Below are positions 1-64,000 of a stretch of DNA of 64,000 nt, piece by piece. Location: positions 3,782,001 to 3,846,000 of the forward strand of contig NZ_CP107880.1 of the NCBI RefSeq assembly GCF_036013745.1, written 5' to 3'. The stretch is from Streptomyces sp. NBC_00483 (lineage in GTDB: Bacteria > Actinomycetota > Actinomycetes > Streptomycetales > Streptomycetaceae). The translations under genes and the position numbers were made by a program. A model generated the notes under the pieces. That model saw only the letters and a program-made list of their open reading frames with translations. It did not search any database and had not been told where the DNA came from. Position 1 is the stretch's first letter. Every line of letters begins with the position of its first letter.

Positions 1-245
1 CCGCCGGATGTGCGTCACGAGCGCACTCTTCTGGATACCCAGCAGCGACGCCTCGTCGGCGGTGGCCTGTCGCGGCTCCGGCTGCTCAACGGCATGACTG
101 ACGGTGACCCCGATCTGCGCCATCCGATTCACGACACCCACCCCGGCATGGGGGCCGCCTTCGGGGAGAACGACGAGCGTGCCACTGGTGAGGTCGTACG
201 GCTCCCAGCTCGTCGACAGCTGCACGGGCCGACCGCCCAGTCCCC
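1..245 (-). pseudogene. GntR-family regulator fragment (UTRA effector domain), truncated
   Basis: On the minus strand, in the frame whose codons end at positions divisible by three, the sequence reads GGRPVQLSTSWEPY, then a VLPEGGPHAGVGVV stretch and ATADEASLLGIQKSALV, running off the left edge. This is the pattern of the UTRA ligand-binding domain of HutC-type GntR regulators (G-x-P-V-x-L-S, then A-T-x-x-E-A-x-L-L-G-I). No start codon or winged-helix DNA-binding domain lies upstream; that place is taken by a signal-peptide ORF in another frame. I read it as the C-terminal remnant of a regulator. The rest lies outside the window, so a frameshift or rearrangement cannot be told from an assembly error. 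Confidence 0.6.
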
Positions 246-388
246 CAGTAGTGCTCCGCACCGTCCGCGTGCGCGGCCGACGCGAACGCGACGGCGCTGC
301 CCGCGGCCAGTACCGCCGCCACCGCAACGGCGCGAACAGCCCCCGCCGCCCTGCTCTTCTTCGACATGTGCGAAGTCGATGCCGACAT
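86..388 (-). pseudogene. Signal-peptide ORF, probably broken
   Basis: An ATG at 388 is preceded by a good ribosome binding site (GAGGGGG, about 7 nt upstream). The product starts MSASTSHMSKKSR, followed by a clear hydrophobic core and an AHA-D signal-peptidase-like site, then AEHYW. After about residue 50 the reading frame becomes arginine-rich and unlike a real protein, while the +1-shifted frame is a UTRA domain. The start of a small secreted protein gene therefore appears to have been joined out of frame to a GntR gene fragment. A second ATG at 367 is an alternative start. The ORF as written is unlikely to make a functional protein. Confidence 0.4.
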
Positions 389-530
389 GTGCGATCCCCC
401 TCGGGTTGTGAACGTCCCGGTCAACCAACGCACTTGACGCTAGGGAGCGGTGATCACATCCCGTTGACATGTGGATGACAGCGCAGGTGGCACGGCTGCG
501 GAGACTCATTCCGAGCCGGGGCGGGGCGCA

Positions 531-559
531 CCCAGCCGGAGAGGGGGACCCCGGCTGGG
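531..559 (-). terminator. Terminator of the TQXA-domain gene
   Basis: CCCAGCCGG at 531-539 pairs with CCGGCTGGG at 551-559 across an 11-nt loop. It lies just downstream of the surface-protein gene on the minus strand. There is no T-run, as usual in high-GC actinomycetes. Confidence 0.5.
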
Positions 560-579
560 ACTGTTACTCGCCTACTTGC

Positions 580-2106
580 CTACTCGCCGTCACTGCTGCC
601 GTCGCCGGCGCCCGGCGACTTCTTCTTGCGCCCCATGACAACCGACACCCCACCGATCAGGACCAGCAGCACCGCGATGCCCGCGATGATCGGCGTCGCG
701 TTCGAGCTGCCCGTCTCGGCCAGGTCCGTGTCGGCGTCGGAGCCCGTGCCACCGACGGAGGCAGGGCTCGGCTGCGTCGTCGCCTGGGTGCGCAGACCGC
801 CGCCCGCCGTGGCACCCACCGCCGAGGTCGTCGAGCAGTCGAGCACGCCCCGTATCCGCTTGTCGAAGCCGTGCGGCCCCTTGATCGTGAAGTCGTACGC
901 CTGGTCCTCCTGCAGCGGTATCGTCACCGTCCGCGTCTGACCGGCCGGGATCGTGTACCGGGTGCGCATGAGCGTGAACGTGTACGGCTCGTCCCCGCTG
1001 TTGGCGGCCGTGATGTCGACGCCGCCCTTCGTGCAGTTCTCCCGCGCGGACAGTGCGGGCACCGCGCCCTCGCTCGCCCAGGTCGCCGTCGCGGTCGCGG
1101 AGACCGTGGACTCGCTGGAACCCGCGAGGATCTGCGTCTGGCTTCTGGTGTCGGAGGCGAAGGCCCGGCCGACCGGAACCGTCGTCGACGCCTGCACGGT
1201 CAGCTCCGCCGAACCCTCCTTCGCCTTCTTGGGTACGTCGAAGTAGAGCCGGCTGCCGTCCTTCGCGGTGGTGACGGGCTCGCCCTTCTCGTCGACGAGC
1301 TTCACCCCACCCGCGGCGGCCTCGACGGGCGGCATCACCGTGACGCTGTCGGCGTTCGTGTGCACCGTGACCGGGCCGACCCTGTTGCCGACTTCCGAGT
1401 CCCCGGTTTCCGAGTCCGCACGGCCCCCGGCTTCCGTATCCGTACGAGCGGGGGCTGCCTCATCCTCCGGCTGCTCGGACACGGCCTGCGGCGTCAGGGT
1501 CAGCGAGGCCTGCGGCTCCGCGAGGTCACGCGCGCTGCGCTGCAGATAGTCGGCGAGCTTCTCGGCGGCGGGGCTGACCGCGTCCACATCGACCTTGTCC
1601 GAGTAGCGCCAGATCGCGACCTGGGTGCCGGCCGCGGCCTCCTGCTCGGTGAGGCTCCCCGCGTGCGCCTTGCGGGCGAGCGCGGCGAGATCATTGACCT
1701 GCGGATACGAGTTCTGCAGGATCCAGCGGATGCGCCCCGCGTTCACGTTGTCGTGCAGCGACGTACCGGACCAGGACGTCTCGCGGTACTTGGCGTCCGG
1801 CTGCGTCGGGTTGTGGATGTCGACGCAGTACGTCTGGAGCGTCCCTCCGTCGTCGACGGCCATCCGGAACAGGCCCGCCGACACCTTCTCGTCCTTCCCG
1901 GCCCCGTGGATCACGGCCGCGTCGTACGTCTCCAGGCCGACCAGAGTGGCGCTCGCACCGCTCTGCTCCGTCGCACCGTCGTCGGCTTGCGCGACGCCCG
2001 CGCCGGATATCGCTCCCGTCGCCATGAGTCCCGACATCAGGGCCGCCGCGGCGAGACGGGCTGCGCCTCGTCCACGCCGTGCGGTCCGTGAGCACACAGA
2101 AAACAC
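580..2106 (-). CDS. TQXA (thioester) domain surface protein with LAxTG sortase signal
   Basis: A secreted, cell-wall-anchored protein of 508 aa. A basic N-terminus and hydrophobic stretch end in GVAQA-D, a signal peptidase site. A thioester domain follows: TYCVDIHN (Cys about 94) and AGTQVAIWRYSD (Gln about 162) are the Cys and Gln that form the internal thioester in the TQXA family, thought to attach bacteria covalently to amines on surfaces. The middle holds beta-rich repeats and an acidic Glu/Asp-rich linker. The end is LAETG, a membrane helix and an RKKK tail, the signal for a class E-type sortase. I chose GTG at 2106 because GAAGGG lies 7 nt upstream. It is transcribed away from ssb, with no sortase gene in the window. 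Confidence 0.88.
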   Translation of the reverse strand: MFSVCSRTARRGRGAARLAAAALMSGLMATGAISGAGVAQADDGATEQSGASATLVGLETYDAAVIHGAGKDEKVSAGLFRMAVDDGGTLQTYCVDIHNPTQPDAKYRETSWSGTSLHDNVNAGRIRWILQNSYPQVNDLAALARKAHAGSLTEQEAAAGTQVAIWRYSDKVDVDAVSPAAEKLADYLQRSARDLAEPQASLTLTPQAVSEQPEDEAAPARTDTEAGGRADSETGDSEVGNRVGPVTVHTNADSVTVMPPVEAAAGGVKLVDEKGEPVTTAKDGSRLYFDVPKKAKEGSAELTVQASTTVPVGRAFASDTRSQTQILAGSSESTVSATATATWASEGAVPALSARENCTKGGVDITAANSGDEPYTFTLMRTRYTIPAGQTRTVTIPLQEDQAYDFTIKGPHGFDKRIRGVLDCSTTSAVGATAGGGLRTQATTQPSPASVGGTGSDADTDLAETGSSNATPIIAGIAVLLVLIGGVSVVMGRKKKSPGAGDGSSDGE

Positions 2107-2355
2107 GTAATTCCCTTCAGGCGGGACAGGTGTCACATGGGGGGTGGTGTCCCGCCGGCAGAATCAACGCCAACCACAGTGATTCGGCTGGCCCTTGCAC
2201 TCCCGACCCGTCGCTGCACCTGATGCGCAGAGGTCCCGACGAGCCCAGGAGTCACGCTCGGCATCCTAGGGAAATGATCTTCGGCGATCTCCGGAGCCGC
2301 CTTCCGGCAACCGATCCGAATCGCAATCGTTATCGCCAACACCGTTTCCTAGCTG

Positions 2356-2396
2356 GGCTTATCGACAAATCGCCAGTACATGGGAGCCGATAAGCC
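2356..2396 (-). terminator. Hairpin downstream of ssb
   Basis: GGCTTATCG at 2356-2364 and CGATAAGCC at 2388-2396 form a perfect 9-bp stem with a 23-nt loop, just past the ssb stop on the minus strand. It may be the end of the dynA-dynB-ssb transcript or a weak regulatory hairpin upstream of the surface-protein gene. Confidence 0.35.
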
Positions 2397-2411
2397 ACAG
2401 TTCGGCCAGAC

Positions 2412-2927
2412 TCACCCCACCGGCTGCGGCTCGGCCAAATCCGGCTCGGCGTCGGCCGGTTGCCCGTCCGGCGCTTGGCCGTCGCCGACCTCGGGCCCCG
2501 ATCCCGCCTCGCCCGGTTTCACCACGTCCCACGGAGAATCACCCCGCGGCGCGCTCTCCGCACGAACCTGCTGCGTCCGGTGGAACGCGGAGGTGCCGCG
2601 CGACAAGTCGTGCCCGATCGCGACCGCCTCGATGTCCGCCGACGTCCAGTGCTGCCCGCCCCGCTCCTCGTCGCGCACCTTCAACTTGCCCTGCACCATG
2701 ACCGGTTCACCGAGCGCCAGGGAACTCTGCACATTCGTCCCAAGGCCGCGCCAGGCCCATACCGTGAAGAAATTGGTGTGCCCGTCCACCCACACGTTCT
2801 GCACCCGGTCGAAGCGGCGGCTGTGCGCCGCGAGCCGGAACCGGGCGACCGGCCCTGTCGGCAACTCCCGGAACACCGGTGTCGTCGCCACGTTCCCCAC
2901 CACGGTCACCATCGTCTCGCTGCTCAT
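2412..2927 (-). CDS. ssb: Single-stranded DNA-binding protein, tail-less paralogue
   Basis: The 171-aa protein starts MSSETMVTVVGNVATTPVF and continues with the OB-fold pattern (ARFRLAAHSRRFD, FFTVWAWRGLGTNVQSSLALGEPVMVQGKLKV). It should bind single-stranded DNA as a tetramer. The C-terminus is Pro/Asp/Gln-rich and ends EPQPVG, so it lacks the DDDxPF tip that recruits repair and replication partners. Streptomyces carry two SSBs, and the tail-less SsbB is linked to chromosome segregation during sporulation; this gene fits that paralogue. The position just downstream of the dynamin pair, which acts at sporulation septa, supports this. GGGAGGGG lies 6-7 nt before the ATG at 2927. Confidence 0.9.
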   Translation of the reverse strand: MSSETMVTVVGNVATTPVFRELPTGPVARFRLAAHSRRFDRVQNVWVDGHTNFFTVWAWRGLGTNVQSSLALGEPVMVQGKLKVRDEERGGQHWTSADIEAVAIGHDLSRGTSAFHRTQQVRAESAPRGDSPWDVVKPGEAGSGPEVGDGQAPDGQPADAEPDLAEPQPVG

Positions 2928-3052
2928 CCGGAACCCCTCCCGTTACCCCCGCCCGGCCCTTTCGGCCAGGACGTCCGTGCGCGGCCCGAGCCCTTCCCGA
3001 GCCGCGATCACAGACTGCACCCGGCGCCGCGATCCCCGCCGACGCCTGTGTC

Positions 3053-5017
3053 CTACCCGCGGGTTGTGGAAATCCCGGTCACTCCCCCGGCCACCCGTAC
3101 GTACTGCTCCCGCACCTCCCGGTACCGCAGCAGCTCCGCCGCGACGGGATCCAGCACCCGCGCCCTGCCACAGGCCGCGGCCGCGTCCCTGAGCCGTCGC
3201 TCGGCCTCCTGCCCGTACCGGCGGGCCGGCCCCTTCGCCGCCATCCGGCACGACCACTCCACGCACGGTCCACCCACGAGCCCCGTGAGCACCAGCAGCA
3301 GGGGCACACCCAGATTCGTCGAGAAGCCCCCGACGACCTGCCCCAACAGCCACAGCACCCCCAGAACTTGCAGCAGCGTCATGGCCACCTGGGCGAACAC
3401 CGCGACCGGCCACCAGCCGGGCCGCGGCGGCCGCCCGGCCCCGTGCTCCGTCTTGAGGTGCTCGGAGGCGGCATCGGACGCCAGCTCGTCGAGCGCCTCG
3501 GGCAGCCCCTCGCCGCCCCGCGTCGCGGCCTCCCGCACGGCCTGCCCCCACGCCTCGGGCAGCCCGCTCGCGGCGGCGTCGCCGACCACGCGTACCGCGT
3601 GCTCGACGCGCTGCCGGGCCGTGACCTCCTCCTCGTCGGCAGGGACCACGGGGACCGTGACGGTCGAGCCGACCGCGCGCCGGTCCTCGTACCAGCGCCA
3701 GAGCCTGAGCCACGGGGTGCCGCAGGCCCGGTTGGCGCCCCGGCTCCACTCCCGCCCGGCCGCCTGGCCCGCGGCGGCCGCGCCGACGGCCTCGGCGAGC
3801 CGGTCCGCGAACTCCTCGCGGGCCTCCTCGCTCAGCCCGCCCTGCCGCCCGGTCGCGTACACCTGCTTGAGGTGGTCGGCGGCGGCGTCGACGTCGGCGC
3901 CGATCCGGCGCGCGGCGGCCCGGCGTTCGGTGGTGACCTGGTCGAGGCAGTCGCGCAGGTCGTCCACGCCCTCACCGGTGAGGGCGGAGAGCGGCAGCAC
4001 CGTGGCACCGGGCTCGCCGTGCTCGCCGAGCGCGATGCCGTCCTCGTCGAGAAGCCTCCGCAGATCGTCCAGGACCTGCTCGACGGCCTCGCCGGGCAGC
4101 CGGTCGACCTGGTTGAGCACCACGAACATCACCTCCGCGTGCCCCGCCATGGGCCGCAGATACCGCTCATGGAGCATCGCGTCGGCGTACTTCTCGGGGT
4201 CGACGACCCACACCACGGCGTCCACGAGGCCGAGCACCCGGTCGACCTGCTCACGGTGTTCGAGGGCGGCGGAGTCGTGATCGGGCAGGTCGATCAGGAC
4301 CAGCCCGTCCAGCGCCGCCTCGCCCTGCGGCCCCTGCGCGGGGCGCCTGCGCGCACGCCCGGGGATCCCGAGCCGGTCGAGCAGCCCGGCGGCCCCGTCC
4401 GTCCAGCTGCATGCGATCGGCGCGGAGGTGGTGGGCCTGCGCAGCCCGGTCTCCGAGAGGGGCACGCCCGCGAGGGAGTTGAACAGCGTCGACTTGCCGC
4501 TTCCGGTGGCGCCCGCGATCGCGACGACCGTGTGCCGTGAGGAGAGCCGCCGCCGGGCCGCGGCCTCGTCGAGCACGTGCCCGGCCTCGGCGAGGGTCGT
4601 CCCGTCGAGCCGGGCACGCGAGAGCCCGACGAGCTCCCGCAGCGCGTCGAGCCGCTGCTTCAACTGCCCGTCGTACGTCCCCGATCCGGCCGGCACCGCC
4701 GCCTCGCCGCCCTGCTTGGCGACGCGCCGCGCGATGAGACCGTCGTCCCAGGGGGTGGACCCCGTACGCCCTTCGGGAATCTCCACGCCTTGGGTGGCCC
4801 CGGCAGCCTCTTCGGAGGACGCGGAGGACGCGGAGGCCGATGCGGCTTCCGGTGTGGGGGCTGTGGGGGCATCACCGAGCTTGTCCGCGAGATCCGTCAG
4901 CTCGGAGTCATCCACGCAACTGGTGTGATCAGCGGGGCCGGCGTGGTCGGCAGAGTTCGTGGAACCGGTGGGATCCCTGGGATCGGTCTGATCCGTGACG
5001 GCGGACAGCGCCCTCAC
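3053..5017 (-). CDS. dynB: Dynamin-like GTPase DynB (membrane-spanning)
   Basis: A 654-aa dynamin-superfamily GTPase. A disordered Ser/Ala/Asp-rich N-terminus of about 100 residues precedes the G domain: P-loop [14 protein letters not shown], a G2 region RPTTSAPI, G3 DLPDHDS and the G4-like NQVD. Two adjacent membrane helices lie at about residues 545-605 ([21 protein letters not shown] and [13 protein letters not shown]), followed by an amphipathic tail. In Streptomyces DynA and DynB form a complex that stabilises FtsZ rings at sporulation septa, with DynB as the transmembrane partner. The GTG start overlaps the dynA stop (GTGA) and has AAGGAGAG just upstream, so translation is probably coupled. 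The gene name is inferred from motifs, gene order and the helix pair. Confidence 0.85.
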
Positions 5018-6702
5018 CTCTCCTTCTGCAGCAGCGAAAGGGCCGCGATCAACTCGGCCTGGGATTCGGGTGTGATGTCGAGCGCGTCGAGCGGCGCGAG
5101 CCGACGCTCGCGTTCCGCGCCGAGCACGGCGTCCAGGTACTCGTTCAGGAGCTCTCCACCGCGATCGCGCAGCCGCAGGGCGCCCTGGGCACCGATCCGC
5201 TCGGCCAGGTTCTCGCCGGCGGCCTTGCCCCTGCGCCCGCCGAGCAGGCCGGTGGCGACGAGCGCCGCGACCGCCTCGGCGTCGGGCGGCGAACCGTCCA
5301 TGGCCTGGGCGGCGGCCCGCGCCTCTTCCTCCGCGTACTCCTCGAGCACCCGCCGCCAGCGCCGTACGGCCAGCCCGATCCGCTGCTCGGCGGTCTCGGA
5401 CCCGGGATCCTGCCTACGTAGTTCCTTGGCACGCGACCCGGGTTCGCGGCGCCAAGCCTCATCGACCCGTTCATCAGCCGCAGTCACCGCACACGCCAGC
5501 AACGAGCCGAGACTCTCCACCAACGCATCAAGCAGCTCACCGGCCCCACAGTCCGCCGGATAACTCCGCCAGTGCTTCAGCGCGTTCCCCGAGAGCACAC
5601 CCCCCTTCCGCAAACGCTCCAGTACGCGCGCGTGCTCGGTCTCGTACGCGTCCTCGACGGCGGAGGTGAGCCGGACCATGGCCGAGTGCTGGGCGGCGAC
5701 GGCCGCGGCCAGTTCGGGCATCCGGGCGCGCAGCGAGTCGAGCGTGCCGCGGGCGGTGCGGGCGACGGCGCGGGCGCGGGCGTCGGAGTCCTGGGCGCGA
5801 TGGGTCAGCCAGGCGCGGAGCGGGGCGACGGCGGTGGCGGGCAGCAGCCCACCATTGCCGGTCGACTCCGGCAGTTCCGGCACGGTGAACCGCGGCACCT
5901 CGCCGAGCCCGGCCTTGGCGAGCAGCGCGCCGTACTGCCGGGAGACCTCGGCGACGACCTGGTGGGGCACCCGGTCGAGCACGGTCACGAGGGACGCGTC
6001 GTACTCCTTGGCGGTACGCAGCAGCCGCCACGGCACGGCGTCGGCGTACCGGGAGGCGGTGGTGACCATGACCCACACGTCGGCGGCGCTGATCAGCCGT
6101 GCGGCGAGCACCCGGTTCTCGGCGACGAGGGAGTCGATGTCGGGGGCGTCCAGCAGCGCGAGCCCACGCGGCAGAACCCCCGAGGTCTCGACGCGCAACA
6201 CGCGCTCTTCCTCGTCGGCAACGAGCTCGATCTCCCCCTCCTCGTCCCCTTCTCCTTCGAGCCCGCCATGCCCGCCATGCCCGCCATGGCTTCCATGCCC
6301 GCCATGCCCGCCATCGGCCTGCTTGGGCATCCACACGCGCGTGAGGTCGGGCAGCACGCGCATCCCGGAGAACCAGTGGTGGTCATCCGGATGGCAGACG
6401 AGGACGGGAGTACGTGTGGTCGGCCGCAGCACCCCGGCCTCGCTCACGACACGCCCCACGAGGGAGTTCACCAGGGTCGACTTGCCGGCGCCCGTGGAGC
6501 CGCCGACCACGGCGAGCAAGGGCGCTTCGGGAGCCCGCAGGCGGGGCACCAAATAGTCGTCTAGTTGTGCGAGCAGCTCGCCGCGGTTGGCACGCGCGCG
6601 TGGCGCCCCCGCAAGCGGGAGCGGAAAGCGCGCGGCGGCGACACGGTCGCGCAGCGCGGTAATTGCGTCGAGCAGCTGAGGCCGAACGTCCAAGGTCACC
6701 AC
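5014..6702 (-). CDS. dynA: Dynamin-like GTPase DynA
   Basis: The first gene of the pair, about 562 aa. The body begins [20 protein letters not shown]. The G domain shows P-loop [16 protein letters not shown]2 RPTTRTP and G3 LLDAPDIDS. No transmembrane helix is evident, so membrane attachment would go through DynB. Between G2 and G3 sits a Gly-His repeat ([17 protein letters not shown]) followed by an acidic run, encoded around 6241-6325. The start is uncertain: GTG at 6702 or 6699 puts the conserved TLDVRPQ segment at the N-terminus, ATG at 6741 adds 13 residues, and none has a convincing ribosome binding site. It should act with DynB in sporulation-septum formation. Confidence 0.85.
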
Positions 6703-7035
6703 ACGTGAAGAATGCCCAATTTTGGACGCTTTATGAAGCATATGACCGCGTCTGCGCGCCGATAAGTTACGCGATAAGGCACAGGAAGCACACAGCGGGA
6801 CGGAAGGGGCGACTGGGGGCGCAGGCATAACGAGTGCACAACACCCGAGGCGTATGAAGCCAAAAGCGATGCAGGATTCGTACCTACCTGCGATTATCGG
6901 GACCGCTTCACTGAACCTCCACATCGTGCCGCGGAGGCGAAGCAGCAAGGGCAGGGACCCGGGAGCCCTATCCTTGTCCCCGGCAAGGTCACGGATCACC
7001 CCACATCCCCCGACCAAGCCACCGGCCACACACCG
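6703..7035. other. Intergenic region between dynA and tRNA-Arg
   Basis: This 333-nt stretch must hold the dynA promoter (leftward) and the tRNA promoter (rightward). ATAAG-type motifs occur near 6760-6780 (GATAAGTTACGCGATAAGG). No ORF here has coding character, and I see no strong hairpin. Confidence 0.4.
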
Positions 7036-7108
7036 GCCCCCGTAGCTCAGTGGATAGAGCAGGCGCCTTCTAAGCGCTTGGCCGCAGGTTCGAGTCCTGC
7101 CGGGGGCG
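7036..7108 (+). tRNA. tRNA-Arg (anticodon UCU)
   Basis: A 73-nt cloverleaf. The acceptor stem GCCCCCG pairs with CGGGGGC, the D arm GCTC with GAGC, the anticodon stem GGCGC with GCGCT (one G-U) around loop CTTCTAA (anticodon TCT), and the T arm GCAGG-TTCGAGT-CCTGC is standard. The discriminator base is G and CC follows. It would read AGA (and AGG) arginine codons, which are rare in this GC-rich DNA. Its 3' part and terminator are repeated at 11792-11880, marking it as an integration target. Confidence 0.95.
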
Positions 7109-7118
7109 CCTTCAAAAG

Positions 7119-7142
7119 GCCCTACTCCGGTAGGGCTTTTTT
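7119..7142 (+). terminator. Rho-independent terminator of tRNA-Arg
   Basis: GCCCTAC (7119-7125) and GTAGGGC (7130-7136) form a stem with loop TCCG, followed by six T residues. A near-identical copy lies at 11853-11880. Confidence 0.9.
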
Positions 7143-7416
7143 GCTGGTCAGAGCGAGTCTCCCTGAACGTACGGAAGCGCCGGGCCCTCCTCCGAAGATC
7201 GCGGGAGGACCCGGCGCTGTCCGGCTGCCACCGGGTTTCTGCGGGTGGCAGCGGTAAATACGCGGTGGAGTATCCCGGCGGCGACTCAGGCGGTGCCGGA
7301 CAGGTCGGCGCCCGGAAGCGCCTTGCCCACCCCGCCGCCGCCCGAGCCCGAGCGGGGCTCGCGCTGCGCCATCCGGCCAGACGACCCCTCCTGGCCGGAT
7401 GCCGTGGAGGCCGCGG
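7143..7416. other. Non-coding stretch with a GC-rich hairpin
   Basis: AGCGCCGGG-CCCTCC near 7168-7183 pairs with GGAGG-ACCCGGCGCT near 7195-7210. This is a likely terminator for the leftward ATP-binding protein gene or the rightward tRNA transcript. Short open frames in the rest lack ribosome binding sites and family resemblance, so I call no gene here. Confidence 0.4.
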
Positions 7417-7908
7417 TCACCAACACAGATCGGCCCCACTCCCCGCGCCGCTGCCCGGCCGATCCGCGCCCCCGCACTCGGCCCACAGCAGCTTCCCGCC
7501 CCGCCCGTCCGGGAACGAGTACGCGCCCCAGTCATCCGCGTAGGCCCGCACGAGAAACAGCCCGCGCCCGCCCTCCGCACACGCATCAGCGCGCGGCCCG
7601 CCCCGCTCGAATCCCGGGGGAATCTTCGGGTCACCGTCCCACACGGCCACACGAACCCGCCCCGGGTCAGCGACGCCAGGACCAAGACGCAGCGTGTACG
7701 GGCCGGTGGTGTGCAGGTGCGCGTTGGTCAGCAGCTCCGAGCTCAAGAGCTCGGCGGGCTCGACGAGTTCAGCCTTGCCGTGCGCTTCAAGGACCATGCG
7801 GAGCAGGGCGCGGGCGATGCCGGGGGCGCGAGGGTCGTGCGGAAGCTGGAGGGCGTACGTGCCCGGGAACAGGCCGGAGCCGGCCGGAAGCGGGGATACG
7901 GTGGTCAT
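7417..7908 (-). CDS. ATP-binding regulatory protein (HATPase_c, anti-sigma/RsbW type)
   Basis: A 163-aa cytoplasmic GHKL-fold protein. The N-box region reads ELLSSELLTNAHLHT, followed by VRVAVWDGDP and a G-box-like EGGRGLFLVRAYADDWG; the C-terminus is Gly/Ser-rich. In Streptomyces such single-domain ATPases are encoded next to XRE/DUF397 pairs and resemble serine kinases of anti-sigma factor antagonists. The gene is divergent from the XRE gene, so the two probably share a control region. GAAGGGAG lies 6 nt before the ATG. Its partner and phosphorylation target cannot be read from the sequence. Confidence 0.85.
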   Translation of the reverse strand: MTTVSPLPAGSGLFPGTYALQLPHDPRAPGIARALLRMVLEAHGKAELVEPAELLSSELLTNAHLHTTGPYTLRLGPGVADPGRVRVAVWDGDPKIPPGFERGGPRADACAEGGRGLFLVRAYADDWGAYSFPDGRGGKLLWAECGGADRPGSGAGSGADLCW

Positions 7909-8041
7909 GGAAGTCTCCCTTCGAGTGGGCGAGTTGGAGTGCCAGCCGAGTGGTTCGCGTCAGCCGATGCCCAGTGACCAGGTCGCTCCGTCGAGCGGGA
8001 TACTTCTGAGCGAGGCGCCTGAATTGAAGGTAGCGGAGCCG

Positions 8042-8057
8042 CGATAAACTGTTATCG
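8042..8057. promoter_or_regulatory. Palindromic operator between the divergent ATPase and XRE genes
   Basis: CGATAA-ACTG-TTATCG has perfect 6-bp arms with a 4-nt centre. It lies in the 216-nt divergent intergenic region, with CACCC-TTAT-GGGTG at about 8083-8096. It is a plausible binding site for the adjacent XRE protein (inference). Confidence 0.5.
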
Positions 8058-8124
8058 AGAATAGCGAAAAACCCTTAGGCGCCACCCTTATGGGTGACAG
8101 CGTCGCCAAGGAGGCGCAGAGTCA

Positions 8125-8970
8125 GTGCGGAGCAACCCGACAGGGCGTCAGCTACGCCTCGGTTCCGAGCTGCGCAAACTGCGTGAGCGCGCCGGTCTGA
8201 CCTCCACTCAGGCAAGTCAACTACTCGGTGTGAAGCAGAACCAGGTCAGCAACACCGAGTCGGGACGCATGGGCGTCAGCCCCGACCGCGTACGAGCACT
8301 GGCCTGTCACTACGACTGCTCGGACGCCGCGCTGGTCGACGCGTTGGCGGGCATGGCCGGCGAGCGCGTACGCGGCTGGTGGGAGGAGTACCGGGCCATA
8401 CTGCCCGCCGCGTTGCTCGACCTGGCCGAGGTGGAGCACCACGCCCGACGCATGCGCACGGCCATCACGGTGCACATCCCCGGGCTGCTCCAGACCGCCG
8501 AGCACGCACGCGAAATCTTCCGTCAGGACGTTCCCGCCATCGCGCCGCCGGAGATCGAGCATCGCGTCTCGTTCCGCATCAAGCGGCAGGCAGTGCTGTT
8601 CCAGGAGGAGCCGACCCCGTACCACGCGATCATCCATGAGGCCGCGCTGCGCATGCAGTTCGGAGGATCTGCCGTCGCCAAGGGCCAACTCCATCACCTG
8701 CTCGAGATGAGCGAACGTCCCGGAGTCGTGCTCCAGGTGCTCCCCTTCAGCGCGGGCTCCTTCGCCGGATCCGGACAGTCGATCTTCTACTCGCACGGCC
8801 CCGTGCCGAGCCTCGACACCGTGCACCTCGACCAATCGCACGGGCCTGTCTTCCTGGACGCAGACGCCCAACTGGCCAAGTACCGCGTCCTGATCGAGCG
8901 CATGGAAGCCATCGCCCTGCCCGGGCCAGCCTCACGAGACCTCATCCACACCGTCGCCGAGAGCCTGTGA
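8125..8970 (+). CDS. XRE-family regulator with DUF5753 effector domain
   Basis: A 281-aa protein. The helix-turn-helix lies at about residues 10-60 (LGSELRKLRERAGLTSTQAS, then GVKQNQVSNTESGRMGVS), followed by a long C-terminal DUF5753 domain (ITVHIPGLLQTAEHAR, LQVLPFSAG). The architecture is that of the many Streptomyces regulators paired with DUF397 proteins, the group that includes AbaA-type and BldB-associated loci. The GTG start has AAGGAGG 9-10 nt upstream. Two DUF397 genes follow at once, so the three probably form one operon. Its ligand is unknown. Confidence 0.9.
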   Translation: MRSNPTGRQLRLGSELRKLRERAGLTSTQASQLLGVKQNQVSNTESGRMGVSPDRVRALACHYDCSDAALVDALAGMAGERVRGWWEEYRAILPAALLDLAEVEHHARRMRTAITVHIPGLLQTAEHAREIFRQDVPAIAPPEIEHRVSFRIKRQAVLFQEEPTPYHAIIHEAALRMQFGGSAVAKGQLHHLLEMSERPGVVLQVLPFSAGSFAGSGQSIFYSHGPVPSLDTVHLDQSHGPVFLDADAQLAKYRVLIERMEAIALPGPASRDLIHTVAESL

Positions 8971-8980
8971 AGGAACCCAA

Positions 8981-9172
8981 ATGCCCACGCCCACCTGGCA
9001 GAAGTCGTCCTACTGCGCGCAAGGCGACTCCTGCGTCCACGTCGCCGCCGACACCGACCGCGTGCTCCTGACCGAGTCCGCCGACCCCCGCGAATCCATA
9101 GTCACCGCCACTCCCGCCGCCTTCTCCGCGCTCCTCTCCATGGTGAAGCGCAACGCCTCCCGCCGTGACTGA
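8981..9172 (+). CDS. DUF397 protein 1
   Basis: A 63-aa protein. It shows the DUF397 pattern: a W-x-K-S-S-Y-C start (TWQKSSYC), a central CVHVA strand, the conserved V-x-x-x-D/E-S segment, and an F-x-x-L-x-x-x-V end. These small proteins are usually encoded beside XRE/DUF5753 regulators and are thought to act as their partners. It follows the regulator by 10 nt with AAGGAA before the ATG, and its end overlaps the next DUF397 start. Confidence 0.85.
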   Translation: MPTPTWQKSSYCAQGDSCVHVAADTDRVLLTESADPRESIVTATPAAFSALLSMVKRNASRRD

Positions 9173-9401
9173 CGGCCTCCCGGTAGACATACCCGACGAC
9201 CTCACCTGGCAGCGGGCCGCGCCCGACGATGCCACCGGCCCTGGCCCCTGGATCGAAATCGCCTTCGGCGACGGCGACTTGGTGTTCCTGCGGGAAACCT
9301 CCGCCCCGGGCACCGTCGTCACCACGACGCGGACCAAGTGGGACGCCTTCGCACGCGGCGTCCAGGCCGGAGAGTTCGACCACTTCGTTGACGGCATGTA
9401 G
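9165..9401 (+). CDS. DUF397 protein 2
   Basis: A 78-aa DUF397 protein: LTWQRA near the start, WIEIAFGDGDLVFLRET in the middle, and W-x-A-F-x-x-G-V-Q-A-G-E-F-D at the end. The GTG start overlaps the preceding gene by 8 nt, so translation is coupled. Two DUF397 genes behind one XRE gene suggest that more than one partner uses the same regulator. The Cys of the usual start motif is absent here. Confidence 0.8.
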   Translation: MTDGLPVDIPDDLTWQRAAPDDATGPGPWIEIAFGDGDLVFLRETSAPGTVVTTTRTKWDAFARGVQAGEFDHFVDGM

Positions 9402-9677
9402 CAACCAATGCCGGGCCTATTCAAAGCCCCATGCCCAGGCACTCTTCCGGCTCCCCTGCTTCGACATCGACCAGGCGATCATCAACCCCACCAGCGGTTC
9501 CCGAGCTAAGGAAACAGAGGCCGGCCAGCTCAGCAGACCCCAGTGGGAAATCGTGGCGGAAGGTCGCGACGTGGTCGGCCACGGATGGCGCTCATCGATC
9601 CATGGTTCCGTTTAGCTTTAGAGCCTGGTTGCGGGCATTCTCGGTAACGAGCCGAGTCGCTAATCAGGGTGGGGGCC

Positions 9678-10712
9678 GTGCCTGTAAACCGGTGGTGGAG
9701 ACGAGATCCGAGCGAACGCTACTGGCTGGAGATCACTAACCGAGACGATATCGGCGCAGATCTGGTCGCGCCACAGGTCAACGATCAGGGCGGGGAGTAC
9801 TGGTCATACGCGCTCGTATGCGAGGTGCGGCCAGGGGATCTCATCTTGCACTGGGACAAGAACCACGGACCGGGTGTCGTCGGCTACTCCCATGTACTGG
9901 GCGAGCCGTTCGCATCCACCATCACGTGGCAGAGTCGGGGCACATACGGGAGGCAGCGGAATGCGTCGAGGCCTGAGCCTGCCTGGAAGGTGCAGCTAGG
10001 CGGGTACCGGCAGTTGAAGCAGCCAGTCACACAGGCGAGGCTACGGGAAATCGAATCTCGTATCCGGTCCCTGCGAGACCAACTCGCCGAGTCAGTCGAC
10101 GGCCCCGTGTACTTCCCCTTCGCCTTGTCTGAGACCCGGCCGCTTCGTGCTGCACAGGGCTACCTCACCAAGCTTCCACGGATCTTGGTGGAAGAGCTGC
10201 CCGAGCTGCTACCCCTTCGCCAGATCGCGATCTCTGAACCCCATGAACCGGAAGGCCCTGACCGCCCAGCCGTTTCCCGGGCTAAGCCGACAAGATCGTC
10301 TGGGTACGGACGCCAGCAGGACGCCCGGCGACGAAGGGCCGTAGAACGGCACGCGGTCGATCTGGTGCTTGAGCACTATCGCTCACTGGGCTACGAAGGA
10401 GAGGACGTTGGCGACCACTCGCCGTGGGACGTCACCGTGCGCCGAGACGGAACGGAGACGCATATTGAGGTGAAAGGCAGCACCACTGACCGCGAGGCGA
10501 TTGACCTCACCGAGGGCGAGGTCCGTCACGCCGAGGGCGTCAACACCCACCTCATAGTGATAGATCAGATCGATCTTGACGACAACTTCCACTGCCGTGG
10601 TGGGCGTTGGCGTACCTGGGCAGACTGGACGCCTGAGCGCGAGGGCCTGGTGGCCACTGCCTACCGTTACCCCCTGCCGAGGGACGGACAACCGGGTCGT
10701 CCACAGCACTAG
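9678..10712 (+). CDS. EVE-like domain + DUF3883 (PD-(D/E)XK-like) protein, candidate modification-dependent nuclease
   Basis: 344 aa. The N-terminal half (RYWLEITNRDDIGADL, then SYALVCEVRPGDLILHWDKN and GVVGYSHVLG) looks like an EVE/PUA-fold domain, a fold that often reads modified bases. A helical, Arg-rich linker leads to a C-terminal DUF3883 domain with SPWDVTV and, about 12 residues later, HIEVKGS. The D...E-x-K spacing is that of PD-(D/E)XK nucleases. EVE plus nuclease suggests a restriction enzyme for modified DNA, but activity is inferred. GTG at 9678 was chosen for the purine-rich GGGTGGGGG just before it; GTG at 9669 is possible. The gene stands alone inside the island. Confidence 0.7.
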   Translation: MPVNRWWRRDPSERYWLEITNRDDIGADLVAPQVNDQGGEYWSYALVCEVRPGDLILHWDKNHGPGVVGYSHVLGEPFASTITWQSRGTYGRQRNASRPEPAWKVQLGGYRQLKQPVTQARLREIESRIRSLRDQLAESVDGPVYFPFALSETRPLRAAQGYLTKLPRILVEELPELLPLRQIAISEPHEPEGPDRPAVSRAKPTRSSGYGRQQDARRRRAVERHAVDLVLEHYRSLGYEGEDVGDHSPWDVTVRRDGTETHIEVKGSTTDREAIDLTEGEVRHAEGVNTHLIVIDQIDLDDNFHCRGGRWRTWADWTPEREGLVATAYRYPLPRDGQPGRPQH

Positions 10713-10962
10713 CCGGAACGCCCCGAGCGACAGGGCCTCCGAACCACCCGTGGACCATTCGCGGACGGGGCTGCTGCGACCAGCGTGCTCCCGTCCTCTG
10801 ACCAGTGAAAACACGGCCATCCGAAGGGCCCTTCAGAGCCGTGTGCTCACGTTTGGGCAGGCTGAAAGCGGATCAGTATGTATCTGGTCCGCTGTCATAC
10901 CACCGCAGGGCCGCTCAGGCACGAACCCATCATTGCGCCTTCTGCCGCCGGGGGACCGTACG

Positions 10963-11670
10963 TTGTCAATCTTGACGATCACAGGACCAATCGTCGGTGC
11001 AGTGGTCGTAGCGGTGATCACCTACCTAACCTCACGACCTCGTTTACGGGCGGAAGTTCGGAAGCTGGAAGCCGAGTCGGAGCGCACAAAAGCCGAGACA
11101 ACCAAGATCCTTTCAGAGTTCCAGGCGCGCCCCTCGAACGTCGATGGCACTAACACTTTGCCGCGAGGCTGGTACGTGACAGGGGCGCGACCTGAGGACT
11201 ATGAATTCGGTATCGACACGCAGACATTCCATAGCGGCCGGGGCTGCGCCTTCATCCAAGCACAACCCGGGGCCAAGGAGTTCTCCTCTATCGCCCAGTT
11301 GTTCAAGGCAGACGCTTACCGAGGTAAGCGTGTACGTCTGTCCGCCATGCTGAAGACCACAGACGTCGCCAACTGGGCCGGGATTTGGCTCCGCGTAGAT
11401 GACGCCCTGCACAACACGATGGAGTTCGACAACACTGCTGACCGCCGAAGCATTTCAGGTACCCAGAGCTGGAGTCGACGTGATGTTGTCCTTGACATAC
11501 CGGGCGAAGGCGCGACCATCCGGATCGGGTTCATTCTCCAAGGTGAAGGGCGTGTCTGGTGTGACGACGTGAAGTTCGAAGAAGTTGGACTCGACATACC
11601 CGTTACCCGGAACATCGAAGATGTGCGGGACCATCCAGAGAACCTGGACTTCGAGGCTGGAACCAACTGA
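10963..11670 (+). CDS. Membrane-anchored jelly-roll domain protein, function unknown
   Basis: About 235 aa from a TTG at 10963 preceded by GGGGGA. One N-terminal helix (ILTITGPIVGAVVVAVITYL), then a basic, coiled region (RLRAEVRKLEAESERTKAETT), then a beta-rich domain with GKRVRLSAMLKT, WAGIWLRVDD, GTQSW and VWCDDVKFEEVG. The last part matches a jelly-roll module found fused to various regulators and in stand-alone actinobacterial proteins, which may bind carbohydrate-like ligands. I do not recognise a function. The DNA is less GC-rich than the surrounding chromosome, in keeping with the island. The start is uncertain. Confidence 0.6.
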   Translation: MSILTITGPIVGAVVVAVITYLTSRPRLRAEVRKLEAESERTKAETTKILSEFQARPSNVDGTNTLPRGWYVTGARPEDYEFGIDTQTFHSGRGCAFIQAQPGAKEFSSIAQLFKADAYRGKRVRLSAMLKTTDVANWAGIWLRVDDALHNTMEFDNTADRRSISGTQSWSRRDVVLDIPGEGATIRIGFILQGEGRVWCDDVKFEEVGLDIPVTRNIEDVRDHPENLDFEAGTN

Positions 11671-11791
11671 CGACACGTCACCGAGTGGCAAAAGCGTCGC
11701 CTGCATCCCGCGTCGAGCACGTGTCGATGTAGCTAAGAATACGCTGCCGCCGCCGGTAACTCCCCAGGTCGGATGTGTACTGCCAGGCGCA

Positions 11792-11880
11792 AGAGTAGGC
11801 TCCTTCTAAATGCTGGGCCGCAGGTTCGATCCCCGCCGAAGGCTCCCTAGCAAGAAGGCCCTACTCCGGTAGGGCCTTTT
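11792..11880 (+). repeat. Degenerate copy of tRNA-Arg 3' part plus terminator (att-site footprint)
   Basis: From the D-stem 3' strand to the acceptor end, 11792-11845 matches the intact tRNA with scattered changes; GGCCGCAGGTTCGA and CCTTCTAA are identical. Then 11853-11875 repeats the terminator stem exactly (AAGGCCCTACTCCGG core), followed by TTTTTGCTGG. The acceptor and T stems no longer pair well, so it is not a functional tRNA. Confidence 0.8.
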
Positions 11881-11948
11881 TGCTGGGCAGGGGCGGACGG
11901 CCTCGCGATGGCTCGTGGTGGGTGATGGGCCGCCGCCCGCACGTGGTG

Positions 11949-13178
11949 TCAGGCCCGTGCCTCCGCGAGGAGTTTTTGGAGGCGGGTGAGGCCCTCCGTG
12001 AGGTCGGTGTCGCCGAGGGCGTAGGAGAGGCGGAGGTAGCCCGGGGTGCCGAAGGCTTCGCCGGGGACCACTGCCACCTCGGCCTCCTCCAGGATGAGTG
12101 CGGCCAACTCGACCGAGCTCTGGGGGCGCTTGCCGCGGATCTCCTTGCCGAGCACGCCCTTCACCGAAGGGTAGGCGTAGAACGCGCCCTCGGGCATCGG
12201 GCAGACGACGCCGTCGATCTCGTTCAGCATCGGGACGATCAGGTTGCGGCGGCGGTCGAAGGCCTCGCGCATCGTCGCGACGGCGGACAGGTCGCCGGAG
12301 AGGGCGGTGATCGCGGCGGCCTGGGCGACGTTGTTGACGTTCGAGGTGGCATGCGACTGGTGGTTCGTCGCGGCCTTGACGACGTCCTGCGGGGCGATGA
12401 TCCAGCCGACCCGCCAGCCCGTCATCGCGTACGTCTTGGCGAGACCGTTCACCACGATGCACTTGTCCCGCAGTTCGGGGACGAGCACGGGCAGGGAGTG
12501 GAACTCCGCGTCGCCGTACACCAGATGCTCGTAGATCTCGTCGGTCAGCACCCACAGGTCGTGCTCGACCGCCCAGCGGCCGATCGCCTCGACCTCGGCC
12601 GCGCTGTACACGGCGCCGGTCGGGTTCGACGGGGAGACGAAGAGCAGCGCCTTGGTCTTCTCCGTGCGCGCCGCCTCCAGTTGCTCGACGGTGACCTTGT
12701 AGTCCGCCCCCTCGTCGGCGACGACGTCCACGGGGACGCCGCCGGCGAGGCGGACCGACTCCGGGTACGTCGTCCAGTACGGGGCCGGGACGATGACCTC
12801 GTCGCCCGGGTCGAGGATCGCGGCGAAGGCGTTGTAGATGGCCTGCTTGCCGCCGTTGGTGACCAGGACCTGCGACGGGGCCACCTCGTAGCCGGAGTCG
12901 CGGAGCGTCTTGGCGGCGATCGCCTCGCGCAGCCCCGGCAGTCCGGCCGAAGGCGTGTAGCGATGGTTGGCCGTGTCACGGCAGGCCGTCACGGCGGCCT
13001 CGACGATGTAGTCCGGAGTGGGGAAGTCGGGCTCGCCGGCGCCGAAGACGATCACGGGACGTCCGGCGGCCCTGAGCGCCTTGGCCTGGGCGTCCACGGC
13101 GAGGGTGACGGACTCGGAGATGGCGGCGACCCGGGCCGAAATGCGGCTCTGGGACTGGGGAGTTGCGGCTGCGGTCAT
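11949..13178 (-). CDS. aspC: Class I/II pyridoxal-phosphate aminotransferase, aspartate type
   Basis: 409 aa, full length for the AspC subgroup Ib. Key elements: [10 protein letters not shown] near the N-terminus, [15 protein letters not shown], the substrate and cofactor pocket [26 protein letters not shown], and [16 protein letters not shown] with the Schiff-base lysine. It should exchange amino groups between aspartate and 2-oxoglutarate in the cytoplasm. The ATG at 13178 has only a weak ribosome binding site. It is transcribed toward the island's right end and divergently from the biosynthetic operon, so amino-acid supply to that operon is possible but not shown. Confidence 0.92.
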
Positions 13179-13444
13179 GAGCGGCAGCCTTGCACCCGTA
13201 CGACAGAGGCGACAATGTACGGCCGTCCCTGATGTCCATATTCGCGTGGTTCAGGAGTAATGCCCCTGTGTCGCGTTACGACAGGCGCAATCAGGACGGT
13301 CGCCCGGCATTGCTCTTCGCGCCGCGCCGACCTGAACATGAGTGACGTCCGAGCCGGTCGCTTCTTTCCGCAACGGGCACCTCACCGCGTTTTCCCGGGA
13401 TATCGCCGTCCCGGTGTCCGCCATGCCAGAAAGCGACACACCAC

Positions 13445-13666
13445 ATGCCGAGCCGCACCCGAACCACCCCCCGAGCCGTCCCCGGCATCACCTCCCGTAT
13501 CGCCCTCAGCTCCGCCGCCTGCCTCTCGCTCGTCCTGGGCGCCGTGACGCTTTCCGGCGGGCTCTTCCCGACCTCCGACGAGGCCCGAAGCCAGGCGCTG
13601 GAGCAGGTGACGTCGCAGGTGAACGCCTCCGTCTCGACGTCCACCGACGACACCGGGTGGGGCTGA
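13445..13666 (+). CDS. 73-aa peptide with hydrophobic segment and Ser/Thr/Asp-rich C-terminus
   Basis: A short protein starting MPSRTRTTPRAVPG. Residues about 18-40 form a hydrophobic stretch (IALSSAACLSLVLGAVTLSGG) like a signal peptide or single membrane anchor, and the last residues are STSTDDTGWG. I recognise no family. It precedes the ferredoxin gene by about 100 nt and is the first gene before a run of ATP-grasp enzymes, so it could be a small secreted or membrane accessory protein or, more speculatively, a ribosomal peptide that the cluster modifies. No strong ribosome binding site is visible (AGAAAG about 11 nt upstream). Confidence 0.55.
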   Translation: MPSRTRTTPRAVPGITSRIALSSAACLSLVLGAVTLSGGLFPTSDEARSQALEQVTSQVNASVSTSTDDTGWG

Positions 13667-13680
13667 GCCGTACCCCTCGG

Positions 13681-13738
13681 GATCCGGAACACCGAAATCC
13701 GGAACACCTGAATCCCGAAGACCGAATCCCGAACATCG
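13681..13738. repeat. Short tandem imperfect repeats upstream of the ferredoxin gene
   Basis: Four degenerate units of about 13-16 nt: GATCCGGAACACC, GAAATCCGGAACACCT, GAATCCCGAAGACC and GAATCCCGAACATC. They lie in the leader between the 73-aa ORF and the ferredoxin gene and could bind a regulator or be replication slippage. Confidence 0.6.
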
Positions 13739-13763
13739 AGGATTTCCTCAGGAAAGCGGAACG

Positions 13764-14114
13764 ATGCAGAGCGACGAGACCGGAACAGACGCCCCGCCGC
13801 CCGCCACGACTTTCTCGCGGCGCCTCAAGGAACACCGCCGCAACGACGAGTGGAAGAAGGCGCCGCGCCGTATCGAGCAGGCCGAGTGCATCGGCTGCGA
13901 CTCGTGCATGCGGGCCTGCCCGCCGCAGTTCAGCGCGATCTACAACCACGGCCTCGACGTCGTGATCATCCCGGAGCTGTGCAACGGCTGCGCCAAGTGC
14001 GTGCAGGCCTGCCCCGTCGACTGCATCTACCCGGACGACAACTGGCAGCCCACCGACCAGTCGATGTGGACGTACGTCGAGGGACAGGAGGAGTTCCGTG
14101 CAGTCGTCAACTGA
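13764..14114 (+). CDS. 2[4Fe-4S] ferredoxin-like protein
   Basis: 116 aa. Two four-cysteine motifs are complete: CIGCDSCMRACP and CNGCAKCVQACP, which should each hold a [4Fe-4S] cluster. Short N-terminal (basic) and C-terminal (Trp/Asp-rich) extensions frame them. It is an electron carrier and presumably serves a redox enzyme of this operon, such as the FAD protein, the membrane desaturase or the coupled large protein. GGAAAGCGGAACG precedes the ATG. Its 3' end overlaps the next gene by 17 nt, with that gene's AGGAGGAG inside it, which argues for a fixed stoichiometry. Confidence 0.9.
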   Translation: MQSDETGTDAPPPATTFSRRLKEHRRNDEWKKAPRRIEQAECIGCDSCMRACPPQFSAIYNHGLDVVIIPELCNGCAKCVQACPVDCIYPDDNWQPTDQSMWTYVEGQEEFRAVVN

Positions 14115-16152
14115 CGTCCTGCCCGCCCCGACGGACGGCCTCGTCGTACGCCCCACGGTCGACGACCTCATCACGCACCCCACGGCGGACGCCCCCGCCG
14201 TCGCCCCGCCCAAGAGTGCCCGGCGGCTCGCCATGGAGGAGGCCCGGCGCAGCAAGCGTCCGAGCCGGGCCGACCGGCAGGCCGGGGCGTCCCCGCACCC
14301 CGAGCGCACCCTCGACGACGCCGGGTTCCCGAGGCTGCTCCAGCAGACCCTCACCGCCGCCCGCGGCGCGGCGAGCACCCGCGAGATGGTCGAGATCCTG
14401 ATCACGCTCGGCGGCCGGCTCGACGCCGACACAGCCCGGCGGTCGCTGACCCGCGCGGAGACAGCGGCCGTGCGGATGCTGACCGCGCCCGGCCGCGCCC
14501 CCGGCGCCGGTGAGCCCGGCGGACCCGAGCGCGCCCGCACCACGAGCGACCCGGATGAAGCCCAAAGAGCGGGCGCCGAGGCCGCGTTCACCTCTACCCT
14601 CGCCCTCTCCCCGCAGGGTCGGCTCGTCGTCACCGTGCCCCAGCGCCGGTCGCTGCCCGCCGAGGTCGCCGCGACCGGGGTCGCCGCCCGGATCACCTGG
14701 AGCCGGGACGATCTCGCCGAGTACGTGCGGCTCTTCGCCGACGTACGACGGCGCACGGAGCACGAAGTCGCCGAGTGCCGAGGCCTGTTGGACAGCCTCG
14801 GGCAGGACGGGCGTACGGCCGCGGTCGACGCACTTCGCGGGGCCGTCTTCCTCGTTCCGCCCGTGATGCTCTACAAGGACGACTCGGTCTTCTCCAACCT
14901 GAAGGACGAGAAGAACCTCACCGGCAAGAGCCTGCTGCCCACCCACCCCGACTGCTTCTTCCACCATCTCGACAGGCTGCCGCTGGAGTTGTGGACGGAC
15001 GACGAGGCGGTGGTCGTCGCGTGCCTGTGGCTGGCGTACTCCTCGGGCGGCCCCAACCGCGTCGAGAGCTTCAACGGCGTGCAGCTGTCCCTGGAGAACG
15101 TCGCCGACAACTTCCGTACGACCAGGGGTGTTTATCTGCAGGCGGCTCCTGAGCTTGTGATCGACGAGCTGGCGGATGCGGGACTCTCGGGTGTCGAACT
15201 TCCCTCCATTGAAAGCCTGTTGGCGTCTGCCGGGCAGATCGCCGACGCGCGGGCCCGGCTCGTGGCCGAGCGGCGCATCCACTACGACATCAACGCCACC
15301 ATCCGCCGCAAGTCGGAGCGGGCACTGCCGCGCGCCGAGCGTCCCGGTCCGCACGAGCTGGGCGTCTGTGAGCGTCTCGGTGAGCTGCTGCCCGGCGCCG
15401 GGCGGGACTTCGCCGGCGTACTCGACGTGCTGGACGACGCCTGGTTGCAGGCGCCGCACGGCGAGTTCGCGACCGGGTTCGAGGCGCTGGTGGAGGCGAC
15501 CGTGCACGCCTCCGTCGACCTGTTCGGCGCGGACTTCGCGATGAGCCGGGGCATCCGCTCGCTGCCGAAGCTGATCGACGCGCTCGGCCGGCGGGACTGG
15601 GCGGAGATCGTCTCCTGGGAGCTGCCCGACTTCTACTGCTGCGTCGTCCCCTCGGCCCGCGCCTTCGAGCTGCACGGCGGCGACCGGCTGAAGGTCGCCG
15701 ACTCGGCGTGGGCCATGTCGGCGCGCATGCAGTACAACACCTGGCACGTGATGCCGGGCAACCTGCCCAAGGACCCGGCCGTGCAGGCCCGCGACTTCCT
15801 CTCCCCGCACGTCCTGCCCGATCTCGCCGTCCACTCCGACCTGCACCACCGCGGGCACGTCGCCAACCTGATCCGTTTCTCGGCGCGCAGCCCCGAACCG
15901 GTGCGCATCACCGACGAGATCACCTTCAAGAGCCTCACCGACCTGCGCGTGCTGCGCTGCACCGGGGAGCCCTTCGACCAGGCGGACCTCATCGGGGTCA
16001 CCCATGTCGCCCGGTTCCTGGCCCAGTTGTCCGAACGGGTCGCCGCGGCCGCCGTCGCCGGGCGTCCGATCGAGGTCACTTCCTTCGACCACCGCTGGCA
16101 CCGCACCTCCATCGCCGGCCCCGTCCCCTCTCTGGAGAGCCATGTCCTCTGA
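14098..16152 (+). CDS. Large unrecognised protein of the ATP-grasp/glutamate mutase cluster
   Basis: 684 aa, GTG start, no signal peptide or membrane helices. Residues 1-200 are Ala/Arg/Pro-rich and partly disordered. The rest is a compact helical domain with conserved-looking blocks: FLVPPVMLYKDDSVFSN, LPTHPDCFFHHLDRLPLELW, SGGPNRVESFNG, YNTWHVMPGNLP, HSDLHHRGHVANL and FDHRWHRTS. The clustered histidines could bind metal. I recognise no family. The overlaps with ferredoxin (17 nt) and the first ATP-grasp gene (11 nt) place it in the core of the pathway. It may be a redox enzyme fed by the ferredoxin or an acyl/peptidyl-transfer enzyme; neither is established. Confidence 0.7.
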   Translation: MQSSTDVLPAPTDGLVVRPTVDDLITHPTADAPAVAPPKSARRLAMEEARRSKRPSRADRQAGASPHPERTLDDAGFPRLLQQTLTAARGAASTREMVEILITLGGRLDADTARRSLTRAETAAVRMLTAPGRAPGAGEPGGPERARTTSDPDEAQRAGAEAAFTSTLALSPQGRLVVTVPQRRSLPAEVAATGVAARITWSRDDLAEYVRLFADVRRRTEHEVAECRGLLDSLGQDGRTAAVDALRGAVFLVPPVMLYKDDSVFSNLKDEKNLTGKSLLPTHPDCFFHHLDRLPLELWTDDEAVVVACLWLAYSSGGPNRVESFNGVQLSLENVADNFRTTRGVYLQAAPELVIDELADAGLSGVELPSIESLLASAGQIADARARLVAERRIHYDINATIRRKSERALPRAERPGPHELGVCERLGELLPGAGRDFAGVLDVLDDAWLQAPHGEFATGFEALVEATVHASVDLFGADFAMSRGIRSLPKLIDALGRRDWAEIVSWELPDFYCCVVPSARAFELHGGDRLKVADSAWAMSARMQYNTWHVMPGNLPKDPAVQARDFLSPHVLPDLAVHSDLHHRGHVANLIRFSARSPEPVRITDEITFKSLTDLRVLRCTGEPFDQADLIGVTHVARFLAQLSERVAAAAVAGRPIEVTSFDHRWHRTSIAGPVPSLESHVL

Positions 16153-17449
16153 GCCGTCATCTGAGCCGTCCTCCGAGTCCGCTGTGCCGCAGCAGGTCCT
16201 CGTCTACGTCAATCTGCGCCGCACCCCGCTGGAGCAGCGCTCCGCCCTGTACGCCGCCCATCGCCTCGGCTACGGCGTCGCGCTGATCGCCGACGCGCCG
16301 CCGGCCGGGCTGCCGACGGAGATCGTCCGTACGGTCCACCAGGTCGACACCTACGACGACGCCGCGGTGGACGCCGCGGTGTCGGCCATCACGGCCGAGT
16401 TCGACGTCGTCGGCGTCGTCACCTGGTCCGACGCGGCCGTGGAGACGGTCAGCCGGATCGCGCAAGGGCTCGGCCTTCCGGCGGCCTCGACGGAGGCGGC
16501 CCGGATCTCCCGCGACAAGTTCCTGATGCGGCAGGCCCTGACCTCCGTACGCCCGGACCTGTCGCCGCGCTTCGCCCGCGTCACCACCTGGGAGGAGACC
16601 GCGAAGGCGGCCGCGGAACTCGGCTTCCCGCTGGTGCTGAAGCCGGCCACGGGCAACGGCAGCAAGGGCATCTACCAGGTGCACGGCGAGGACGAACTCC
16701 GTCCTGCCTTCGAGCAGTTGACGTCCTATGTCCGCCCGGAGATGGACCGCGTCTTCACGGGGCACGCGGGCGAGATCGTCATCGAGCAGTTCCTGGCCGG
16801 CACCGAGCACAGCATCGAGGGCTGGGTCCAGGGCGGGCAGGTGCACATCGCCGGCATCACCGACAAGACGACGACGGAGCCCTACCGTCTGGAGGCCGGA
16901 CACGCCTTCCCGACCTCGCTGCCCGAGGCCTCCGTGGCCGCCGTGCACGAGCTGACGCACGCGGTCGCCGAGGGGTTCGGCATGGACGACTGCGCCTTCC
17001 ATCTGGAGGCGATGGTCGGGCCCGACGGCAAGGCGCGGATGGTGGAGTGCGCGGCCCGGGTGGGCGGCGACTTCATCACCTCGCACCTGGTGGGTCTCGC
17101 GACAGGCGTCCCGTTCTGCGAGAACACCGTGCGCGTCGCGACGGGCCAGGCCCCACGGGCCGCTGAGGGCACTCCTCTCCACTCGGGACTCCGCAAGCTG
17201 CTCGCTCCCGCCGACGGCGTCCTCGCGAGCGTCGAAGGCGTCGACGACGCGTTGCGGGTGCCCGGCGTCGAGCACATCGTCGTCGAGCGGAAGCTGGGCG
17301 CGACGGTCCAACTGCCGCCCGCCGACTACATGTCGAGCACCATCGGCGTCATCATCGCCACCGGCGGTAGCGCCGCGGCCGTGCAGGCCGCCCTGGACGC
17401 CGCCGAGGCCGCGATCACGATCGGGATCTCGGATGCCGACGCCGCCTGA
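16142..17449 (+). CDS. ATP-grasp ligase 1
   Basis: 435 aa. After a Ser/Glu-rich tip comes the pre-ATP-grasp domain (QQVLVYVNLRRTPLEQ...), then the ATP-grasp fold: GFPLVLKPATGNGSKG (ATP-binding lysine and glycine loop), EIVIEQFLAGTEHSIEGW, and the Mg-binding end HLEAMVGPDG...VECAARVGGDF. The organisation matches L-amino-acid ligases of the BacD type and carbamoyl-phosphate-synthase-like ligases, which activate a carboxylate as an acyl phosphate and join it to an amine. Substrates are unknown. The ATG at 16142 overlaps the upstream gene by 11 nt. The three ligases of this operon differ clearly, so they probably act at different bonds. Confidence 0.88.
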   Translation: MSSEPSSEPSSESAVPQQVLVYVNLRRTPLEQRSALYAAHRLGYGVALIADAPPAGLPTEIVRTVHQVDTYDDAAVDAAVSAITAEFDVVGVVTWSDAAVETVSRIAQGLGLPAASTEAARISRDKFLMRQALTSVRPDLSPRFARVTTWEETAKAAAELGFPLVLKPATGNGSKGIYQVHGEDELRPAFEQLTSYVRPEMDRVFTGHAGEIVIEQFLAGTEHSIEGWVQGGQVHIAGITDKTTTEPYRLEAGHAFPTSLPEASVAAVHELTHAVAEGFGMDDCAFHLEAMVGPDGKARMVECAARVGGDFITSHLVGLATGVPFCENTVRVATGQAPRAAEGTPLHSGLRKLLAPADGVLASVEGVDDALRVPGVEHIVVERKLGATVQLPPADYMSSTIGVIIATGGSAAAVQAALDAAEAAITIGISDADAA

Positions 17450-18713
17450 GGGCGCCCGACCGGCGGCGGCCGGGCGGGTCCCGGACGCCGCCCCGACGGT
17501 CCTGGTCGTCGGCTCCACCACCCCCTCCCCGCACGGCCAGGACCAGCTGACCCGCCTTGCGGCCCAGGCCCGGTCCCGCGGGCTCCGGCTGATCGGCGCG
17601 GACACGGCGCGGGCGCTGGGGTCCGGGGTGTGGCGGATGCCCGCCGACACGCACCTGCCGCTGGAGTACGCGGACCCGGGGGCCTGCCGGGAGTTCGCCG
17701 CGGCGCATCCCGGCATCGACGCCGTGGTCACCGTCAAGGAGGGCTGCGTACTCGCCGTCGCCCACCTCACGCGGGCGCTGGGCGTGGCGGGCAACGACCC
17801 GGAGGCGGTGCGGACGGTCCGTACGAAGGACCTGTGCAGGGCGGTGCTGCGGGAGGCCGGTTTCGCGCAGCCCGGGTTCGCCGTCGCGGCTGGCCAGACG
17901 GAGGCCGCGGACTTCCTCGCCGCCACCGAAGGCCCGTGGATCGTCAAGCCGCGGGACGGCATGGGCAGCGCGGGCGTCTCGCTCGTACGGGACCGCTCCA
18001 GGCTCGGCCGGGCCATCGCGGGCCTCGAACCGCCGTTCCTGGTCGAGGAGTTCGTGCAGGGCGCGGAGTTCTCCGCCGAGGGCGTCATGGTCGGCGGCAA
18101 GCCGTGGGTCCTCGCCCTGACCGCCAAGCGCACCGGCGCCGGCTTCGTCGAGACCGGCCACCGCACCCCCGCCCCGCTGGACGCGGCCACGGCCGCCGCC
18201 GCACGGGACGCGGTGGCCTCGGCGGTGACCGCGGCCGGGCTCACCCACGGGGTGCTGCACGCGGAGTTCTGGGTCACGCCCGCCGGTGCGATCGTGCTGG
18301 GCGAGATCCACGCCCGGCCGGGCGGCGACTTCATCCACGCCCTCGTGGAGGAGACCCGGCCCGGCTTCGAGCTCTACGGCACCCTCCTGGACGACCTGCT
18401 GGGCCGCCCGGTCGCCGAACCGCCCGTCGCCCAAGGCGCCGCGGGCTCCGACTTCCTGGTGCTCGGCCCCGGCCGGATCGCGTCGGTGACCGGCTGGGAT
18501 GCGGTCGCCGCGGACCCGGCGCTCGTCGCCGCCCACCTCTTCATCGGCGCGGGCGATGTCCTGACCGAGGTCGCCGACTCCGCGGGACGGCACGGCGTGC
18601 TCGTCGCCACGGGTCCCGACCTCGCGGCGGTCGACGCGACACTCGCCGCGGCGAGGGCCCGGATCGACGTACGCCTCGACGGGTGCGCGCCCCTGCCGGG
18701 AGGCACCCCGTGA
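17433..18713 (+). CDS. ATP-grasp ligase 2
   Basis: 426 aa. The N-terminal domain begins around TVLVVGSTTPSPHGQ. The ATP-grasp core shows GPWIVKPRDGMGSAGVSLV, FLVEEFVQGAEFSAEG and, at the metal site, HAEFWVTPAG...GEIHARPGGDF. It is in the same fold class as ligase 1 but distinct in sequence. It probably forms an amide bond in a peptide-like product at the cost of ATP. The start overlaps ligase 1 by 17 nt, and its TGA overlaps the GTG of the exporter gene. No ribosome binding site stands out, so translation is likely coupled. Confidence 0.88.
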   Translation: MPTPPEGARPAAAGRVPDAAPTVLVVGSTTPSPHGQDQLTRLAAQARSRGLRLIGADTARALGSGVWRMPADTHLPLEYADPGACREFAAAHPGIDAVVTVKEGCVLAVAHLTRALGVAGNDPEAVRTVRTKDLCRAVLREAGFAQPGFAVAAGQTEAADFLAATEGPWIVKPRDGMGSAGVSLVRDRSRLGRAIAGLEPPFLVEEFVQGAEFSAEGVMVGGKPWVLALTAKRTGAGFVETGHRTPAPLDAATAAAARDAVASAVTAAGLTHGVLHAEFWVTPAGAIVLGEIHARPGGDFIHALVEETRPGFELYGTLLDDLLGRPVAEPPVAQGAAGSDFLVLGPGRIASVTGWDAVAADPALVAAHLFIGAGDVLTEVADSAGRHGVLVATGPDLAAVDATLAAARARIDVRLDGCAPLPGGTP

Positions 18714-19945
18714 CCGTCGCCGCGCCGAAGCCGTCCGTCGCCCGCGGGCCGGTTCGGCGGGTTCTCGCCACCATCACCCTCGACTATCTCCTCTCCCACC
18801 TCGGCTACTTCACCCTGCTCCCGGTCCTCCCCCTCCTCGTCCCGCGCCTCGACCCGGGCGCCGGGGCGTGGTGGGTCGGTACCGCGCTGCTGTCGCTGAC
18901 CGTCGCCGTCCGGGCCGGTTCGCTGACCTGTGGCGGGCTGTTGCAGCGGACGCCGGTGCGGGCGGCCATGGTCGGCGGGCTGCTGCTCGCGGCCGCCGCC
19001 TTCGCCGTGCTGCCGTTGGCGCCGGGGATGTGGGCGGTGGTGCTGTGTCTGGTGGTCGCCGGGTTCGGGATCAGCGTCAACGCGCTCACCGCACGGGCCT
19101 ACGTGGCCGTGACGCTGGACGCCGCCGCCGACCGCTCCACCGTCTTCTCGGCGATCCAGGTCGCCGTGAACATCTCCGCCGCGCTCGGCCCCGTCATCGC
19201 CAACCTGCTGTTCGGCGGCGCCCGTTACGGCCTGCTGCTCGTCCTGGTCGGCGCCCTGTACGCGGCCGCGGCGGCGACCGTCGCGGTCACCGTTCCGCGC
19301 GGCCTCAGGCTGTCCGACGGCGACACCCGGCCCCCGCTGAAGCTGGGGCTGCTGAAGGTCGTCGTCACCGATCCAGCGGTGCGCCGCGTGTCCCTGCTGG
19401 CCGCCGCCGGAAGCCTGCTGTACGCGCAGTTCTTCTCGGCCCTGGCCCTCGGCATCGCCGAACTCAGCGACAACACGGCGGTACGCGCCGGGTACTTCAC
19501 GCTCAACGCCGTCCTGGTCGTCGCCCTTCAGATCCCGGTCACGGTGTGGATGAACCGCGACCTTGCGCGCGGGGTGTCGCCGATGCGTCATCTGCGGCTG
19601 GGCACCGCGGTGTTCGCCCTGTCCTTCGTCCTGCTCGGCGTGGACAGCGACGGCCTGGTCACCGCGTTCGGGGCACTGGTGGTGTTCACGCTCGCCGAGA
19701 CGGTGTTCTCGCCGACCGTCTCCACCGCCTTCGCCGGGCTCGACGGCGACCGGCCGGTCGTCGAGGTGTTCAACCTGCGCCAGGTCGCCACCGCCACCGG
19801 CGAGTCCGCAGGCTCGTTCGCGGGCGGCTCGCTGTTCCTGCTGGCGGGCGCGCACGGCCTGACCTCCGGTTACTGGTTCACGCTCGCCGCCATCGGCCTG
19901 CTGGCAGCCGCCGCCGTCCGTACCGTCCCGAAGGGAGCCCACTGA
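18710..19945 (+). CDS. MFS transporter, probable product exporter
   Basis: About 411 aa with roughly 12 hydrophobic segments, beginning ITLDYLLSHLGYFTLLPVLP. The region LLQRTPVRAAMVGGLLLAA resembles the loop 2-3 signature of the major facilitator superfamily. It should use the proton gradient to move a small molecule across the membrane. Its place between ATP-grasp genes 2 and 3, with GTGA overlap upstream and a 1-nt gap downstream, makes export of (and self-protection from) the cluster product the natural role. Import of a precursor cannot be excluded. Confidence 0.88.
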   Translation: MTVAAPKPSVARGPVRRVLATITLDYLLSHLGYFTLLPVLPLLVPRLDPGAGAWWVGTALLSLTVAVRAGSLTCGGLLQRTPVRAAMVGGLLLAAAAFAVLPLAPGMWAVVLCLVVAGFGISVNALTARAYVAVTLDAAADRSTVFSAIQVAVNISAALGPVIANLLFGGARYGLLLVLVGALYAAAAATVAVTVPRGLRLSDGDTRPPLKLGLLKVVVTDPAVRRVSLLAAAGSLLYAQFFSALALGIAELSDNTAVRAGYFTLNAVLVVALQIPVTVWMNRDLARGVSPMRHLRLGTAVFALSFVLLGVDSDGLVTAFGALVVFTLAETVFSPTVSTAFAGLDGDRPVVEVFNLRQVATATGESAGSFAGGSLFLLAGAHGLTSGYWFTLAAIGLLAAAAVRTVPKGAH

Positions 19946-19946
19946 C

Positions 19947-21185
19947 ATGCGTCTGATGCTCATCGGCTACAACGACGGCGTCCTGGCCGCCCTCGACGAC
20001 AGCCGCCCCGCCGGCAGTGTCGTCCTCGTCGAGGAGGCCGACCTGTGGGAAGCGAAGGGGCTCGCCGCCCGCGCTGCCGCCCACCCCTGCCTCGGCGAGG
20101 TCCGCTTCGGCCGCTATCAGCAGGACGAGCAATTCCTGGATGTCGTACGGGACTTCGGCCCTGTGGATGCGGTGGTGGCCGGGCTGGAGTACGCCGTCGT
20201 GGCCGCCGCCCGCGCCGCGGAGGAGCTCGGGCTTCCCGGCCCCGGCGCCAAGGCCGCCGCCGTACTGCGCGACAAGCTGCTGCTGCGCGAGACGATGCGG
20301 GCGGCCGGGCTGCCCACCCCGGCGTTCCGCGAGGTCGGCTCCGCCGAGGACATCGCCGCGTTCGCGGCCGGCGGCCCCTGTGTCGTCAAGCCCGCGGGGC
20401 GGCAGGCCAGCCTCGGCGTACTGCTGCTCGACGCAGGGGCCGACCCCGGGGCGGCCTGGCGCCACTGCACCGGCGCCGACGAGGGACGCCAGCTCGCCAA
20501 GCGGCCCATGACCTGGCGCTATCTCGCCGAGGAGCGGCTGTACGGGCCGGAGTTCTCCACCGAGGGCCTGGTCGACGAGGGCCGGGTCGTCTTCTGCAAC
20601 GCCACCCGCAAGTACACCCTCGAAGGACCGAGCCCGGTCGAGACGGGACACACCGTCCACGCCCAGGACCCGTCCTGGACAAGGGAGTTGCAGGCGTTCG
20701 TCGACGCCATCGGATACGGCAGCGGCATCCTGCACGCCGAGTGGGTGCGCACCGCCGACGGGCCCCGCCTGATCGAGTGCGCCGGACGTCCGCCGGGCGA
20801 CCGGATCATGGACCTGATCGACCTGGCGTACGACGTCGATCTCCACGGCCGCTGGATCGCCACGCTCCTCGGCGAGGACACCGGGCCCGCGCCGACTCCC
20901 GTACGGGCGGCGGCGATCCGCTTCCTGACCGCCCCGCGCCCCGGCACGATCACCGGCATCGACGGCGCCGACGCCGTGCGCGCCCGGCCGGGGGTCGTCC
21001 GCGTCGACCTCACCCGCAAGCCGGGCGACACCGTCACCGACGTGCGCTCCTCCTGGGACCGGCTCGGCTCCGTGATCACCACGGGCGTCGACGCCCCGGC
21101 CGCCGAGCGCGCCGCACGGGAGGCGGCGGACCTCATCACCGTATCCCTGAACACCGCTCCGGAGACCAACTCCCATGACAGGTGA
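19947..21185 (+). CDS. ATP-grasp ligase 3
   Basis: 412 aa. The start MRLMLIGYNDGVLAALDDS is a Rossmann-like pre-ATP-grasp domain. The core shows GPCVVKPAGRQASLGVLLL, YLAEERLYGPEFSTEGLV and the metal site HAEWVRTADGPRLIECAGRPPGDR. Compared with ligases 1 and 2 the glycine-rich loop is altered (GRQASLG), which may reflect a different acyl substrate. An ATP-dependent carboxylate-amine ligase is the expected activity. The ATG at 19947 follows the exporter stop by 1 nt, and the end overlaps the FAD-binding gene by 11 nt. Confidence 0.88.
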   Translation: MRLMLIGYNDGVLAALDDSRPAGSVVLVEEADLWEAKGLAARAAAHPCLGEVRFGRYQQDEQFLDVVRDFGPVDAVVAGLEYAVVAAARAAEELGLPGPGAKAAAVLRDKLLLRETMRAAGLPTPAFREVGSAEDIAAFAAGGPCVVKPAGRQASLGVLLLDAGADPGAAWRHCTGADEGRQLAKRPMTWRYLAEERLYGPEFSTEGLVDEGRVVFCNATRKYTLEGPSPVETGHTVHAQDPSWTRELQAFVDAIGYGSGILHAEWVRTADGPRLIECAGRPPGDRIMDLIDLAYDVDLHGRWIATLLGEDTGPAPTPVRAAAIRFLTAPRPGTITGIDGADAVRARPGVVRVDLTRKPGDTVTDVRSSWDRLGSVITTGVDAPAAERAAREAADLITVSLNTAPETNSHDR

Positions 21186-23163
21186 GCGCCTTGAGATCTG
21201 CGTCGTCGGCGCGGGGCCGCGCGGCCTCTCCGTGCTGGAGCGGCTGTGCGCCAACGCGCGCGACCGCCGCCCCGCCGGACCGATCGTGGTCCATGTCGTC
21301 GACCCGGACCGGCCGGGCGCCGGGCGGGTGTGGCGCACGGACCAGTCCCGGCATCTGCTGATGAACACCGTGGCCTCGCGGGTCACCGTGTTCACCGACG
21401 CCGGCACGCCCGTCGAAGGACCCGAGGAGCCGGGGCCGAGCCTGTACGAATGGGCCCGCTTCCGCACGGTCATGGGCCCCTTCGACGACACGCAGGACGA
21501 CATGGAAAGCGGGGCGGAGGGCTGGTCCGACGCGGACTGGGCGAACGCGGACGGGGCTGTCTCAGACGGTGCGGACGGTGTCGCCCTCGCCGAGATGCGT
21601 GATCTCGGCCCCGACAGCTACCCCTCGCGCGCCCTGTACGGCCGCTACCTGGAGTGGGCCTTCGGCCGCGTGGTGCGCCGGGCCCCCGAGCGGCTGACGG
21701 TGCGGGTGCACAGGTCGCGGGCCGTCGCCGTCGACGACGCGGCCGAACCGCCGTACCAGGAAGTCCTGTTGGACGACGGCACGCTGCTCGACCGGCTGGA
21801 CGCGGTGGTGCTCAGCCAGGGCCACGTGCCCGCCCGGCTGTCCCGCGCCGAGGAGGAACTCGCCCTCGGCGCCATCGACCACGGCCTGGTCTACGTACCA
21901 CCCGCCAACCCCGCCGACCTCGCCCTCGACCGGCTCGTCGCCCCCGGCGAACCGGTGCTGCTGCGCGGCCTCGGGCTCAACTTCTTCGACCACATGGCCC
22001 TGTTCACCGAGGGCCGCGGCGGCACCTACGAGCGCACCGCCGACGGTCTGGTCTACCGGCCCTCCGGACGGGAGCCGCTGATCTGCGCGGGCTCGCGGCG
22101 CGGGGTGCCCCACCGGGCGCACGGCAGGAACGAGAAGGGCGCGCACGGCCACCATGTGCCCCGGCTGCTGACGCCGGAGCGCATCGAGCGGCTGCGCGGC
22201 GGCGATCGGCTCGACTTCCGCACCGACCTGTGGCCGCTGATCGCCAAGGAGGTCGAGACCGTCTACTACGAGACGCTGCTGGCGGGCCGGGTGCACCGCG
22301 CCGAGGCCGGGGCCTTCGCGGCCCGTTTCGCCACGGCGCCGCGCGGCGACGAGGACCGGCTGCTGACGGAGGCGGGCGTCCGGGACGCAGAGCGCTGGAA
22401 CTGGGACCTGGTCCACCGCCCTTACAGCGAACGGGACTTCAGCTCCCACGCGGACTTCACGCACTGGCTGGTCGGCCATCTGCGGGCCGACGCGCGCGCC
22501 GCGCGGCTCGGCAATGTCAGCGGCCCGCTGAAGTCGGCCCTCGACGTCCTGCGCGACCTGCGCGACACGATCCGGCTCGCGGTGGACCATGGTGGCCTCG
22601 ACGGCCGCTCGCACCGCGACGACCTCGACCGGTGGTACACGCCGCTCAGCGCGTTCCTGTCCGACGGGCCCTCCGCACACCGGGTCGAGCAGCTGACGGC
22701 GCTGATCGAGGCGGGCGTGCTGCGGGTCGCGGGCCCGGGCACCCGGGTGACGGCGACCCCGGAGGGCTTCGCTCTGGAGTCCGACGTCCCCGGCGTCCGG
22801 CTCACGGGCCGCGTCCTGTTCGAGGCCCGGCTGCCCGCACCCGACCTGCGCCGCACCGCCGATCCGCTGCTGCGGCACCTGCTGTCGGCCGGCCACTGCC
22901 GCCCGTTCCGGGTGCGGTCCGCCGACGGCACCTCGTACGAGACCGGCGGCCTCGACGTCACCGACCGCCCGCACCACGTCGTCGACGCCACCGGCCGCCC
23001 GCACCCCCGCCGCTTCGCCCACGGCGTCCCCACCGAGTCCGTGCACTGGGCCACCGCGACGGGCGTCGGCCCCGGCGTGGACTCGGTGACGCTGCGCGAC
23101 GGCGACGCGCTGGCCAGGGCCGTGCTCGATGCCGCGCCCGGCTTCGCGGGAGCGCCCGCATGA
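21175..23163 (+). CDS. FAD/NAD(P)-binding protein (PF13454 type)
   Basis: 662 aa. The N-terminal dinucleotide fold is ICVVGAGPRGLSVLERL (GxGPxG), followed by DPDRPGAGRVWRTDQS and HLLMNTVASRVTVF, typical of the FAD/NAD(P)-binding family PF13454. The C-terminal third contains HYGVP-like HPRRFAHGVPTESVHWAT and ends near GFAGAPA. Family members are mostly uncharacterised but occur in many Streptomyces gene clusters and in relatives of N-hydroxylating enzymes. In this operon it is a candidate tailoring oxidoreductase, perhaps with the ferredoxin. It overlaps ligase 3 by 11 nt and is followed by the desaturase gene with an ATGA-type overlap. Confidence 0.82.
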   Translation: MTGERLEICVVGAGPRGLSVLERLCANARDRRPAGPIVVHVVDPDRPGAGRVWRTDQSRHLLMNTVASRVTVFTDAGTPVEGPEEPGPSLYEWARFRTVMGPFDDTQDDMESGAEGWSDADWANADGAVSDGADGVALAEMRDLGPDSYPSRALYGRYLEWAFGRVVRRAPERLTVRVHRSRAVAVDDAAEPPYQEVLLDDGTLLDRLDAVVLSQGHVPARLSRAEEELALGAIDHGLVYVPPANPADLALDRLVAPGEPVLLRGLGLNFFDHMALFTEGRGGTYERTADGLVYRPSGREPLICAGSRRGVPHRAHGRNEKGAHGHHVPRLLTPERIERLRGGDRLDFRTDLWPLIAKEVETVYYETLLAGRVHRAEAGAFAARFATAPRGDEDRLLTEAGVRDAERWNWDLVHRPYSERDFSSHADFTHWLVGHLRADARAARLGNVSGPLKSALDVLRDLRDTIRLAVDHGGLDGRSHRDDLDRWYTPLSAFLSDGPSAHRVEQLTALIEAGVLRVAGPGTRVTATPEGFALESDVPGVRLTGRVLFEARLPAPDLRRTADPLLRHLLSAGHCRPFRVRSADGTSYETGGLDVTDRPHHVVDATGRPHPRRFAHGVPTESVHWATATGVGPGVDSVTLRDGDALARAVLDAAPGFAGAPA

Positions 23164-23219
23164 CCTCGACCACCGCGACGGCCGAACCGCTCGACCCGAC
23201 GCCCCAGGAGGAGTCCCCG

Positions 23220-24512
23220 ATGACCGTCGTGTCCGACCTCACCGCCCCTGACCACGCAGCCGGATCCGGCACACCCGCACCGGGAACCGGCACGCCGGCC
23301 CCCGGACCCGCGGCGCCCACCCCTGATCCCGTGGCGCCCGCCCCCGATCCCGTACGCGAGTCCATGGGGCGCGTGCCCCGCGTCCTCCAGTACCCGCTGA
23401 CGCTCCTCACCGGCAGACCCCTGGCAGGACAGGCACCGCTGAGCTGGTGGACGCCCGCCTTCCATCTCTTCGCGGCGCTCGTCTCGATGCTCGCCGGGGT
23501 AGCCGTCTCGGTCACCGGCTGGGCGCTGGCGGGGAGTTGGCTGTTCCTGCTGCTGCCGGGCTGGGCGATGACGCTGCACGGCATGCGCAACCTGCGCATG
23601 ATGGTCTACCACCAGTGTTCGCACCGGAACATGTTCCGCCGCAGAAAGCTGGACACGGCGATCGGCCGAGCGACGTCGAGCCTGCTGATCGTGCAGCACT
23701 TCGCCCGCTACAGCGAGGAACACGTCGGCGACCACCACGCGGCGCACCACATGACGCTGCGCGACCCCACCGTGCAGGCCTTCCTGATCAGCCTCGACCT
23801 GCACCCGGGCATGACCCGTCGGCAGATGTGGCGGCGCACCCTCGGCAAGCTGCTCTCGCCGGTCTTCCACGCCACGTTCGCCGTGGCCAGGGCCCGCTCC
23901 TTCTGGCACGGCTCCTCGCGCGCCGAGCGGCTCACGGCGGCCGTGCTGTACGGCGGTTCGGCCGTCGCCTGTCTGCTCACGGGCACGTGGGCGGCGCTGC
24001 TCGTCGTCTGGTTCGTGCCGCTCGTGCCGCTGTTCCAGCTCAGCAACACCCTGCGCCTGTGCGTCAAGCACACCTTTCCGCACCCGGAGCAGACCGAGCG
24101 GCGCGGCAAGGCGTACTTCGGCTCCCTCACCAACGCCATCTTCATCGGCGAGGCGGCCCCCGCCCCCGGAGCCGCGCCGCTGCGGGCCACCGTCGCCTGG
24201 CTGCGCTGGACCGCCCGCATGCTCTTCGTGCACCTGCCGAGCCGCTACCTGGTCCTGACCGGCGACACCGTCGTCCACGACTTCCACCACCGCCGCCCGG
24301 CGGCCCGCGAGTGGGCCGACTACCTCTTCGCCCGCCAGGCCGACGCCGACCGGGGCAGCGCCGGCTGGCCGCCCTACCACCACGCCTGGGGCCTGGTGCC
24401 GGCGATCAACCTGGTCTTCGACTCGCTGTCCGCGGCCGACCCCGCGGAGTTCGACGTACGACGGATACGGGACGTCAGCAGGCGGGAGCTGTTCGCCGCC
24501 TTCGACGACTGA
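23220..24512 (+). CDS. Membrane fatty-acid desaturase/hydroxylase family protein
   Basis: About 430 aa. A low-complexity Pro/Ala/Thr-rich N-terminus of about 45 residues precedes hydrophobic helices and three histidine boxes: HQCSHRNMF, HVGDHHAAHH and HDFHHRRP. These bind the di-iron centre of membrane desaturases, hydroxylases and ketolases. It should use O2 and electrons, for which the cluster ferredoxin is a good source. I chose ATG 23220 because AGGAGGAG lies about 7 nt upstream; ATG 23160 overlaps the previous stop (ATGA) and would add 20 residues. The substrate is unknown: a lipid, or an amino-acid side chain of the product. Confidence 0.82.
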   Translation: MTVVSDLTAPDHAAGSGTPAPGTGTPAPGPAAPTPDPVAPAPDPVRESMGRVPRVLQYPLTLLTGRPLAGQAPLSWWTPAFHLFAALVSMLAGVAVSVTGWALAGSWLFLLLPGWAMTLHGMRNLRMMVYHQCSHRNMFRRRKLDTAIGRATSSLLIVQHFARYSEEHVGDHHAAHHMTLRDPTVQAFLISLDLHPGMTRRQMWRRTLGKLLSPVFHATFAVARARSFWHGSSRAERLTAAVLYGGSAVACLLTGTWAALLVVWFVPLVPLFQLSNTLRLCVKHTFPHPEQTERRGKAYFGSLTNAIFIGEAAPAPGAAPLRATVAWLRWTARMLFVHLPSRYLVLTGDTVVHDFHHRRPAAREWADYLFARQADADRGSAGWPPYHHAWGLVPAINLVFDSLSAADPAEFDVRRIRDVSRRELFAAFDD

Positions 24513-24556
24513 CCTTCCCCGTCCGAGAGCCGCCCAGATCCGACCGGAGCCGCCCC

Positions 24557-25012
24557 ATGCACAGACGCACCGTGATCCTCGGCGTCGCCGCGAGCGACAG
24601 CCATGCCGTGGCCAACCAGCTCATCGCGCACACCCTGCGCGCCCGTGGATTCCAGGTGATCAACCTGGGCACCTGCACGACCGTCGACGAGTTCGCCGCC
24701 GCCCACCGCGTGCACCCCGACGCCGAGGCCGTCCTGATCGGCAGCCTCAACGGCCATGCGTACGAGGATCTGTTGGACCTCCCCGAGGCGCGCGCCCGGG
24801 GCCTGCTCGACTGTCCGGTCCTGGTGGGCGGCAACCTCTCCGTGGGCAGCCGCAAACAGTCCGCCGACATCGAGCGGCTCTACGCCATCGGGGTCCACCG
24901 CGTACTGAACGACGCGTCCGAACTGCCCGCCGCACTCGACGAATTGGCGGCCCCGACGCCGGCCCCGGCCGCGACTCCGGCTCCCGCCCCGACACCGGCG
25001 GGTGCCTCGTGA
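24557..25012 (+). CDS. Glutamate (methylaspartate) mutase, small cobalamin-binding subunit
   Basis: 151 aa. It starts [24 protein letters not shown], closely like the S subunit of coenzyme-B12 glutamate mutase (SDCHAVGN). Asp14 and His16 of the D-x-H-x-x-G cobalamin motif are present (His16 is the axial ligand), but the Gly is Ala19. IGSLNG and VGGNLSVG match the remaining cofactor contacts. With the next gene it should convert L-glutamate to (2S,3S)-3-methylaspartate. A Pro/Ala/Thr-rich tail ends the protein. A 44-nt gap with GGAGCCG before the ATG separates it from the desaturase gene, and the 3' end overlaps the large subunit. Confidence 0.92.
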
Positions 25013-26352
25013 CGACCGCCACCGAACTCCCGACGCTCCACGAATCCGTCGCGTACGTCGGCGCGTTGGGGAAGGCCACCGTCGCCGACGTGCTGCGGGA
25101 GGCCAGGGCCGCCGGCCGCCTGGCCCTCCAGCCGCGCTGCGGGGTCGGCTCGCACCCCCAGATGTCCACGCTGCTCAAGGACATCGAGCGGCACGCCGCC
25201 CCCGACGTCCTGTCGCTCACCATCGACGCGCACACCCGCCTCGGCCGCTTCGACCACGCCCGGTCGGTCCTCGACCGCAACCCGGCCGACCTGAACGGCT
25301 ATCCGCTGGTCTCGCACGGCTGGCGGCGCGGCCGCGAGCTCAACGAGGCGGTCCGCGCGCCCCTGGAGGTCCGGCACGGCTCCCCCGACGCCCGGACGCT
25401 GTTCCGCACGGCCGTCGCCGCCGGCATCACGTCCTTCGAGGGCGGCGGCATCTCGTACAACCTGCCGTACTCCAAGGACGTGCCGCTCGAACGGTCCCTG
25501 GCCGCGTGGCGCGAGGTCGACGCGGCCTGCGGCGAGCTGGCCGAGCTCGGCCTCGTCGTGGACCGTGAGCTGTTCGGCACGCTCACGGCCGTCCTGATGC
25601 CGCCCTCGGTCAGTCTCGCCGTCAGCGTCCTGGAGGCGGTCGCCGCCGCCCGCGAGGGGGTGCGCTGCATCTCGGTCGCCTACCCGCAGGGCGGGCACGC
25701 CGAGCAGGACGTGGCGGCGCTGCGGGCCATCCCGCTGCTCGCCGCCCGCCATCTGCCGGCCGGCGTCGAGGTCCACGCGGTGCTGCACGAGTTCATGGGC
25801 GTCTACCCGCGCGAGCGCGCGCACGCCGAGGACCTCATCCTCTACGGCGCGCTCGTCGCCCGGTACGGCGGCGCGACCAAGCTGATCACCAAGACGTACC
25901 AGGAGGCGTACGGCATCCCCGACACCCGCGCCATCGTCGACGGTCTGCACCTCGCCGCCCGCGCCAACTCGCCGCTGCTCGCGGGGTGGCGGCTCGACGA
26001 GGCGAGGATCGCCGAGGAACTGGCGTGGCTGCTCGCCGAGGTCGACGCGCTGGTGGCGCCGGTGCTCGACAGCCGCCTCGGCCTCCACGAGGCCATCGCC
26101 GCCGCCTTCGCCGACGGCACCCTGGACATCCCGTTCAGCGCCAGCCGGCATGCCCGCTCGGCGGTGATCCCGGGCCGTGCGCGGGACGGCGCGATCCGCA
26201 TCCTGTCCACGGGCGCGCTGCCCCTGCCACGGCACCTGCGGGACCGGAACACCGACGCGCTGCGGACCCGGCCCACGGACCTGTACGAGGCCCTCACCAG
26301 GGACATCGACCATTTCCCGCGGCTGTTCGGGGAGCCGAACCACCGCCTGTGA
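25009..26352 (+). CDS. Glutamate (methylaspartate) mutase, large catalytic subunit
   Basis: 447 aa, of the length of NikV/SanV-type enzymes and slightly shorter than clostridial MutE. The TIM-barrel protein shows [49 protein letters not shown] and [20 protein letters not shown]. The last two match the conserved substrate-binding loops of the E subunit: Arg residues for the glutamate carboxylates and the [11 protein letters not shown] block. It overlaps the S subunit by 4 nt (GTGA). In nikkomycin and friulimicin clusters the same pair supplies a branched amino-acid unit, so here it probably makes a building block for the ATP-grasp ligases. Confidence 0.93.
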
Positions 26353-26355
26353 GGG

Positions 26356-27378
26356 TCACTTGGCGGGTTCGGCCAGCAGCCCGTGCTTGTGGATGAGATA
26401 GCCGGCCTGGAAGCGGCTGCGGGCGCCGAGCCCGTCGAGGATGCGGGAGACCCGGCGCTGGCAGGTGCGTAACGAGACACCCAGCCTGCGGGCGATGGCG
26501 GCATCGTCCATGCCGCTGGCCAGCAGCCTCAGCAGCGCCTTGTCGACGTCCTCCGACAGCACTTCCATGCGCTCGCGCGAGGTGTCGACCTCGAACGGAT
26601 CGGCGTTGAACCACACATGCTCGAAGGCCTGCACGGCGAAGTTCACGACGCTGGGTTCCTCGATGAGCACCGCGCCCAGGTTGTTGCCCGCGTGGGAGAT
26701 CACCGCGACCCGGCGGTCGAACACGATCAGCCGCATGAACTCGGCCGACGCGGTGCGCACTTCGCCGCCCTTGTGGGTGATCCGCTCGACGTAGGCGGCC
26801 GTCGGCAGACTGAAGCGGGCGCTGTGCTGGTAGAGCGTGCGCATCCGTACGCCCCGGCCCAGCATCGCCTCGTCCCGCTCGATCGCCTCCTCGAGGACCT
26901 CGGTGCGGCGGCCTCCGCCGGGCTGCGCGGTGAGGACCTCCTCCTGGCAGTTGGCGGCGCGCTCGGCCAACACGTTGCGCACGTCCTGGAGTTCCGTGAG
27001 CACCTGCACGCCCTTGGCGCGCTGCCGCCAGGCCAGGCTGTTGTGGTAGACGGGGGCCAGGCTCTCCAGGTCGCGGCGGGCGTGCGCGATCAGCTCGGTC
27101 TGCTTGCGCAGCTCCGTCTCCAGCGGCAGCAGGGTCAGCAGCGCCGCGGACTCCGGGCCGACCGGCGCATAGCGGTGGCAGTCGGGATCCTCCTGGTGCA
27201 GCAGGCCGAGGCCCAGCAGCCGCGCCAGTGATTCGGTCACATCGCTGTCGGTGATGCCCAGTTCCGCGGCCAGCGCCGGCACGTCGAAGGGGGTGCCGTC
27301 GAGCACCCGCTCGTATACGAGTCCGTCACCCGGTTGAAGTCTCAGATCGGTCAGGCTGTCCCACACCAAGCGGCCCAT
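26356..27378 (-). CDS. LuxR-type transcriptional regulator of the cluster
   Basis: About 340 aa. The N-terminal part (LDGTPFDVPALAAELGITDSDVTESLARLLGLGLL) reads as a winged helix like those of TrmB-type regulators. A sensor-like middle domain follows. The C-terminal LuxR helix-turn-helix is LLRLLASGMDDAAIARRLGVSLRTCQRRVSRIL. The stop lies 3 nt from the mutase stop on the other strand, so the gene closes the biosynthetic cluster and is a likely pathway-specific regulator. ATG at 27378 was chosen for GGGAGC just upstream. A ligand cannot be predicted. Confidence 0.85.
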   Translation of the reverse strand: MGRLVWDSLTDLRLQPGDGLVYERVLDGTPFDVPALAAELGITDSDVTESLARLLGLGLLHQEDPDCHRYAPVGPESAALLTLLPLETELRKQTELIAHARRDLESLAPVYHNSLAWRQRAKGVQVLTELQDVRNVLAERAANCQEEVLTAQPGGGRRTEVLEEAIERDEAMLGRGVRMRTLYQHSARFSLPTAAYVERITHKGGEVRTASAEFMRLIVFDRRVAVISHAGNNLGAVLIEEPSVVNFAVQAFEHVWFNADPFEVDTSRERMEVLSEDVDKALLRLLASGMDDAAIARRLGVSLRTCQRRVSRILDGLGARSRFQAGYLIHKHGLLAEPAK

Positions 27379-27640
27379 GGTGCTCCCACGTTCCCGTTCC
27401 CACAATGTAAAGAACCAGAGAACAGCCCCGTTGCCGTAACCCGGCCGGAACGTTAACAGAGCTTTCGAGCGGCCGACCAGTAGGTGCTCACAGGGTGGAA
27501 CGGCCCCCTTGATCGCTTGCCGGCCCCTTCTTTCGTCACCGTTCGGCAACAGCCATGAACCGCCTGGCCAGGTGCCCCGTAGACCCCGGTGTGCGCGGAT
27601 CTAGGACCGCGGGCGAATCGAGACGAGAGAAGGAACCGAG

Positions 27641-27940
27641 ATGGCCGGCGGCAACATTCAGATCAGCCCGGACGAGATGCGCGAGGCGTCCACCTGGCTG
27701 CAGAACCAGAAGGAACTCATGCAGCAGAGCCTGCACGAGGCCAACACGAAGATGGACGAGATGGTCGAGGCGGCGTACGCGACGCCGGGCTCCGAGAGCA
27801 AGTTCCGCCCGTACTGGGAGGAGTACAAGAACGGCACCGAGAAGGCCATCGAGGGTCTGCAGGGTGTCAGTGAGTTCATCAAGCAGGTCGCCGACGCGTT
27901 CGTCGACACTGACGACCAGACGGCCGGCTCCATCGGCTGA
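27641..27940 (+). CDS. WXG100-family protein (Esx-like)
   Basis: 99 aa, of the ESAT-6/CFP-10 size class. It is two helices, with the turn region TWLQNQKELMQ and AYATPGSESKFRPYWEEYKNG; the second W/Y-containing segment resembles the W-x-G turn, here broken up. It would be exported by a type VII secretion system or pair with the neighbouring 105-aa protein. GAGAAGGAACCGAG precedes the ATG. It opens an operon of Esx-like, adaptor and Rhs genes, and a strong hairpin follows its stop. Confidence 0.8.
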   Translation: MAGGNIQISPDEMREASTWLQNQKELMQQSLHEANTKMDEMVEAAYATPGSESKFRPYWEEYKNGTEKAIEGLQGVSEFIKQVADAFVDTDDQTAGSIG

Positions 27941-27953
27941 AGCGCCCCGCATC

Positions 27954-27990
27954 GCCCGGCCCCGCTCTCCCCGTGAGGGCGGGGCCGGGC
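27954..27990 (+). terminator. Hairpin between the two Esx-like genes
   Basis: GCCCGGCCCCGC (27954-27965) pairs perfectly with GCGGGGCCGGGC (27979-27990). With no T-run, it could attenuate transcription so that the first protein is made in excess of the downstream genes. Confidence 0.6.
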
Positions 27991-28015
27991 GGCTGGGACA
28001 GGAGAGGAGACACCG

Positions 28016-28333
28016 ATGAGTGGTCGCATCAGCGTTCCCGTGCAGGATCTGAAGGACACCGCCAAGGAGCTCCAGAACATCGGGGATCTGATCGGCAACT
28101 CCGCGACGCTCTACCACGCCGCCGGCGACGACGGGGATTTCAAGAGCCTGGCCGGCGACAGCAAGCTCGCGGACGCCCTCGACGCGTTCGACAAGGCGTG
28201 GGTGGCGGGTCACGAGCGGGTTCACGACAACGTGAAGAAGTTCTCCGACAACACGGACACGATCGCCGAGAACTTCACGCAGACCGACGACGAGACCATC
28301 AAGTCGCTGGACGAAGAGAAGCAGGACGCGTGA
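28016..28333 (+). CDS. Second Esx-like/WXG100-type small helical protein
   Basis: 105 aa. The sequence SVPVQDLKDTAKELQNIGDLIGN starts a predicted helix pair, and the middle reads DDGDFKSLAGDSKLADALDAFDKAWVAGHERVHDNVKKFSD. Size, position and helical pattern are those of type VII secretion partners such as the DUF6507/WXG group. It probably pairs with the 99-aa protein or acts as the secretion helper of the Rhs proteins. GACAGGAGAGGAGACACCG gives a strong ribosome binding site, and the 3' end touches the next gene. Confidence 0.72.
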   Translation: MSGRISVPVQDLKDTAKELQNIGDLIGNSATLYHAAGDDGDFKSLAGDSKLADALDAFDKAWVAGHERVHDNVKKFSDNTDTIAENFTQTDDETIKSLDEEKQDA

Positions 28334-28377
28334 CGGAAGAACGTCGCGAAGAACGTCACGCGGAAGGGAAAAGCACC

Positions 28378-29100
28378 ATGACGGAACCGGGTACGGAACC
28401 GGGAACGGAGCGGCCGGAGACGGCCGCGCCCGCGGAGTACAGCCTGAGGTTCCCCGACTCGTGGTGGCACCTCGACCTCGACCCGAACACCCGGGACGCG
28501 TCGATCCGCCGCCGTATCGAGGCACAGGTGGAGAAGGCCCCGCAGCTGACCCGCGAGCAGGTGGACGGGCTGATCCGCAGCACGCGGCGCATCGCCCGCG
28601 AGGCGCACGCGAAGGGCGCGCTGCGGGCGTCGGGCATGCTCAGGATTCTGCGCGCGGGCAGCGGCCCGCTGGTGCTCAGCGCCACCACGGTGGTGCTGCG
28701 GATCTCCGTCCCCGAGGAGGAGGCGGAGGACCTGGCGGACCTCGTCATGGCCGCGGGCGTCCAGCTCGGCACCGACGCGGAAGGCAGCGGACTGCCGCCC
28801 GGCGAGGTGGAGTTCGTGGAGCTGCCGCACGTCGGGGCGGCCGGGCGGATCTCCCGTATCGAGGACATCGACTACAACGGGACGCGGGTGCCCACCGCGG
28901 TGCGGCACACCCTGGTCCAGGTGCCGAACAGCCACGACTATCTGGTGCTCGCCAGCTCCACCCCCAACGTGGATCTGGCGGAACAGTTCTACGAGGTCTT
29001 CGACGCGATCGCGGAGTCGCTCCGTTTCGGTGACCCGTCCGATACGGCCGCGGAAGCCGCCGACGCAAGCCCCATGGGCGCAACAGAACAGGGAAAGTGA
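28378..29100 (+). CDS. Putative Rhs adaptor/chaperone (DcrB-like), type VII locus
   Basis: 240 aa from the ATG at 28378, which has GGAAGGG about 9 nt upstream; GTG 28330 (GTGA overlap) is an alternative. After a Glu/Thr/Pro tip comes AEYSLRFPDSWWHLDL, a helical insert, and a C-terminal half with VRHTLVQVPNSHDYLVLASS and AEQFYEVFDAIAESLRFG. The start and end resemble the PsbP/DcrB fold, which includes the Eag chaperones that load Rhs toxins into type VI systems. It sits 10 nt before the first Rhs gene, so I propose a matching role here. I cannot confirm the fold from sequence alone. Confidence 0.55.
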   Translation: MTEPGTEPGTERPETAAPAEYSLRFPDSWWHLDLDPNTRDASIRRRIEAQVEKAPQLTREQVDGLIRSTRRIAREAHAKGALRASGMLRILRAGSGPLVLSATTVVLRISVPEEEAEDLADLVMAAGVQLGTDAEGSGLPPGEVEFVELPHVGAAGRISRIEDIDYNGTRVPTAVRHTLVQVPNSHDYLVLASSTPNVDLAEQFYEVFDAIAESLRFGDPSDTAAEAADASPMGATEQGK

Positions 29101-29110
29101 GGTCGCGGCC

Positions 29111-32100
29111 ATGGCGCGCCCTGCGGTGTCCGATTGGGAAGACGTCTTCGGGTTCTCGGACGACCCGACCCCGGGTGATGCGGACATGCTCGGAGACCTC
29201 GCCCGCCAGTACCGCTCCGTAGCGGACAACGCGGGCGACGCCCTGCCCCTCGTCTCCGGTCTGAAGAACAACCAGACCGGCGAGGGCAAGACGATGGACA
29301 AGCTCCGGGACAAGCTGGGCGACCTGGCCGAGCAAGTACGCAAACTGCACAGCTCGTACGACCAGGCGGCCGGCGCCCTGGACACGTACGTGCACTCGCT
29401 GCGCGATCAGCAGCGCAACGCCGACAACGCCCTGGAAAAGGGCCGCGAGGCCAAGGCGCGGCTCGATTCGGCCACCGATGTGGTGAGTGCGCTCACTGCC
29501 GACATCAGCCACCTCGACGGCCAGAAGCATCCGCCGGACGACAAGGCGGCACGGGCCAGCACTCGGCGCGCCCTGGACGAGGCGCACAGCAAGCAGTCCG
29601 GCGCGCAGGCGCAGGCCGACGACGCGCAGGCGGACCTGGATGCGGCCCGCATGCTCGCCGAGGACGCGCGGCAGGTGCGTGAGGAGGATGCCTCCGTAGC
29701 GGCGCAGAAGTTGGATGACGCGCGGGGCGAGTCGGTCGCGGGCTACAGCCTCTGGGACAAGATCAAGAAGGCGTTCAGCAAGGCGCTCGCGATCATCAGC
29801 GCGGTGTTGGGTGTGCTGGCGATGCTGATTCCCGGGCTTCAGGGGCTCGGCATCGCGCTCACGATCGGCGCCGTCGTCGCCGGCGTCGCGTCACTGGCCA
29901 TCAATATCTCGATCATGGTCGAGACCGGCGACTGGGACATCGGCGAGATCATCCTCGGCGTCGTGGGCCTGGTCGCGGGCGGCGGTGCGCTGCTCAAGGG
30001 AATCAAGGGAATCGGTTCGGCCCTCAAGGGCGTCAAGCCCGCCTCGGCCAAGGCGGGCGACGCTCGTGGCGTGGGCCGGGGGCTGGGCAGCCGTAAGTGC
30101 AAGACCGACCCGGTCGACGTGGCCAGCGGTGAGATGGTGCTGCCGCAGACCGATCTGTCGCTGCCCGGCGTGCTGCCGCTGGCGATCTCCCGTACGCATC
30201 TGTCGACGTACCGCTGCGGCCAGTTCTTCGGCCCGTCCTGGGCCTCCACCCTCGACGAGCGCCTGGAGATCGACGACCGGGGGCACGTGTGGTGGACCCG
30301 CGAGGACGGGTCGATCCTGACCTATCCCAGCCTTCCCAGCGTCGAGTCCGGCGGCCCGGTGTGGCCCGAGGAAGGCGACCGCATGCCGCTGACCTGCGCG
30401 GGAACGGACGACGTCACGGGCCGGGTCACGTACCGCGTCACCGACCCTCACACGGGTGTCGTCCAGACCTTCGCGGATCACCCCGACGACGAGAACGGCC
30501 TGTACTGGCTGACCCGTTGGCACGACCGGAACGACAACGAGGTCACCGTCTCCCGTCTGGAGGACGGCACCCCGACCGAGCTCCTTCACTCCGGCGGTTA
30601 CCGCGTCGAGGTCCGCTGCATCGCCGGCCTGATCACCGGCCTCTCGGTCGCCACCCCCGAGGGCCCCGTCGAGGTCATGTCCTACGAACACGACGCGGAC
30701 GGCAACCTCACACACGTCATCAACTCATCCTGCAAGCCAATGGTGTTCGGCTACGACGACCAGTCCCGCATCACCTCCTGGGCCGACCGCAACGGCTCCG
30801 TCTACCGCTACGTCTACGACGACGCCAACCGCATCACCGAGACCGTCGGCCCCGAGGGGTACCTCTCCTCGAGCTGGTCGTACGACCTCGAGCAGCGGCG
30901 CACGCACTACACGGACGCCGTGGGCGCCACGCACATCTACCAGCTCAACGACCACCACCAAGTCGTCGGTGAGACGGACCCCCTGGGCCACACCACCACC
31001 TCCGAGTGGGACCGCTACGACAACCTGCTGGCCCGCACCGACGCCCTCGGCAACACCACCCGCTACGAATACGACCGGGCGCACAACTCCACGGTCGTCG
31101 AGCTCCCGGACGGCAGCAGGTCCACGACGGCGTACAACGAGCTGAACCTGGCGGTCACGGAGACGGGTCCGGACGGCGACGTCTCGCGGCAGGAGTTCGA
31201 CGAGCGGGGCAACCTCGTCGCCTTCATCGCGGCCGACGGGTCCACCCACCGGCTGGCCCGGCACGGCACCGGGGCCCTCGCCTCCGTCACGGACCCGACG
31301 GGAGCGGTCGTCACGTACGAGACCGATGCCGCGGGGCTCACCGTGGCCCGCGACCGGGGTGACGGGAGCAGGACGACGGCCGAGCGCGACGCCTTCGGCC
31401 GCATCGTCGCCCTCACCGATCCGCTGGGCGCCGTCGTGCGCAGCGAGTGGACCGTCGAGGGGCTGCTGGCCAAGCGCACCGGGCCCGACGGCCGCGTCGA
31501 GCACAGGACGTGGGACGGGGAGGGCAACTGCTGCTCCGCCACCAACCCGGCGGGGGCCACCACCCGCTACGAGTACACCCACTTCGACCTGGTCGCGGCC
31601 CGCACCGGGCCCGACGGGGTGCGCCACACCTTCGGCTACGACCGGGAGCGGCGCCTCACGCAGGTCACCAACCCGCAGGGCCTGACCTGGGACTACACGT
31701 ACGACGGGGCGGGCCGCCTGATACGCGAGTCCGACTTCGACGACCGTGAGGTCGGCTACGCCCACGACGCGTCGGGCCGCACGGTCGTCCGTACGACGCC
31801 GCTGGGCGAGGAGATCGCCTTCGAGTACAACTCCGTCGGCGAACTCGTGCGCAAGGACGTGGCGGGGACGGTCACGTCCTACGACTACGACCTGGCCGGG
31901 GAGCTCACCCGGATGTCCTCCGCCGAGTCGACGGTGGAGTTCGAGCGGGACGTCATGGGCCGGGTGCTCGCCGAGACCGTGGACGGCCGCCGCACCGCGT
32001 TCGGCTACGACGTCCTCGGCCGCCGCACCTCCCGCACCACCCCCACCGGCGTCGTCACCGAACTCACCTACGACGACCGGGGGAACCGCGACGGCCTCTC

Positions 32101-33200
32101 GATCGACGGGCACCGCGTGGCCTTCAGCCACGACGCGCTCGGCCGGGAGCTGGCACGTGCCTGGGGCGCGGAGACCGTGGCCGCCACGACCGCTTGGGAC
32201 CTGGCAGGGCGCGCCGTCACCCGCGGCCTCACCGCCTCCGGCCGGGCGCTGCGCGACCGTCGCTACACCTATCGCGGCGACGACCTGCTCACATCCGAGA
32301 CGGAGGCCGTCACGGGCCGGACCCGGCAGATGGAACTCGACCCGGCCGGGCGCCCGTTGACGGTCACCGCCGAGAACTGGACCGAGTCCTACGCCTACGA
32401 CCAGGCGGGCAACCAGACGTCGGCGACGTGGCCGGAGAAGGCCGGCCGCACCGAGGCCCGCGGCGAGCGCACCTACACCGGCACCCGCGTCCAGGCGGCT
32501 GGAGGCGTGCGCTACGAGTACGACGCCGCGGGCCGCATGGTGCTGCGCCAGAAGCGCCGCCTGTCGAAGAAGCCCGACACCTGGCGCTACACGTGGGACG
32601 CCGAGGACCGGCTCACCGTGTGCATGACGCCCGACGGCACCCAGTGGCGCTACACGTACGACCCGATGGGCCGCCGCACCGCCAAGTACCGCGTGGCGGA
32701 AGACGGTTCGGTGGCGGAGACGGTCCGCTTCACGTGGGACGAGACCCGCCTCGCCGAGCAGACCGAAAGCACCACCGGCGTCACCACCACCTGGGACCAC
32801 GAGGGCCACCGTCCCCTGACCCAGCTGGAGCGCAGGCCGCGGACCCAGGACCCGAGGACGCAGGAGGAGTACGACTCGCGGTTCTTCTCGATCGTCACCG
32901 ACCTGGTGGGCGCCCCCACCGAACTGGTCGACGAGCGGGGCGACATCGCCTGGCGCTCCCGCGCCACCCTGTGGGGCACCACCAGCCGCAACCGGGACGC
33001 CGTCGCGCTGACGCCGCTGCGCTTCCCCGGCCAGTACGAGGACACCGAGACCGGCCTCCACTACAACTACTTCCGCCACTACGACCCCGAGACCGCGCGC
33101 TACGCCTCCCCCGACCCGCTGGGCCTCGCGCCGGCCGACAACCCGGTCACGTACGTCCACAACCCGCGCACCTGGGTCGACGTGCTCGGCCTCGCTCCGG
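29111..33200 (+). repeat. Rhs core, copy 1
   Basis: The first copy of a tandem gene duplication; see 33863-37940. Identity is highest over the N-terminal 600 codons, around 30930-31120, and over the last 250 codons of the core, while the middle repeats have diverged. Confidence 0.85.
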
Positions 33201-33586
33201 AGAGCTGCTCGTCGGTCCCTCAGAATCAGCACCTTCCCACCAAGCGCGGCGCGTTCGTGGCGGCCAAGCGGGATCTGGGCATCAAGAAGGATCAGCTGCC
33301 CGACTACATCACTCGCCCGAACATGACGGACGGTAAGGGCGCAAATGTCTTGAAGAACGGCGAGCCGTTCGAGACCCGCCAGCTCCACTACACGCTCGAC
33401 GACGGCAGAAAGGTGGCCATCCAGGACCACGGCGCCGGCCACATTTACGGTCCCAAGGGCACCCCCGGAAACCAGGGGCCGCACTTCAACGTGCGCCCCG
33501 ACAACGGCCCCGACGACCTCCGAAACGGTAAGGTCCCCGGAACCTCGGAGCACTACAGCTGGGGTAAACGGCCCTCCAATGTCTGA
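29111..33586 (+). CDS. Rhs-repeat polymorphic toxin 1, type VII substrate
   Basis: 1491 aa. Residues 1-200 form a helical, coiled-coil module (SDWEDVFGFSDDPTPGDADM, then LDTYVHSLRDQQ) like the secretion-signal domain of T7SS substrates. Two hydrophobic segments lie near 240-300. A DUF6531-like start (KTDPVDVASGEMVLPQTDL) leads into about 20 YD/Rhs repeats, which form a beta-cocoon, and the Rhs core end is GLHYNYFRHYDPETARYASPDPLGL. The last 130 residues are a distinct domain (LPTKRGAFVAAKRDL..., GHIYGPKGTPGNQGP, EHYSWG), presumably a toxin I cannot assign. ATG 29111 has GAGG 9 nt upstream. Confidence 0.9.
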   Translation: MARPAVSDWEDVFGFSDDPTPGDADMLGDLARQYRSVADNAGDALPLVSGLKNNQTGEGKTMDKLRDKLGDLAEQVRKLHSSYDQAAGALDTYVHSLRDQQRNADNALEKGREAKARLDSATDVVSALTADISHLDGQKHPPDDKAARASTRRALDEAHSKQSGAQAQADDAQADLDAARMLAEDARQVREEDASVAAQKLDDARGESVAGYSLWDKIKKAFSKALAIISAVLGVLAMLIPGLQGLGIALTIGAVVAGVASLAINISIMVETGDWDIGEIILGVVGLVAGGGALLKGIKGIGSALKGVKPASAKAGDARGVGRGLGSRKCKTDPVDVASGEMVLPQTDLSLPGVLPLAISRTHLSTYRCGQFFGPSWASTLDERLEIDDRGHVWWTREDGSILTYPSLPSVESGGPVWPEEGDRMPLTCAGTDDVTGRVTYRVTDPHTGVVQTFADHPDDENGLYWLTRWHDRNDNEVTVSRLEDGTPTELLHSGGYRVEVRCIAGLITGLSVATPEGPVEVMSYEHDADGNLTHVINSSCKPMVFGYDDQSRITSWADRNGSVYRYVYDDANRITETVGPEGYLSSSWSYDLEQRRTHYTDAVGATHIYQLNDHHQVVGETDPLGHTTTSEWDRYDNLLARTDALGNTTRYEYDRAHNSTVVELPDGSRSTTAYNELNLAVTETGPDGDVSRQEFDERGNLVAFIAADGSTHRLARHGTGALASVTDPTGAVVTYETDAAGLTVARDRGDGSRTTAERDAFGRIVALTDPLGAVVRSEWTVEGLLAKRTGPDGRVEHRTWDGEGNCCSATNPAGATTRYEYTHFDLVAARTGPDGVRHTFGYDRERRLTQVTNPQGLTWDYTYDGAGRLIRESDFDDREVGYAHDASGRTVVRTTPLGEEIAFEYNSVGELVRKDVAGTVTSYDYDLAGELTRMSSAESTVEFERDVMGRVLAETVDGRRTAFGYDVLGRRTSRTTPTGVVTELTYDDRGNRDGLSIDGHRVAFSHDALGRELARAWGAETVAATTAWDLAGRAVTRGLTASGRALRDRRYTYRGDDLLTSETEAVTGRTRQMELDPAGRPLTVTAENWTESYAYDQAGNQTSATWPEKAGRTEARGERTYTGTRVQAAGGVRYEYDAAGRMVLRQKRRLSKKPDTWRYTWDAEDRLTVCMTPDGTQWRYTYDPMGRRTAKYRVAEDGSVAETVRFTWDETRLAEQTESTTGVTTTWDHEGHRPLTQLERRPRTQDPRTQEEYDSRFFSIVTDLVGAPTELVDERGDIAWRSRATLWGTTSRNRDAVALTPLRFPGQYEDTETGLHYNYFRHYDPETARYASPDPLGLAPADNPVTYVHNPRTWVDVLGLAPESCSSVPQNQHLPTKRGAFVAAKRDLGIKKDQLPDYITRPNMTDGKGANVLKNGEPFETRQLHYTLDDGRKVAIQDHGAGHIYGPKGTPGNQGPHFNVRPDNGPDDLRNGKVPGTSEHYSWGKRPSNV

Positions 33587-33614
33587 ATCGCGCGTACCGA
33601 CCGGAGGGCGGCAC

Positions 33615-33812
33615 ATGGCCTGGACCGATCACGTCGTCCGGTCGACGGGACTCGTGAAGATCTACGGGGGCGATGTGCCACCCCTGCGCGGGGGTGCACC
33701 TGCACCGGCGCGGACGAGCTGAGCGCGGTGGAACGGCACGTCGACGTGCCGCAGGAGAAAGCGCAGTTCCTTTGGCGAGCAAGAAACCCGACCGTTCGTT
33801 ACCGAATGCAAT
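33615..33812 (+). pseudogene. Degenerate putative immunity gene after Rhs 1
   Basis: A strong ribosome binding site (CCGGAGGGCGGCAC) precedes an ATG at 33615 that opens MAWTDHVVRSTGLVKIYGG and then stops after 35 codons. In the +2 frame a natural-looking tail continues (ADELSAVERHVDVPQEKAQF...) to a stop near 33812. The pattern suggests one short gene with a frameshift near 33690. Its position directly behind the toxin domain is that of an immunity gene. The family is not recognised. A separate reading in which only the first 35 codons are made is possible. Confidence 0.35.
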
Positions 33813-33862
33813 AGCCGTTGCCGGTCTGCCCGGAACCGGCCAAAAGAAAGTGGGAAATGGCC

Positions 33863-36800
33863 ATGACTCGGCCTGCGGTGTCCGACTGGGAAGATGTCTT
33901 CGGATTCTCGGACGACCCGACCCCGGGCGATGCGGACATGCTCGGCGATCTCGCCCGCCAGTACCGTTCCGTCGCTGACAACGCGGGCGATGCCCTGCCG
34001 TTGGTTTCCGGTCTGGAGAACAACCAGACCGGCGAGGGCAAGACGATGGACAAGCTCCGGGAAAAGCTGGGCGACCTGGCCAACCAGGTGCGAAAACTGC
34101 ACAGTTCGTACGACCAGGCCGCCGGCGCCCTGGACACGTACGTGCACTCGCTGCGCGATCAGCAGCACAATGCCGACAACGCCCTGGAGAAGGGCCGCGA
34201 GGCCAAGGAACGCCTTGAGTCCGCCACCGACGTGGTGCGGGCTGCCGGTGCCGACATCAGTCACCTCGACGGGGTGAAGCATCCGCCGGACGACAAGGCG
34301 GCACGGGCCAGCACTCGGCGCGCCCTGGACGAGGCGCACAGCAAGCAGTCCGGCGCGCAGGCCCAGGCCGATGACGCGCAGGCCGATCTCGACGCGGCCC
34401 GCATGCTCGCCGAGGACGCACGCCAAGTGCGCGAGGAGGACGCCTCCGTAGCCGCGCAGAAGCTGGACGACGCGCGGGACGAGTCCGTCGCCGGCTACAG
34501 CCTCTGGGACAAGATCAAGAAGGCGTTCAGCAAGGCCCTCGCCATCATCAGCGCCGTACTGGGCGTGCTCGCGCTGCTGATTCCCGGGCTTCAGGGGCTG
34601 GGCATCGCGCTCACGATCGGCGCCGTCGTGGCCGGCGCGGCATCACTGGGCATCAATATGTCGATCATGGCGGAGACCGGCGACTGGAACATCGGCGAGA
34701 TCATCCTCGGCGTCGTGGGCCTGGTCGCGGGCGGCGGTGCGCTGCTCAAGGGACTTGGAGGGATCGGTTCGGCCCTCAAGGGCGTCAAGACCGTCCCGAT
34801 CAAGACGGCCAACACCCGCTTCGTCGGCCGTGGTCTGGGCAGCCGTACCTGCAAGACCGACCCGGTCGATGTGGCCAGCGGTGAGATGGTGCTGCCGCAG
34901 ACCGATCTGTCGCTGCCCGGCGTGCTGCCGCTGGCGATCTCCCGTACGCATCTGTCGACGTACCGCTACGGCCAGTTCTTCGGCCCGTCCTGGGCCTCCA
35001 CCCTCGACGAACGCCTGGAGATCGACGACCGCGGACGGGTCTCATGGGCCCGCGAGGACGGCTCGATCCTCACCTACCCGAGCCTCCCCGCCTCCGACAC
35101 CGACGAGCCGGTGTGGCCCGAGGAAGGCGACCGCCTTCCCCTGACCTGCGCGGGAACGGACGACGCCACGGGCCGGGTCACCTACCGCGTCGCCGACCCC
35201 CACTCGGGTCTCGTCCAGACCTTCGCGGATCACCCAGACGACGAGAACGGCCACTACTGGCTGACCCGTTGGCACGACCGCAACGACAACAACGTCACCA
35301 TCGCCCGGCTTGAGGACGGCACCCCCACCGAACTGGCCCACTCCAGCGGCTACCGCGTCCAGGCCCACTGCATCGCCGGCCTGATCACCGGCCTCTCGGT
35401 CTCCACGCCCGAGGGCCCCGTCGAGGTCATGTCCTACGAGCACGACGCGGACGGCAACCTCTCCCACGTCGTCAACTCCTCGCGCAAGGCGCTGGTGTTC
35501 GGCTACGACGACCAGTCCCGCATCACCTCCTGGACCGACCGCAACGGCTCCGTCTACCGGTACGTCTACGACGACGCCGACCGCGTCACCGAGACCATCG
35601 GCCCCGAGGGGTACCTCTCCTCCCGCTGGTCCTACGACCCCGTCGGGAATCGCACCCACTACACCGACGCCTGCGGCGCCACGACCGTCTACCAGCTCAA
35701 CGACCACCACCAAGTCGTCGGTGAGACGGACCCCCTGGGCCACACCACCACCTCCGAGTGGGACCGCTACGACAACCTGCTGGCCCGCACCGACGCCCTC
35801 GGCCACACCACTCGCTACGAATACGACCGGGCGCACAACTCCACGGTCGTCGAGCTCCCGGACGGCAGCAGGTCCTCGGCGACGTACAACGAGTTGAACC
35901 TGCCGCTCGCCTCGACCGGCCACGACGGGACGACGTGGACGTGCGAGTACGACGAGCGGGGCAACCCCACCGTCATGACCGGGCCGAACGGCGCCGCCCT
36001 TCGGTTCACCCATGACCGTGCGGGTGCCATCGCGACCGCGATCGACGCCGCGGGCGCCGCGGCCGCGTACGAGAACGACGGCGCCGGCCTGCCCCTCTCC
36101 GTGACCGACGCCTCCGGCGGAACCGCCCTGATCGAACGCGACGCGTTCGGTCGTCCCGTCACCCTCACCGACCCGCTGGGCGCGGTCACCCGCACCGTGT
36201 GGACCGTCGAGGGCCGCGTAGCGGAACGCACCGGTCCCGACGGCCGCACCGAACGTCTCACCTGGGACGGCGAGGGCAACTGCCTCACGCGCACCGACGC
36301 CGCGGGCAACACCGCCCGTTTCGCGTACACGCACTTCGACCGGCTCGCGGCCCGTACCGAGCCCGACGGCGCCCGGTGCACCTTCGCCTACGACGCCCAG
36401 CTCCGCCTCACCCGGGTCACCAACCCGCAGGGCCTGGAGTGGGACTACGTCTACGACAGCGCCGGCAACCTCACCAAGGAAACCGACTTCGACAACCGCG
36501 AGATCCGTTACGCCCACGACGCGTTGGGCCGGGTCACTGCGCGCACGACGCCGCTGGGCCAGGAGATCGGCTACACGTACAACGAGCTCAGCCAGCTGAC
36601 GGCCAAGGACGCGGCCGGGGTGCGGACCGAGTACACCTACGATGCGGCGGGCGCGCTGGTCCGCGCGGCCTCCCCTATGTCCACGCTCGCCTTCGAGCGG
36701 GACATCACGGGCAACCCGCTGTCGGAGACGGTCGACGGCCGCACCACCCGCTACACCTACGACATCATGGGGCGCCGCACCTCCCGCACCACTCCCACCG

Positions 36801-37940
36801 GCGCGTACACCGAACTCGCCTACGACGGGGCGGGCAACCGCAGCTCCCTGGCCGCCGACGGCCACCGGATGGAGTTCGCGCACGACCTCCTCGGCCACGA
36901 GCTCGTCCGCTCCCTGGGCGCCGCCGCATCGCCGGTCGCCCTGACCACGGCCTGGGACCCGGCAGGGCGCCCCGTCGCACAGCGGGTGGCCGCCCCGGGC
37001 GGGGACGTCCGGTCCCGCACCTACGCGTACCGGGCGGACGACTACGTCACCTCCGTCACCGACGAGGTGACGGGGACCAGCCGACGGATGGAACTGGACC
37101 CGGCGGGCCGCCCGTTGACGGTCACCGCCGATGGCTGGACCGAGTCCTACGCCTACGACCGGGCGGGCAACCAGACCGAGGCCGACTGGCCCGACAAGGC
37201 GCACCGCACCGACGCCCGGGGCCCCCGCACCTACACCGAGACCCGGCTGCTCTCCGCCGGCGCGGTCCGCTACGAGTACGACGACGCCGGCCGCATGGTG
37301 CTGCGGCAGAAGCGCCGCCTGTCGAAGAAGCCCGACACCTGGCGCTACGAGTGGGACGCCGAGGACCACCTCGTCGCCTGCGTCACCCCCGACGGCATCC
37401 GCTGGCACTACACGTACGACCCGATGGGGCGCCGGACCGCCAAGTACCGTATGGCGGAGGACGGTTCGGTTGCCGAGGCGGTGTACTTCACCTGGGACGA
37501 GACGCGTCTCGCCGAGCAGCGGGACAGCACCACCGGCGTCATCCTCACCTGGGACCACGACGGCCACCGCCCGCTCACGCAGCTGGAGCGGAAGCCGAGG
37601 AGCCAGGACGAGTTCGACTCCCGCTTCTTCGCCATCGTCACCGACCTCGTCGGCACCCCCACCGAACTCGTCGACGAGCAGGGCGGCATCGCCTGGCGCT
37701 CCCGCGCCACCCTGTGGGGCGTCACCACACGCAACCGGGACGCGATCGCCCACACACCGCTGCGTTTCCCTGGACAGTACGAGGACCCCGAGACGGGGCT
37801 GCACTACAACTACTTCCGGCACTACGACCCGGAGACCGCCCGCTACACGACGCCGGACCCGCTGGGCCTGGAGCCCGCTCCCAACCCCCGCGCCTATCCG
37901 CACAACCCCAACACCTGGTTCGACGCCCTCGGACTCGCGC
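33863..37940 (+). repeat. Rhs core, copy 2
   Basis: The second copy of the Rhs core. The two copies give long stretches of identical DNA (for example around 30120-30260 versus 34860-35000), enough for homologous recombination and exchange of the C-terminal toxin tips. Confidence 0.85.
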
Positions 37941-38353
37941 CGTGCGACGAACTGGAGTCCCTGGCCACCGACGTGAACAAGGTGCTGTCCAGGCGTGGCC
38001 AGTCGGGCCAGACGGTCGCCGCGGTCCGTGACAGGACCGGTGACATCTGGGTGGGCGGAACGAGCAAGGCGAAGCTGACTCCCGCGCAGCGGGACCTCGT
38101 CGAGGCCCGCGGAGCCAAGTTCCTCCCCAACGACCAGTACATTCCGCCGAGGATGCTGGCCGGCCACGCGGAGGAGAACCTGCTGGAATTCCTCGACAGG
38201 ATCGGGCGGGTGCCCACGCACGGCGCGGCCAGCCGCAGTGTGTGCGAGGACATCTGCGAGCCTCTCATCACGGGATTCGGAGGCCGCGTGGAGGGACCCA
38301 TTCACGTGCGGGACGCCGGCACCAAGGTCCGGCACTTCGTATTCCCAGGTTGA
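33863..38353 (+). CDS. Rhs-repeat polymorphic toxin 2 with deaminase-like C-terminus
   Basis: 1496 aa, built like Rhs 1: helical T7SS-type N-terminus (SDWEDVFGFSDD), hydrophobic pair, DUF6531-like segment, YD repeats, and the core end FRHYDPETARYTTPDPLGLEPA. The last 130 residues differ: TVAAVRDRTGDIWVGGTS, then AGHAEENLLEF (His about 1435, Glu about 1437) and SRSVCEDICEPL (Cys about 1461 and 1465). H-A-E plus paired Cys is the zinc site of the deaminase superfamily, so a nucleic-acid or nucleotide deaminase toxin is likely. The Cys spacing is C-x3-C, not the usual C-x2-C. ATG 33863 aligns with the start of Rhs 1; 33857 is possible. Confidence 0.9.
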   Translation: MTRPAVSDWEDVFGFSDDPTPGDADMLGDLARQYRSVADNAGDALPLVSGLENNQTGEGKTMDKLREKLGDLANQVRKLHSSYDQAAGALDTYVHSLRDQQHNADNALEKGREAKERLESATDVVRAAGADISHLDGVKHPPDDKAARASTRRALDEAHSKQSGAQAQADDAQADLDAARMLAEDARQVREEDASVAAQKLDDARDESVAGYSLWDKIKKAFSKALAIISAVLGVLALLIPGLQGLGIALTIGAVVAGAASLGINMSIMAETGDWNIGEIILGVVGLVAGGGALLKGLGGIGSALKGVKTVPIKTANTRFVGRGLGSRTCKTDPVDVASGEMVLPQTDLSLPGVLPLAISRTHLSTYRYGQFFGPSWASTLDERLEIDDRGRVSWAREDGSILTYPSLPASDTDEPVWPEEGDRLPLTCAGTDDATGRVTYRVADPHSGLVQTFADHPDDENGHYWLTRWHDRNDNNVTIARLEDGTPTELAHSSGYRVQAHCIAGLITGLSVSTPEGPVEVMSYEHDADGNLSHVVNSSRKALVFGYDDQSRITSWTDRNGSVYRYVYDDADRVTETIGPEGYLSSRWSYDPVGNRTHYTDACGATTVYQLNDHHQVVGETDPLGHTTTSEWDRYDNLLARTDALGHTTRYEYDRAHNSTVVELPDGSRSSATYNELNLPLASTGHDGTTWTCEYDERGNPTVMTGPNGAALRFTHDRAGAIATAIDAAGAAAAYENDGAGLPLSVTDASGGTALIERDAFGRPVTLTDPLGAVTRTVWTVEGRVAERTGPDGRTERLTWDGEGNCLTRTDAAGNTARFAYTHFDRLAARTEPDGARCTFAYDAQLRLTRVTNPQGLEWDYVYDSAGNLTKETDFDNREIRYAHDALGRVTARTTPLGQEIGYTYNELSQLTAKDAAGVRTEYTYDAAGALVRAASPMSTLAFERDITGNPLSETVDGRTTRYTYDIMGRRTSRTTPTGAYTELAYDGAGNRSSLAADGHRMEFAHDLLGHELVRSLGAAASPVALTTAWDPAGRPVAQRVAAPGGDVRSRTYAYRADDYVTSVTDEVTGTSRRMELDPAGRPLTVTADGWTESYAYDRAGNQTEADWPDKAHRTDARGPRTYTETRLLSAGAVRYEYDDAGRMVLRQKRRLSKKPDTWRYEWDAEDHLVACVTPDGIRWHYTYDPMGRRTAKYRMAEDGSVAEAVYFTWDETRLAEQRDSTTGVILTWDHDGHRPLTQLERKPRSQDEFDSRFFAIVTDLVGTPTELVDEQGGIAWRSRATLWGVTTRNRDAIAHTPLRFPGQYEDPETGLHYNYFRHYDPETARYTTPDPLGLEPAPNPRAYPHNPNTWFDALGLAPCDELESLATDVNKVLSRRGQSGQTVAAVRDRTGDIWVGGTSKAKLTPAQRDLVEARGAKFLPNDQYIPPRMLAGHAEENLLEFLDRIGRVPTHGAASRSVCEDICEPLITGFGGRVEGPIHVRDAGTKVRHFVFPG

Positions 38354-38408
38354 CCACCGCGGGCGCACGGCGGCGCCCGCACCACCCCATCAGGAACGGG
38401 AAGCACAG

Positions 38409-39431
38409 ATGCCCGAGGAGATCGCCCCTCAACTCGTCGGTCGGGAGACCGTCGAAGGAATCACGGAGGCCTGGGGAGAATTCGACGGCCGGCAGTTCCG
38501 GGACGGGACACTGCGACTGGTGACCCGCTCGCCGGAGCTGGTGTCCGTCAGGACCCTGCGTTCGTCCACCGAGCCGCGGCTCTTCTGCGACGACGTCCTC
38601 CACGTCCCGCTGACGGATCTCTACGAGGGCGCCTACGTGACACCGACCGGGGGCGGCATCGCGGCGTCCCGGCAGGACTCGGTGTCGTACCACTCGCGCG
38701 ACGGCGCCGTGGAATGGAGCTTCAGGCACTTCCCCTGGGGCGGTGGCCCGATCGGCAGCGGGGCCTGTGCGGAGACCCCGGACGGGCAGCGGCTGCTCGC
38801 CGTCGTTCCGGGAACTCCGGGAAGCACCGGGGAATATCCGGGTGACCGCTGCGTCCTCCTCGAATCGGCCACCGGGAAGGTGCTCGACGAGGCGCCGCTC
38901 CCGTCGTTCTCCGCCTCCTACACCTTGGACGCGCCCTTCGCCCGGGTCTCGGCCTTCTTCCTGTCCGCGGGGCAGGGCCAGGACAGTGCCCACTCCTGGA
39001 AGGTGGACGTCGCGGACGACCGCCTGCACCTCACGGAACTCGCATCGGGCTTGGCGCGCGTGGCGGCCACGCAGGACGACAGGGTGCTGGTGCAGGATGT
39101 CGGCGGCAGTTGGCTGCAACTGCGCGGTGTCCTCCCCGACGGGACTACGCAGGTCGAGTCCGAGGTGCGCCCGGAAGGCCTGCGGACGGCGGAGGAGTCT
39201 TACATCACGGGCGACTCCGGATTCGTCGACGCGTCCCGCGCCATCGCCGCCGTGGGCGAGGAATGGTGGTCCGAGGAGACCGAGCATTTCCTGCTCGACA
39301 CAGCGGACCTGACCGTTCGTCAGCGGATTCGGTACCCGTTCCCGGACGGCCCGGACGCCAAGGCCCTCGGCGACGGAACGTGGATCACCGTGCACGAGGA
39401 CGAAGTGCAACGGTGGCGGATCGCGCCGTAA
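38409..39431 (+). CDS. Putative immunity protein for the deaminase-like toxin (beta-rich, WD-like)
   Basis: 340 aa from ATG 38409, preceded by GGAACGGGAAG. No signal peptide. The sequence is beta-rich with repeated short motifs (LRLVTRSPELVSVRTL, RDGAVEWSFRHFP, LLAVVPGTPG, CVLLESATGKVL, WITVHEDEVQRWRIAP), reading like a small beta-propeller. It lies 55 nt behind the deaminase-like toxin and is followed by a strong terminator, the usual place for an immunity gene. Binding to the toxin is inferred from position only. The family is not named with confidence. Confidence 0.65.
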   Translation: MPEEIAPQLVGRETVEGITEAWGEFDGRQFRDGTLRLVTRSPELVSVRTLRSSTEPRLFCDDVLHVPLTDLYEGAYVTPTGGGIAASRQDSVSYHSRDGAVEWSFRHFPWGGGPIGSGACAETPDGQRLLAVVPGTPGSTGEYPGDRCVLLESATGKVLDEAPLPSFSASYTLDAPFARVSAFFLSAGQGQDSAHSWKVDVADDRLHLTELASGLARVAATQDDRVLVQDVGGSWLQLRGVLPDGTTQVESEVRPEGLRTAEESYITGDSGFVDASRAIAAVGEEWWSEETEHFLLDTADLTVRQRIRYPFPDGPDAKALGDGTWITVHEDEVQRWRIAP

Positions 39432-39451
39432 CGAACCCGGTTCGCACACCG

Positions 39452-39490
39452 CAGAGGGCCCCCGCCGAACTCATCGGCGGGGGCCCTCTG
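39452..39490. terminator. Bidirectional terminator
   Basis: Perfect 17-bp arms CAGAGGGCCCCCGCCGA (39452-39468) and TCGGCGGGGGCCCTCTG (39474-39490), with a 5-nt loop. It lies between the convergent immunity and EccC genes. Confidence 0.9.
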
Positions 39491-39509
39491 TCGTAGCTGC
39501 CGCAGGACC

Positions 39510-42500
39510 TCAGCCCTCGGCCGCCGGCAACACCGTCTCCGGCACCTGCACCGTCCGCAGCACCCCGTCCCCCAGATGCAGCATCGCTCGCCCGGCGGTG
39601 GGTGCGTTCAGGCGGCTGCGGGGGATCTTGACGCCGATCAGGTCGCCGTCGCTCATGTTCTGCGGCTTCAGGAGGAGGCCGCAGCGGTTGCGGCGGGCCT
39701 CCGTGTGCCAGCCGGAGAAGCCGGAGGAGAGGCGGTCGGTCTGGCCCGCGATCACCAGACCGCGGCCGTTCTCCGCACCGGACTTGGCGATCTGGGTGAG
39801 GACGGGCTCGGCCTTCGTCTTCAGCAGCAGGTCGGCGTCGTCCAGGATCACCACGGCGCCCTTCGGCGCGGACGCGAGCACCTGCTCGAGCGCCATGGGG
39901 TCGATGTCGGACTCCTCGTAGACCGCGAGGACGCCGGGCCGCCCGGCGAGCCGGCGCAGCGGTGACCTGGAGGGCGCGCCGATGACGAGGGGCGCGCCGA
40001 CCGAGAGCAGCGACATCGCCAGCGTCGACAGGACCGTGCTGCGTCCCGAGCGGGCGGGCCCGGAGACCATGAACGTCGGCGTCACGGAGAAGTCGGGGCC
40101 GACCGCGGCGAGTTCGTCGCCGCCGACACCGGACATCGCCCACCGCGGCGACGGCAGCGGGCGCGGAACGTACTGGATCGCCTGCTCCCAGGTGAGCCGG
40201 TCCGGGAGGGTGTCGACCCGGAACGGACGTGTCCCGGCAGGGAGCCCCGCGGACTGTGTCCGGCAGTGTTCGGCGATCTGGTGGAGCGCCCCCGCCTGCG
40301 CCTGGCCCTCCGGGTTGTCCGTGAGGAGCGCGATCTGCACCTCCGCCTTGTCGGCGGCGCGGAAGGCGCGGCCCGGCGGGATCTCGTCCGGCACGTTGCG
40401 CTGGGTGATGCCGATCTGCCCGTACTCGGACTTCTCGTTCAGCTTGAGGACGAGCTTGTCCTCGGTGGAGCCGTTGACCCGGCTGGAGAACAGCGCACGG
40501 TCACCGGTCATCAGCAGGTGGATGCCGACGCTCGCGCCGTCCCGGAGCAGGTTCATGACGGAGGTCAGCAGGTTCCCGGAGTCGTACTCGCCGAGCTGCT
40601 TGTCGAAGACCTCCCAGCGGTCGATGAACAGCACGATGTGCGGCGGGCGTTCGGCCTCCGGCAGCGCGCGGCGGAGCTCCGGCAGGTCGGCGCTGCCGCG
40701 CGCGGCGAGCATTTCCTGGCGGCGGGTCAGCTCCTTGGTGAGGCGGACCAGCAGCCGGGCGACGCGGTCGGGCTGGGTGCGCTGGGTGATGGCACCGCAG
40801 TGCGGCAGACCCTCGATGGGCAGCAGCGCGCCGTTGCCGCAGTCGATGCCGTACATGTGCAGCTTGTCGGCGGAGTGGGCGAGCGCCATGGCACCGGCGA
40901 TGGTGCGCAGCGCCTGCGACCTGCCCTGGCGGGGCGAGCCGACGATGTGCAGGTGGCCGAGGGTCGCCGGATCGATGACCAGCGGCTGCCTGGCCTGCTG
41001 GGCGGGCAGGTCCACGACGCCGTACGGGACGGGCTGGAGGTCGTAGTGCGAGGGGGCGGGGGCCGGGAGGTCGCGGGTGACGAGGACCTCGGGCAGCGGA
41101 GGGAGCCAGGGGCTGTGCTGCCGGGGGATGCCCATCTCCCGGTCGGCCGCGCGGATCGCCGTGACGAGCCCGGTGAGGTCGGTCTCGACCTCGGCGGGCG
41201 CGGCGGCGGCGCGGGGGCGCGCCGGGAGCGGCTCGCCGAGGTGTTCCCAGCCGACCGCCACTGCCCAGGGGGCGGGCAGGGAGATCGTGGAGGCGCCGGG
41301 GCGACGGCCTCCGACGCGTCCGGACTGGAACGGGACGAGGGAGTTCTGGCCGAGGCGGACGTAGGCGCGGCCCGGGTTGCTCTGCGAAATCCCGGCCGCT
41401 TCACCGGAGTTGATGACGTCCTGGCTCTCGCCGGAGTCGGTGACGCGGAGCGCGATGCGCAGGTTGGTGTTGGCGCGGATCTCCGAGGAGACGACGCCGC
41501 TGGGGCGCTGGGTCGCGAGGATCAGGTGGATGCCCAGCGAACGGCCCCGCTGGGCGATGTTGACCAGGCCCTTCACGAAGTCGGGCAGGTCGCGGACCAT
41601 CGAGGCGAACTCGTCGATGACGATGAGGAGTCGGGGCATCGGGTCGCGGCCCGACCCCGGTTCGCGCTCCAGGAGGTCGATGTAGTCCTCGATGTCCTTG
41701 GCCCCCGCCGCGGCGAGGATGTGCTCGCGCCGGGTGAGTTCGGCCGTCAGCGACACCAGGGCCCGCTCGACGAGGTGGGCGTCGAGGTCGGTGACCATGC
41801 CGACGGTGTGCGGCAGGTCCACGCAGTCCTTGAACGCGGAGCCGCCCTTGTAGTCGACCAGTACGAAGGTCATCGCGTCGGGGCGGTTCGCCACGGCGAG
41901 GGACGCGACGATGGTCTGGAGGAGTTCGGACTTGCCGGAACCCGTGGTGCCCGCGACGAGGCCGTGCGGCCCGTCGCGCTTCAGGTCCAGGTGGAACGGG
42001 CCGTCGAGGGAGACACCGACCGCCGCGCGGGTCGAGCGGCCGCCGGCGAGCCAGCGCCCCCGGATGCCGGCGGCCTGCGGCGGGTCGAGGGCGAGGACGT
42101 CGAGCAGCCGCGCGGAGGCGGGCAGCACGGCGGCCTCCTCGTCGCCGCCGCCCGGGTCGCGCAGCGGGCCCATCGCCCGGGCCAGCGAACGGCAGTAGTC
42201 GGCGGAGACCAGGTCGGGCCGGACGCCGGTGACGGTGCCACGGCCGGAGCGGCCCACCCGGATGGTGCCGCCGGGCTCCTCCGCGACGACGGCGAGGCAC
42301 TCCTCGGGCAGCAGCCGCTCCTCGGCGTCGAGGCAGACCGCGCGGACGCCGACGGCCGGGCCCTCGCGCAGGATCTGCGTCACGCCGGGCAGCGAGCGCA
42401 GCCTGCGGGCGCCGTCGAGGACGACGAGCACGTCGGGTCCCGCGGGCTTGCCGCGCCGTTCGGCCGCCGTCGCCGTGGCGCGTTCGGCGATCAGCGCGGT

Positions 42501-43910
42501 GAGTTCGGCGACGCGGAGGGCGCAGCTCTCGGTGCCGTAGCCGATGGAGGCCGGGGTGTCGCCCGACTTCTTGCGGACGTGCGGCAGCCAGCGCAGCCAG
42601 GACCAGCCGTCGCGGCCCTGTTCGCCGGTGGTCAGCAGGTGGATCTGGAGGTCGCGGGGGCTGTGCAGGACGGCGGCCTGGGCGATGGCCCAGCGGGCCA
42701 CGGAGCGCGCGCCGGGCCCCTGGCCCGCGATGCCGAGGACGTGGTGCTCGCGCAGCGGCACCGTCACGGGGACGTCGTAGGCGGTCCACGGGTCCTGGCG
42801 GCGGTGCTCGTCCTTCGTCGGGTCGTGGAGCACGACGTCGGAGTCCATGTCGGCGGTGCCGACGCGCAGTTCGAGGAAGTCGGCGTCGGTGGCGCGGCGC
42901 TCCCAGAGGCGGCGCCGGGGGCCCACGGCGGTGAGGACGACCTCGGCCGGGTCGGGGAAGCCGCGGCGCCGGGCGGTGCGTTCGGCCGTCAGGGCCTCGT
43001 TCGCGTCGCCCTCGATGCGCGCCTTCTTCTCCTCGAACTCGGCGACGCTGTCGGAGTGGGACTGGCGGCCGCTGCGCCGGCTCACCACGTAGTTGCCGAC
43101 GACCACGACCGGGGACAGCAGCCCGAACAGCAGCATCGACGTGCGGTTGAGGACCAGCGCGCCCACGACGGCCATCACGATCGGGGCCGCGGCGGTGATC
43201 CACGGGAGCGGCCGGGCGGCGAGCGGGGCGGGCGGCGACGGCAGGGTGAAGCGGGTGGCGCGCTCGGCGGGGTGCAGCCGCGGCGGCCGGTTGTAGTCCC
43301 AGCCGGTGCCGTCCTCGGACGCTTGCACGGCGGCGTCCGGCTTCTGCGGGAGCGCGAGCTCCAACAGGGCGCCGCCGACGAGAAGTTGCGCGCCGACGGG
43401 CCAGGCCACCGCCTCGGTGACCTTCTCGCGGTCCAGCTGGAGCGAGCCGTCGCCCGGCACGGACGCGTCGGGCGCGATCCGGCAGCGTCCGCCGGGGCCG
43501 ACCGTGAGCACGGCGGACGGCAGGTCGGGGACGGCGCGCAGGACCTGGGCGGAGCCGTCGTGGCCGAGGCCGATCCGGTACTCCCCCATGTCGATCCGGT
43601 GCACGGCGCCCGCTCCGGGACCGCCGACCGCACGGACCTCCACCAGGCCGTCCGGTTCGGCGGCCGCGGTGCCGGCCGGGCGGCCCAGGCCCACGATGGA
43701 GGCGTGTTGGAGCGGCGCGTCCCGCAGCCGCAGGTCCCCGGGCAGCAGCCGGTCGTCGGCGTACAGGCCGAGGCCCTCCGGGGGCCGGTGGACGCCTCCC
43801 GCCCCGGCCAGCGCCTCCGCGACAGCGCTCATGGGCGTGTCGGGGTCGGCGTCGAGGTGGACGTCGAACGCGTCACCACCCGCCTCGACCACGGTCAACA
43901 TCAACGACAC
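39510..43910 (-). CDS. eccC: Type VII secretion ATPase, FHA-containing EccC/EssC type
   Basis: 1466 aa. The N-terminus (MLTVVEAGGDAFDVHLDADPDTP) leads to an FHA-like region (YRIGLGHDGSAQVLRAVPDLPSAV), then two helices (ITAAAPIVMAVVGALVL, MLLFGLLSPVVVVGNYVVS). Three FtsK/SpoIIIE modules follow: the first with Walker A GTTGSGKSELLQ and Walker B LLIVIDEFASM; the second with GSPRQGRSQALR; the third with GPARSGRSTVL. This is the motor that drives type VII export, here of the Esx-like and Rhs proteins. The N-terminal FHA part plus two helices resembles EssC of Firmicutes more than mycobacterial EccCa/b. GTG 43910 was chosen for GGAGG 8 nt upstream. Confidence 0.92.
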   Translation of the reverse strand: MSLMLTVVEAGGDAFDVHLDADPDTPMSAVAEALAGAGGVHRPPEGLGLYADDRLLPGDLRLRDAPLQHASIVGLGRPAGTAAAEPDGLVEVRAVGGPGAGAVHRIDMGEYRIGLGHDGSAQVLRAVPDLPSAVLTVGPGGRCRIAPDASVPGDGSLQLDREKVTEAVAWPVGAQLLVGGALLELALPQKPDAAVQASEDGTGWDYNRPPRLHPAERATRFTLPSPPAPLAARPLPWITAAAPIVMAVVGALVLNRTSMLLFGLLSPVVVVGNYVVSRRSGRQSHSDSVAEFEEKKARIEGDANEALTAERTARRRGFPDPAEVVLTAVGPRRRLWERRATDADFLELRVGTADMDSDVVLHDPTKDEHRRQDPWTAYDVPVTVPLREHHVLGIAGQGPGARSVARWAIAQAAVLHSPRDLQIHLLTTGEQGRDGWSWLRWLPHVRKKSGDTPASIGYGTESCALRVAELTALIAERATATAAERRGKPAGPDVLVVLDGARRLRSLPGVTQILREGPAVGVRAVCLDAEERLLPEECLAVVAEEPGGTIRVGRSGRGTVTGVRPDLVSADYCRSLARAMGPLRDPGGGDEEAAVLPASARLLDVLALDPPQAAGIRGRWLAGGRSTRAAVGVSLDGPFHLDLKRDGPHGLVAGTTGSGKSELLQTIVASLAVANRPDAMTFVLVDYKGGSAFKDCVDLPHTVGMVTDLDAHLVERALVSLTAELTRREHILAAAGAKDIEDYIDLLEREPGSGRDPMPRLLIVIDEFASMVRDLPDFVKGLVNIAQRGRSLGIHLILATQRPSGVVSSEIRANTNLRIALRVTDSGESQDVINSGEAAGISQSNPGRAYVRLGQNSLVPFQSGRVGGRRPGASTISLPAPWAVAVGWEHLGEPLPARPRAAAAPAEVETDLTGLVTAIRAADREMGIPRQHSPWLPPLPEVLVTRDLPAPAPSHYDLQPVPYGVVDLPAQQARQPLVIDPATLGHLHIVGSPRQGRSQALRTIAGAMALAHSADKLHMYGIDCGNGALLPIEGLPHCGAITQRTQPDRVARLLVRLTKELTRRQEMLAARGSADLPELRRALPEAERPPHIVLFIDRWEVFDKQLGEYDSGNLLTSVMNLLRDGASVGIHLLMTGDRALFSSRVNGSTEDKLVLKLNEKSEYGQIGITQRNVPDEIPPGRAFRAADKAEVQIALLTDNPEGQAQAGALHQIAEHCRTQSAGLPAGTRPFRVDTLPDRLTWEQAIQYVPRPLPSPRWAMSGVGGDELAAVGPDFSVTPTFMVSGPARSGRSTVLSTLAMSLLSVGAPLVIGAPSRSPLRRLAGRPGVLAVYEESDIDPMALEQVLASAPKGAVVILDDADLLLKTKAEPVLTQIAKSGAENGRGLVIAGQTDRLSSGFSGWHTEARRNRCGLLLKPQNMSDGDLIGVKIPRSRLNAPTAGRAMLHLGDGVLRTVQVPETVLPAAEG

Positions 43911-43982
43911 GAAAACGTCCTCCAGCCAGGGTGAATGGGGGCGTGGGCAGCCGCGGTCGACGGCTCCCGTACCACTGACGTG

Positions 43983-44051
43983 ACTACGGGGCCGGTCGGC
44001 GGACGGTTCACGGAACTTTCCTGTGAACCATCCGCAGGCCGGCCCCGTAGT
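43983..44051. promoter_or_regulatory. Long inverted repeat in the divergent eccC/membrane-protein promoter region
   Basis: The outer arms ACTACGGGGCCGG (43983-43995) and CCGGCCCCGTAGT (44039-44051) are perfect. Inner arms GCGGA-c-GGTTCAC and GTGAACC-a-TCCGC pair with one mismatch. The whole forms a hairpin of about 26 bp, midway between two divergent starts. Confidence 0.7.
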
Positions 44052-44112
44052 GGCCATCGGGTGCACGGCGCAGCGACCGTGCCGCTCCCGTTTTGTGACA
44101 AGGAGTCAGTGG

Positions 44113-45060
44113 ATGATCTGGTACGTCCTGGCCGCGGTGCTGGGTCTTGCGCTGATCGCGGCGGTGACGGTGCTGATCGTCACGGAGCTGCGGGGCCGGC
44201 CGCCGAAGCCCGTCAAGGCCTCGGCCGCCGTCACGAGCCGCGCCGCGCTCGACGTCGTCGACGCGGGCCTGCGCCGGCTGACGGGCGAATGCCTGCGCTC
44301 CGGCCGGTCGCTGCCCGATCTGTACGCCGTCGTCTACTCGGAGAAGCGGCTCGGGCTGCTGCTCGCCGGCGCCCAGCAGGACGCGCCCGCGCCCTGGGCG
44401 GCCGAGGAGGACGGCGAGCGCTGGACGATCTCGCCCGACGATCTGCACCGGCCGGGCCCCGACGGTGAGCCGGCCCTGCCGTACGCGCTGACGGTGACGG
44501 TGGGCCTCGACGGCCCCGACCGGGTGCTCGTCGACCTCTCCCGCGCGGCGGGCCCCATCTCGGTGACGGGCCCGGACGCCGAGGTGCACCGCATGGTGCG
44601 GGCCCTCGTCCTCGAGGCGCTCGCCGGTCCCGTGGGGGCGCTCGCCCAGGTCACGCTGGTGGGCTCGCTGGCCGACGGCCGACTCCTCACCGGCGACGAG
44701 ACGCGCAGCTCGCGGCTGCACAGCGCGGCCAGCCTGGAGGAGGCCTTCGCCAGTGCGGCGGCGTCGGCGAACGCGGGTGTACCGGCTGCCGGTTCGGCCG
44801 ACGTCACGCAGGTGTTCCGGCTGATCGAGGGCAGCAGCCGGATCGCCGTGCAGGGCGAGGTGCCCCACCTGTTCGTCGTGGACGCCACTCAACTCCCGCG
44901 CCGGGACGGGGTGCTCTCCGGCCTGCGCCGCGGGGACGCCCTCCTCGTGCTCGGCGAGGCGCCCACGGGGTGGCGCTGGCGCATCGGCGCGGACGGCTCG
45001 CTCGACACCGGACCGCTCGGCCTGAAGATCACCGGCCACGCTGGACGACTGGCCCTCTGA
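44113..45060 (+). CDS. Membrane protein of the type VII locus
   Basis: 315 aa. One N-terminal helix (WYVLAAVLGLALIAAVTVLIV) and a large soluble part (SRAALDVVDAGLRRLTGECL, VVYSEKRLGLLLAGA, VTVGLDGPDRVLVDLSRA, FVVDATQLPRRDGVLSGL). No known domain is obvious. It is divergent from eccC across a shared control region with a long hairpin, so it is probably co-regulated. The topology suggests a channel or accessory component like EccE, but it is not similar enough to call. AAGGAG lies 7 nt before the ATG at 44113. Confidence 0.7.
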   Translation: MIWYVLAAVLGLALIAAVTVLIVTELRGRPPKPVKASAAVTSRAALDVVDAGLRRLTGECLRSGRSLPDLYAVVYSEKRLGLLLAGAQQDAPAPWAAEEDGERWTISPDDLHRPGPDGEPALPYALTVTVGLDGPDRVLVDLSRAAGPISVTGPDAEVHRMVRALVLEALAGPVGALAQVTLVGSLADGRLLTGDETRSSRLHSAASLEEAFASAAASANAGVPAAGSADVTQVFRLIEGSSRIAVQGEVPHLFVVDATQLPRRDGVLSGLRRGDALLVLGEAPTGWRWRIGADGSLDTGPLGLKITGHAGRLAL

Positions 45061-45063
45061 GTG

Positions 45064-45717
45064 TCACGCCGCCTCGCTGTCCACCGCGCCGTGCGCGTAC
45101 AGCCCACGCCTGTTCAGCGCCTCGCGCATGGCACGCGCGGCGTAGTACGTGCGGGACTTGACGGTGCCGGGCGGCACGCCGAGCACCTTGGCCGTCTGGT
45201 TGACGGTGCGTCCGAGGTAGTGGACGTGCAGCAGGACCTCGCGCTGGGACGGCCGCAGGTCGCCCAGCGCCTCGACGAGGACCTGGGTGGTGAGGATGTG
45301 GTCCACGTTGTCGGACACCGGCAGGTGGGCGAGCTCGGGGTCGCCGGTCTCCGGCGGTCTGGCCTGCCGGGCGCGGTGGCCGTCGATGACGAGGTTGCGC
45401 AGCGCGGTGAACAGCCAGGGCCGCGCCGAGTCCGCTGTCGGGTCGAGTTCCGCGGCATGCCGCCAGGCGCGTATGGCGACTTCCTGAAGGATGTCCTCGG
45501 CGCGGTGCCAGTCGCCCTCCAGTCGCCGCGCGGCGAACTGCAGGAGCGCGGTTCCGTGGAATTCGTAGAGCGCTCTGAGGAACTCGTCGGGTTGGAGGTC
45601 CGCGGCACGGGGGCCGGGTATCCGGTCTTCGGGCGAAGCACTGGCCGACAAGGGCCTTTCCTCTCCGGATCTTCTGTGGGGGAAGACGGGTTCCGCCGGG
45701 TGCGGACCGACAGGCAC
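45064..45717 (-). CDS. ECF-type RNA polymerase sigma factor
   Basis: Up to 217 aa. Region 2 is LYEFHGTALLQFAARRLEGDWHRAEDILQEVAIRAWRH followed by ARPWLFTALRNLVIDGHRAR; region 4 is LRPSQREVLLHVHYLGRTVNQTAKVLGVPPGTVKSRTYYAARAM. No anti-sigma gene is adjacent; the next gene on the same strand encodes a LamG protein upstream. The GTG at 45717 has no ribosome binding site, while TTG 45651 has GAGAGG about 8 nt upstream, so the shorter form (195 aa) is as likely. It converges with the membrane-protein gene, 3 nt apart. Confidence 0.88.
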   Translation of the reverse strand: MPVGPHPAEPVFPHRRSGEERPLSASASPEDRIPGPRAADLQPDEFLRALYEFHGTALLQFAARRLEGDWHRAEDILQEVAIRAWRHAAELDPTADSARPWLFTALRNLVIDGHRARQARPPETGDPELAHLPVSDNVDHILTTQVLVEALGDLRPSQREVLLHVHYLGRTVNQTAKVLGVPPGTVKSRTYYAARAMREALNRRGLYAHGAVDSEAA

Positions 45718-45792
45718 CGCCGAAGGCCGCCGTGCGCACGTGTGGCGCCCGGCGGCCCGCGGCGGCGGTGATGTTCGGCGCGTCGGCGCCGG

Positions 45793-46566
45793 TCAGCCCG
45801 GTTCGTGAGAGGAGAGCGTGCTCACCTCACGGGATGTCAACTCGCGGTCGTAGACATGCACGTCGGCGATGTCACCGTTCCAGTAGTCGGTGGCCTTTCC
45901 GCCGAACTTGCCGCGGCCGATCATCACGCTGCCCGTGGGCTTGACGCTGCTGGAAGCAACCCTGGTTCCAGCGAGCTTGCCGTCCACATAGATCCGCATC
46001 CGGTGGTCCTTCTGACTGTACGTGCCGGTCAGGTGGTACCAGCGGTCGGCCTTGGGCTCCTCCGACGACTCCGCGACGGTACGTGCGCCGGGGAAACTGA
46101 AGGCGAAATTCTGGTCCTGGCCGGAGTACTGGAGGAAGAACGCGCTGTTCTTGTCGCCCTCCTGCGAGAGCGCGGTGTGCATGCCCTTCAGGTTCTGCTC
46201 GGTGAGGCGCACGCGCGCGGCGACCGAGTAGTCCTTGCCCGCGGTGTCGAGGCTGGTGTTGGTACTGGCGTATCCGCTGGTGCCGTTCAGCCGCAGGGCG
46301 CCGCCCTCGGGGCCTTCTGCCCAGGTCACGCCGCCGTTGAACACAGCGTCGTGCTCACCGACCTTCGCGGTGCCGGACCGGTGCAGCGGCCACCATCCGA
46401 GGCCGTCCAGCGATTCGGCTTCCTTGCTCGGGCTGGGCGACGCGGCCGGTTTCGCCTCGGCCTTCCCGTTTCCGGAGTCCTGGCCGCGCACCAGTTGGAC
46501 GCCGACGAAGACCAGCGCGGCGGTCAATACGGCGATCGTGCTGATAAGCGCCCATCTGCGCGTCAT
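45793..46566 (-). CDS. Membrane-anchored LamG (concanavalin-like) domain protein
   Basis: 257 aa. One N-terminal helix (WALISTIAVLTAALVFVGVQLV) with a short Lys/Pro/Ser linker and then a LamG_3-type lectin-like fold: WWPLHRSGTAKVGEHDAVFNGG, ALRLNGTSGYAST, DYSVAARVRLTE, WYHLTGTYSQKDHRMRIYVDGKL, YWNGDIADVHVYDREL. Extracellular, tethered, probably binding carbohydrate. It lies upstream of the sigma-factor gene on the same strand with an intergenic gap, so co-transcription is possible. Confidence 0.85.
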   Translation of the reverse strand: MTRRWALISTIAVLTAALVFVGVQLVRGQDSGNGKAEAKPAASPSPSKEAESLDGLGWWPLHRSGTAKVGEHDAVFNGGVTWAEGPEGGALRLNGTSGYASTNTSLDTAGKDYSVAARVRLTEQNLKGMHTALSQEGDKNSAFFLQYSGQDQNFAFSFPGARTVAESSEEPKADRWYHLTGTYSQKDHRMRIYVDGKLAGTRVASSSVKPTGSVMIGRGKFGGKATDYWNGDIADVHVYDRELTSREVSTLSSHEPG

Positions 46567-46730
46567 GAAGTTCCTCAGAAGTGCGGCATAAACGTGTCAC
46601 TGGTTGGCTACGCACCCCTGGCGAAAACGGTTCACCATGCACCCAGTTCACACATGGCAGTCACTTGATCCACACGCACCTCACCTGCATCCTGCGCACA
46701 GTCCGCACACTGGCACCGCGTGGCGCAGCA

Positions 46731-46804
46731 TGGCACCACGTGATGCCACATGGTGCCACTCTGAGCCAAAGGGCTTGCGCGTGGCGCCATAGTGGTGCCA
46801 CTAT
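46731..46804. promoter_or_regulatory. Operator cluster of TGG(C/T)(G/A)CCA half-sites before the HicB-like gene
   Basis: TGGCACCA (46731-46738) and TGGTGCCA (46751-46758) are inverted copies. ATAGTGG-TG-CCACTAT (46789-46804) is a perfect 7-bp-arm palindrome ending 6 nt before the start. Further half-sites lie near 46711-46730. This is a strong candidate for autoregulation by the DNA-binding HicB-like protein. Confidence 0.7.
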
Positions 46805-46810
46805 GACGTC

Positions 46811-47323
46811 ATGGACCTCACGCCCTACGTCGACACCCTGCACCGCGAGCTCGCGGTGGCCGCCGAAGCCGGTGGGGACGAAGCACGCGAACTGGCGGAG
46901 CGGCTCACCGCTCCGCTGGAGTCGGCGACCCGGCTCACGATGCTCAATGTGCTCTCCGCCGCCATGGACGAGATCACCCGCGACCTGGCGCCCGGTTCGG
47001 TCGACGTACGGCTGCGGGGGCTCGACCCCGAGTTCGTGGTGACACCTCAGCCGCGCGACACCCTGGCAGCGCCCGCCGAGCCCCTTCAAGCTCCGGCCGC
47101 GCCGCCCGTACCCGAGACCGACGAGGGCGGCACCGCCCGCGTCAACCTGCGCCTGCCCGCCCACCTCAAGGCCCGCGCCGAGGAGGCCGCGAGCCGCGAG
47201 GGCCTCTCGGTCAACGCGTGGCTGGTGCGCGCGGTGTCCGGCGCGGTCGACGGCGGCACCGGGCCCCGTACGACGGAGAAGAGCCGCACCGTCGGACAGA
47301 GCTTCACGGGGTGGGTGCGCTAG
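46811..47323 (+). CDS. HicB-like/Arc-type DNA-binding protein (antitoxin family)
   Basis: 170 aa. An N-terminal helical domain (TPYVDTLHRELAVAAEAGGDEARELAERL) is followed by an Ala/Pro linker and the C-terminal ribbon-helix-helix motif ARVNLRLPAHLKARAEEAASREGLSVNAWLVRAV. It is of the HicB-antitoxin group without a linked HicA toxin. Its target is probably the set of TGGYRCCA sites just upstream. It is transcribed toward the DUF4097 gene and most likely forms an operon with it and the ABC genes. Confidence 0.75.
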   Translation: MDLTPYVDTLHRELAVAAEAGGDEARELAERLTAPLESATRLTMLNVLSAAMDEITRDLAPGSVDVRLRGLDPEFVVTPQPRDTLAAPAEPLQAPAAPPVPETDEGGTARVNLRLPAHLKARAEEAASREGLSVNAWLVRAVSGAVDGGTGPRTTEKSRTVGQSFTGWVR

Positions 47324-47418
47324 CCGCGCCCCCGTCCCACCAGCACCACCGCCAGCAGAACGGCGCACCACGTCCCATCAGCGGGGACGCCCCAACGAGC
47401 CAGGAGGACGGGACAGCC

Positions 47419-48261
47419 ATGCCTACTTACGAGACCCCCGAAGCGATTTCGGTCAACGCCCATGTGGGCGCCGGTTCCATCCAGTTCACCGCGAGCGAGC
47501 GCCCCGACACCGTCGTCGAGGTGACGCCCAGCAACCCGAAGCGGGACAAGGACGTGCGGGCCGCCGAGCAGACCGAGGTCTCGTTCGCGAGCGGTGTGCT
47601 CACCGTGCGGACGAAGGAGCGCCGCATGATCGGCCCGAGCGGGGGCGTGCACGTGACGGTCGAGCTTCCGACCGGCTCGTCCGTCGAACTGACCGGCTCC
47701 TGGACCCAGGTGCTCGGCGAGGGCCGGCTCGGCAAGGTCCGCGTGAAGACCTCGGGCGGCGATGTCCGCCTCGACACCACGGGGCCGCTGGACCTCAAGA
47801 CGGCGCACGGCTCGGTCCATGTGGACCGGGTCGAAGGCATGGCCGAGATCACCACCAGCTCCAGCAGCCTGCGGGTCGGCGTCATCGACGGTCACGCCGT
47901 CCTGAAGAACTCGTACGGCACCACGATGATCGACGCCGTGACCGGTGAGCTGCGGGTGAACGGCGCCCACGGCGACATCGAGATCGGGCGCGCCGAGGGC
48001 TCGGTCGCCGCCACCACCGCCCACGGCGCCCTGCGCGTGGCCGATGTCGCCCGCGGCACCGTCCAGTTGGAGACCAGCTTCGGAGCCATCGAGGTCGGCA
48101 TCCGCGAGGGCACCGCCGCCTGGCTCGACGCGAACGCCGACAACGGCCAGGTCCGCAACACCCTCACCGCCTCCGAGGCGCCCGCGGAGTCCGAGGACTC
48201 CGTCAAGGTCCGCGCCCGCACCAAGTGGGGCAACATCGACATCCGCCGCGCCAAGCACTGA
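47419..48261 (+). CDS. DUF4097-family beta-helix/adhesin-like protein
   Basis: 280 aa. It shows repeated short strands with the DUF4097/DUF2154 pattern: VNAHVGAGSIQFTA, VRVKTSGGDVRLDTTGPLDLKTAHGSVHV, LRVNGAHGDIEIGRAEGSVAATTAHGALRV, VRARTKWGNIDIRRAKH. No signal peptide. Such proteins are often encoded beside HicB-type regulators and ABC exporters in Streptomyces, with unclear function. CAGGAGGACGGGACAGCC precedes the ATG. It is followed by the ABC pair. Confidence 0.85.
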   Translation: MPTYETPEAISVNAHVGAGSIQFTASERPDTVVEVTPSNPKRDKDVRAAEQTEVSFASGVLTVRTKERRMIGPSGGVHVTVELPTGSSVELTGSWTQVLGEGRLGKVRVKTSGGDVRLDTTGPLDLKTAHGSVHVDRVEGMAEITTSSSSLRVGVIDGHAVLKNSYGTTMIDAVTGELRVNGAHGDIEIGRAEGSVAATTAHGALRVADVARGTVQLETSFGAIEVGIREGTAAWLDANADNGQVRNTLTASEAPAESEDSVKVRARTKWGNIDIRRAKH

Positions 48262-48376
48262 GCGGAACACGGACACAACTCCCTTACGCGCCACGGCACT
48301 TCACCGGCGCCGGCACCTTCACCGGCGGCGCCTTCGCCGACACCCATCACCCCGCACCCTCACACCGGAGGGCCCC

Positions 48377-49384
48377 ATGCCTTCATCTGTCATGTCCACA
48401 TCCACCCACAGTGGGACCGGACGGGTCCCGCTCGCCGTCTCCACCGTCGGCCTGCGCAAGTCCTACGGCGACAAGACCGTGCTCGACGGCATCGACCTGA
48501 GCATCCCCGCCGGTTCGGTCTTCGCCCTGCTCGGGCCCAACGGGGCCGGGAAGACGACGACCGTGCGGATCCTGTCCACGCTCGTCGACGCGGACGGCGG
48601 CCAGGCGCAGGTGGCCGGGCACGACGTCGCCGGAGCGCCGGACGGCGTCCGCGCCGCGATCGGGGTCACCGGGCAGTTCGCCGCGCTCGACAACATGCTC
48701 ACCGCAGAGGAGAACCTGCTCCTCATGGCCGACCTGCTGCGGCTCGGCAAGCGCGAGGGCAGGAAACGGGCGAAGGAGCTGCTCGAGCGCTTCGGCATCG
48801 CGGATGTCGCGGGCAACCGCGCGGCCACCTTCTCCGGTGGCATGCGGCGCCGCCTCGACCTCGCCATGACGCTCGTCGGCGACCCGCAGATCATCTTCCT
48901 CGACGAGCCGACGACCGGGCTCGACCCGCGCAGCCGCCGCACCATGTGGGAGACCGTGCGGAACCTGGTCGCCGGCGGTGTCACCGTCTTCCTGACCACG
49001 CAATACCTCGAAGAGGCCGACCAGTTGGCCGACCGGATCGCCGTGCTCGACGGTGGCCGGATCGTCGCCGAGGGCACCGCCGACGAGCTCAAGGCGCAGA
49101 TCCCCGGCAGCCACGTACGGCTGCGGTTCAACGACTGGGCCGAGTACGAGCGGGCAGCCGAGGCCTTCCCCGGTTCGGCCCGTGACGACCAGGAGCTCGC
49201 GCTGCGGATCGCGGGCGACGGCGACCTCGCCGCGCTGCGCTCCCTGTTCGACCGGCTGGACGCCACCGGTGTGCAGGCCGCCGACTTCTCCGTGCACACC
49301 CCCGACCTCGACGACGTGTTCCTCGCCCTGACCGGCGACGGCACCGACGCCAACCCGCTTCACGTCAAGGAGACCCTGCGATGA
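48377..49384 (+). CDS. ABC transporter ATP-binding protein (DrrA type)
   Basis: 335 aa. Walker A GPNGAGKTTT, signature TFSGGMRRRLDLAMTLVG, Walker B IIFLDEPTTGLDPRSRR and switch His replaced by Gln (TTQYLEEADQLADR), as in DrrA-type exporters. The C-terminus holds the DrrA extension. It should power the permease encoded next (4-nt overlap, ATGA) to export a hydrophobic compound or drug. CCGGAGGGCCCC precedes the ATG. The substrate is unknown. Confidence 0.93.
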   Translation: MPSSVMSTSTHSGTGRVPLAVSTVGLRKSYGDKTVLDGIDLSIPAGSVFALLGPNGAGKTTTVRILSTLVDADGGQAQVAGHDVAGAPDGVRAAIGVTGQFAALDNMLTAEENLLLMADLLRLGKREGRKRAKELLERFGIADVAGNRAATFSGGMRRRLDLAMTLVGDPQIIFLDEPTTGLDPRSRRTMWETVRNLVAGGVTVFLTTQYLEEADQLADRIAVLDGGRIVAEGTADELKAQIPGSHVRLRFNDWAEYERAAEAFPGSARDDQELALRIAGDGDLAALRSLFDRLDATGVQAADFSVHTPDLDDVFLALTGDGTDANPLHVKETLR

Positions 49385-50157
49385 GCACCCTCACGTACGC
49401 CGTGCACGACTCGATGACGATGACGCGGCGCAACATCAAGCACGCCCTGCGCTATCCCATGGTCTCGCTCGGCGCGTCCATGATGCCGATCCTGATGCTG
49501 GTGCTCTTCGTGTTCGCCTTCGGGGACTCGATGTCGGGGGGCGCGGGGCGGGACGCGTATCTGGAGTATCTGACGCCCGGGATCGTGGTCATGGGGGTCG
49601 CCTCCGGGGCCATGTCGACCTCGATCGCGGTCTGCCAGGACATGACCGAGGGCATCATCAACCGCTTCCGCACCATGAACATCACGCGCTCGTCGTTCAT
49701 GACGGGCCATGTCATCGGCAGCGTCCTCACGACGACGGTGAGCCTGGTGCTGGTCGTGGCCGTGGCCATCGCACTCGGCTTCCGGCCGAACGCGAACCCG
49801 GTCGAGTGGCTGGCCGCCGCGGGGCTGCTCGTCGCGATCACGTTCGCGATCACCTGGCTCGCGGCGGCGCTCGGCCTCAAGTCCAAGACGGTCGAGTCGG
49901 CGAGCAACAAGCCGCTGCTCATCCAGTTCCTGCCGTTCCTCGGCTCCGCGTTCGTGCCGGCCGAGTCGATGGCGCCGGGCCTGCGCTGGTTCGCCGAGAA
50001 CCAGCCGTTCACGCCGATGATCGAGACGCTGCGCGGGCTGCTCACCGGTTCCGCGATCGGGAACGACGGGTGGATCTCGCTCGCCTGGTGCGCCGCGATC
50101 ACCGTCGTCGGCTACGTCTGGTCGCGCAAGCTGTACAACGTCAACACCGAGCGTTGA
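49381..50157 (+). CDS. ABC-2 type permease (DrrB type)
   Basis: 258 aa with six hydrophobic segments, including PMVSLGASMMPILMLVLFVFAF, GIVVMGVASGAMSTSI and LLIQFLPFLGSAFVPAES. The ABC-2 loop MTEGIINRFRTM is conserved (R-F-R-x-M). It should pair with the DrrA-type ATPase upstream, overlapping by 4 nt. A clear terminator (50172-50198) ends the operon. Confidence 0.92.
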   Translation: MSTLTYAVHDSMTMTRRNIKHALRYPMVSLGASMMPILMLVLFVFAFGDSMSGGAGRDAYLEYLTPGIVVMGVASGAMSTSIAVCQDMTEGIINRFRTMNITRSSFMTGHVIGSVLTTTVSLVLVVAVAIALGFRPNANPVEWLAAAGLLVAITFAITWLAAALGLKSKTVESASNKPLLIQFLPFLGSAFVPAESMAPGLRWFAENQPFTPMIETLRGLLTGSAIGNDGWISLAWCAAITVVGYVWSRKLYNVNTER

Positions 50158-50171
50158 TCGGTCAGTTCACC

Positions 50172-50198
50172 GTGGGGGCTCCGCGCCGGAGCCCCCAC
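50172..50198. terminator. Terminator of the DrrAB-like operon
   Basis: GTGGGGGCTCC (50172-50182) and GGAGCCCCCAC (50188-50198) form a perfect 11-bp stem with a 5-nt loop. Confidence 0.85.
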
Positions 50199-50199
50199 A

Positions 50200-50268
50200 G
50201 TCACGTCCCGACAGCCACGCCCCGACCGTCACGTCCCGACAGCCACATCCCCACAGTCACGTACCCGA
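50200..50268. repeat. 28-bp tandem repeat, 2.5 copies
   Basis: GTCACGTCCCGACAGCCAC occurs at 50200-50218 and 50228-50246, and GTCACGTACCCGA at 50256-50268: a period of exactly 28. The third copy runs into the end of the SPFH gene. Confidence 0.8.
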
Positions 50269-50958
50269 GTCCCCGCGCGCGAACGCCACCGTCAAGTCCC
50301 GTACCAGCGCGTTGCGTTCGTACTCATCGAGCTCCACGAGGCCGCGCCCCGCCAGCCGTTCGAGTGTGTCCTCCACCGAGTCGACGACGCTGGTCAGCAC
50401 GCCCGCCCGCTGCCGCGCGTCGAGCGCCGCGATCCGGCGCCGGTGCATCGCGTCGGCGATCTCCGGCGCGTACTCGATGCGCGTCGGGCGCACCGCGAGC
50501 ACCTCGACGCCGATCGCCGCGCACTCCTCGGACAGCGCCTGGGCCAGCTCGGCACCGACGGCCTCGGGGTCGCGCAGGGTCGGCGCGGATTCGTGAAAGG
50601 CCCCGGGCGGCAGCCGCGAGAACACCCGGGCGAGCGCCACCTCGATCTGTCCGCGCAGATACGCGTCGTGGTCCTGCACCGCGAACAGCGCCCGCGCGGT
50701 GTCCCGCACCCGCCACACCACCAGGACCTCGACGCGCAGCGCCATCCCGTCCGCGTCGACCGCGGGCAGCGGCTCGCTGCGCCAGTGCCGCAGCCGTACG
50801 TCGATCCGGCGGCGCAGCACGAGCGGGCTGACCCAGCGCAGACCGGTGCGCCGCACGGTGCCGCGGTAGCGGCCGAAGAGGCTCAGCCCCAGCGCATCGC
50901 CCGACCGGCACCGGGTCAGCCCGCCGAAGGCGAGCACGGCGAGCACCCCACACCCCAC
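50257..50958 (-). CDS. SPFH/Band 7 domain protein
   Basis: 233 aa. A short N-terminal hydrophobic segment (CGVLAVLAFGGL) is followed by the SPFH pattern: RTGLRWVSPLVLRRRIDVRLRHWRSEPL, DGMALRVEVLVVWRVRD, LRGQIEVALARVFSRLP, LSEECAAIGVEVLAVRPTRIEYAPEIADAMHRRR. Such proteins organise membrane microdomains or scaffold proteases. GTG at 50958 is the only start before an in-frame stop, so the membrane segment is shorter than usual. Its 3' end overlaps a tandem repeat. It shares the strand with the acyl-CoA ligase gene downstream of it in transcription order. Confidence 0.85.
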   Translation of the reverse strand: MGCGVLAVLAFGGLTRCRSGDALGLSLFGRYRGTVRRTGLRWVSPLVLRRRIDVRLRHWRSEPLPAVDADGMALRVEVLVVWRVRDTARALFAVQDHDAYLRGQIEVALARVFSRLPPGAFHESAPTLRDPEAVGAELAQALSEECAAIGVEVLAVRPTRIEYAPEIADAMHRRRIAALDARQRAGVLTSVVDSVEDTLERLAGRGLVELDEYERNALVRDLTVAFARGDSGT

Positions 50959-51078
50959 GACGCACGCGCCCCGCGCGGCCCGGACGGCGTCGCCGCCCCG
51001 CGCCGCTCACGTTATGCGGCAATAGGTCAAAAATGCCGGAATTCAGGGAGGGCGTGGAGTTACACCGTGGTCGCGGCC

Positions 51079-53010
51079 TCAGTCACCGTAGAGCTCCCCG
51101 ATCTCGCGCTCGTACGCGGCCATGACGGCGGTCCGCTTGATCTTCAGAGAGGGCGTGAGGAGCCCGTTCTCCTCACTGAACTCGCCCTCCACCAGCGTGA
51201 ACTTACGGATCGACTCGGCGCGCGAGACGGCCTCGTTGGCGTAGTCGACGGCCTTCTGGACGTCCGCGACGATCCGGGGGTCGCCGATCACCTCGGACAT
51301 CGGGGTGTCGGCGGGCATCTTGCGGACACCCAGCCAGTGCGCGACGGACTCCGGCTCCAGGGTGATCACGGCGCCGACGTAGGAGCGGTTGTCGCCGACG
51401 ACGATGCACTGGCCGACGGGCGAGCGGCTGCGCAGCCGGTCCTCAAGGACGGCGGGCGAGACGTTCTTGCCACCGCTGGTGACGAGGATGTCCTTCTTGC
51501 GCCCGGTGATGCTCAGGTAGCCGTCGTCGTCCAGCTCTCCGAGGTCGCCGGTCGCGAACCACCCGTCCCCGTCCAGGACTTGATCGGTCGCGGCCTGGTT
51601 GTTCCAGTACGCGCCGAAGACGATGCCGCCCTTGATGAGCACCTCGCCGTCGTCCGCGATCCGGACGGCGCTGCCGGGCACGGGCAGGCCCACGGTGCCG
51701 GGGCGGGGCCGCAGCGGCGGGGTGATCGTGGCGGCGGCCGTGGTCTCGGTGAGGCCGTAGCCCTCGTAGATCATGACCCCGGCGGCGTAGAAGAACAGGT
51801 TCAGATTGCGGTCCAGCGGCGAGCCGCCGCTGATCGCGTACCGGAGCCGGCCGCCGAGTTCCTTGCGCACGCGCCGGTAGACGAGCAGGTCGTAGAGCCC
51901 GGCGGCGAGGGTCAGACCGGGCCCGGGACCCTTGCCCCCGTTGAGGAACCGCTCCAGATGCGCCTCGGCGTAGCGCACCGCGATCCGGTCGGCGCGGTCG
52001 AAGGACGAGCCGCGCCCGAGCTTCTCCGCCGTCGCGCGCCCGGTGTCGTGGATCTTCTCGAAGAGATACGGCACGCCGACCACGAACGTCGGCCGGAACG
52101 AGCGCAGTTCGGGCCGCAGCTCGTCGGGCTTGATGCTCGGGCAGTGCCCGAGCTCGATCCGGGCGAGCATGCACGCCACCTGGATCGTCCGCCCCAGGAT
52201 GTGCGCGAGCGGCAGGAACAACAAGGTCGACGCGGACTGTCCGGTGATCGCCTTGAAGATCGGGTGGAGCAGCTCGACGGTGTTCGCGGCCTCGGCGTAC
52301 AGGTTGCCGTGCGTGAGGACGCAGCCCTTGGGCCGGCCGGTGGTGCCGGAGGTGTAGCAGACGGTCGCGATGGTGTCGGGGGTGAGCGCGGCGCGGCGCT
52401 TGACGACCTCCTCGTCGGCCACGTCGGCGCCCAGGGCGGCGAGTTCGAGCACGGCACCTGCATCAATTTGCCGGATGCCGGGGCGGTCGGCCTCGGGCAT
52501 GTCGGCGACGGCCTCGCCGGCCGCGACAGCGTTCTCCGGCGTCTCGACGATCAGCATCGTCGCGCCGGAGTCCCGCACGATCCACTCGATCTGCCCGGGC
52601 GAGGACGTCGCGTAGACGGGCACGGTCTGCCCGCCGGCGGCCCAGATCGCGAAGTCCAGCACCTGCCACTCGTAGCGGGTGCGCGACATCAGGGCGACGC
52701 GGCCGCCCGGTTCGAGCCCCGCCGCGATCAACCCCTTGGCGGTGGCGGTGACTTCACGGGCGAACGCGGCGGCGGTGACCGGCCGCCACTCCCCCGCCTC
52801 CTTGCGCCGTACGACGACGGCGTTCGGCGCGTCCTCGGCGTTCCGATACGGGATGTCGGCGGGCGTGGACCCGTCCTTCGGCGGCTCGGCGAGCGCCGCG
52901 ACGCGCGCCTCGCGCACGGCCCCGTTCTCGCCCCTGACCAGTTCGACCTTGACGCGATCGGCCAGGTCGCGACGGGCGCCTGCCCGCTTCAGATCCTTAC
53001 GTACGCCCAT
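51079..53010 (-). CDS. Long-chain acyl-CoA ligase (FadD-like)
   Basis: 643 aa. ANL-superfamily motifs: YTSGTTGRPKGCVLTHGN (AMP-binding P-loop), YEGYGLTETTAAATITPP, DGWFATGDLGELDDDGYLSITGRKKDILVTSGGKNVSP, and the C-terminal LKIKRTAVMAAYEREI with the lysine-bearing hinge. It should activate fatty acids to acyl-CoA for beta-oxidation in the cytoplasm. Its upstream region carries TTAC-N6-GTAA-type operators, so the neighbouring TetR regulator probably controls it. Structure and length match the mycobacterial FadD15 type. Confidence 0.93.
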   Translation of the reverse strand: MGVRKDLKRAGARRDLADRVKVELVRGENGAVREARVAALAEPPKDGSTPADIPYRNAEDAPNAVVVRRKEAGEWRPVTAAAFAREVTATAKGLIAAGLEPGGRVALMSRTRYEWQVLDFAIWAAGGQTVPVYATSSPGQIEWIVRDSGATMLIVETPENAVAAGEAVADMPEADRPGIRQIDAGAVLELAALGADVADEEVVKRRAALTPDTIATVCYTSGTTGRPKGCVLTHGNLYAEAANTVELLHPIFKAITGQSASTLLFLPLAHILGRTIQVACMLARIELGHCPSIKPDELRPELRSFRPTFVVGVPYLFEKIHDTGRATAEKLGRGSSFDRADRIAVRYAEAHLERFLNGGKGPGPGLTLAAGLYDLLVYRRVRKELGGRLRYAISGGSPLDRNLNLFFYAAGVMIYEGYGLTETTAAATITPPLRPRPGTVGLPVPGSAVRIADDGEVLIKGGIVFGAYWNNQAATDQVLDGDGWFATGDLGELDDDGYLSITGRKKDILVTSGGKNVSPAVLEDRLRSRSPVGQCIVVGDNRSYVGAVITLEPESVAHWLGVRKMPADTPMSEVIGDPRIVADVQKAVDYANEAVSRAESIRKFTLVEGEFSEENGLLTPSLKIKRTAVMAAYEREIGELYGD

Positions 53011-53045
53011 GACGGCTCCCGTGTGCGCGGCTGCCCGACTCGTAC

Positions 53046-53075
53046 TTACTGGAGAGTCAACTTACCTACGCGTAA
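53046..53075. promoter_or_regulatory. Two TTAC-N6-GT(C/A)A boxes before the acyl-CoA ligase
   Basis: TTACTGGAGAGTCA (53046-53059, one mismatch) and TTACCTACGCGTAA (53062-53075, perfect) start 16 nt apart. They match the pair at 53855-53884 in design and spacing, so one TetR protein probably binds both places. Confidence 0.75.
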
Positions 53076-53155
53076 AGAAAATTCAATGGTCGCGTACGAA
53101 TCCGCGACCACCGCCGGCGATCCACCGGCCAAGACGACTGGGGCAGCTGAGGCGG

Positions 53156-53824
53156 CTACGGCACCCAGACCTCACCGTCGAGCACGTCCCGCATCCCCAC
53201 CCACACCATGTTCATCAGACGCAGCGTGATGCCCTCCGGGGACTGGCCCGGATGGTGCTCCATCCAGTCGGTGAGCGAGTCGGCGGCGCCCACGAGGGCG
53301 TGCGCGACGAAGTCGGCGTCCTCGTCGCCGAGTTGGGAGCCGCGGCCGCTGTCCGAGATGCCGTCCCTGATGAGCCCGGCCACCTCGGCCATGATCGCGC
53401 GCCGCGCGTCGGCCACGGCCGCGGCGATCGCCACGCTCAGCTCGGAGGCCTGCCGGTGCAGCACGACCCAGCTGTCGCGGTGCTCGGCGACGAACGCGAA
53501 GAACGCCGAGAGCCCGGCGTGCAGCCGCAGTTCGGGCGCGGCCCCCGCACCGCGCGCGGCCTCCTGGAACGCGGCGACGAGCCGCTCGGCCTCCCGCCGC
53601 AGACAGGCCAGGAACAGCCCCTCCTTGGAATCCAGGTACAGATACACCATCGGCTTGGAGATTCCGGCGAGTTCGGCGATCTCGTCCACGGACGCCGCGT
53701 GATAGCCACGCTTGGCGAAGACCCGCACGCCGACGTCGATGATCTGCTGCTCGCGCATCTGGCGCGGCATGCGCTTCCTGCGCGCCGCCGTACGCCCTTG
53801 AGCCGCTCCCGATGTGCCCGTCAC
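53156..53824 (-). CDS. TetR-family regulator of the lipid genes
   Basis: 222 aa. The N-terminal HTH is QIIDVGVRVFAKRGYHAASVDEIAELAGISKPMVYLYLDSKEGLF, followed by an all-helical ligand-binding domain. Divergent from the SCP2/acyl-CoA dehydrogenase operon across 91 nt containing two perfect operators. With the box pair before the acyl-CoA ligase it probably represses both transcription units and itself and is released by an acyl-CoA. The stop is close to the divergent ligase promoter region. Confidence 0.92.
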   Translation of the reverse strand: MTGTSGAAQGRTAARRKRMPRQMREQQIIDVGVRVFAKRGYHAASVDEIAELAGISKPMVYLYLDSKEGLFLACLRREAERLVAAFQEAARGAGAAPELRLHAGLSAFFAFVAEHRDSWVVLHRQASELSVAIAAAVADARRAIMAEVAGLIRDGISDSGRGSQLGDEDADFVAHALVGAADSLTDWMEHHPGQSPEGITLRLMNMVWVGMRDVLDGEVWVP

Positions 53825-53854
53825 TCTTGTCAGCCTATCTACGTCGCCGTAACC

Positions 53855-53884
53855 TTACCAATCAGTAAACTTACTAAGCGGTAA
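53855..53884. promoter_or_regulatory. Tandem TetR operators TTAC-N6-GTAA
   Basis: TTACCAATCAGTAA (53855-53868) and TTACTAAGCGGTAA (53871-53884) are both perfect and start 16 nt apart, within the 91-nt divergent region. Confidence 0.85.
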
Positions 53885-53915
53885 GGTCGCCGTAAGCAAG
53901 AAGGAGAGTGGGCCC

Positions 53916-54383
53916 ATGAGCGGTGCCGAGGAGATCGCGGCGCTCGACTTCGCGAGCGTCACGCCCGAGGAGTTCGCGCGGATCGTGAAGGGGCTGTCCG
54001 CGAAGGAGATCGGCCGGATCGCGCGGGACGAGGAGCTGCGCACCCGCGTCCTCAAGGAAGTCTTCGGGCGCATGGAGCGGCAGTTCAAGCCGGACGTCGC
54101 CGGGTCCCTCGAAGCCCTGATCCGCTGGAAGGTGACCGGCCAGGACGAAGTCCCGGAAGCGGTCTACGAAACCAAGATCTCGGGTGGCACCTGCACGGTC
54201 ACCGAGGGCCGCTCGGACGCCGAGCCGCGCGTCACGCTGATCATGGGCGACGCCGACTTCCTCAAGCTGGTCTCGGGCAACTCCTCGCCCGTCACGATGT
54301 TCATGATGCGCAAGGTCAAGATCGCGGGCGACGTCGCACTCGCCTCCGGCCTGACCCGCTACTTCGACATCCCCAAGGCGTGA
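53916..54383 (+). CDS. SCP2 sterol-binding/lipid-transfer protein
   Basis: 155 aa. The SCP2 fold is visible in IARDEELRTRVLKEVFGRMERQFKPD and the strands ALIRWKVTGQ, VYETKISGGTCTVTEG, VTLIMGDADFLKLVSGN, then MMRKVKIAGDVALASGLTRYFDIP. It binds a hydrophobic acyl or sterol ligand and probably presents it to the acyl-CoA dehydrogenase encoded 21 nt downstream. AAGGAGAG precedes the ATG. Co-regulated by the TetR protein via the two operators. Confidence 0.88.
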   Translation: MSGAEEIAALDFASVTPEEFARIVKGLSAKEIGRIARDEELRTRVLKEVFGRMERQFKPDVAGSLEALIRWKVTGQDEVPEAVYETKISGGTCTVTEGRSDAEPRVTLIMGDADFLKLVSGNSSPVTMFMMRKVKIAGDVALASGLTRYFDIPKA

Positions 54384-54404
54384 AGGGAAGGAGTTCGGTC
54401 CACC

Positions 54405-55619
54405 ATGGCCTTCTCTCTTGAACTGGGCGAGGAACAGCGCGACCTGCGGGACTGGGTGCACGGCTTCGCCGCCGACGTCGTCCGCCCCGCGGCCGCCGAA
54501 TGGGACGAGCGCGAGGAGACGCCCTGGCCGGTGATCCAGGAGGCTGCCAAGATCGGCCTCTACGGCTTCGAGTCCCTCGCCGAGATGTTCGGCGACCCGA
54601 GCGGCATCTCGTTGCAGATCGCCAACGAGGAGCTGTTCTGGGGCGACGCCGGCATCGGCATGGCCCTCTTCGGCACCTCGCTCGCGGTGGCCGGGATCTT
54701 CTCCTCCGGCACGCCCGACCAGCTCGCCGAGTGGGTGCCGCAGTGCTACGGCGACGAGGACGACCCCAAGGTCGCGGCGTTCTGCGTCTCGGAGCCGCAG
54801 GCGGGTTCGGACGTCGCGGCGATGCGCACGCGGGCCCGCTACGACGAGGCGAAGGACGAGTGGGTCCTGTCCGGCCAGAAGGCGTGGATCACCAACGGCG
54901 GCATCGCGAACGTGCACGTCGTCGTCGCCTCCGTCGACCCGGAGCTCGGCTCGCGCGGACAGGCGGCGTTCATCGTGCCGCCGGGCACGCCGGGCCTCGA
55001 AGGCGCCAAGAAGATAAAGAAGTTGGGCCTGCGTGCCTCCCACACGGCCGACGTCTTCCTCGACGACGTCCGCGTCCCCGGCCACTGCCTGCTCGGCGGT
55101 CGCGACCGGCTGGACGCGCGCCTCGCTCGGGCCCGCGAGGGGACGTCGCGCTCCCGTGGCCAGGCCGCGATGTCCACCTTCGAGGTCAGCCGGCCGACGG
55201 TGGGCGCGCAGGCGCTCGGCATCGCGCGCGCCGCGTACGAGTACGCGCTCGACTACGCGGGCGAGCGCGAGGCGTTCGGCCGCCCCATCATCGAGAACCA
55301 GGCGATCGCGTTCGCCCTCGCCGACCTGCGCACGGAGATCGAGGCCTGCCGCCTCCTCATCTGGCAGGCGTCCTGGATGGCCCGCAACGACAAGGTCTTC
55401 GACGCGGGCCAGGGCTCGATGTCCAAGCTGCGCGCGGGCGAACTGGCCGTCGCGGCGAGCGAAAAGGCCATCCAGGTCCTCGGCGGGGCCGGATACAGCC
55501 GGGAACACCCGGTGGAGCGGATGTACCGGGACGCGAAGATCTACACGATCTTCGAGGGCACGAGCGAGATCCAGCGCCTCGTGATCGCACGAGCGATCTC
55601 GGGGCGGCAGATCCGCTGA
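54405..55619 (+). CDS. Acyl-CoA dehydrogenase
   Basis: 404 aa, full length. FAD and substrate motifs: FCVSEPQAGSDVAAM (substrate-binding), WITNGG, GEREAFGRPIIENQAIAFALAD, and the catalytic base region IFEGTSEIQRLVIARAI. It should oxidise acyl-CoA to trans-2-enoyl-CoA in the cytoplasm. With the SCP2 protein upstream it forms an operon under TetR control. A very strong inverted repeat follows its stop. Confidence 0.94.
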   Translation: MAFSLELGEEQRDLRDWVHGFAADVVRPAAAEWDEREETPWPVIQEAAKIGLYGFESLAEMFGDPSGISLQIANEELFWGDAGIGMALFGTSLAVAGIFSSGTPDQLAEWVPQCYGDEDDPKVAAFCVSEPQAGSDVAAMRTRARYDEAKDEWVLSGQKAWITNGGIANVHVVVASVDPELGSRGQAAFIVPPGTPGLEGAKKIKKLGLRASHTADVFLDDVRVPGHCLLGGRDRLDARLARAREGTSRSRGQAAMSTFEVSRPTVGAQALGIARAAYEYALDYAGEREAFGRPIIENQAIAFALADLRTEIEACRLLIWQASWMARNDKVFDAGQGSMSKLRAGELAVAASEKAIQVLGGAGYSREHPVERMYRDAKIYTIFEGTSEIQRLVIARAISGRQIR

Positions 55620-55636
55620 GTGGGGCCGGGAAGGTT

Positions 55637-55679
55637 CTGTGACGTAGGACTACGACGCGGTCGTAGTCCTACGTCACAG
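55637..55679. terminator. Perfect 20-bp inverted repeat (bidirectional terminator)
   Basis: Arms 55637-55656 (CTGTGACGTA...CTACGAC) and 55660-55679 are exactly complementary with a GCG loop. It lies between two convergent genes. The perfection is unusual, and the sequence is not GC-only. Confidence 0.85.
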
Positions 55680-55687
55680 TTCCCCTC

Positions 55688-56581
55688 TTAGGACACCACG
55701 TCCTTACGCGCGAACCCCCGGAACGCCAGCGCGAACAGCACCACCGCGTACGCCACCGAAACCGACGCCCCCTGGATCATCCCGCCCCATTCGGGCTGCG
55801 CCTGGATCGCGTCCGCCCAGGCGAACTGCCAGTGCGCGGGCAGGAAGTCGCGCCAGTCGCCGAGCGCGGTAACCGCGTCCAGGACGTTGCCGACGATGGT
55901 CAGGAAGACCGCGCCGCCGACCGCGCCCAGCGGGTTGTCCGTCTTGGTCGACAGCCAGAACGCGAGCCCCGCCGTGACCAGTTGGGACACGAAGATGAAC
56001 GCGACCACGGCCAGCAGGCGCTGCACCGCCGTGCCCGCCGGCAGCGCGCCGCCGGTCGGGATGTCCAGCGGTCCCCAGCCGTACGCCACCGCGCCGACGC
56101 CGAGCGCGACCAGCGGGAGCAGCAGCATCGCGGCGAGGCTGAGCCCGAACGCGACGGCCAGCTTGGACCACAGCAGGCGGGCCCGCGGCACCGGAGCGGC
56201 CAGCAGATAGCGCAGGCTCGACCAGCTCGCCTCGGACGCGACGGTGTCGCCGAAGAACAGGGCCACCGGGACGACCAGCAGGAACCCGGCGGACACGAAC
56301 AGGCTGACCGCCGCGAAGTTCGCCGCGGACGCGGTGGCCGTGTCCATCAGGTTCACGCGCTGGCCGCCGTCGCCTCCGCCGCCGCCCGGCTCCCCGCCGA
56401 TCGCGAACGCGGCGACGAGCACGAACGGGAGCAGTGCCAGGACCGCGCCCATCACCAGCGTGCGCCGCCGCTTCACCTGGCGGACGAGCTCCACGCGCAG
56501 CGGGAGCGTGCGCCCCGGCCGGTAGCCGTGGGCAAGTTCGGGCACGTCGCGCGCCCCGGTCTCGACTCCGGTCGTCGTCAT
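55688..56581 (-). CDS. ABC-2 type permease
   Basis: 297 aa. Six predicted helices (RTLVMGAVLALLPFVLVAAFAI, FAAVSLFVSAGFLLVVPVALFFG, LAVAFGLSLAAMLLLPLVALGVG, and others). DTVASEASWSSLRYLLAAPVPRARLLWSK is the ABC-2 cytoplasmic loop. Its start overlaps the stop of the hydrolase-ATPase fusion gene by 4 nt (ATGA), so it forms the permease partner of that ATPase domain. Export of an unknown substrate is likely. Confidence 0.9.
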   Translation of the reverse strand: MTTTGVETGARDVPELAHGYRPGRTLPLRVELVRQVKRRRTLVMGAVLALLPFVLVAAFAIGGEPGGGGGDGGQRVNLMDTATASAANFAAVSLFVSAGFLLVVPVALFFGDTVASEASWSSLRYLLAAPVPRARLLWSKLAVAFGLSLAAMLLLPLVALGVGAVAYGWGPLDIPTGGALPAGTAVQRLLAVVAFIFVSQLVTAGLAFWLSTKTDNPLGAVGGAVFLTIVGNVLDAVTALGDWRDFLPAHWQFAWADAIQAQPEWGGMIQGASVSVAYAVVLFALAFRGFARKDVVS

Positions 56582-59322
56582 GCCGATGCCCCTCCGATCA
56601 GGGTCAGGAACGCGTCCTCGAGGCGCCGGTGCGGGCCGAGGGAGCGCACCGGTACGTCGAGCCGCACCAGTTCCGCGACCAGCCGGGCGGCCGGGTCGGA
56701 CCCGGTGGTCGGGTCCGGTTCGAGGCCGGGGTCCGGGGTGAGGCGGACCAGCAGGCCGTCGTCGACCCGCACCACCGATTCCACGCCCGCGAGGCCGCCG
56801 ACCTTCTCCACGAGCGCGTCGGAGACCTCGCCCGCGACGCCGACGAGCAGCGTGTCGCCGGAGCCGACGATGTCCGCGACGGGGCCCGCCTGGACGAGCC
56901 GGCCGCGGTCCATCACCACGAGGTGCGTGCAGGTCTGCTCGACCTCGGCGAGGAGGTGGCTGGAGACGATGACCGTGCGTCCTGCGCGCGCGTAGCGGAT
57001 CATCACCTCGCGCATCTCGCGGATCTGCGGCGGGTCGAGCCCGTTCGTCGGCTCGTCGAGGATGAGCAGGTCCGGGAGGCCGAGCATGGCCTGGGCGATC
57101 GCGAGGCGCTGGCGCATGCCCTGCGAGTACGTGCGCACGGAGCGGGCGAGGGCGTCGCCGAGGCCTGCGATCTCCAGGGCCTCGTCGAGGTGCGCGTCCG
57201 CGGCCGGGCGGCCGGTCGCCTTCCAGTACAGCTCCAGGTTCTCCCGACCGGACAGGTGCGGCAGGAAGCCGGCGCCCTCGACGAACGCGCCGACCCTGGA
57301 GAGCACCGGGGAGCCCGGCCTGATCGCGTGGCCGAAGACCCGGATCTCGCCCTGGTCGGGCCGGATGAGGCCCATGAGCATGCGCAGGGTCGTGGTCTTG
57401 CCCGCGCCGTTCGGCCCGAGCAGGCCGAGGACCTGGCCCTGTTCGACGCGGAAGGACAGGTCGCGCACCGCGTACCGGTCAGTGGAGCCCGCGTACTTCT
57501 TACTGAGGTCCGCGATCTGGAGCGGGACCTCGGCGAGCGCCGGGTCGGGCGCGGGCGCCGACGTGCGCCGCCGGGCCGTGAGGAGCAGCCCCGCCGCGAC
57601 GGCGAGCGCCCCGGCCGGCAGCCACCACACCCATGCGGGCAGCGGGGTGGGCGCCGTCTTCACGTCGGGGGCGGAGGGCACGCTCAGGCTGTCGTGCACG
57701 GAGACCTGGTACGTCGCGGGCTCGTTCGGCGACGCGAAGCCGAGGTCGGTCGCGGAGAGCACGAGCCGCAGCTTGTGGCCCTTCTGCACCTCGTGGTCGA
57801 TGGCCGGGAGCGTGATCTTCACGTCCTTGCCCGCGCCGTCCGCGCCGGTCACCTTGACCGGCGTCACCAGCTGCGAGGGCAGCACCTGACGCGTCCCGTC
57901 GGGCCCGGAGTCGTACACCTTCGCGAACAGGACGGCCGTTCCGGTGGAGGACTTCACGTGCGCGGTGACCGTCGGGGAGCCGGTGACGCGCAGCGACTTC
58001 TTCAGCGGCGCCGAGTCGAAGCGCGCGAACTGGCCGGGGTACTCGAGGGAGAAGCCGACGCCGAGCGAGGACGACAGGTTCGACACCTTGCCGAGGCCCG
58101 GCACCGAGGAGATCGACGGCGGTCCGCCGCCCGGCGGGTTCTGGAAGGTCTCGGTGGCCGTCTTCAGCGGCACCGCCGTGCGCCGCTCGCCGCGCAGGCC
58201 CGGGTACATGTCGCCGCTCGCGCCGCGCAGTGTGGCCGCGCCGTCCGTGGAGTCGACGCCGCCGGTGCGGGTGACGCGGAACGCGGGGCCCGTGTCGACG
58301 TTCTCGTCCTTCAGGTAGCGGTCGAACCAGGACGTCACGCGCGCGTGCAGCCGGTCGAGCTCCATGTCGCCGCCGTCGTGCCCGCCGTTCAGCCAGTCGA
58401 CCTGGACCGGCGCGCCGTTCGCCTTGACGTGGCGCGCGATCTCGTCGGCCTGCCCGAGGGGGAAGAGTGAGTCCGTCTGGCCCTGGGCGATGAACGTGGG
58501 GACCTTGATGCGGTCACCGACGGCGACGGGGCTGCGCTCCTCCAGGAGCTTGCGCGCCGCGGCGTCCGGCTTCCCGGCGACGGCGACGCGCTTGTACATG
58601 TCGCACAGCTTTTCCTCGAAGCGGCCGCAGGCGAGCCCGGCCTCACTGGTGCGCGTGCCCACCGGCGCGGAACCGGAGGTGAAGAAGGCGCCCGCCCACA
58701 GCTTCTTGAAGACGCCGTCGGGGAACAGCGCGTCCGCGAGGTTCCAGTACGTGATCTGCGGGGCGATCGCGTCGACCCGCTTGTCGTGGCCCGCCGCGAG
58801 CAGCGAGACCGCGCCTCCGTACGAGGCCCCGGTGACGCCGACGCGCGGGTCGCCCGGCTTGTCGAGCTCCACCTCGGGGCGCTCGGCGAGCCAGTCGATC
58901 ATGCGTGAGACGTCGGCCACCTCGTGCTTCGGATCGTTCAGGCCGATCTTGCCGCCGGATCGGCCGAAGCCGCGGGACGACCAGGTCATGACCGCGTACC
59001 CGTGGGCGGCGAGCTTCTCCGCCTCGGCGCGGACGTCGGCCTTGCTGCCGCCGAAGCCGTGCGTGAGCAGCACCGCGGGGCGCTTGTGGGACGGATCACC
59101 CGCGGTGAAGTACGAGGTGTCGATGCGCACCCCACCGCCCATCGGCATCATCCGGTCCTGCCGGTGCACGGCGGATGCCCCGCCGGAGCCGGAGTCCGCG
59201 GCCGCCGAGAGTCCCGTCCACGTACCCGCCCCCGCGAGCACGACAAGGGCCGCCGCGACGGCTACCCACCGTCGCGGCCACCCGCGTATCCGCTCGCGCC
59301 ACACGCGCCGTCGAAAAACCAT
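56578..59322 (-). CDS. Fusion of secreted alpha/beta hydrolase (S15-like) and ABC transporter ATPase
   Basis: 914 aa. A leading helix (VAVAAALVVLAGAGTWTGL) is followed by an X-Pro-dipeptidyl-peptidase-type hydrolase: LLTHGFGGS, VTGASYGGAVSLLAAG (nucleophile Ser about 167), GQTDSLFP (Asp) and LNGGHDGGD (His), then the S15 beta-jelly-roll. A second helix (AWVWWLPAGALAVAAGLLLT, about 575-597) leads to an ABC domain: Walker A GPNGAGKTTT, signature YSQGMRQRLAIAQAM, Walker B LLILDEPTNGLD. The hydrolase should face outward and the ATPase inward. It sits upstream of the ABC-2 permease gene, so the two form one transporter with an extracellular enzyme attached. Confidence 0.88.
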   Translation of the reverse strand: MVFRRRVWRERIRGWPRRWVAVAAALVVLAGAGTWTGLSAAADSGSGGASAVHRQDRMMPMGGGVRIDTSYFTAGDPSHKRPAVLLTHGFGGSKADVRAEAEKLAAHGYAVMTWSSRGFGRSGGKIGLNDPKHEVADVSRMIDWLAERPEVELDKPGDPRVGVTGASYGGAVSLLAAGHDKRVDAIAPQITYWNLADALFPDGVFKKLWAGAFFTSGSAPVGTRTSEAGLACGRFEEKLCDMYKRVAVAGKPDAAARKLLEERSPVAVGDRIKVPTFIAQGQTDSLFPLGQADEIARHVKANGAPVQVDWLNGGHDGGDMELDRLHARVTSWFDRYLKDENVDTGPAFRVTRTGGVDSTDGAATLRGASGDMYPGLRGERRTAVPLKTATETFQNPPGGGPPSISSVPGLGKVSNLSSSLGVGFSLEYPGQFARFDSAPLKKSLRVTGSPTVTAHVKSSTGTAVLFAKVYDSGPDGTRQVLPSQLVTPVKVTGADGAGKDVKITLPAIDHEVQKGHKLRLVLSATDLGFASPNEPATYQVSVHDSLSVPSAPDVKTAPTPLPAWVWWLPAGALAVAAGLLLTARRRTSAPAPDPALAEVPLQIADLSKKYAGSTDRYAVRDLSFRVEQGQVLGLLGPNGAGKTTTLRMLMGLIRPDQGEIRVFGHAIRPGSPVLSRVGAFVEGAGFLPHLSGRENLELYWKATGRPAADAHLDEALEIAGLGDALARSVRTYSQGMRQRLAIAQAMLGLPDLLILDEPTNGLDPPQIREMREVMIRYARAGRTVIVSSHLLAEVEQTCTHLVVMDRGRLVQAGPVADIVGSGDTLLVGVAGEVSDALVEKVGGLAGVESVVRVDDGLLVRLTPDPGLEPDPTTGSDPAARLVAELVRLDVPVRSLGPHRRLEDAFLTLIGGASA

Positions 59323-59554
59323 GGGTCAACGGTAGGCGCCACCACCGACAACCACCGCATCCGGTGGACCGAGGCAACCACCCTCCCCTGGGCGTACGAG
59401 TCCCTCCGGGGTACTGCAGGTGTCGTACGTGGCCGCGACGCCGAGAACCACGGACTCGACCGGTCGACCGGTCCCACGTCACGGGGCTCCGCCCCGGACC
59501 CCGCGCCTCAAACGCCGGCGGGGCTGGAATTGGGGCTGAAGTTGTCCCGGCATT
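59323..59554. other. Intergenic region between the divergent fusion gene and the sugar ABC operon
   Basis: Carries the leftward promoter of the hydrolase-ATPase gene, a CGACCGGTCGACCGG stretch near 59458-59470 and the GC-rich Streptomyces repeat at 59481-59531. No gene is visible; the ORFs seen in other frames lack start signals and family resemblance. Confidence 0.5.
59481..59531. repeat. Streptomyces GC-rich repeat (GGGGCTCCGCCCC type), copy 1
   Basis: ACGGGGCTCCGCCCCGGACC, then CCTCAAACGCCGGCGGGGCT. A near copy is at 63472-63520. This family of palindromic elements is widespread in Streptomyces genomes, often near gene ends. Confidence 0.75.
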
Positions 59555-59570
59555 CTGCGAGCGCTCGCAG
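59555..59570. promoter_or_regulatory. LacI-type operator, perfect 16-bp palindrome
   Basis: CTGCGAGCGCTCGCAG is a perfect palindrome with the central CG of LacI-family sites. It lies upstream of the sugar ABC operon; the LacI gene of the window's right edge is the likely binder. Confidence 0.75.
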
Positions 59571-59642
59571 AGTTCGTCAAGAGGGCGTGCGGTGAAGGGA
59601 GTTGGCGGGAATTTCTAGTTCCGGAAATCCCTGCGCAACCCA

Positions 59643-59672
59643 TTGACCGGCCTGCGAGCGCATGCAAACGTC
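59643..59672 (+). promoter_or_regulatory. Promoter with second LacI-like site
   Basis: TTGACC near 59644 could be a -35 element. TGCGAGCGCATGCA (59653-59666) is an imperfect version of the palindrome and overlaps the -35/-10 spacer, so binding there would block RNA polymerase. Confidence 0.55.
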
Positions 59673-59717
59673 CTCCCTCGACAGCGCCCACCGCCGAGCC
59701 GCTCGTGGAGGCCCCCT

Positions 59718-61007
59718 ATGGGCAGTGCCGCCCCCTCCCGTCGCACCACCCTGTCCGCCCTGCTCGCCTCCGGCCTCGGTGCCGCGCTCACCGCCTGCGG
59801 CGGACCCTCGCGGTCCGTCGGCGCCGGCGGCAGCGTGACACTGCGCTACTTCTTCTGGGGCGACAGCGGCAGGGCCGACCTGATCAACAAGTGCATAGCC
59901 GTCTTCGAGCGAGAACATCCCAAGATCAAGGTGAAGTCGAGCTTCGCCGCCTTCGACTCCTTCTGGCCGAAGCTCAGCACCGCCGCCGCGGGCGGCAACC
60001 CGCCCGACGTGATGCACGTCGACTACGCCTGGATCCGCACCCTCGGCGAGCACGGCGTACTCGCCGACCTGAACGACCTCGCCGGCTCCGGCAAGGAGAT
60101 CGACACCTCGACCGTGGTCGAGTCGGTGCGCACGGCGGGCCTGGTGAACGACCGCCGCGTCGGCCTGCCGCTCTCCCACAACAGCGTCGCGCTGCACTAC
60201 GACGCCGAGTTCTGGGCCAAGGCGGGGGCCCGCCCGCCGACGAAGCGGATGGACTGGGACACCTTCATGGAGCAGTCCCTGAAGGTGTCCAAGTACGGCA
60301 GATACAAGCAGTTCGGCATGGACAACCCCGGCCAGAACTATCTGGGCGTCGAGATCTGGATGCGGCAGCAGGGCCTCCAGATGTGGACGGAGAACGGCGA
60401 ACTCGGCTTCTCCCCCGACGACATGCGCCGCTACTTCACCAAGGTCAACGAGTGGCGCAAGGAGGGCGCGCTCGGCGGGCCCGACGTCGTCCTGGAGTCG
60501 CTGCCCGGCTACCCCATCACCACCCGCCGCGTCGCCTCCAACCTGGAGTGGGACAACCAGGTCGGCGGCCGCAGCGACATGCGCGGCAGCAAGCTCAGCC
60601 TCGGCTATGTGCCGAGCGACACCAGCAAGTCCGGCATCTACTCCAAGCCGGGCATGTTCCTGGGGGCCGCAGCGAAGAGCCCGTACCTCAGCGAGGCCGC
60701 GCAGTTCATCAACTTCCTGATCAACGACCGGCGCGTGGGCAAGATCCTCGGCACCAACATCGGCATGCCGCCCACGACGAGCCAGGAGGGCGCCGCCGAT
60801 CTCAGCGACCCGAAGGTGCGCCAGGTCCAGACGTACGAGAAGCAGGTCGAGAAGACGCTCGCGTCGACCCCGCCGCCCCCGGCCGACGGCGGCGCCTCGC
60901 TCAACGTCTATCTGCAGCGCGTCGCCGAGAAGCTCTTCTACGACCGCATCTCCGTGGACCAGGCCGTGGACCTCTACTTCGACCAGTCCAAGGTCACCCT
61001 CGCCTGA
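59718..61007 (+). CDS. Sugar ABC transporter substrate-binding lipoprotein
   Basis: 429 aa. A Tat/Sec-like N-terminus with RRTTLSALLASGLGAALTACGG (lipobox L-T-A-C) puts the mature protein on the outer face of the membrane. The family 1 extracellular solute-binding fold is seen in TLRYFFWGDSGRADLINKCI, NPPDVMHVDYAWI, LPLSHNSVALHYDAEFWAKAG and PPTTSQEG. It should bind a sugar or oligosaccharide and pass it to the two permeases encoded next. GTGGAGG precedes the ATG. Controlled by the LacI-type sites upstream. The substrate is unknown. Confidence 0.93.
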   Translation: MGSAAPSRRTTLSALLASGLGAALTACGGPSRSVGAGGSVTLRYFFWGDSGRADLINKCIAVFEREHPKIKVKSSFAAFDSFWPKLSTAAAGGNPPDVMHVDYAWIRTLGEHGVLADLNDLAGSGKEIDTSTVVESVRTAGLVNDRRVGLPLSHNSVALHYDAEFWAKAGARPPTKRMDWDTFMEQSLKVSKYGRYKQFGMDNPGQNYLGVEIWMRQQGLQMWTENGELGFSPDDMRRYFTKVNEWRKEGALGGPDVVLESLPGYPITTRRVASNLEWDNQVGGRSDMRGSKLSLGYVPSDTSKSGIYSKPGMFLGAAAKSPYLSEAAQFINFLINDRRVGKILGTNIGMPPTTSQEGAADLSDPKVRQVQTYEKQVEKTLASTPPPPADGGASLNVYLQRVAEKLFYDRISVDQAVDLYFDQSKVTLA

Positions 61008-61054
61008 CGCACGGCCGCCTTCGCCTCCCCTCCCCGCAAACGTACGGAGCCCTC

Positions 61055-62026
61055 ATGGCCTCTACGACGACGACCGACGCCGCGATACCCCGCGCACGCC
61101 GCGGCGACTCCCCCTCGACCAGCCCCGCCAAGCGCCGCCGCCGGGGCACGAACGACCGCTCCGCGTACGTCTTCCTCACGCCGTGGATGATCGGCGCGGC
61201 CGTGCTGACGGTCGGACCGATGCTGTTCTCGCTCTACATGTCGTTCACGGACTACAACCTGTTCGACTCGCCGCGCTGGATCGGCCTCGACAACTACAAG
61301 CGCATCCTGTTCGACGACCCCGAGGTCCGGGACACCGTCGGCGTGACGCTGCTCTACGTAGTCGTCGCGACGCCCCTGAAGCTGATCGCCGCGCTCGGTG
61401 TCGCCCTGCTCCTCCACACCCGGCGCAAGGGCCGCAACTTCTACCGGGCCGCCTTCTACATGCCGTCCCTGATCGGGGCGAGCGTCGGCGCGGCCATCGT
61501 GTGGCGGCTGCTGTTCTCCACCGGAAGCGTCGTCGACCAGTTCCTCGGCACCTTCGGGATCCACACGGGCGGCTGGATCTCCAACCCCGACTGGTCGCTG
61601 ATGTCCCTGGTCGCGCTGTCGGTCTGGCAGTTCGGCGCGCCGATGGTCATCTTCCTGGCGGCGCTCCAGCAGATACCGAAGGAGCTGTTCGAGGCGGCGG
61701 AGATCGACGGGGCGGGCCCCTGGCGCCGCTTCCTCTCGGTGACGGTCCCCATGCTGTCCCCGGTGATCTTCTTCAACCTGGTCCTCGAGATGGTGCACGC
61801 CTTCCAGATGTTCAACTCGGCGTTCGTGCTCTCCAACGGCACCGGCGGGCCCGCGGGCTCCACCCACGTCTACTCGATGTACCTGTACGAACTCGGCTTC
61901 AACGACTTCCGGATGGGCTACGCGGCGGCCCTGACCTGGGTGCTGCTCCTGGTCGTCGGCGTGATCACCGCGGTGCTCTTCAAGACTTCGGGCCGCTGGG
62001 TCCACTACGCGGGCGAGGAGAAGTGA
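61055..62026 (+). CDS. Sugar ABC transporter permease 1 (MalF-like)
   Basis: 323 aa. Six helices, the first at AYVFLTPWMIGAAVLTVGPMLFSLYMSF. The EAA loop ELFEAAEIDGAGPWRRFLSVTVPMLSPVIFF is conserved and contacts the ATPase. The N-terminus is basic. It follows the binding-protein gene by 47 nt with a GGAG ribosome binding site, and the second permease starts 2 nt after its stop. No ATPase gene lies here, so a shared MsiK-like ATPase is likely, as is usual in Streptomyces. Confidence 0.93.
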   Translation: MASTTTTDAAIPRARRGDSPSTSPAKRRRRGTNDRSAYVFLTPWMIGAAVLTVGPMLFSLYMSFTDYNLFDSPRWIGLDNYKRILFDDPEVRDTVGVTLLYVVVATPLKLIAALGVALLLHTRRKGRNFYRAAFYMPSLIGASVGAAIVWRLLFSTGSVVDQFLGTFGIHTGGWISNPDWSLMSLVALSVWQFGAPMVIFLAALQQIPKELFEAAEIDGAGPWRRFLSVTVPMLSPVIFFNLVLEMVHAFQMFNSAFVLSNGTGGPAGSTHVYSMYLYELGFNDFRMGYAAALTWVLLLVVGVITAVLFKTSGRWVHYAGEEK

Positions 62027-62028
62027 CG

Positions 62029-62895
62029 ATGGCTACGACGACGCCGAATGCGGCCCTTCGGACACTGCGGACCCGCTCCCTGACCTGGCACGCGGGCGCG
62101 ATCGCCCTGCTCCTGGTCCTCCTCTATCCCGTGGTCTGGGTGTTCACGGCCTCCGTGAAGCCCGCCGACGAGATCATCTCCAGCTTCAACATCCTCCCGT
62201 CCCAGCTCAGTTGGAGCGGATTCGGCACGGCGCTCGACGGGATCGCCGAGGTCCCGGCGTGGCGCTTCTTCGCCAACTCCCTTGTACTCGCCGTGGGTTC
62301 GGTGATCGGCAACGTACTGTCGTGCTCGATCGCGGCCTACGCCTTCGCCCGGCTGCGGTTCCGGGGACGCGGGGCGATGTTCGCGGTGATGATCGGCACG
62401 ATCCTGCTGCCGACGCACCTGCTGCTCATTCCGCAGTACACGATGTTCCAGAAGGTGGGCCTGGTCGACACCTACGTCCCGCTGCTGCTCGGCAAGTTCC
62501 TCGCCACGGACGCGTTCTTCGTGTTCCTGATGGTGCAGTTCGTACGCAACCTGCCGCGCAGCCTCGACGAGGCGGCGCTGATCGACGGCTGCGGCCACTT
62601 CCGCATCTTCGGCCACATCGTCCTTCCGCTGCTGCGCCCGGCGCTCATCACCACGGCGATCTTCACCTTCATCTGGTCCTGGAACGACTTCTTCGCACCG
62701 CTCGTCTACCTCCAGTCACCGGAGAAGTACCCGCTGCCGGTGGCGCTCCGCCTGTTCGTCGACTCGACGAGCAGCCAGGACTACGGGGCGATGCTCGGCA
62801 TGTCGGTCCTCTCGCTCCTCCCGGTGATCGCCTTCTTCATCGCGTTCCAACGGCTGCTGATCGAGGGCGCGTCGACGTCCGGAATGAAGGGATGA
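62029..62895 (+). CDS. Sugar ABC transporter permease 2 (MalG-like)
   Basis: 288 aa. Six helices starting near AIALLLVLLYPVVWVFTASV. The EAA loop SLDEAALIDGCGHFRIFGHIVLPLLRPALITT is intact. The start was set at ATG 62029 after GAGGAGAAGTGACG. It should form the channel with permease 1. Its stop overlaps the next start (ATGA), so the operon continues. Confidence 0.93.
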   Translation: MATTTPNAALRTLRTRSLTWHAGAIALLLVLLYPVVWVFTASVKPADEIISSFNILPSQLSWSGFGTALDGIAEVPAWRFFANSLVLAVGSVIGNVLSCSIAAYAFARLRFRGRGAMFAVMIGTILLPTHLLLIPQYTMFQKVGLVDTYVPLLLGKFLATDAFFVFLMVQFVRNLPRSLDEAALIDGCGHFRIFGHIVLPLLRPALITTAIFTFIWSWNDFFAPLVYLQSPEKYPLPVALRLFVDSTSSQDYGAMLGMSVLSLLPVIAFFIAFQRLLIEGASTSGMKG

Positions 62896-63518
62896 GCGGG
62901 ATGACCGGCACGGGCACGGTGACGCGGCGCGACACCCCGTACGGCGAGCGGTTCACGCTCTTCGCGGAGGTGCTGTGGATCGGTCTGCTGGTGGCGGCGG
63001 GTTCCCTGCTGCTGGTCACGTGGCCGGCGGCGATGGCGGCGGGGTGCGCGGCGGTACGTCGCTGTGTGCCGGACGGCCCGTCGCCCGGCACGGCCCGCCG
63101 GTTCGCGGCGGACTGGCGGGCGGCGCTGCCGGGCGGCTCCGCGGTGGGGGCGGTGGGCCTTGCGGTCCTCGGCTTCCTGGGCGCGGACCTGCGCCTGGCC
63201 GCGTCCGCGGGTGACCTGCCGTTCTTCTGGCTGCTGGCTCTGGTGATCGCGGGGGCGGCGGGCGCGGTGGTCGTGTACCAGGTCCGGATGGCGTCCACCT
63301 GGTCCTCCACGGGTCGCTGGGCGCGGCCTCGGCGGGATCCACGGGGGTCGGCGATGCTCGGCGGGGCGGTGCTGGTCTCGGCAGTGTGCGTATGGCAGTT
63401 GACCGTTCTGGCGCCTTTGGTGACAGGTGTACTGGCTCTGGCGGCAGTGGCGGTCGACCGCCGCAACGCCTCGGGGCTCCGCCCCGGCCCCCGCTGCTCA
63501 AACGCCGCAGGGGCTTGA
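62892..63518 (+). CDS. DUF624-like membrane protein
   Basis: About 208 aa with four hydrophobic segments (LFAEVLWIGLLVAAGSLLLVTWPAAMAAG, AVGAVGLAVLGFLGADLRLA, FFWLLALVIAGAAGAVVVYQ, LGGAVLVSAVCVWQLTVLAPLVTGVLALAAVAV). DUF624 (YesL-like) proteins accompany sugar transporters. The last 17 residues (ASGLRPGPRCSNAAGA) come from a GC-rich repeat that crosses the gene end. ATG 62892 or 62901 could be the start. Confidence 0.75.
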   Translation: MSGMTGTGTVTRRDTPYGERFTLFAEVLWIGLLVAAGSLLLVTWPAAMAAGCAAVRRCVPDGPSPGTARRFAADWRAALPGGSAVGAVGLAVLGFLGADLRLAASAGDLPFFWLLALVIAGAAGAVVVYQVRMASTWSSTGRWARPRRDPRGSAMLGGAVLVSAVCVWQLTVLAPLVTGVLALAAVAVDRRNASGLRPGPRCSNAAGA

Positions 63519-63520
63519 AT
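63472..63520. repeat. Streptomyces GC-rich repeat, copy 2, inside a gene end
   Basis: CGGGGCTCCGCCCCGGCCCC, then GCTCAAACGCCGCAGGGGCT. It aligns with 59481-59531 and encodes the C-terminus of the DUF624-like protein, including its stop. Confidence 0.75.
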
Positions 63521-63670
63521 TGCGCCCTGGATCGCCGACCGCAGGTCGGCATTTCAGGGGCGCGCGGCGGTGTCGATCTGCGGCTCCGCCGCGGGGCGCA
63601 GACCCACGACGCAACCGCACCCGACCACCCACGGCGCAGACGCGAAAACGACCACCTAAAGGGGCACGCC

Positions 63671-64000
63671 ATGCGTAACGATCACCAGCAAAGCGGCGCA
63701 GCCGCAAGCGCTGAGGACGTCGCGGCGGACGCCGGCGTCTCCCCGTCCACCGTCAGCCGCTGCTTCGCCTCCCCGCACCAGGTCCGGCCGGACACCCGCG
63801 CCCGGGTCCTCGCGGCAGCGGAACGTCTCGGCTACCGCCCCAGCCGCATCGCCCGCTCCCTCGCCGAGGGCCGCACGCGGACACTCGGCCTCATCGTGCC
63901 CGACATCGCCAATCCGTTCTTCGCGGTGATCGTGAAGGCCGTCCAGGCCCGCGCCCGCCGCAAGGACTACGCCGTGTTCCTCGCGGACACCGACGAACAC
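63671..64000 (+). CDS. LacI-family transcriptional regulator (partial, runs off the window)
   Basis: The first 110 residues are present. The LacI HTH is AEDVAADAGVSPSTVSRCFASP, with the hinge PDTRARVLAAAERLGYRPSRIARSLAEG, followed by the start of the periplasmic-binding-like domain (TLGLIVPDIANPFFAVIVKAVQARAR). It is encoded after the sugar transporter and should bind the CTGCGAGCGCTCGCAG-type sites upstream of it, releasing them when the sugar is present. The C-terminal two-thirds lie beyond 64000. Confidence 0.93.
   Translation, partial: MRNDHQQSGAAASAEDVAADAGVSPSTVSRCFASPHQVRPDTRARVLAAAERLGYRPSRIARSLAEGRTRTLGLIVPDIANPFFAVIVKAVQARARRKDYAVFLADTDEH

Follow-up and report, generated by a model that had tools for sequence, protein, structure and literature searches.

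A Streptomyces operon predicted to combine hydrazine-forming heme chemistry with a glutamate mutase and three ATP-grasp ligases

With a ferredoxin as partner, heme enzymes of the KinJ family convert an amino acid and nitrite to hydrazines, and the available part of a recent preprint (Kenney et al. 2025, PMC12154649) ties the family to five pathways, those for kinamycin, lomaiviticin, fluostatin, fosfazinomycin and negamycin. Most of the clusters described there are cryptic, and many of these carry ATP-grasp genes and MFS exporters. Here we describe a ten-gene operon in a 64,000-nucleotide stretch of the genome of Streptomyces sp. NBC_00483 (the window). With KinI/KinJ, Lom30/Lom29, FlsU2, FzmP and NegJ it shares the heme-family residues, a partner ferredoxin and a GAF-like domain, and with ATP-grasp peptide clusters of the negamycin type it shares ATP-grasp ligases (PMC12154649, in the part available). 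Unlike the KinJ-type cassettes, the operon has no recognised amidase, glutamine-synthetase-like or GNAT gene, and a glutamate mutase, a GntB-like hydroxylase and three ligases of the L-amino-acid-ligase (LAL) type are found instead. The part of the preprint's main text available to us makes no mention of mutase, methylasp or desaturase.

Other components of the operon have counterparts elsewhere. The mutase resembles GlmS/GlmE in its two subunits and its active-site residues. Glutamate mutase modules that supply 3-methylaspartate occur in the nikkomycin and friulimicin clusters, and the sources available to us in part place such modules in macrolactam clusters as well. Unlike all of these, the present locus has a distinct mutE subfamily with a GntB-like companion and, as the initial annotation stated, no NRPS or PKS among those window frames that were scanned with Pfam. 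The ligases resemble the L-amino acid ligases BL00235 and BacD in joining an ATP-grasp fold to an LAL C-terminal domain, but here three of them share one operon. From the guanitoxin pathway, GntB is resembled by des and GntC by the flanking aminotransferase, both below curated cut-offs. Literature searches, with MIBiG outside their scope, found no published cluster of this make-up, in agreement with the initial annotation, and the parts of the main texts of PMC13061610 and PMC11705231 available to us contain no ATP-grasp and no mutase. The cluster is most likely uncharacterised; it appears to pair hydrazine-forming heme chemistry, already known, with both a glutamate mutase and a small group of ligases.

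Layout and conservation of the operon

All ten genes from ferredoxin to mutase (13764-26352) are present on the + strand, each recognised by its frame, third-position GC or a family match (Table 1). Nine of the ten had originally been described as overlapping or abutting. The tight packing stands, although with the favoured starts it extends to seven of the nine junctions (six overlaps of 4-17 bases and one 1-base gap), or to eight if the des frame is taken to start at 23160 instead of 23220.

Table 1. Features of the operon and its conserved flanks (window positions)
Feature	Position	Strand	Assignment and evidence
amt	11949..13178	-	class I aminotransferase, aspartate-aminotransferase/GntC-like, divergent from the operon; PF00155 1.4e-76
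fdx	13764..14114	+	two-cluster [4Fe-4S]-type ferredoxin, KinI-like partner; PF13237 5e-13
g2	14098..16152	+	684 aa; KinJ/FzmP/NegJ-family heme enzyme, predicted hydrazine synthase
ag1	16142..17449	+	ATP-grasp ligase with LAL_C2 domain; PF13535/PF18603
ag2	17433..18713	+	ATP-grasp ligase with LAL_C2 domain; PF13535/PF18603
mfs	18710..19945	+	major facilitator exporter; PF07690 7e-15, match within this part of the frame
ag3	19947..21185	+	ATP-grasp ligase with LAL_C2 domain; PF18603 6e-27, PF13535 1e-8
nox	21175..23163	+	FAD/NADPH enzyme, L-aspartate N-hydroxylase relative with altered aspartate site; PF13454; 8cp2 E 3e-194
nitrosuccinate lyase deletion scar	23160..23219	+	remains of both gene ends; blastn pieces against the F001 lyase gene
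des	23220..24512	+	membrane di-iron hydroxylase/desaturase type, GntB-like; PF00487 3e-8
mutS	24557..25012	+	glutamate mutase B12-binding subunit; PF02310 1e-10; NF002612 95.6 bits (cut-off 110)
mutE	25009..26352	+	glutamate mutase catalytic subunit; PF06368 1.5e-108; 6h9e E 1.2e-70
reg	26356..27549	-	HTH regulator, conserved neighbour; weak HTH matches

The co-occurrence of these genes, which the initial annotation had proposed to look for, is found by tblastn in three other genomes. The same order is kept in NBC_01016 and G170, as well as in Streptomyces sp. F001, where a lyase gene additionally lies between nox and des. In a 16-kb stretch of Nocardiopsis kunsanensis (loci L010 and L147 (G707) are counted as one genome), relatives of fdx and g2 stand together with one-to-one orthologues of the three ligases, in a different ligase order and without mutase, des or nox. 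Since this locus keeps fdx, g2 and the ligases without the mutase, the core does not require that enzyme.

Both flanking genes, amt and reg, are kept in F001 and G170. By locus, amt is kept in L002, L003, L004, L045, L099 (the same record as L003) and L100, and reg is 82% identical in L099 and 75% in L100. Judged from these comparisons, the conserved unit is larger than the ten-gene operon and takes in amt and reg on its two sides. In NCBIfam, amt scores best against aspartate transaminase, with 385 bits where 617 are required, and GntC, with 316 bits where 415 are required, and thus reaches neither threshold.

The three ligases reported at first are borne out, with PF18603 and PF13535 above Pfam cut-offs in all three and mutual identities of 30-34%. 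The closest solved relatives of ag1 are BL00235 (3vot) and BacD, and its score of 62.5 bits against the BacD equivalog lies far below the cut-off of 850. Another relative of ag1 (G535, 37%) lies in a 20-kb stretch that carries no g2.

The putative heme enzyme, the mutase and their possible substrates

The 684-residue g2 product was given no role in the initial annotation. It has no match in Pfam or NCBIfam, and a Foldseek search gave none reaching E 0.001. Among 7990 scored candidates it has 25 relatives, and it is 36-42% identical to relatives in kin/lom/fls-type cassette loci, including those of Micromonospora rosaria DSM 803 and Salinispora pacifica CNR114; kinship is judged here against these cassette-locus proteins rather than the KinJ, FzmP or NegJ sequences themselves. 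All nine KinJ residues considered are present in g2, namely the proposed heme ligand His541 with K356, C468, R497, M498, N501, H504, R551 and R570, and the S. pacifica protein has the same nine at an offset of +1. The C-terminal domain is GAF-like in fold, as in the KinJ family. The fdx gene overlaps g2, and a relative of fdx precedes the g2 relative in 65 of 67 loci. Taken at sequence level, these features suggest that g2 and fdx are most likely a KinIJ-type hydrazine-forming pair.

The product first predicted was a small peptide containing 3-methylaspartate. The ligases and mutase fit that proposal, which missed the hydrazine chemistry expected of g2 and the ferredoxin. A 3-methylaspartate peptide lacking N-N chemistry, with fdx and g2 serving something else, would be in keeping with the presence of mutase and ligases, but it was set aside as very unlikely once g2 proved to carry all nine of the KinJ residues; the ferredoxin found beside g2 and F001's nitrosuccinate enzymes also count against it.

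The mutase pair itself is upheld. In mutE, the GlmE active-site residues R66, R100, R149, E171, Y177, Y181, K326 and E330 are all identical. Both subunits score below the equivalog cut-offs (316.3 of 390.1 bits for mutE against TIGR01503, 79.7 of 135.8 for mutS against TIGR01501). The mutS motif DxHxxG, the cobalamin-binding motif of the S subunit, reads DxHxxA, its D and H being invariant and its Gly being Ala in 22 of 22 aligned sequences. Members of the mutE subfamily are 59-93% identical to one another and at most 42% identical to the other matches listed; the F001 copy carries one in-frame TGA. The des protein reaches 46.8 bits against the GntB model NF041365, below its cut-off of 380, and its histidine boxes are invariant in 19 aligned sequences. 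A des-type hydroxylase accompanies close mutE-subfamily relatives in 16 of 20 places, and 14 of the 20 have des-mutS-mutE but no g2. This trio is a recurring amino-acid module, of which we met no description in the literature.

How the mutase and the heme enzyme relate divides our best explanation into two branches. In the first, to which we give nearly an even chance, g2 and fdx would convert L-aspartate to hydrazinosuccinate, mutase and des would supply a hydroxylated 3-methylaspartate that is never N-aminated, and the ligases would join both units. The occurrence of the trio without g2 and of the Nocardiopsis core without the mutase point this way, as do the arginines proposed for acidic-substrate binding, which g2 retains. 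Of the amino acids offered to KinJ itself, DL-3-hydroxy-Asp among them, L-Asp alone was turned over; NegJ uses glycine (PMC12154649, in the part available). Two observations pull against a separation of modules. In locus L004 des overlaps g2 (g2 end 11839, des frame start 11832), tying des to the hydrazine step. In addition, g2 groups with its nearest kin in a clade of 19, separate from 69 rows that include the kin/lom-type sequences, and its substrate may therefore differ. That tree was built without L001, L002, L024, L064 and L068, and the placement of its Nocardiopsis row, a straight reading of L010 4183-6036 whose branch is very long and whose composition is odd, is not used.

In the second branch, which we consider somewhat unlikely, the mutase would feed the heme enzyme and 3-methylaspartate or its hydroxylated form would be N-aminated to a branched hydrazinosuccinate. 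3-Methylaspartate is a close analogue of aspartate, both enzymes share one operon in NBC_01016, F001 and G170 besides the window, and all 25 aligned sequences keep the arginines proposed to bind acidic substrates. However, several relatives have g2 without a mutase in the stretches seen. KinJ, moreover, accepted L-Asp only and rejected 3-hydroxyaspartate, which leaves 3-methylaspartate a tentative candidate for the g2 substrate.

The lost lyase, nox and candidate sources of nitrite

Both oxidative enzymes of the initial annotation are present, and one of them, nox, can now be assigned as an aspartate N-hydroxylase relative, with a nitrosuccinate lyase gene next in line in F001. With the L-aspartate N-hydroxylases CreE/FzmM nox shares overall kinship (59% to 8cp2 over 586 aligned residues) and the catalytic Asn62, and in F001 a CreD-type lyase gene, above the nitrosuccinate lyase cut-off NF052556, adjoins it. 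The F001 pair is, by sequence, a full putative nitrite generator. Unlike those systems, this strain and NBC_01016 have lost the lyase gene by deletion, and pieces of the scar match both ends of the F001 gene at 94%, 87% and 95%. Three of the five named aspartate entry-chamber residues of nox are also replaced (R276H, N413D and R577G, with R13 and R416 kept; 8cp2 numbering), as is the nearby R266 (R266H). These residues are canonical in four relatives (P0027-P0030) and in 115 of 115 others (P0031-P0145; 114 of 115 for R276). Among 114 positions invariant in the 115, nine are changed here and none in each of P0027-P0030. The changes affect three of eight invariant aspartate/arginine-site positions versus six of 106 others (Fisher p 0.016), a value that is no clean test, the site list having been drawn after the changes were seen and omitting three named family-variable positions.

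In view of these losses, the cluster of this strain might be in decay and silent, a reading that we regard as improbable. In its favour are the scar and the nox changes, the state of G170, which has also lost the lyase and whose nox has H at N62, R266 and R276 plus an internal deletion, and raised dN/dS values against F001 in nox (0.41) and ag2 (0.40; other genes 0.14-0.34). Yet the ten frames are all open, and amino-acid changes from NBC_01016 are few: seven in g2 (19 synonymous), one in ag1 (seven synonymous), one in the part of mutE compared (four synonymous), and even in nox seven nonsynonymous against 15 synonymous (Fisher p 8e-5 on site numbers). A simple nox pseudogene is unsupported by these last counts. 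The F001 nox carries ten changes in a run at 615-630 that resembles a local frame slip, and the KR55 protein (P0027) has none of them.

Candidate nitrite sources were sought in the window and the genome. A cis generator in the window is ruled out, as a nox-paired lyase from another locus gave no match there at E <= 0.01 and all six Lyase_1 genes of the genome lie outside it. The best of the six matches a nox-paired lyase at 57% identity; in an NCBIfam run on this gene only, it passes the PcaB cut-off and fails that for nitrosuccinate lyase, and it sits among protocatechuate-pathway genes, so that it is not counted as a nitrosuccinate lyase. The genome also encodes a second nox (C1:3422835-3424676), whose aspartate site is canonical and which has none of the six nearby. 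NarG is present in the genome and is a possible source, as a candidate only. Given the deleted lyase and the altered aspartate site, nitrite probably comes from elsewhere in this strain and in NBC_01016, with nox idle or acting on another substrate.

Predicted product and its implications

We consider it likely, from the gene content, that the cluster directs the synthesis and export of a small hydrazine-bearing (N-N) peptide. Gene identities, conservation, residues and the scar are read from sequence, and from them we infer every reaction, the order of steps and the product. Ancestrally, nox would have converted aspartate to nitrosuccinate, which the lyase would have split to fumarate and nitrite. 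The heme enzyme with its ferredoxin would then join nitrite to the amino group of L-aspartate or a close acidic analogue to give an alpha-hydrazino acid. The mutase would turn L-glutamate into 3-methylaspartate, and des would most likely hydroxylate this product (or glutamate). The three ligases would couple these units together and add ordinary amino acids to them, and the MFS protein would export the product. On the best reading, this may be a small hydrazino-acid peptide with (hydroxylated) 3-methylaspartate as a second or the same building block. A more specific scheme, in which mutase-made 3-methylaspartate enters the KinIJ-type complex, the resulting branched alpha-hydrazino diacid is built into a hydrazino-peptide by the ligases, and nox after loss of the nitrite generator is re-specialised to a new substrate rather than dead, is speculative and rather unlikely; such a diacid was not found in the literature searched.

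The enzymology of N-N bond formation is still young, and the meeting of a KinJ-type enzyme with a glutamate mutase and ligases would give a product of unusual building blocks that is directly searchable by 15N-nitrite. The des-mutS-mutE trio can be traced in other clusters. Finally, F001, this strain and G170 can be compared, as a natural experiment, to ask if KinJ enzymes depend on a nitrite source of their own.

Layout and conservation of the operon

The host genome (10.24 Mb) is a single contig, in which the window lies at C1:3782001-3846000. A ten-gene operon on the forward strand, proposed in the initial annotation, is present as described there. Its genes are, in order, a ferredoxin (fdx), a predicted KinJ/FzmP/NegJ-family heme hydrazine synthase (g2), two ATP-grasp ligases (ag1 and ag2), an exporter (mfs), a third ligase (ag3), a relative of L-aspartate N-hydroxylase (nox), a GntB-like hydroxylase or desaturase (des) and the glutamate mutase pair mutS and mutE. 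For the favoured start codons, the first four junctions overlap by 17, 11, 17 and 4 bases, mfs and ag3 are 1 base apart, and ag3 overlaps nox by 11; then come gaps of 56 (nox-des) and 44 bases (des-mutS) and a 4-base overlap (mutS-mutE). The complete set, with its order kept, recurs in Streptomyces sp. NBC_01016, in Streptomyces sp. F001 with one extra gene (L003 and L099 being a single F001 record) and in genome G170. NBC_01016 is the nearest named relative, and its cluster genes are 95-100% identical in the best tblastn segments. The conserved unit is longer by one gene per side, namely an aminotransferase (amt) and a regulator (reg).

Because ATP-grasp genes and exporters are present in many cryptic KinJ clusters, as Kenney et al. 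describe (PMC12154649), this class of cluster is already known. The terms mutase, methylasp and desaturase are absent from that paper's main text, and our literature searches found no paper on a cluster of such make-up.

Features in and around the cluster (window positions)
Feature	Position	Strand	Remark
EVE and NO VEIN C-terminal domain gene	9669-10712		possibly defence or modification
amt	11949-13178	-	aminotransferase
Operon, fdx to mutE	13764-26352	+	ten genes
ag2	17433-18713	+	ATP-grasp ligase
Deletion scar	23160-23219		place of lyase
reg	26356-27549	-	regulator
RHS-repeat protein, large	29030-33586		C-terminal HNH-type nuclease toxin domain
RHS-repeat protein, large	33818-38353		
FtsK/SpoIIIE-type ATPase	39510-44066		
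X-Pro dipeptidyl-peptidase (S15) and ABC-transporter ATPase domains	56578-59322		single frame

Nitrite supply and the altered N-hydroxylase

Between nox and des, F001 has a gene for nitrosuccinate lyase (751.6 bits against a cut-off of 650). At this place the window and NBC_01016 carry approximately 60 bases that align to the start and end of the F001 lyase gene, and a nox-paired lyase as query has no match in the window. The lyase is also absent from the nox-des place of G170. Among 67 g2 loci, 12 have nox in the stretch examined, and NBC_01016 is the one of these 12 that lacks the lyase; the other 11 carry it. Elsewhere, the host genome carries NarG and a second nox-type gene with a canonical aspartate site (C1:3422835-3424676), near which none of the genome's Lyase_1 genes is found. 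The best lyase candidate among its six Lyase_1 genes, the one run against NCBIfam, proved to be PcaB.

The nox protein shares 59% identity over 586 aligned residues with 8cp2, the L-aspartate N-hydroxylase described by Rotilio et al. 2023 (PMC10404684), who name R13, R276, N413, R416 and R577 as surrounding the bound aspartate. R13 and R416 are retained, and R276 is replaced by H, N413 by D and R577 by G (8cp2 numbering); R266, part of the same arginine site as R276, is likewise H. All these positions are canonical in the four closest proteins after the NBC_01016 twin (P0027-P0030) and in 115 of 115 further proteins, except that R276 is kept in 114 of the 115. In G170, nox has an internal deletion that takes in the arginine cluster. 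Because nox differs from its NBC_01016 counterpart by 7 nonsynonymous and 15 synonymous changes (Fisher p 8e-5 against site numbers, with mutation bias outside the test), the gene appears not to be merely drifting. In the comparison with F001, nox has the highest dN/dS among the cluster genes (0.41), followed by ag2 at 0.40 and the others at 0.14-0.34.

The mutase module and a proposed pathway

The mutE protein matches the known glutamate mutase subunit GlmE (E 1.2e-70), with eight active-site residues of GlmE identical. Some kind of mutE match occurs in 142 of 392 genomes of the genus. Apart from the window's own, 20 places spread over 19 genomes hold close relatives (59-93% identity), and the remaining matches, among those listed, reach at most 42%. 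Since des adjoins mutS-mutE in 16 of these 20 close places (g2 in only 2) and is absent from all ten distant loci examined, des is associated with the window's mutE subfamily. The trio des-mutS-mutE is a recurring amino-acid module. Outside the window its neighbours are varied, with genes for zinc alcohol dehydrogenase, PLP decarboxylase, acyl-CoA dehydrogenase and PKS among them. In 14 of the 20 places, all in Streptomyces, the module occurs without hydrazine genes (L101-L103, L105-L109, L111-L113, L116-L118), and at L102, L106, L108 and L109 it lies near a nox relative of 43-45% identity. Both des and amt resemble guanitoxin biosynthesis proteins (GntB and GntC, respectively), with scores under the cut-offs. 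At the g2 locus L004, des directly overlaps g2 with amt close by, and no mutase match falls within the stretch examined.

Gene identities, residues, conservation and the scar are established from sequence, and every pathway reaction is one we infer. The hydrazine synthase with fdx would convert an acidic amino acid and nitrite to an alpha-hydrazino acid, while mutS and mutE would convert glutamate to 3-methylaspartate, which des would probably hydroxylate. That 3-methylaspartate forms a unit separate from the hydrazine-bearing one is a tentative reading with nearly an even chance of being right; that it is itself the hydrazine-bearing unit we consider rather unlikely. The ligases might couple as many as four units, and mfs would export the product.

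Other loci and a possible older core

The RHS/FtsK stretch beside the cluster resembles a region encoding polymorphic toxins and type VII secretion. Two further g2 loci, L004 and L045, carry fdx, amt, and TsaC/YrdC-like and GcvT-like genes, joined at L004 by a WelO5-family gene and an aldehyde dehydrogenase and at L045 by a B12-binding radical-SAM gene; these are possible further hydrazine clusters. Six Nocardia loci (L016, L023, L024, L031, L039, L057) have fdx, g2 and lyase with neighbours common to the six, and no amidase/GS-like match in the stretch examined (incomplete on one side in three). Between the host and NBC_01016, ag2 has 14 amino-acid and 13 synonymous differences, several at residues 188-195, a pattern that differs from the neighbouring genes and suggests recombination or changing specificity.

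The three ligases are 30-34% identical pairwise, and Nocardiopsis kunsanensis has a separate orthologue of each (ag1 52%, ag2 49%, ag3 52%) adjoining fdx and g2. A search of 394 genomes from the class at E <= 1e-40 finds ag1 in three, host included; the others are Nocardiopsis and a genome with a 37% relative, around which 20 kb hold no g2. For S. griseochromogenes, S. parvus and NPDC052496, the contigs that carry the ag1 and g2 relatives match in length, which hints indirectly that the two are linked. The hydrazine synthase and three ligases would thus represent an older core, and the mutase, des and the nitrite pair may have been gained later or lost from it.
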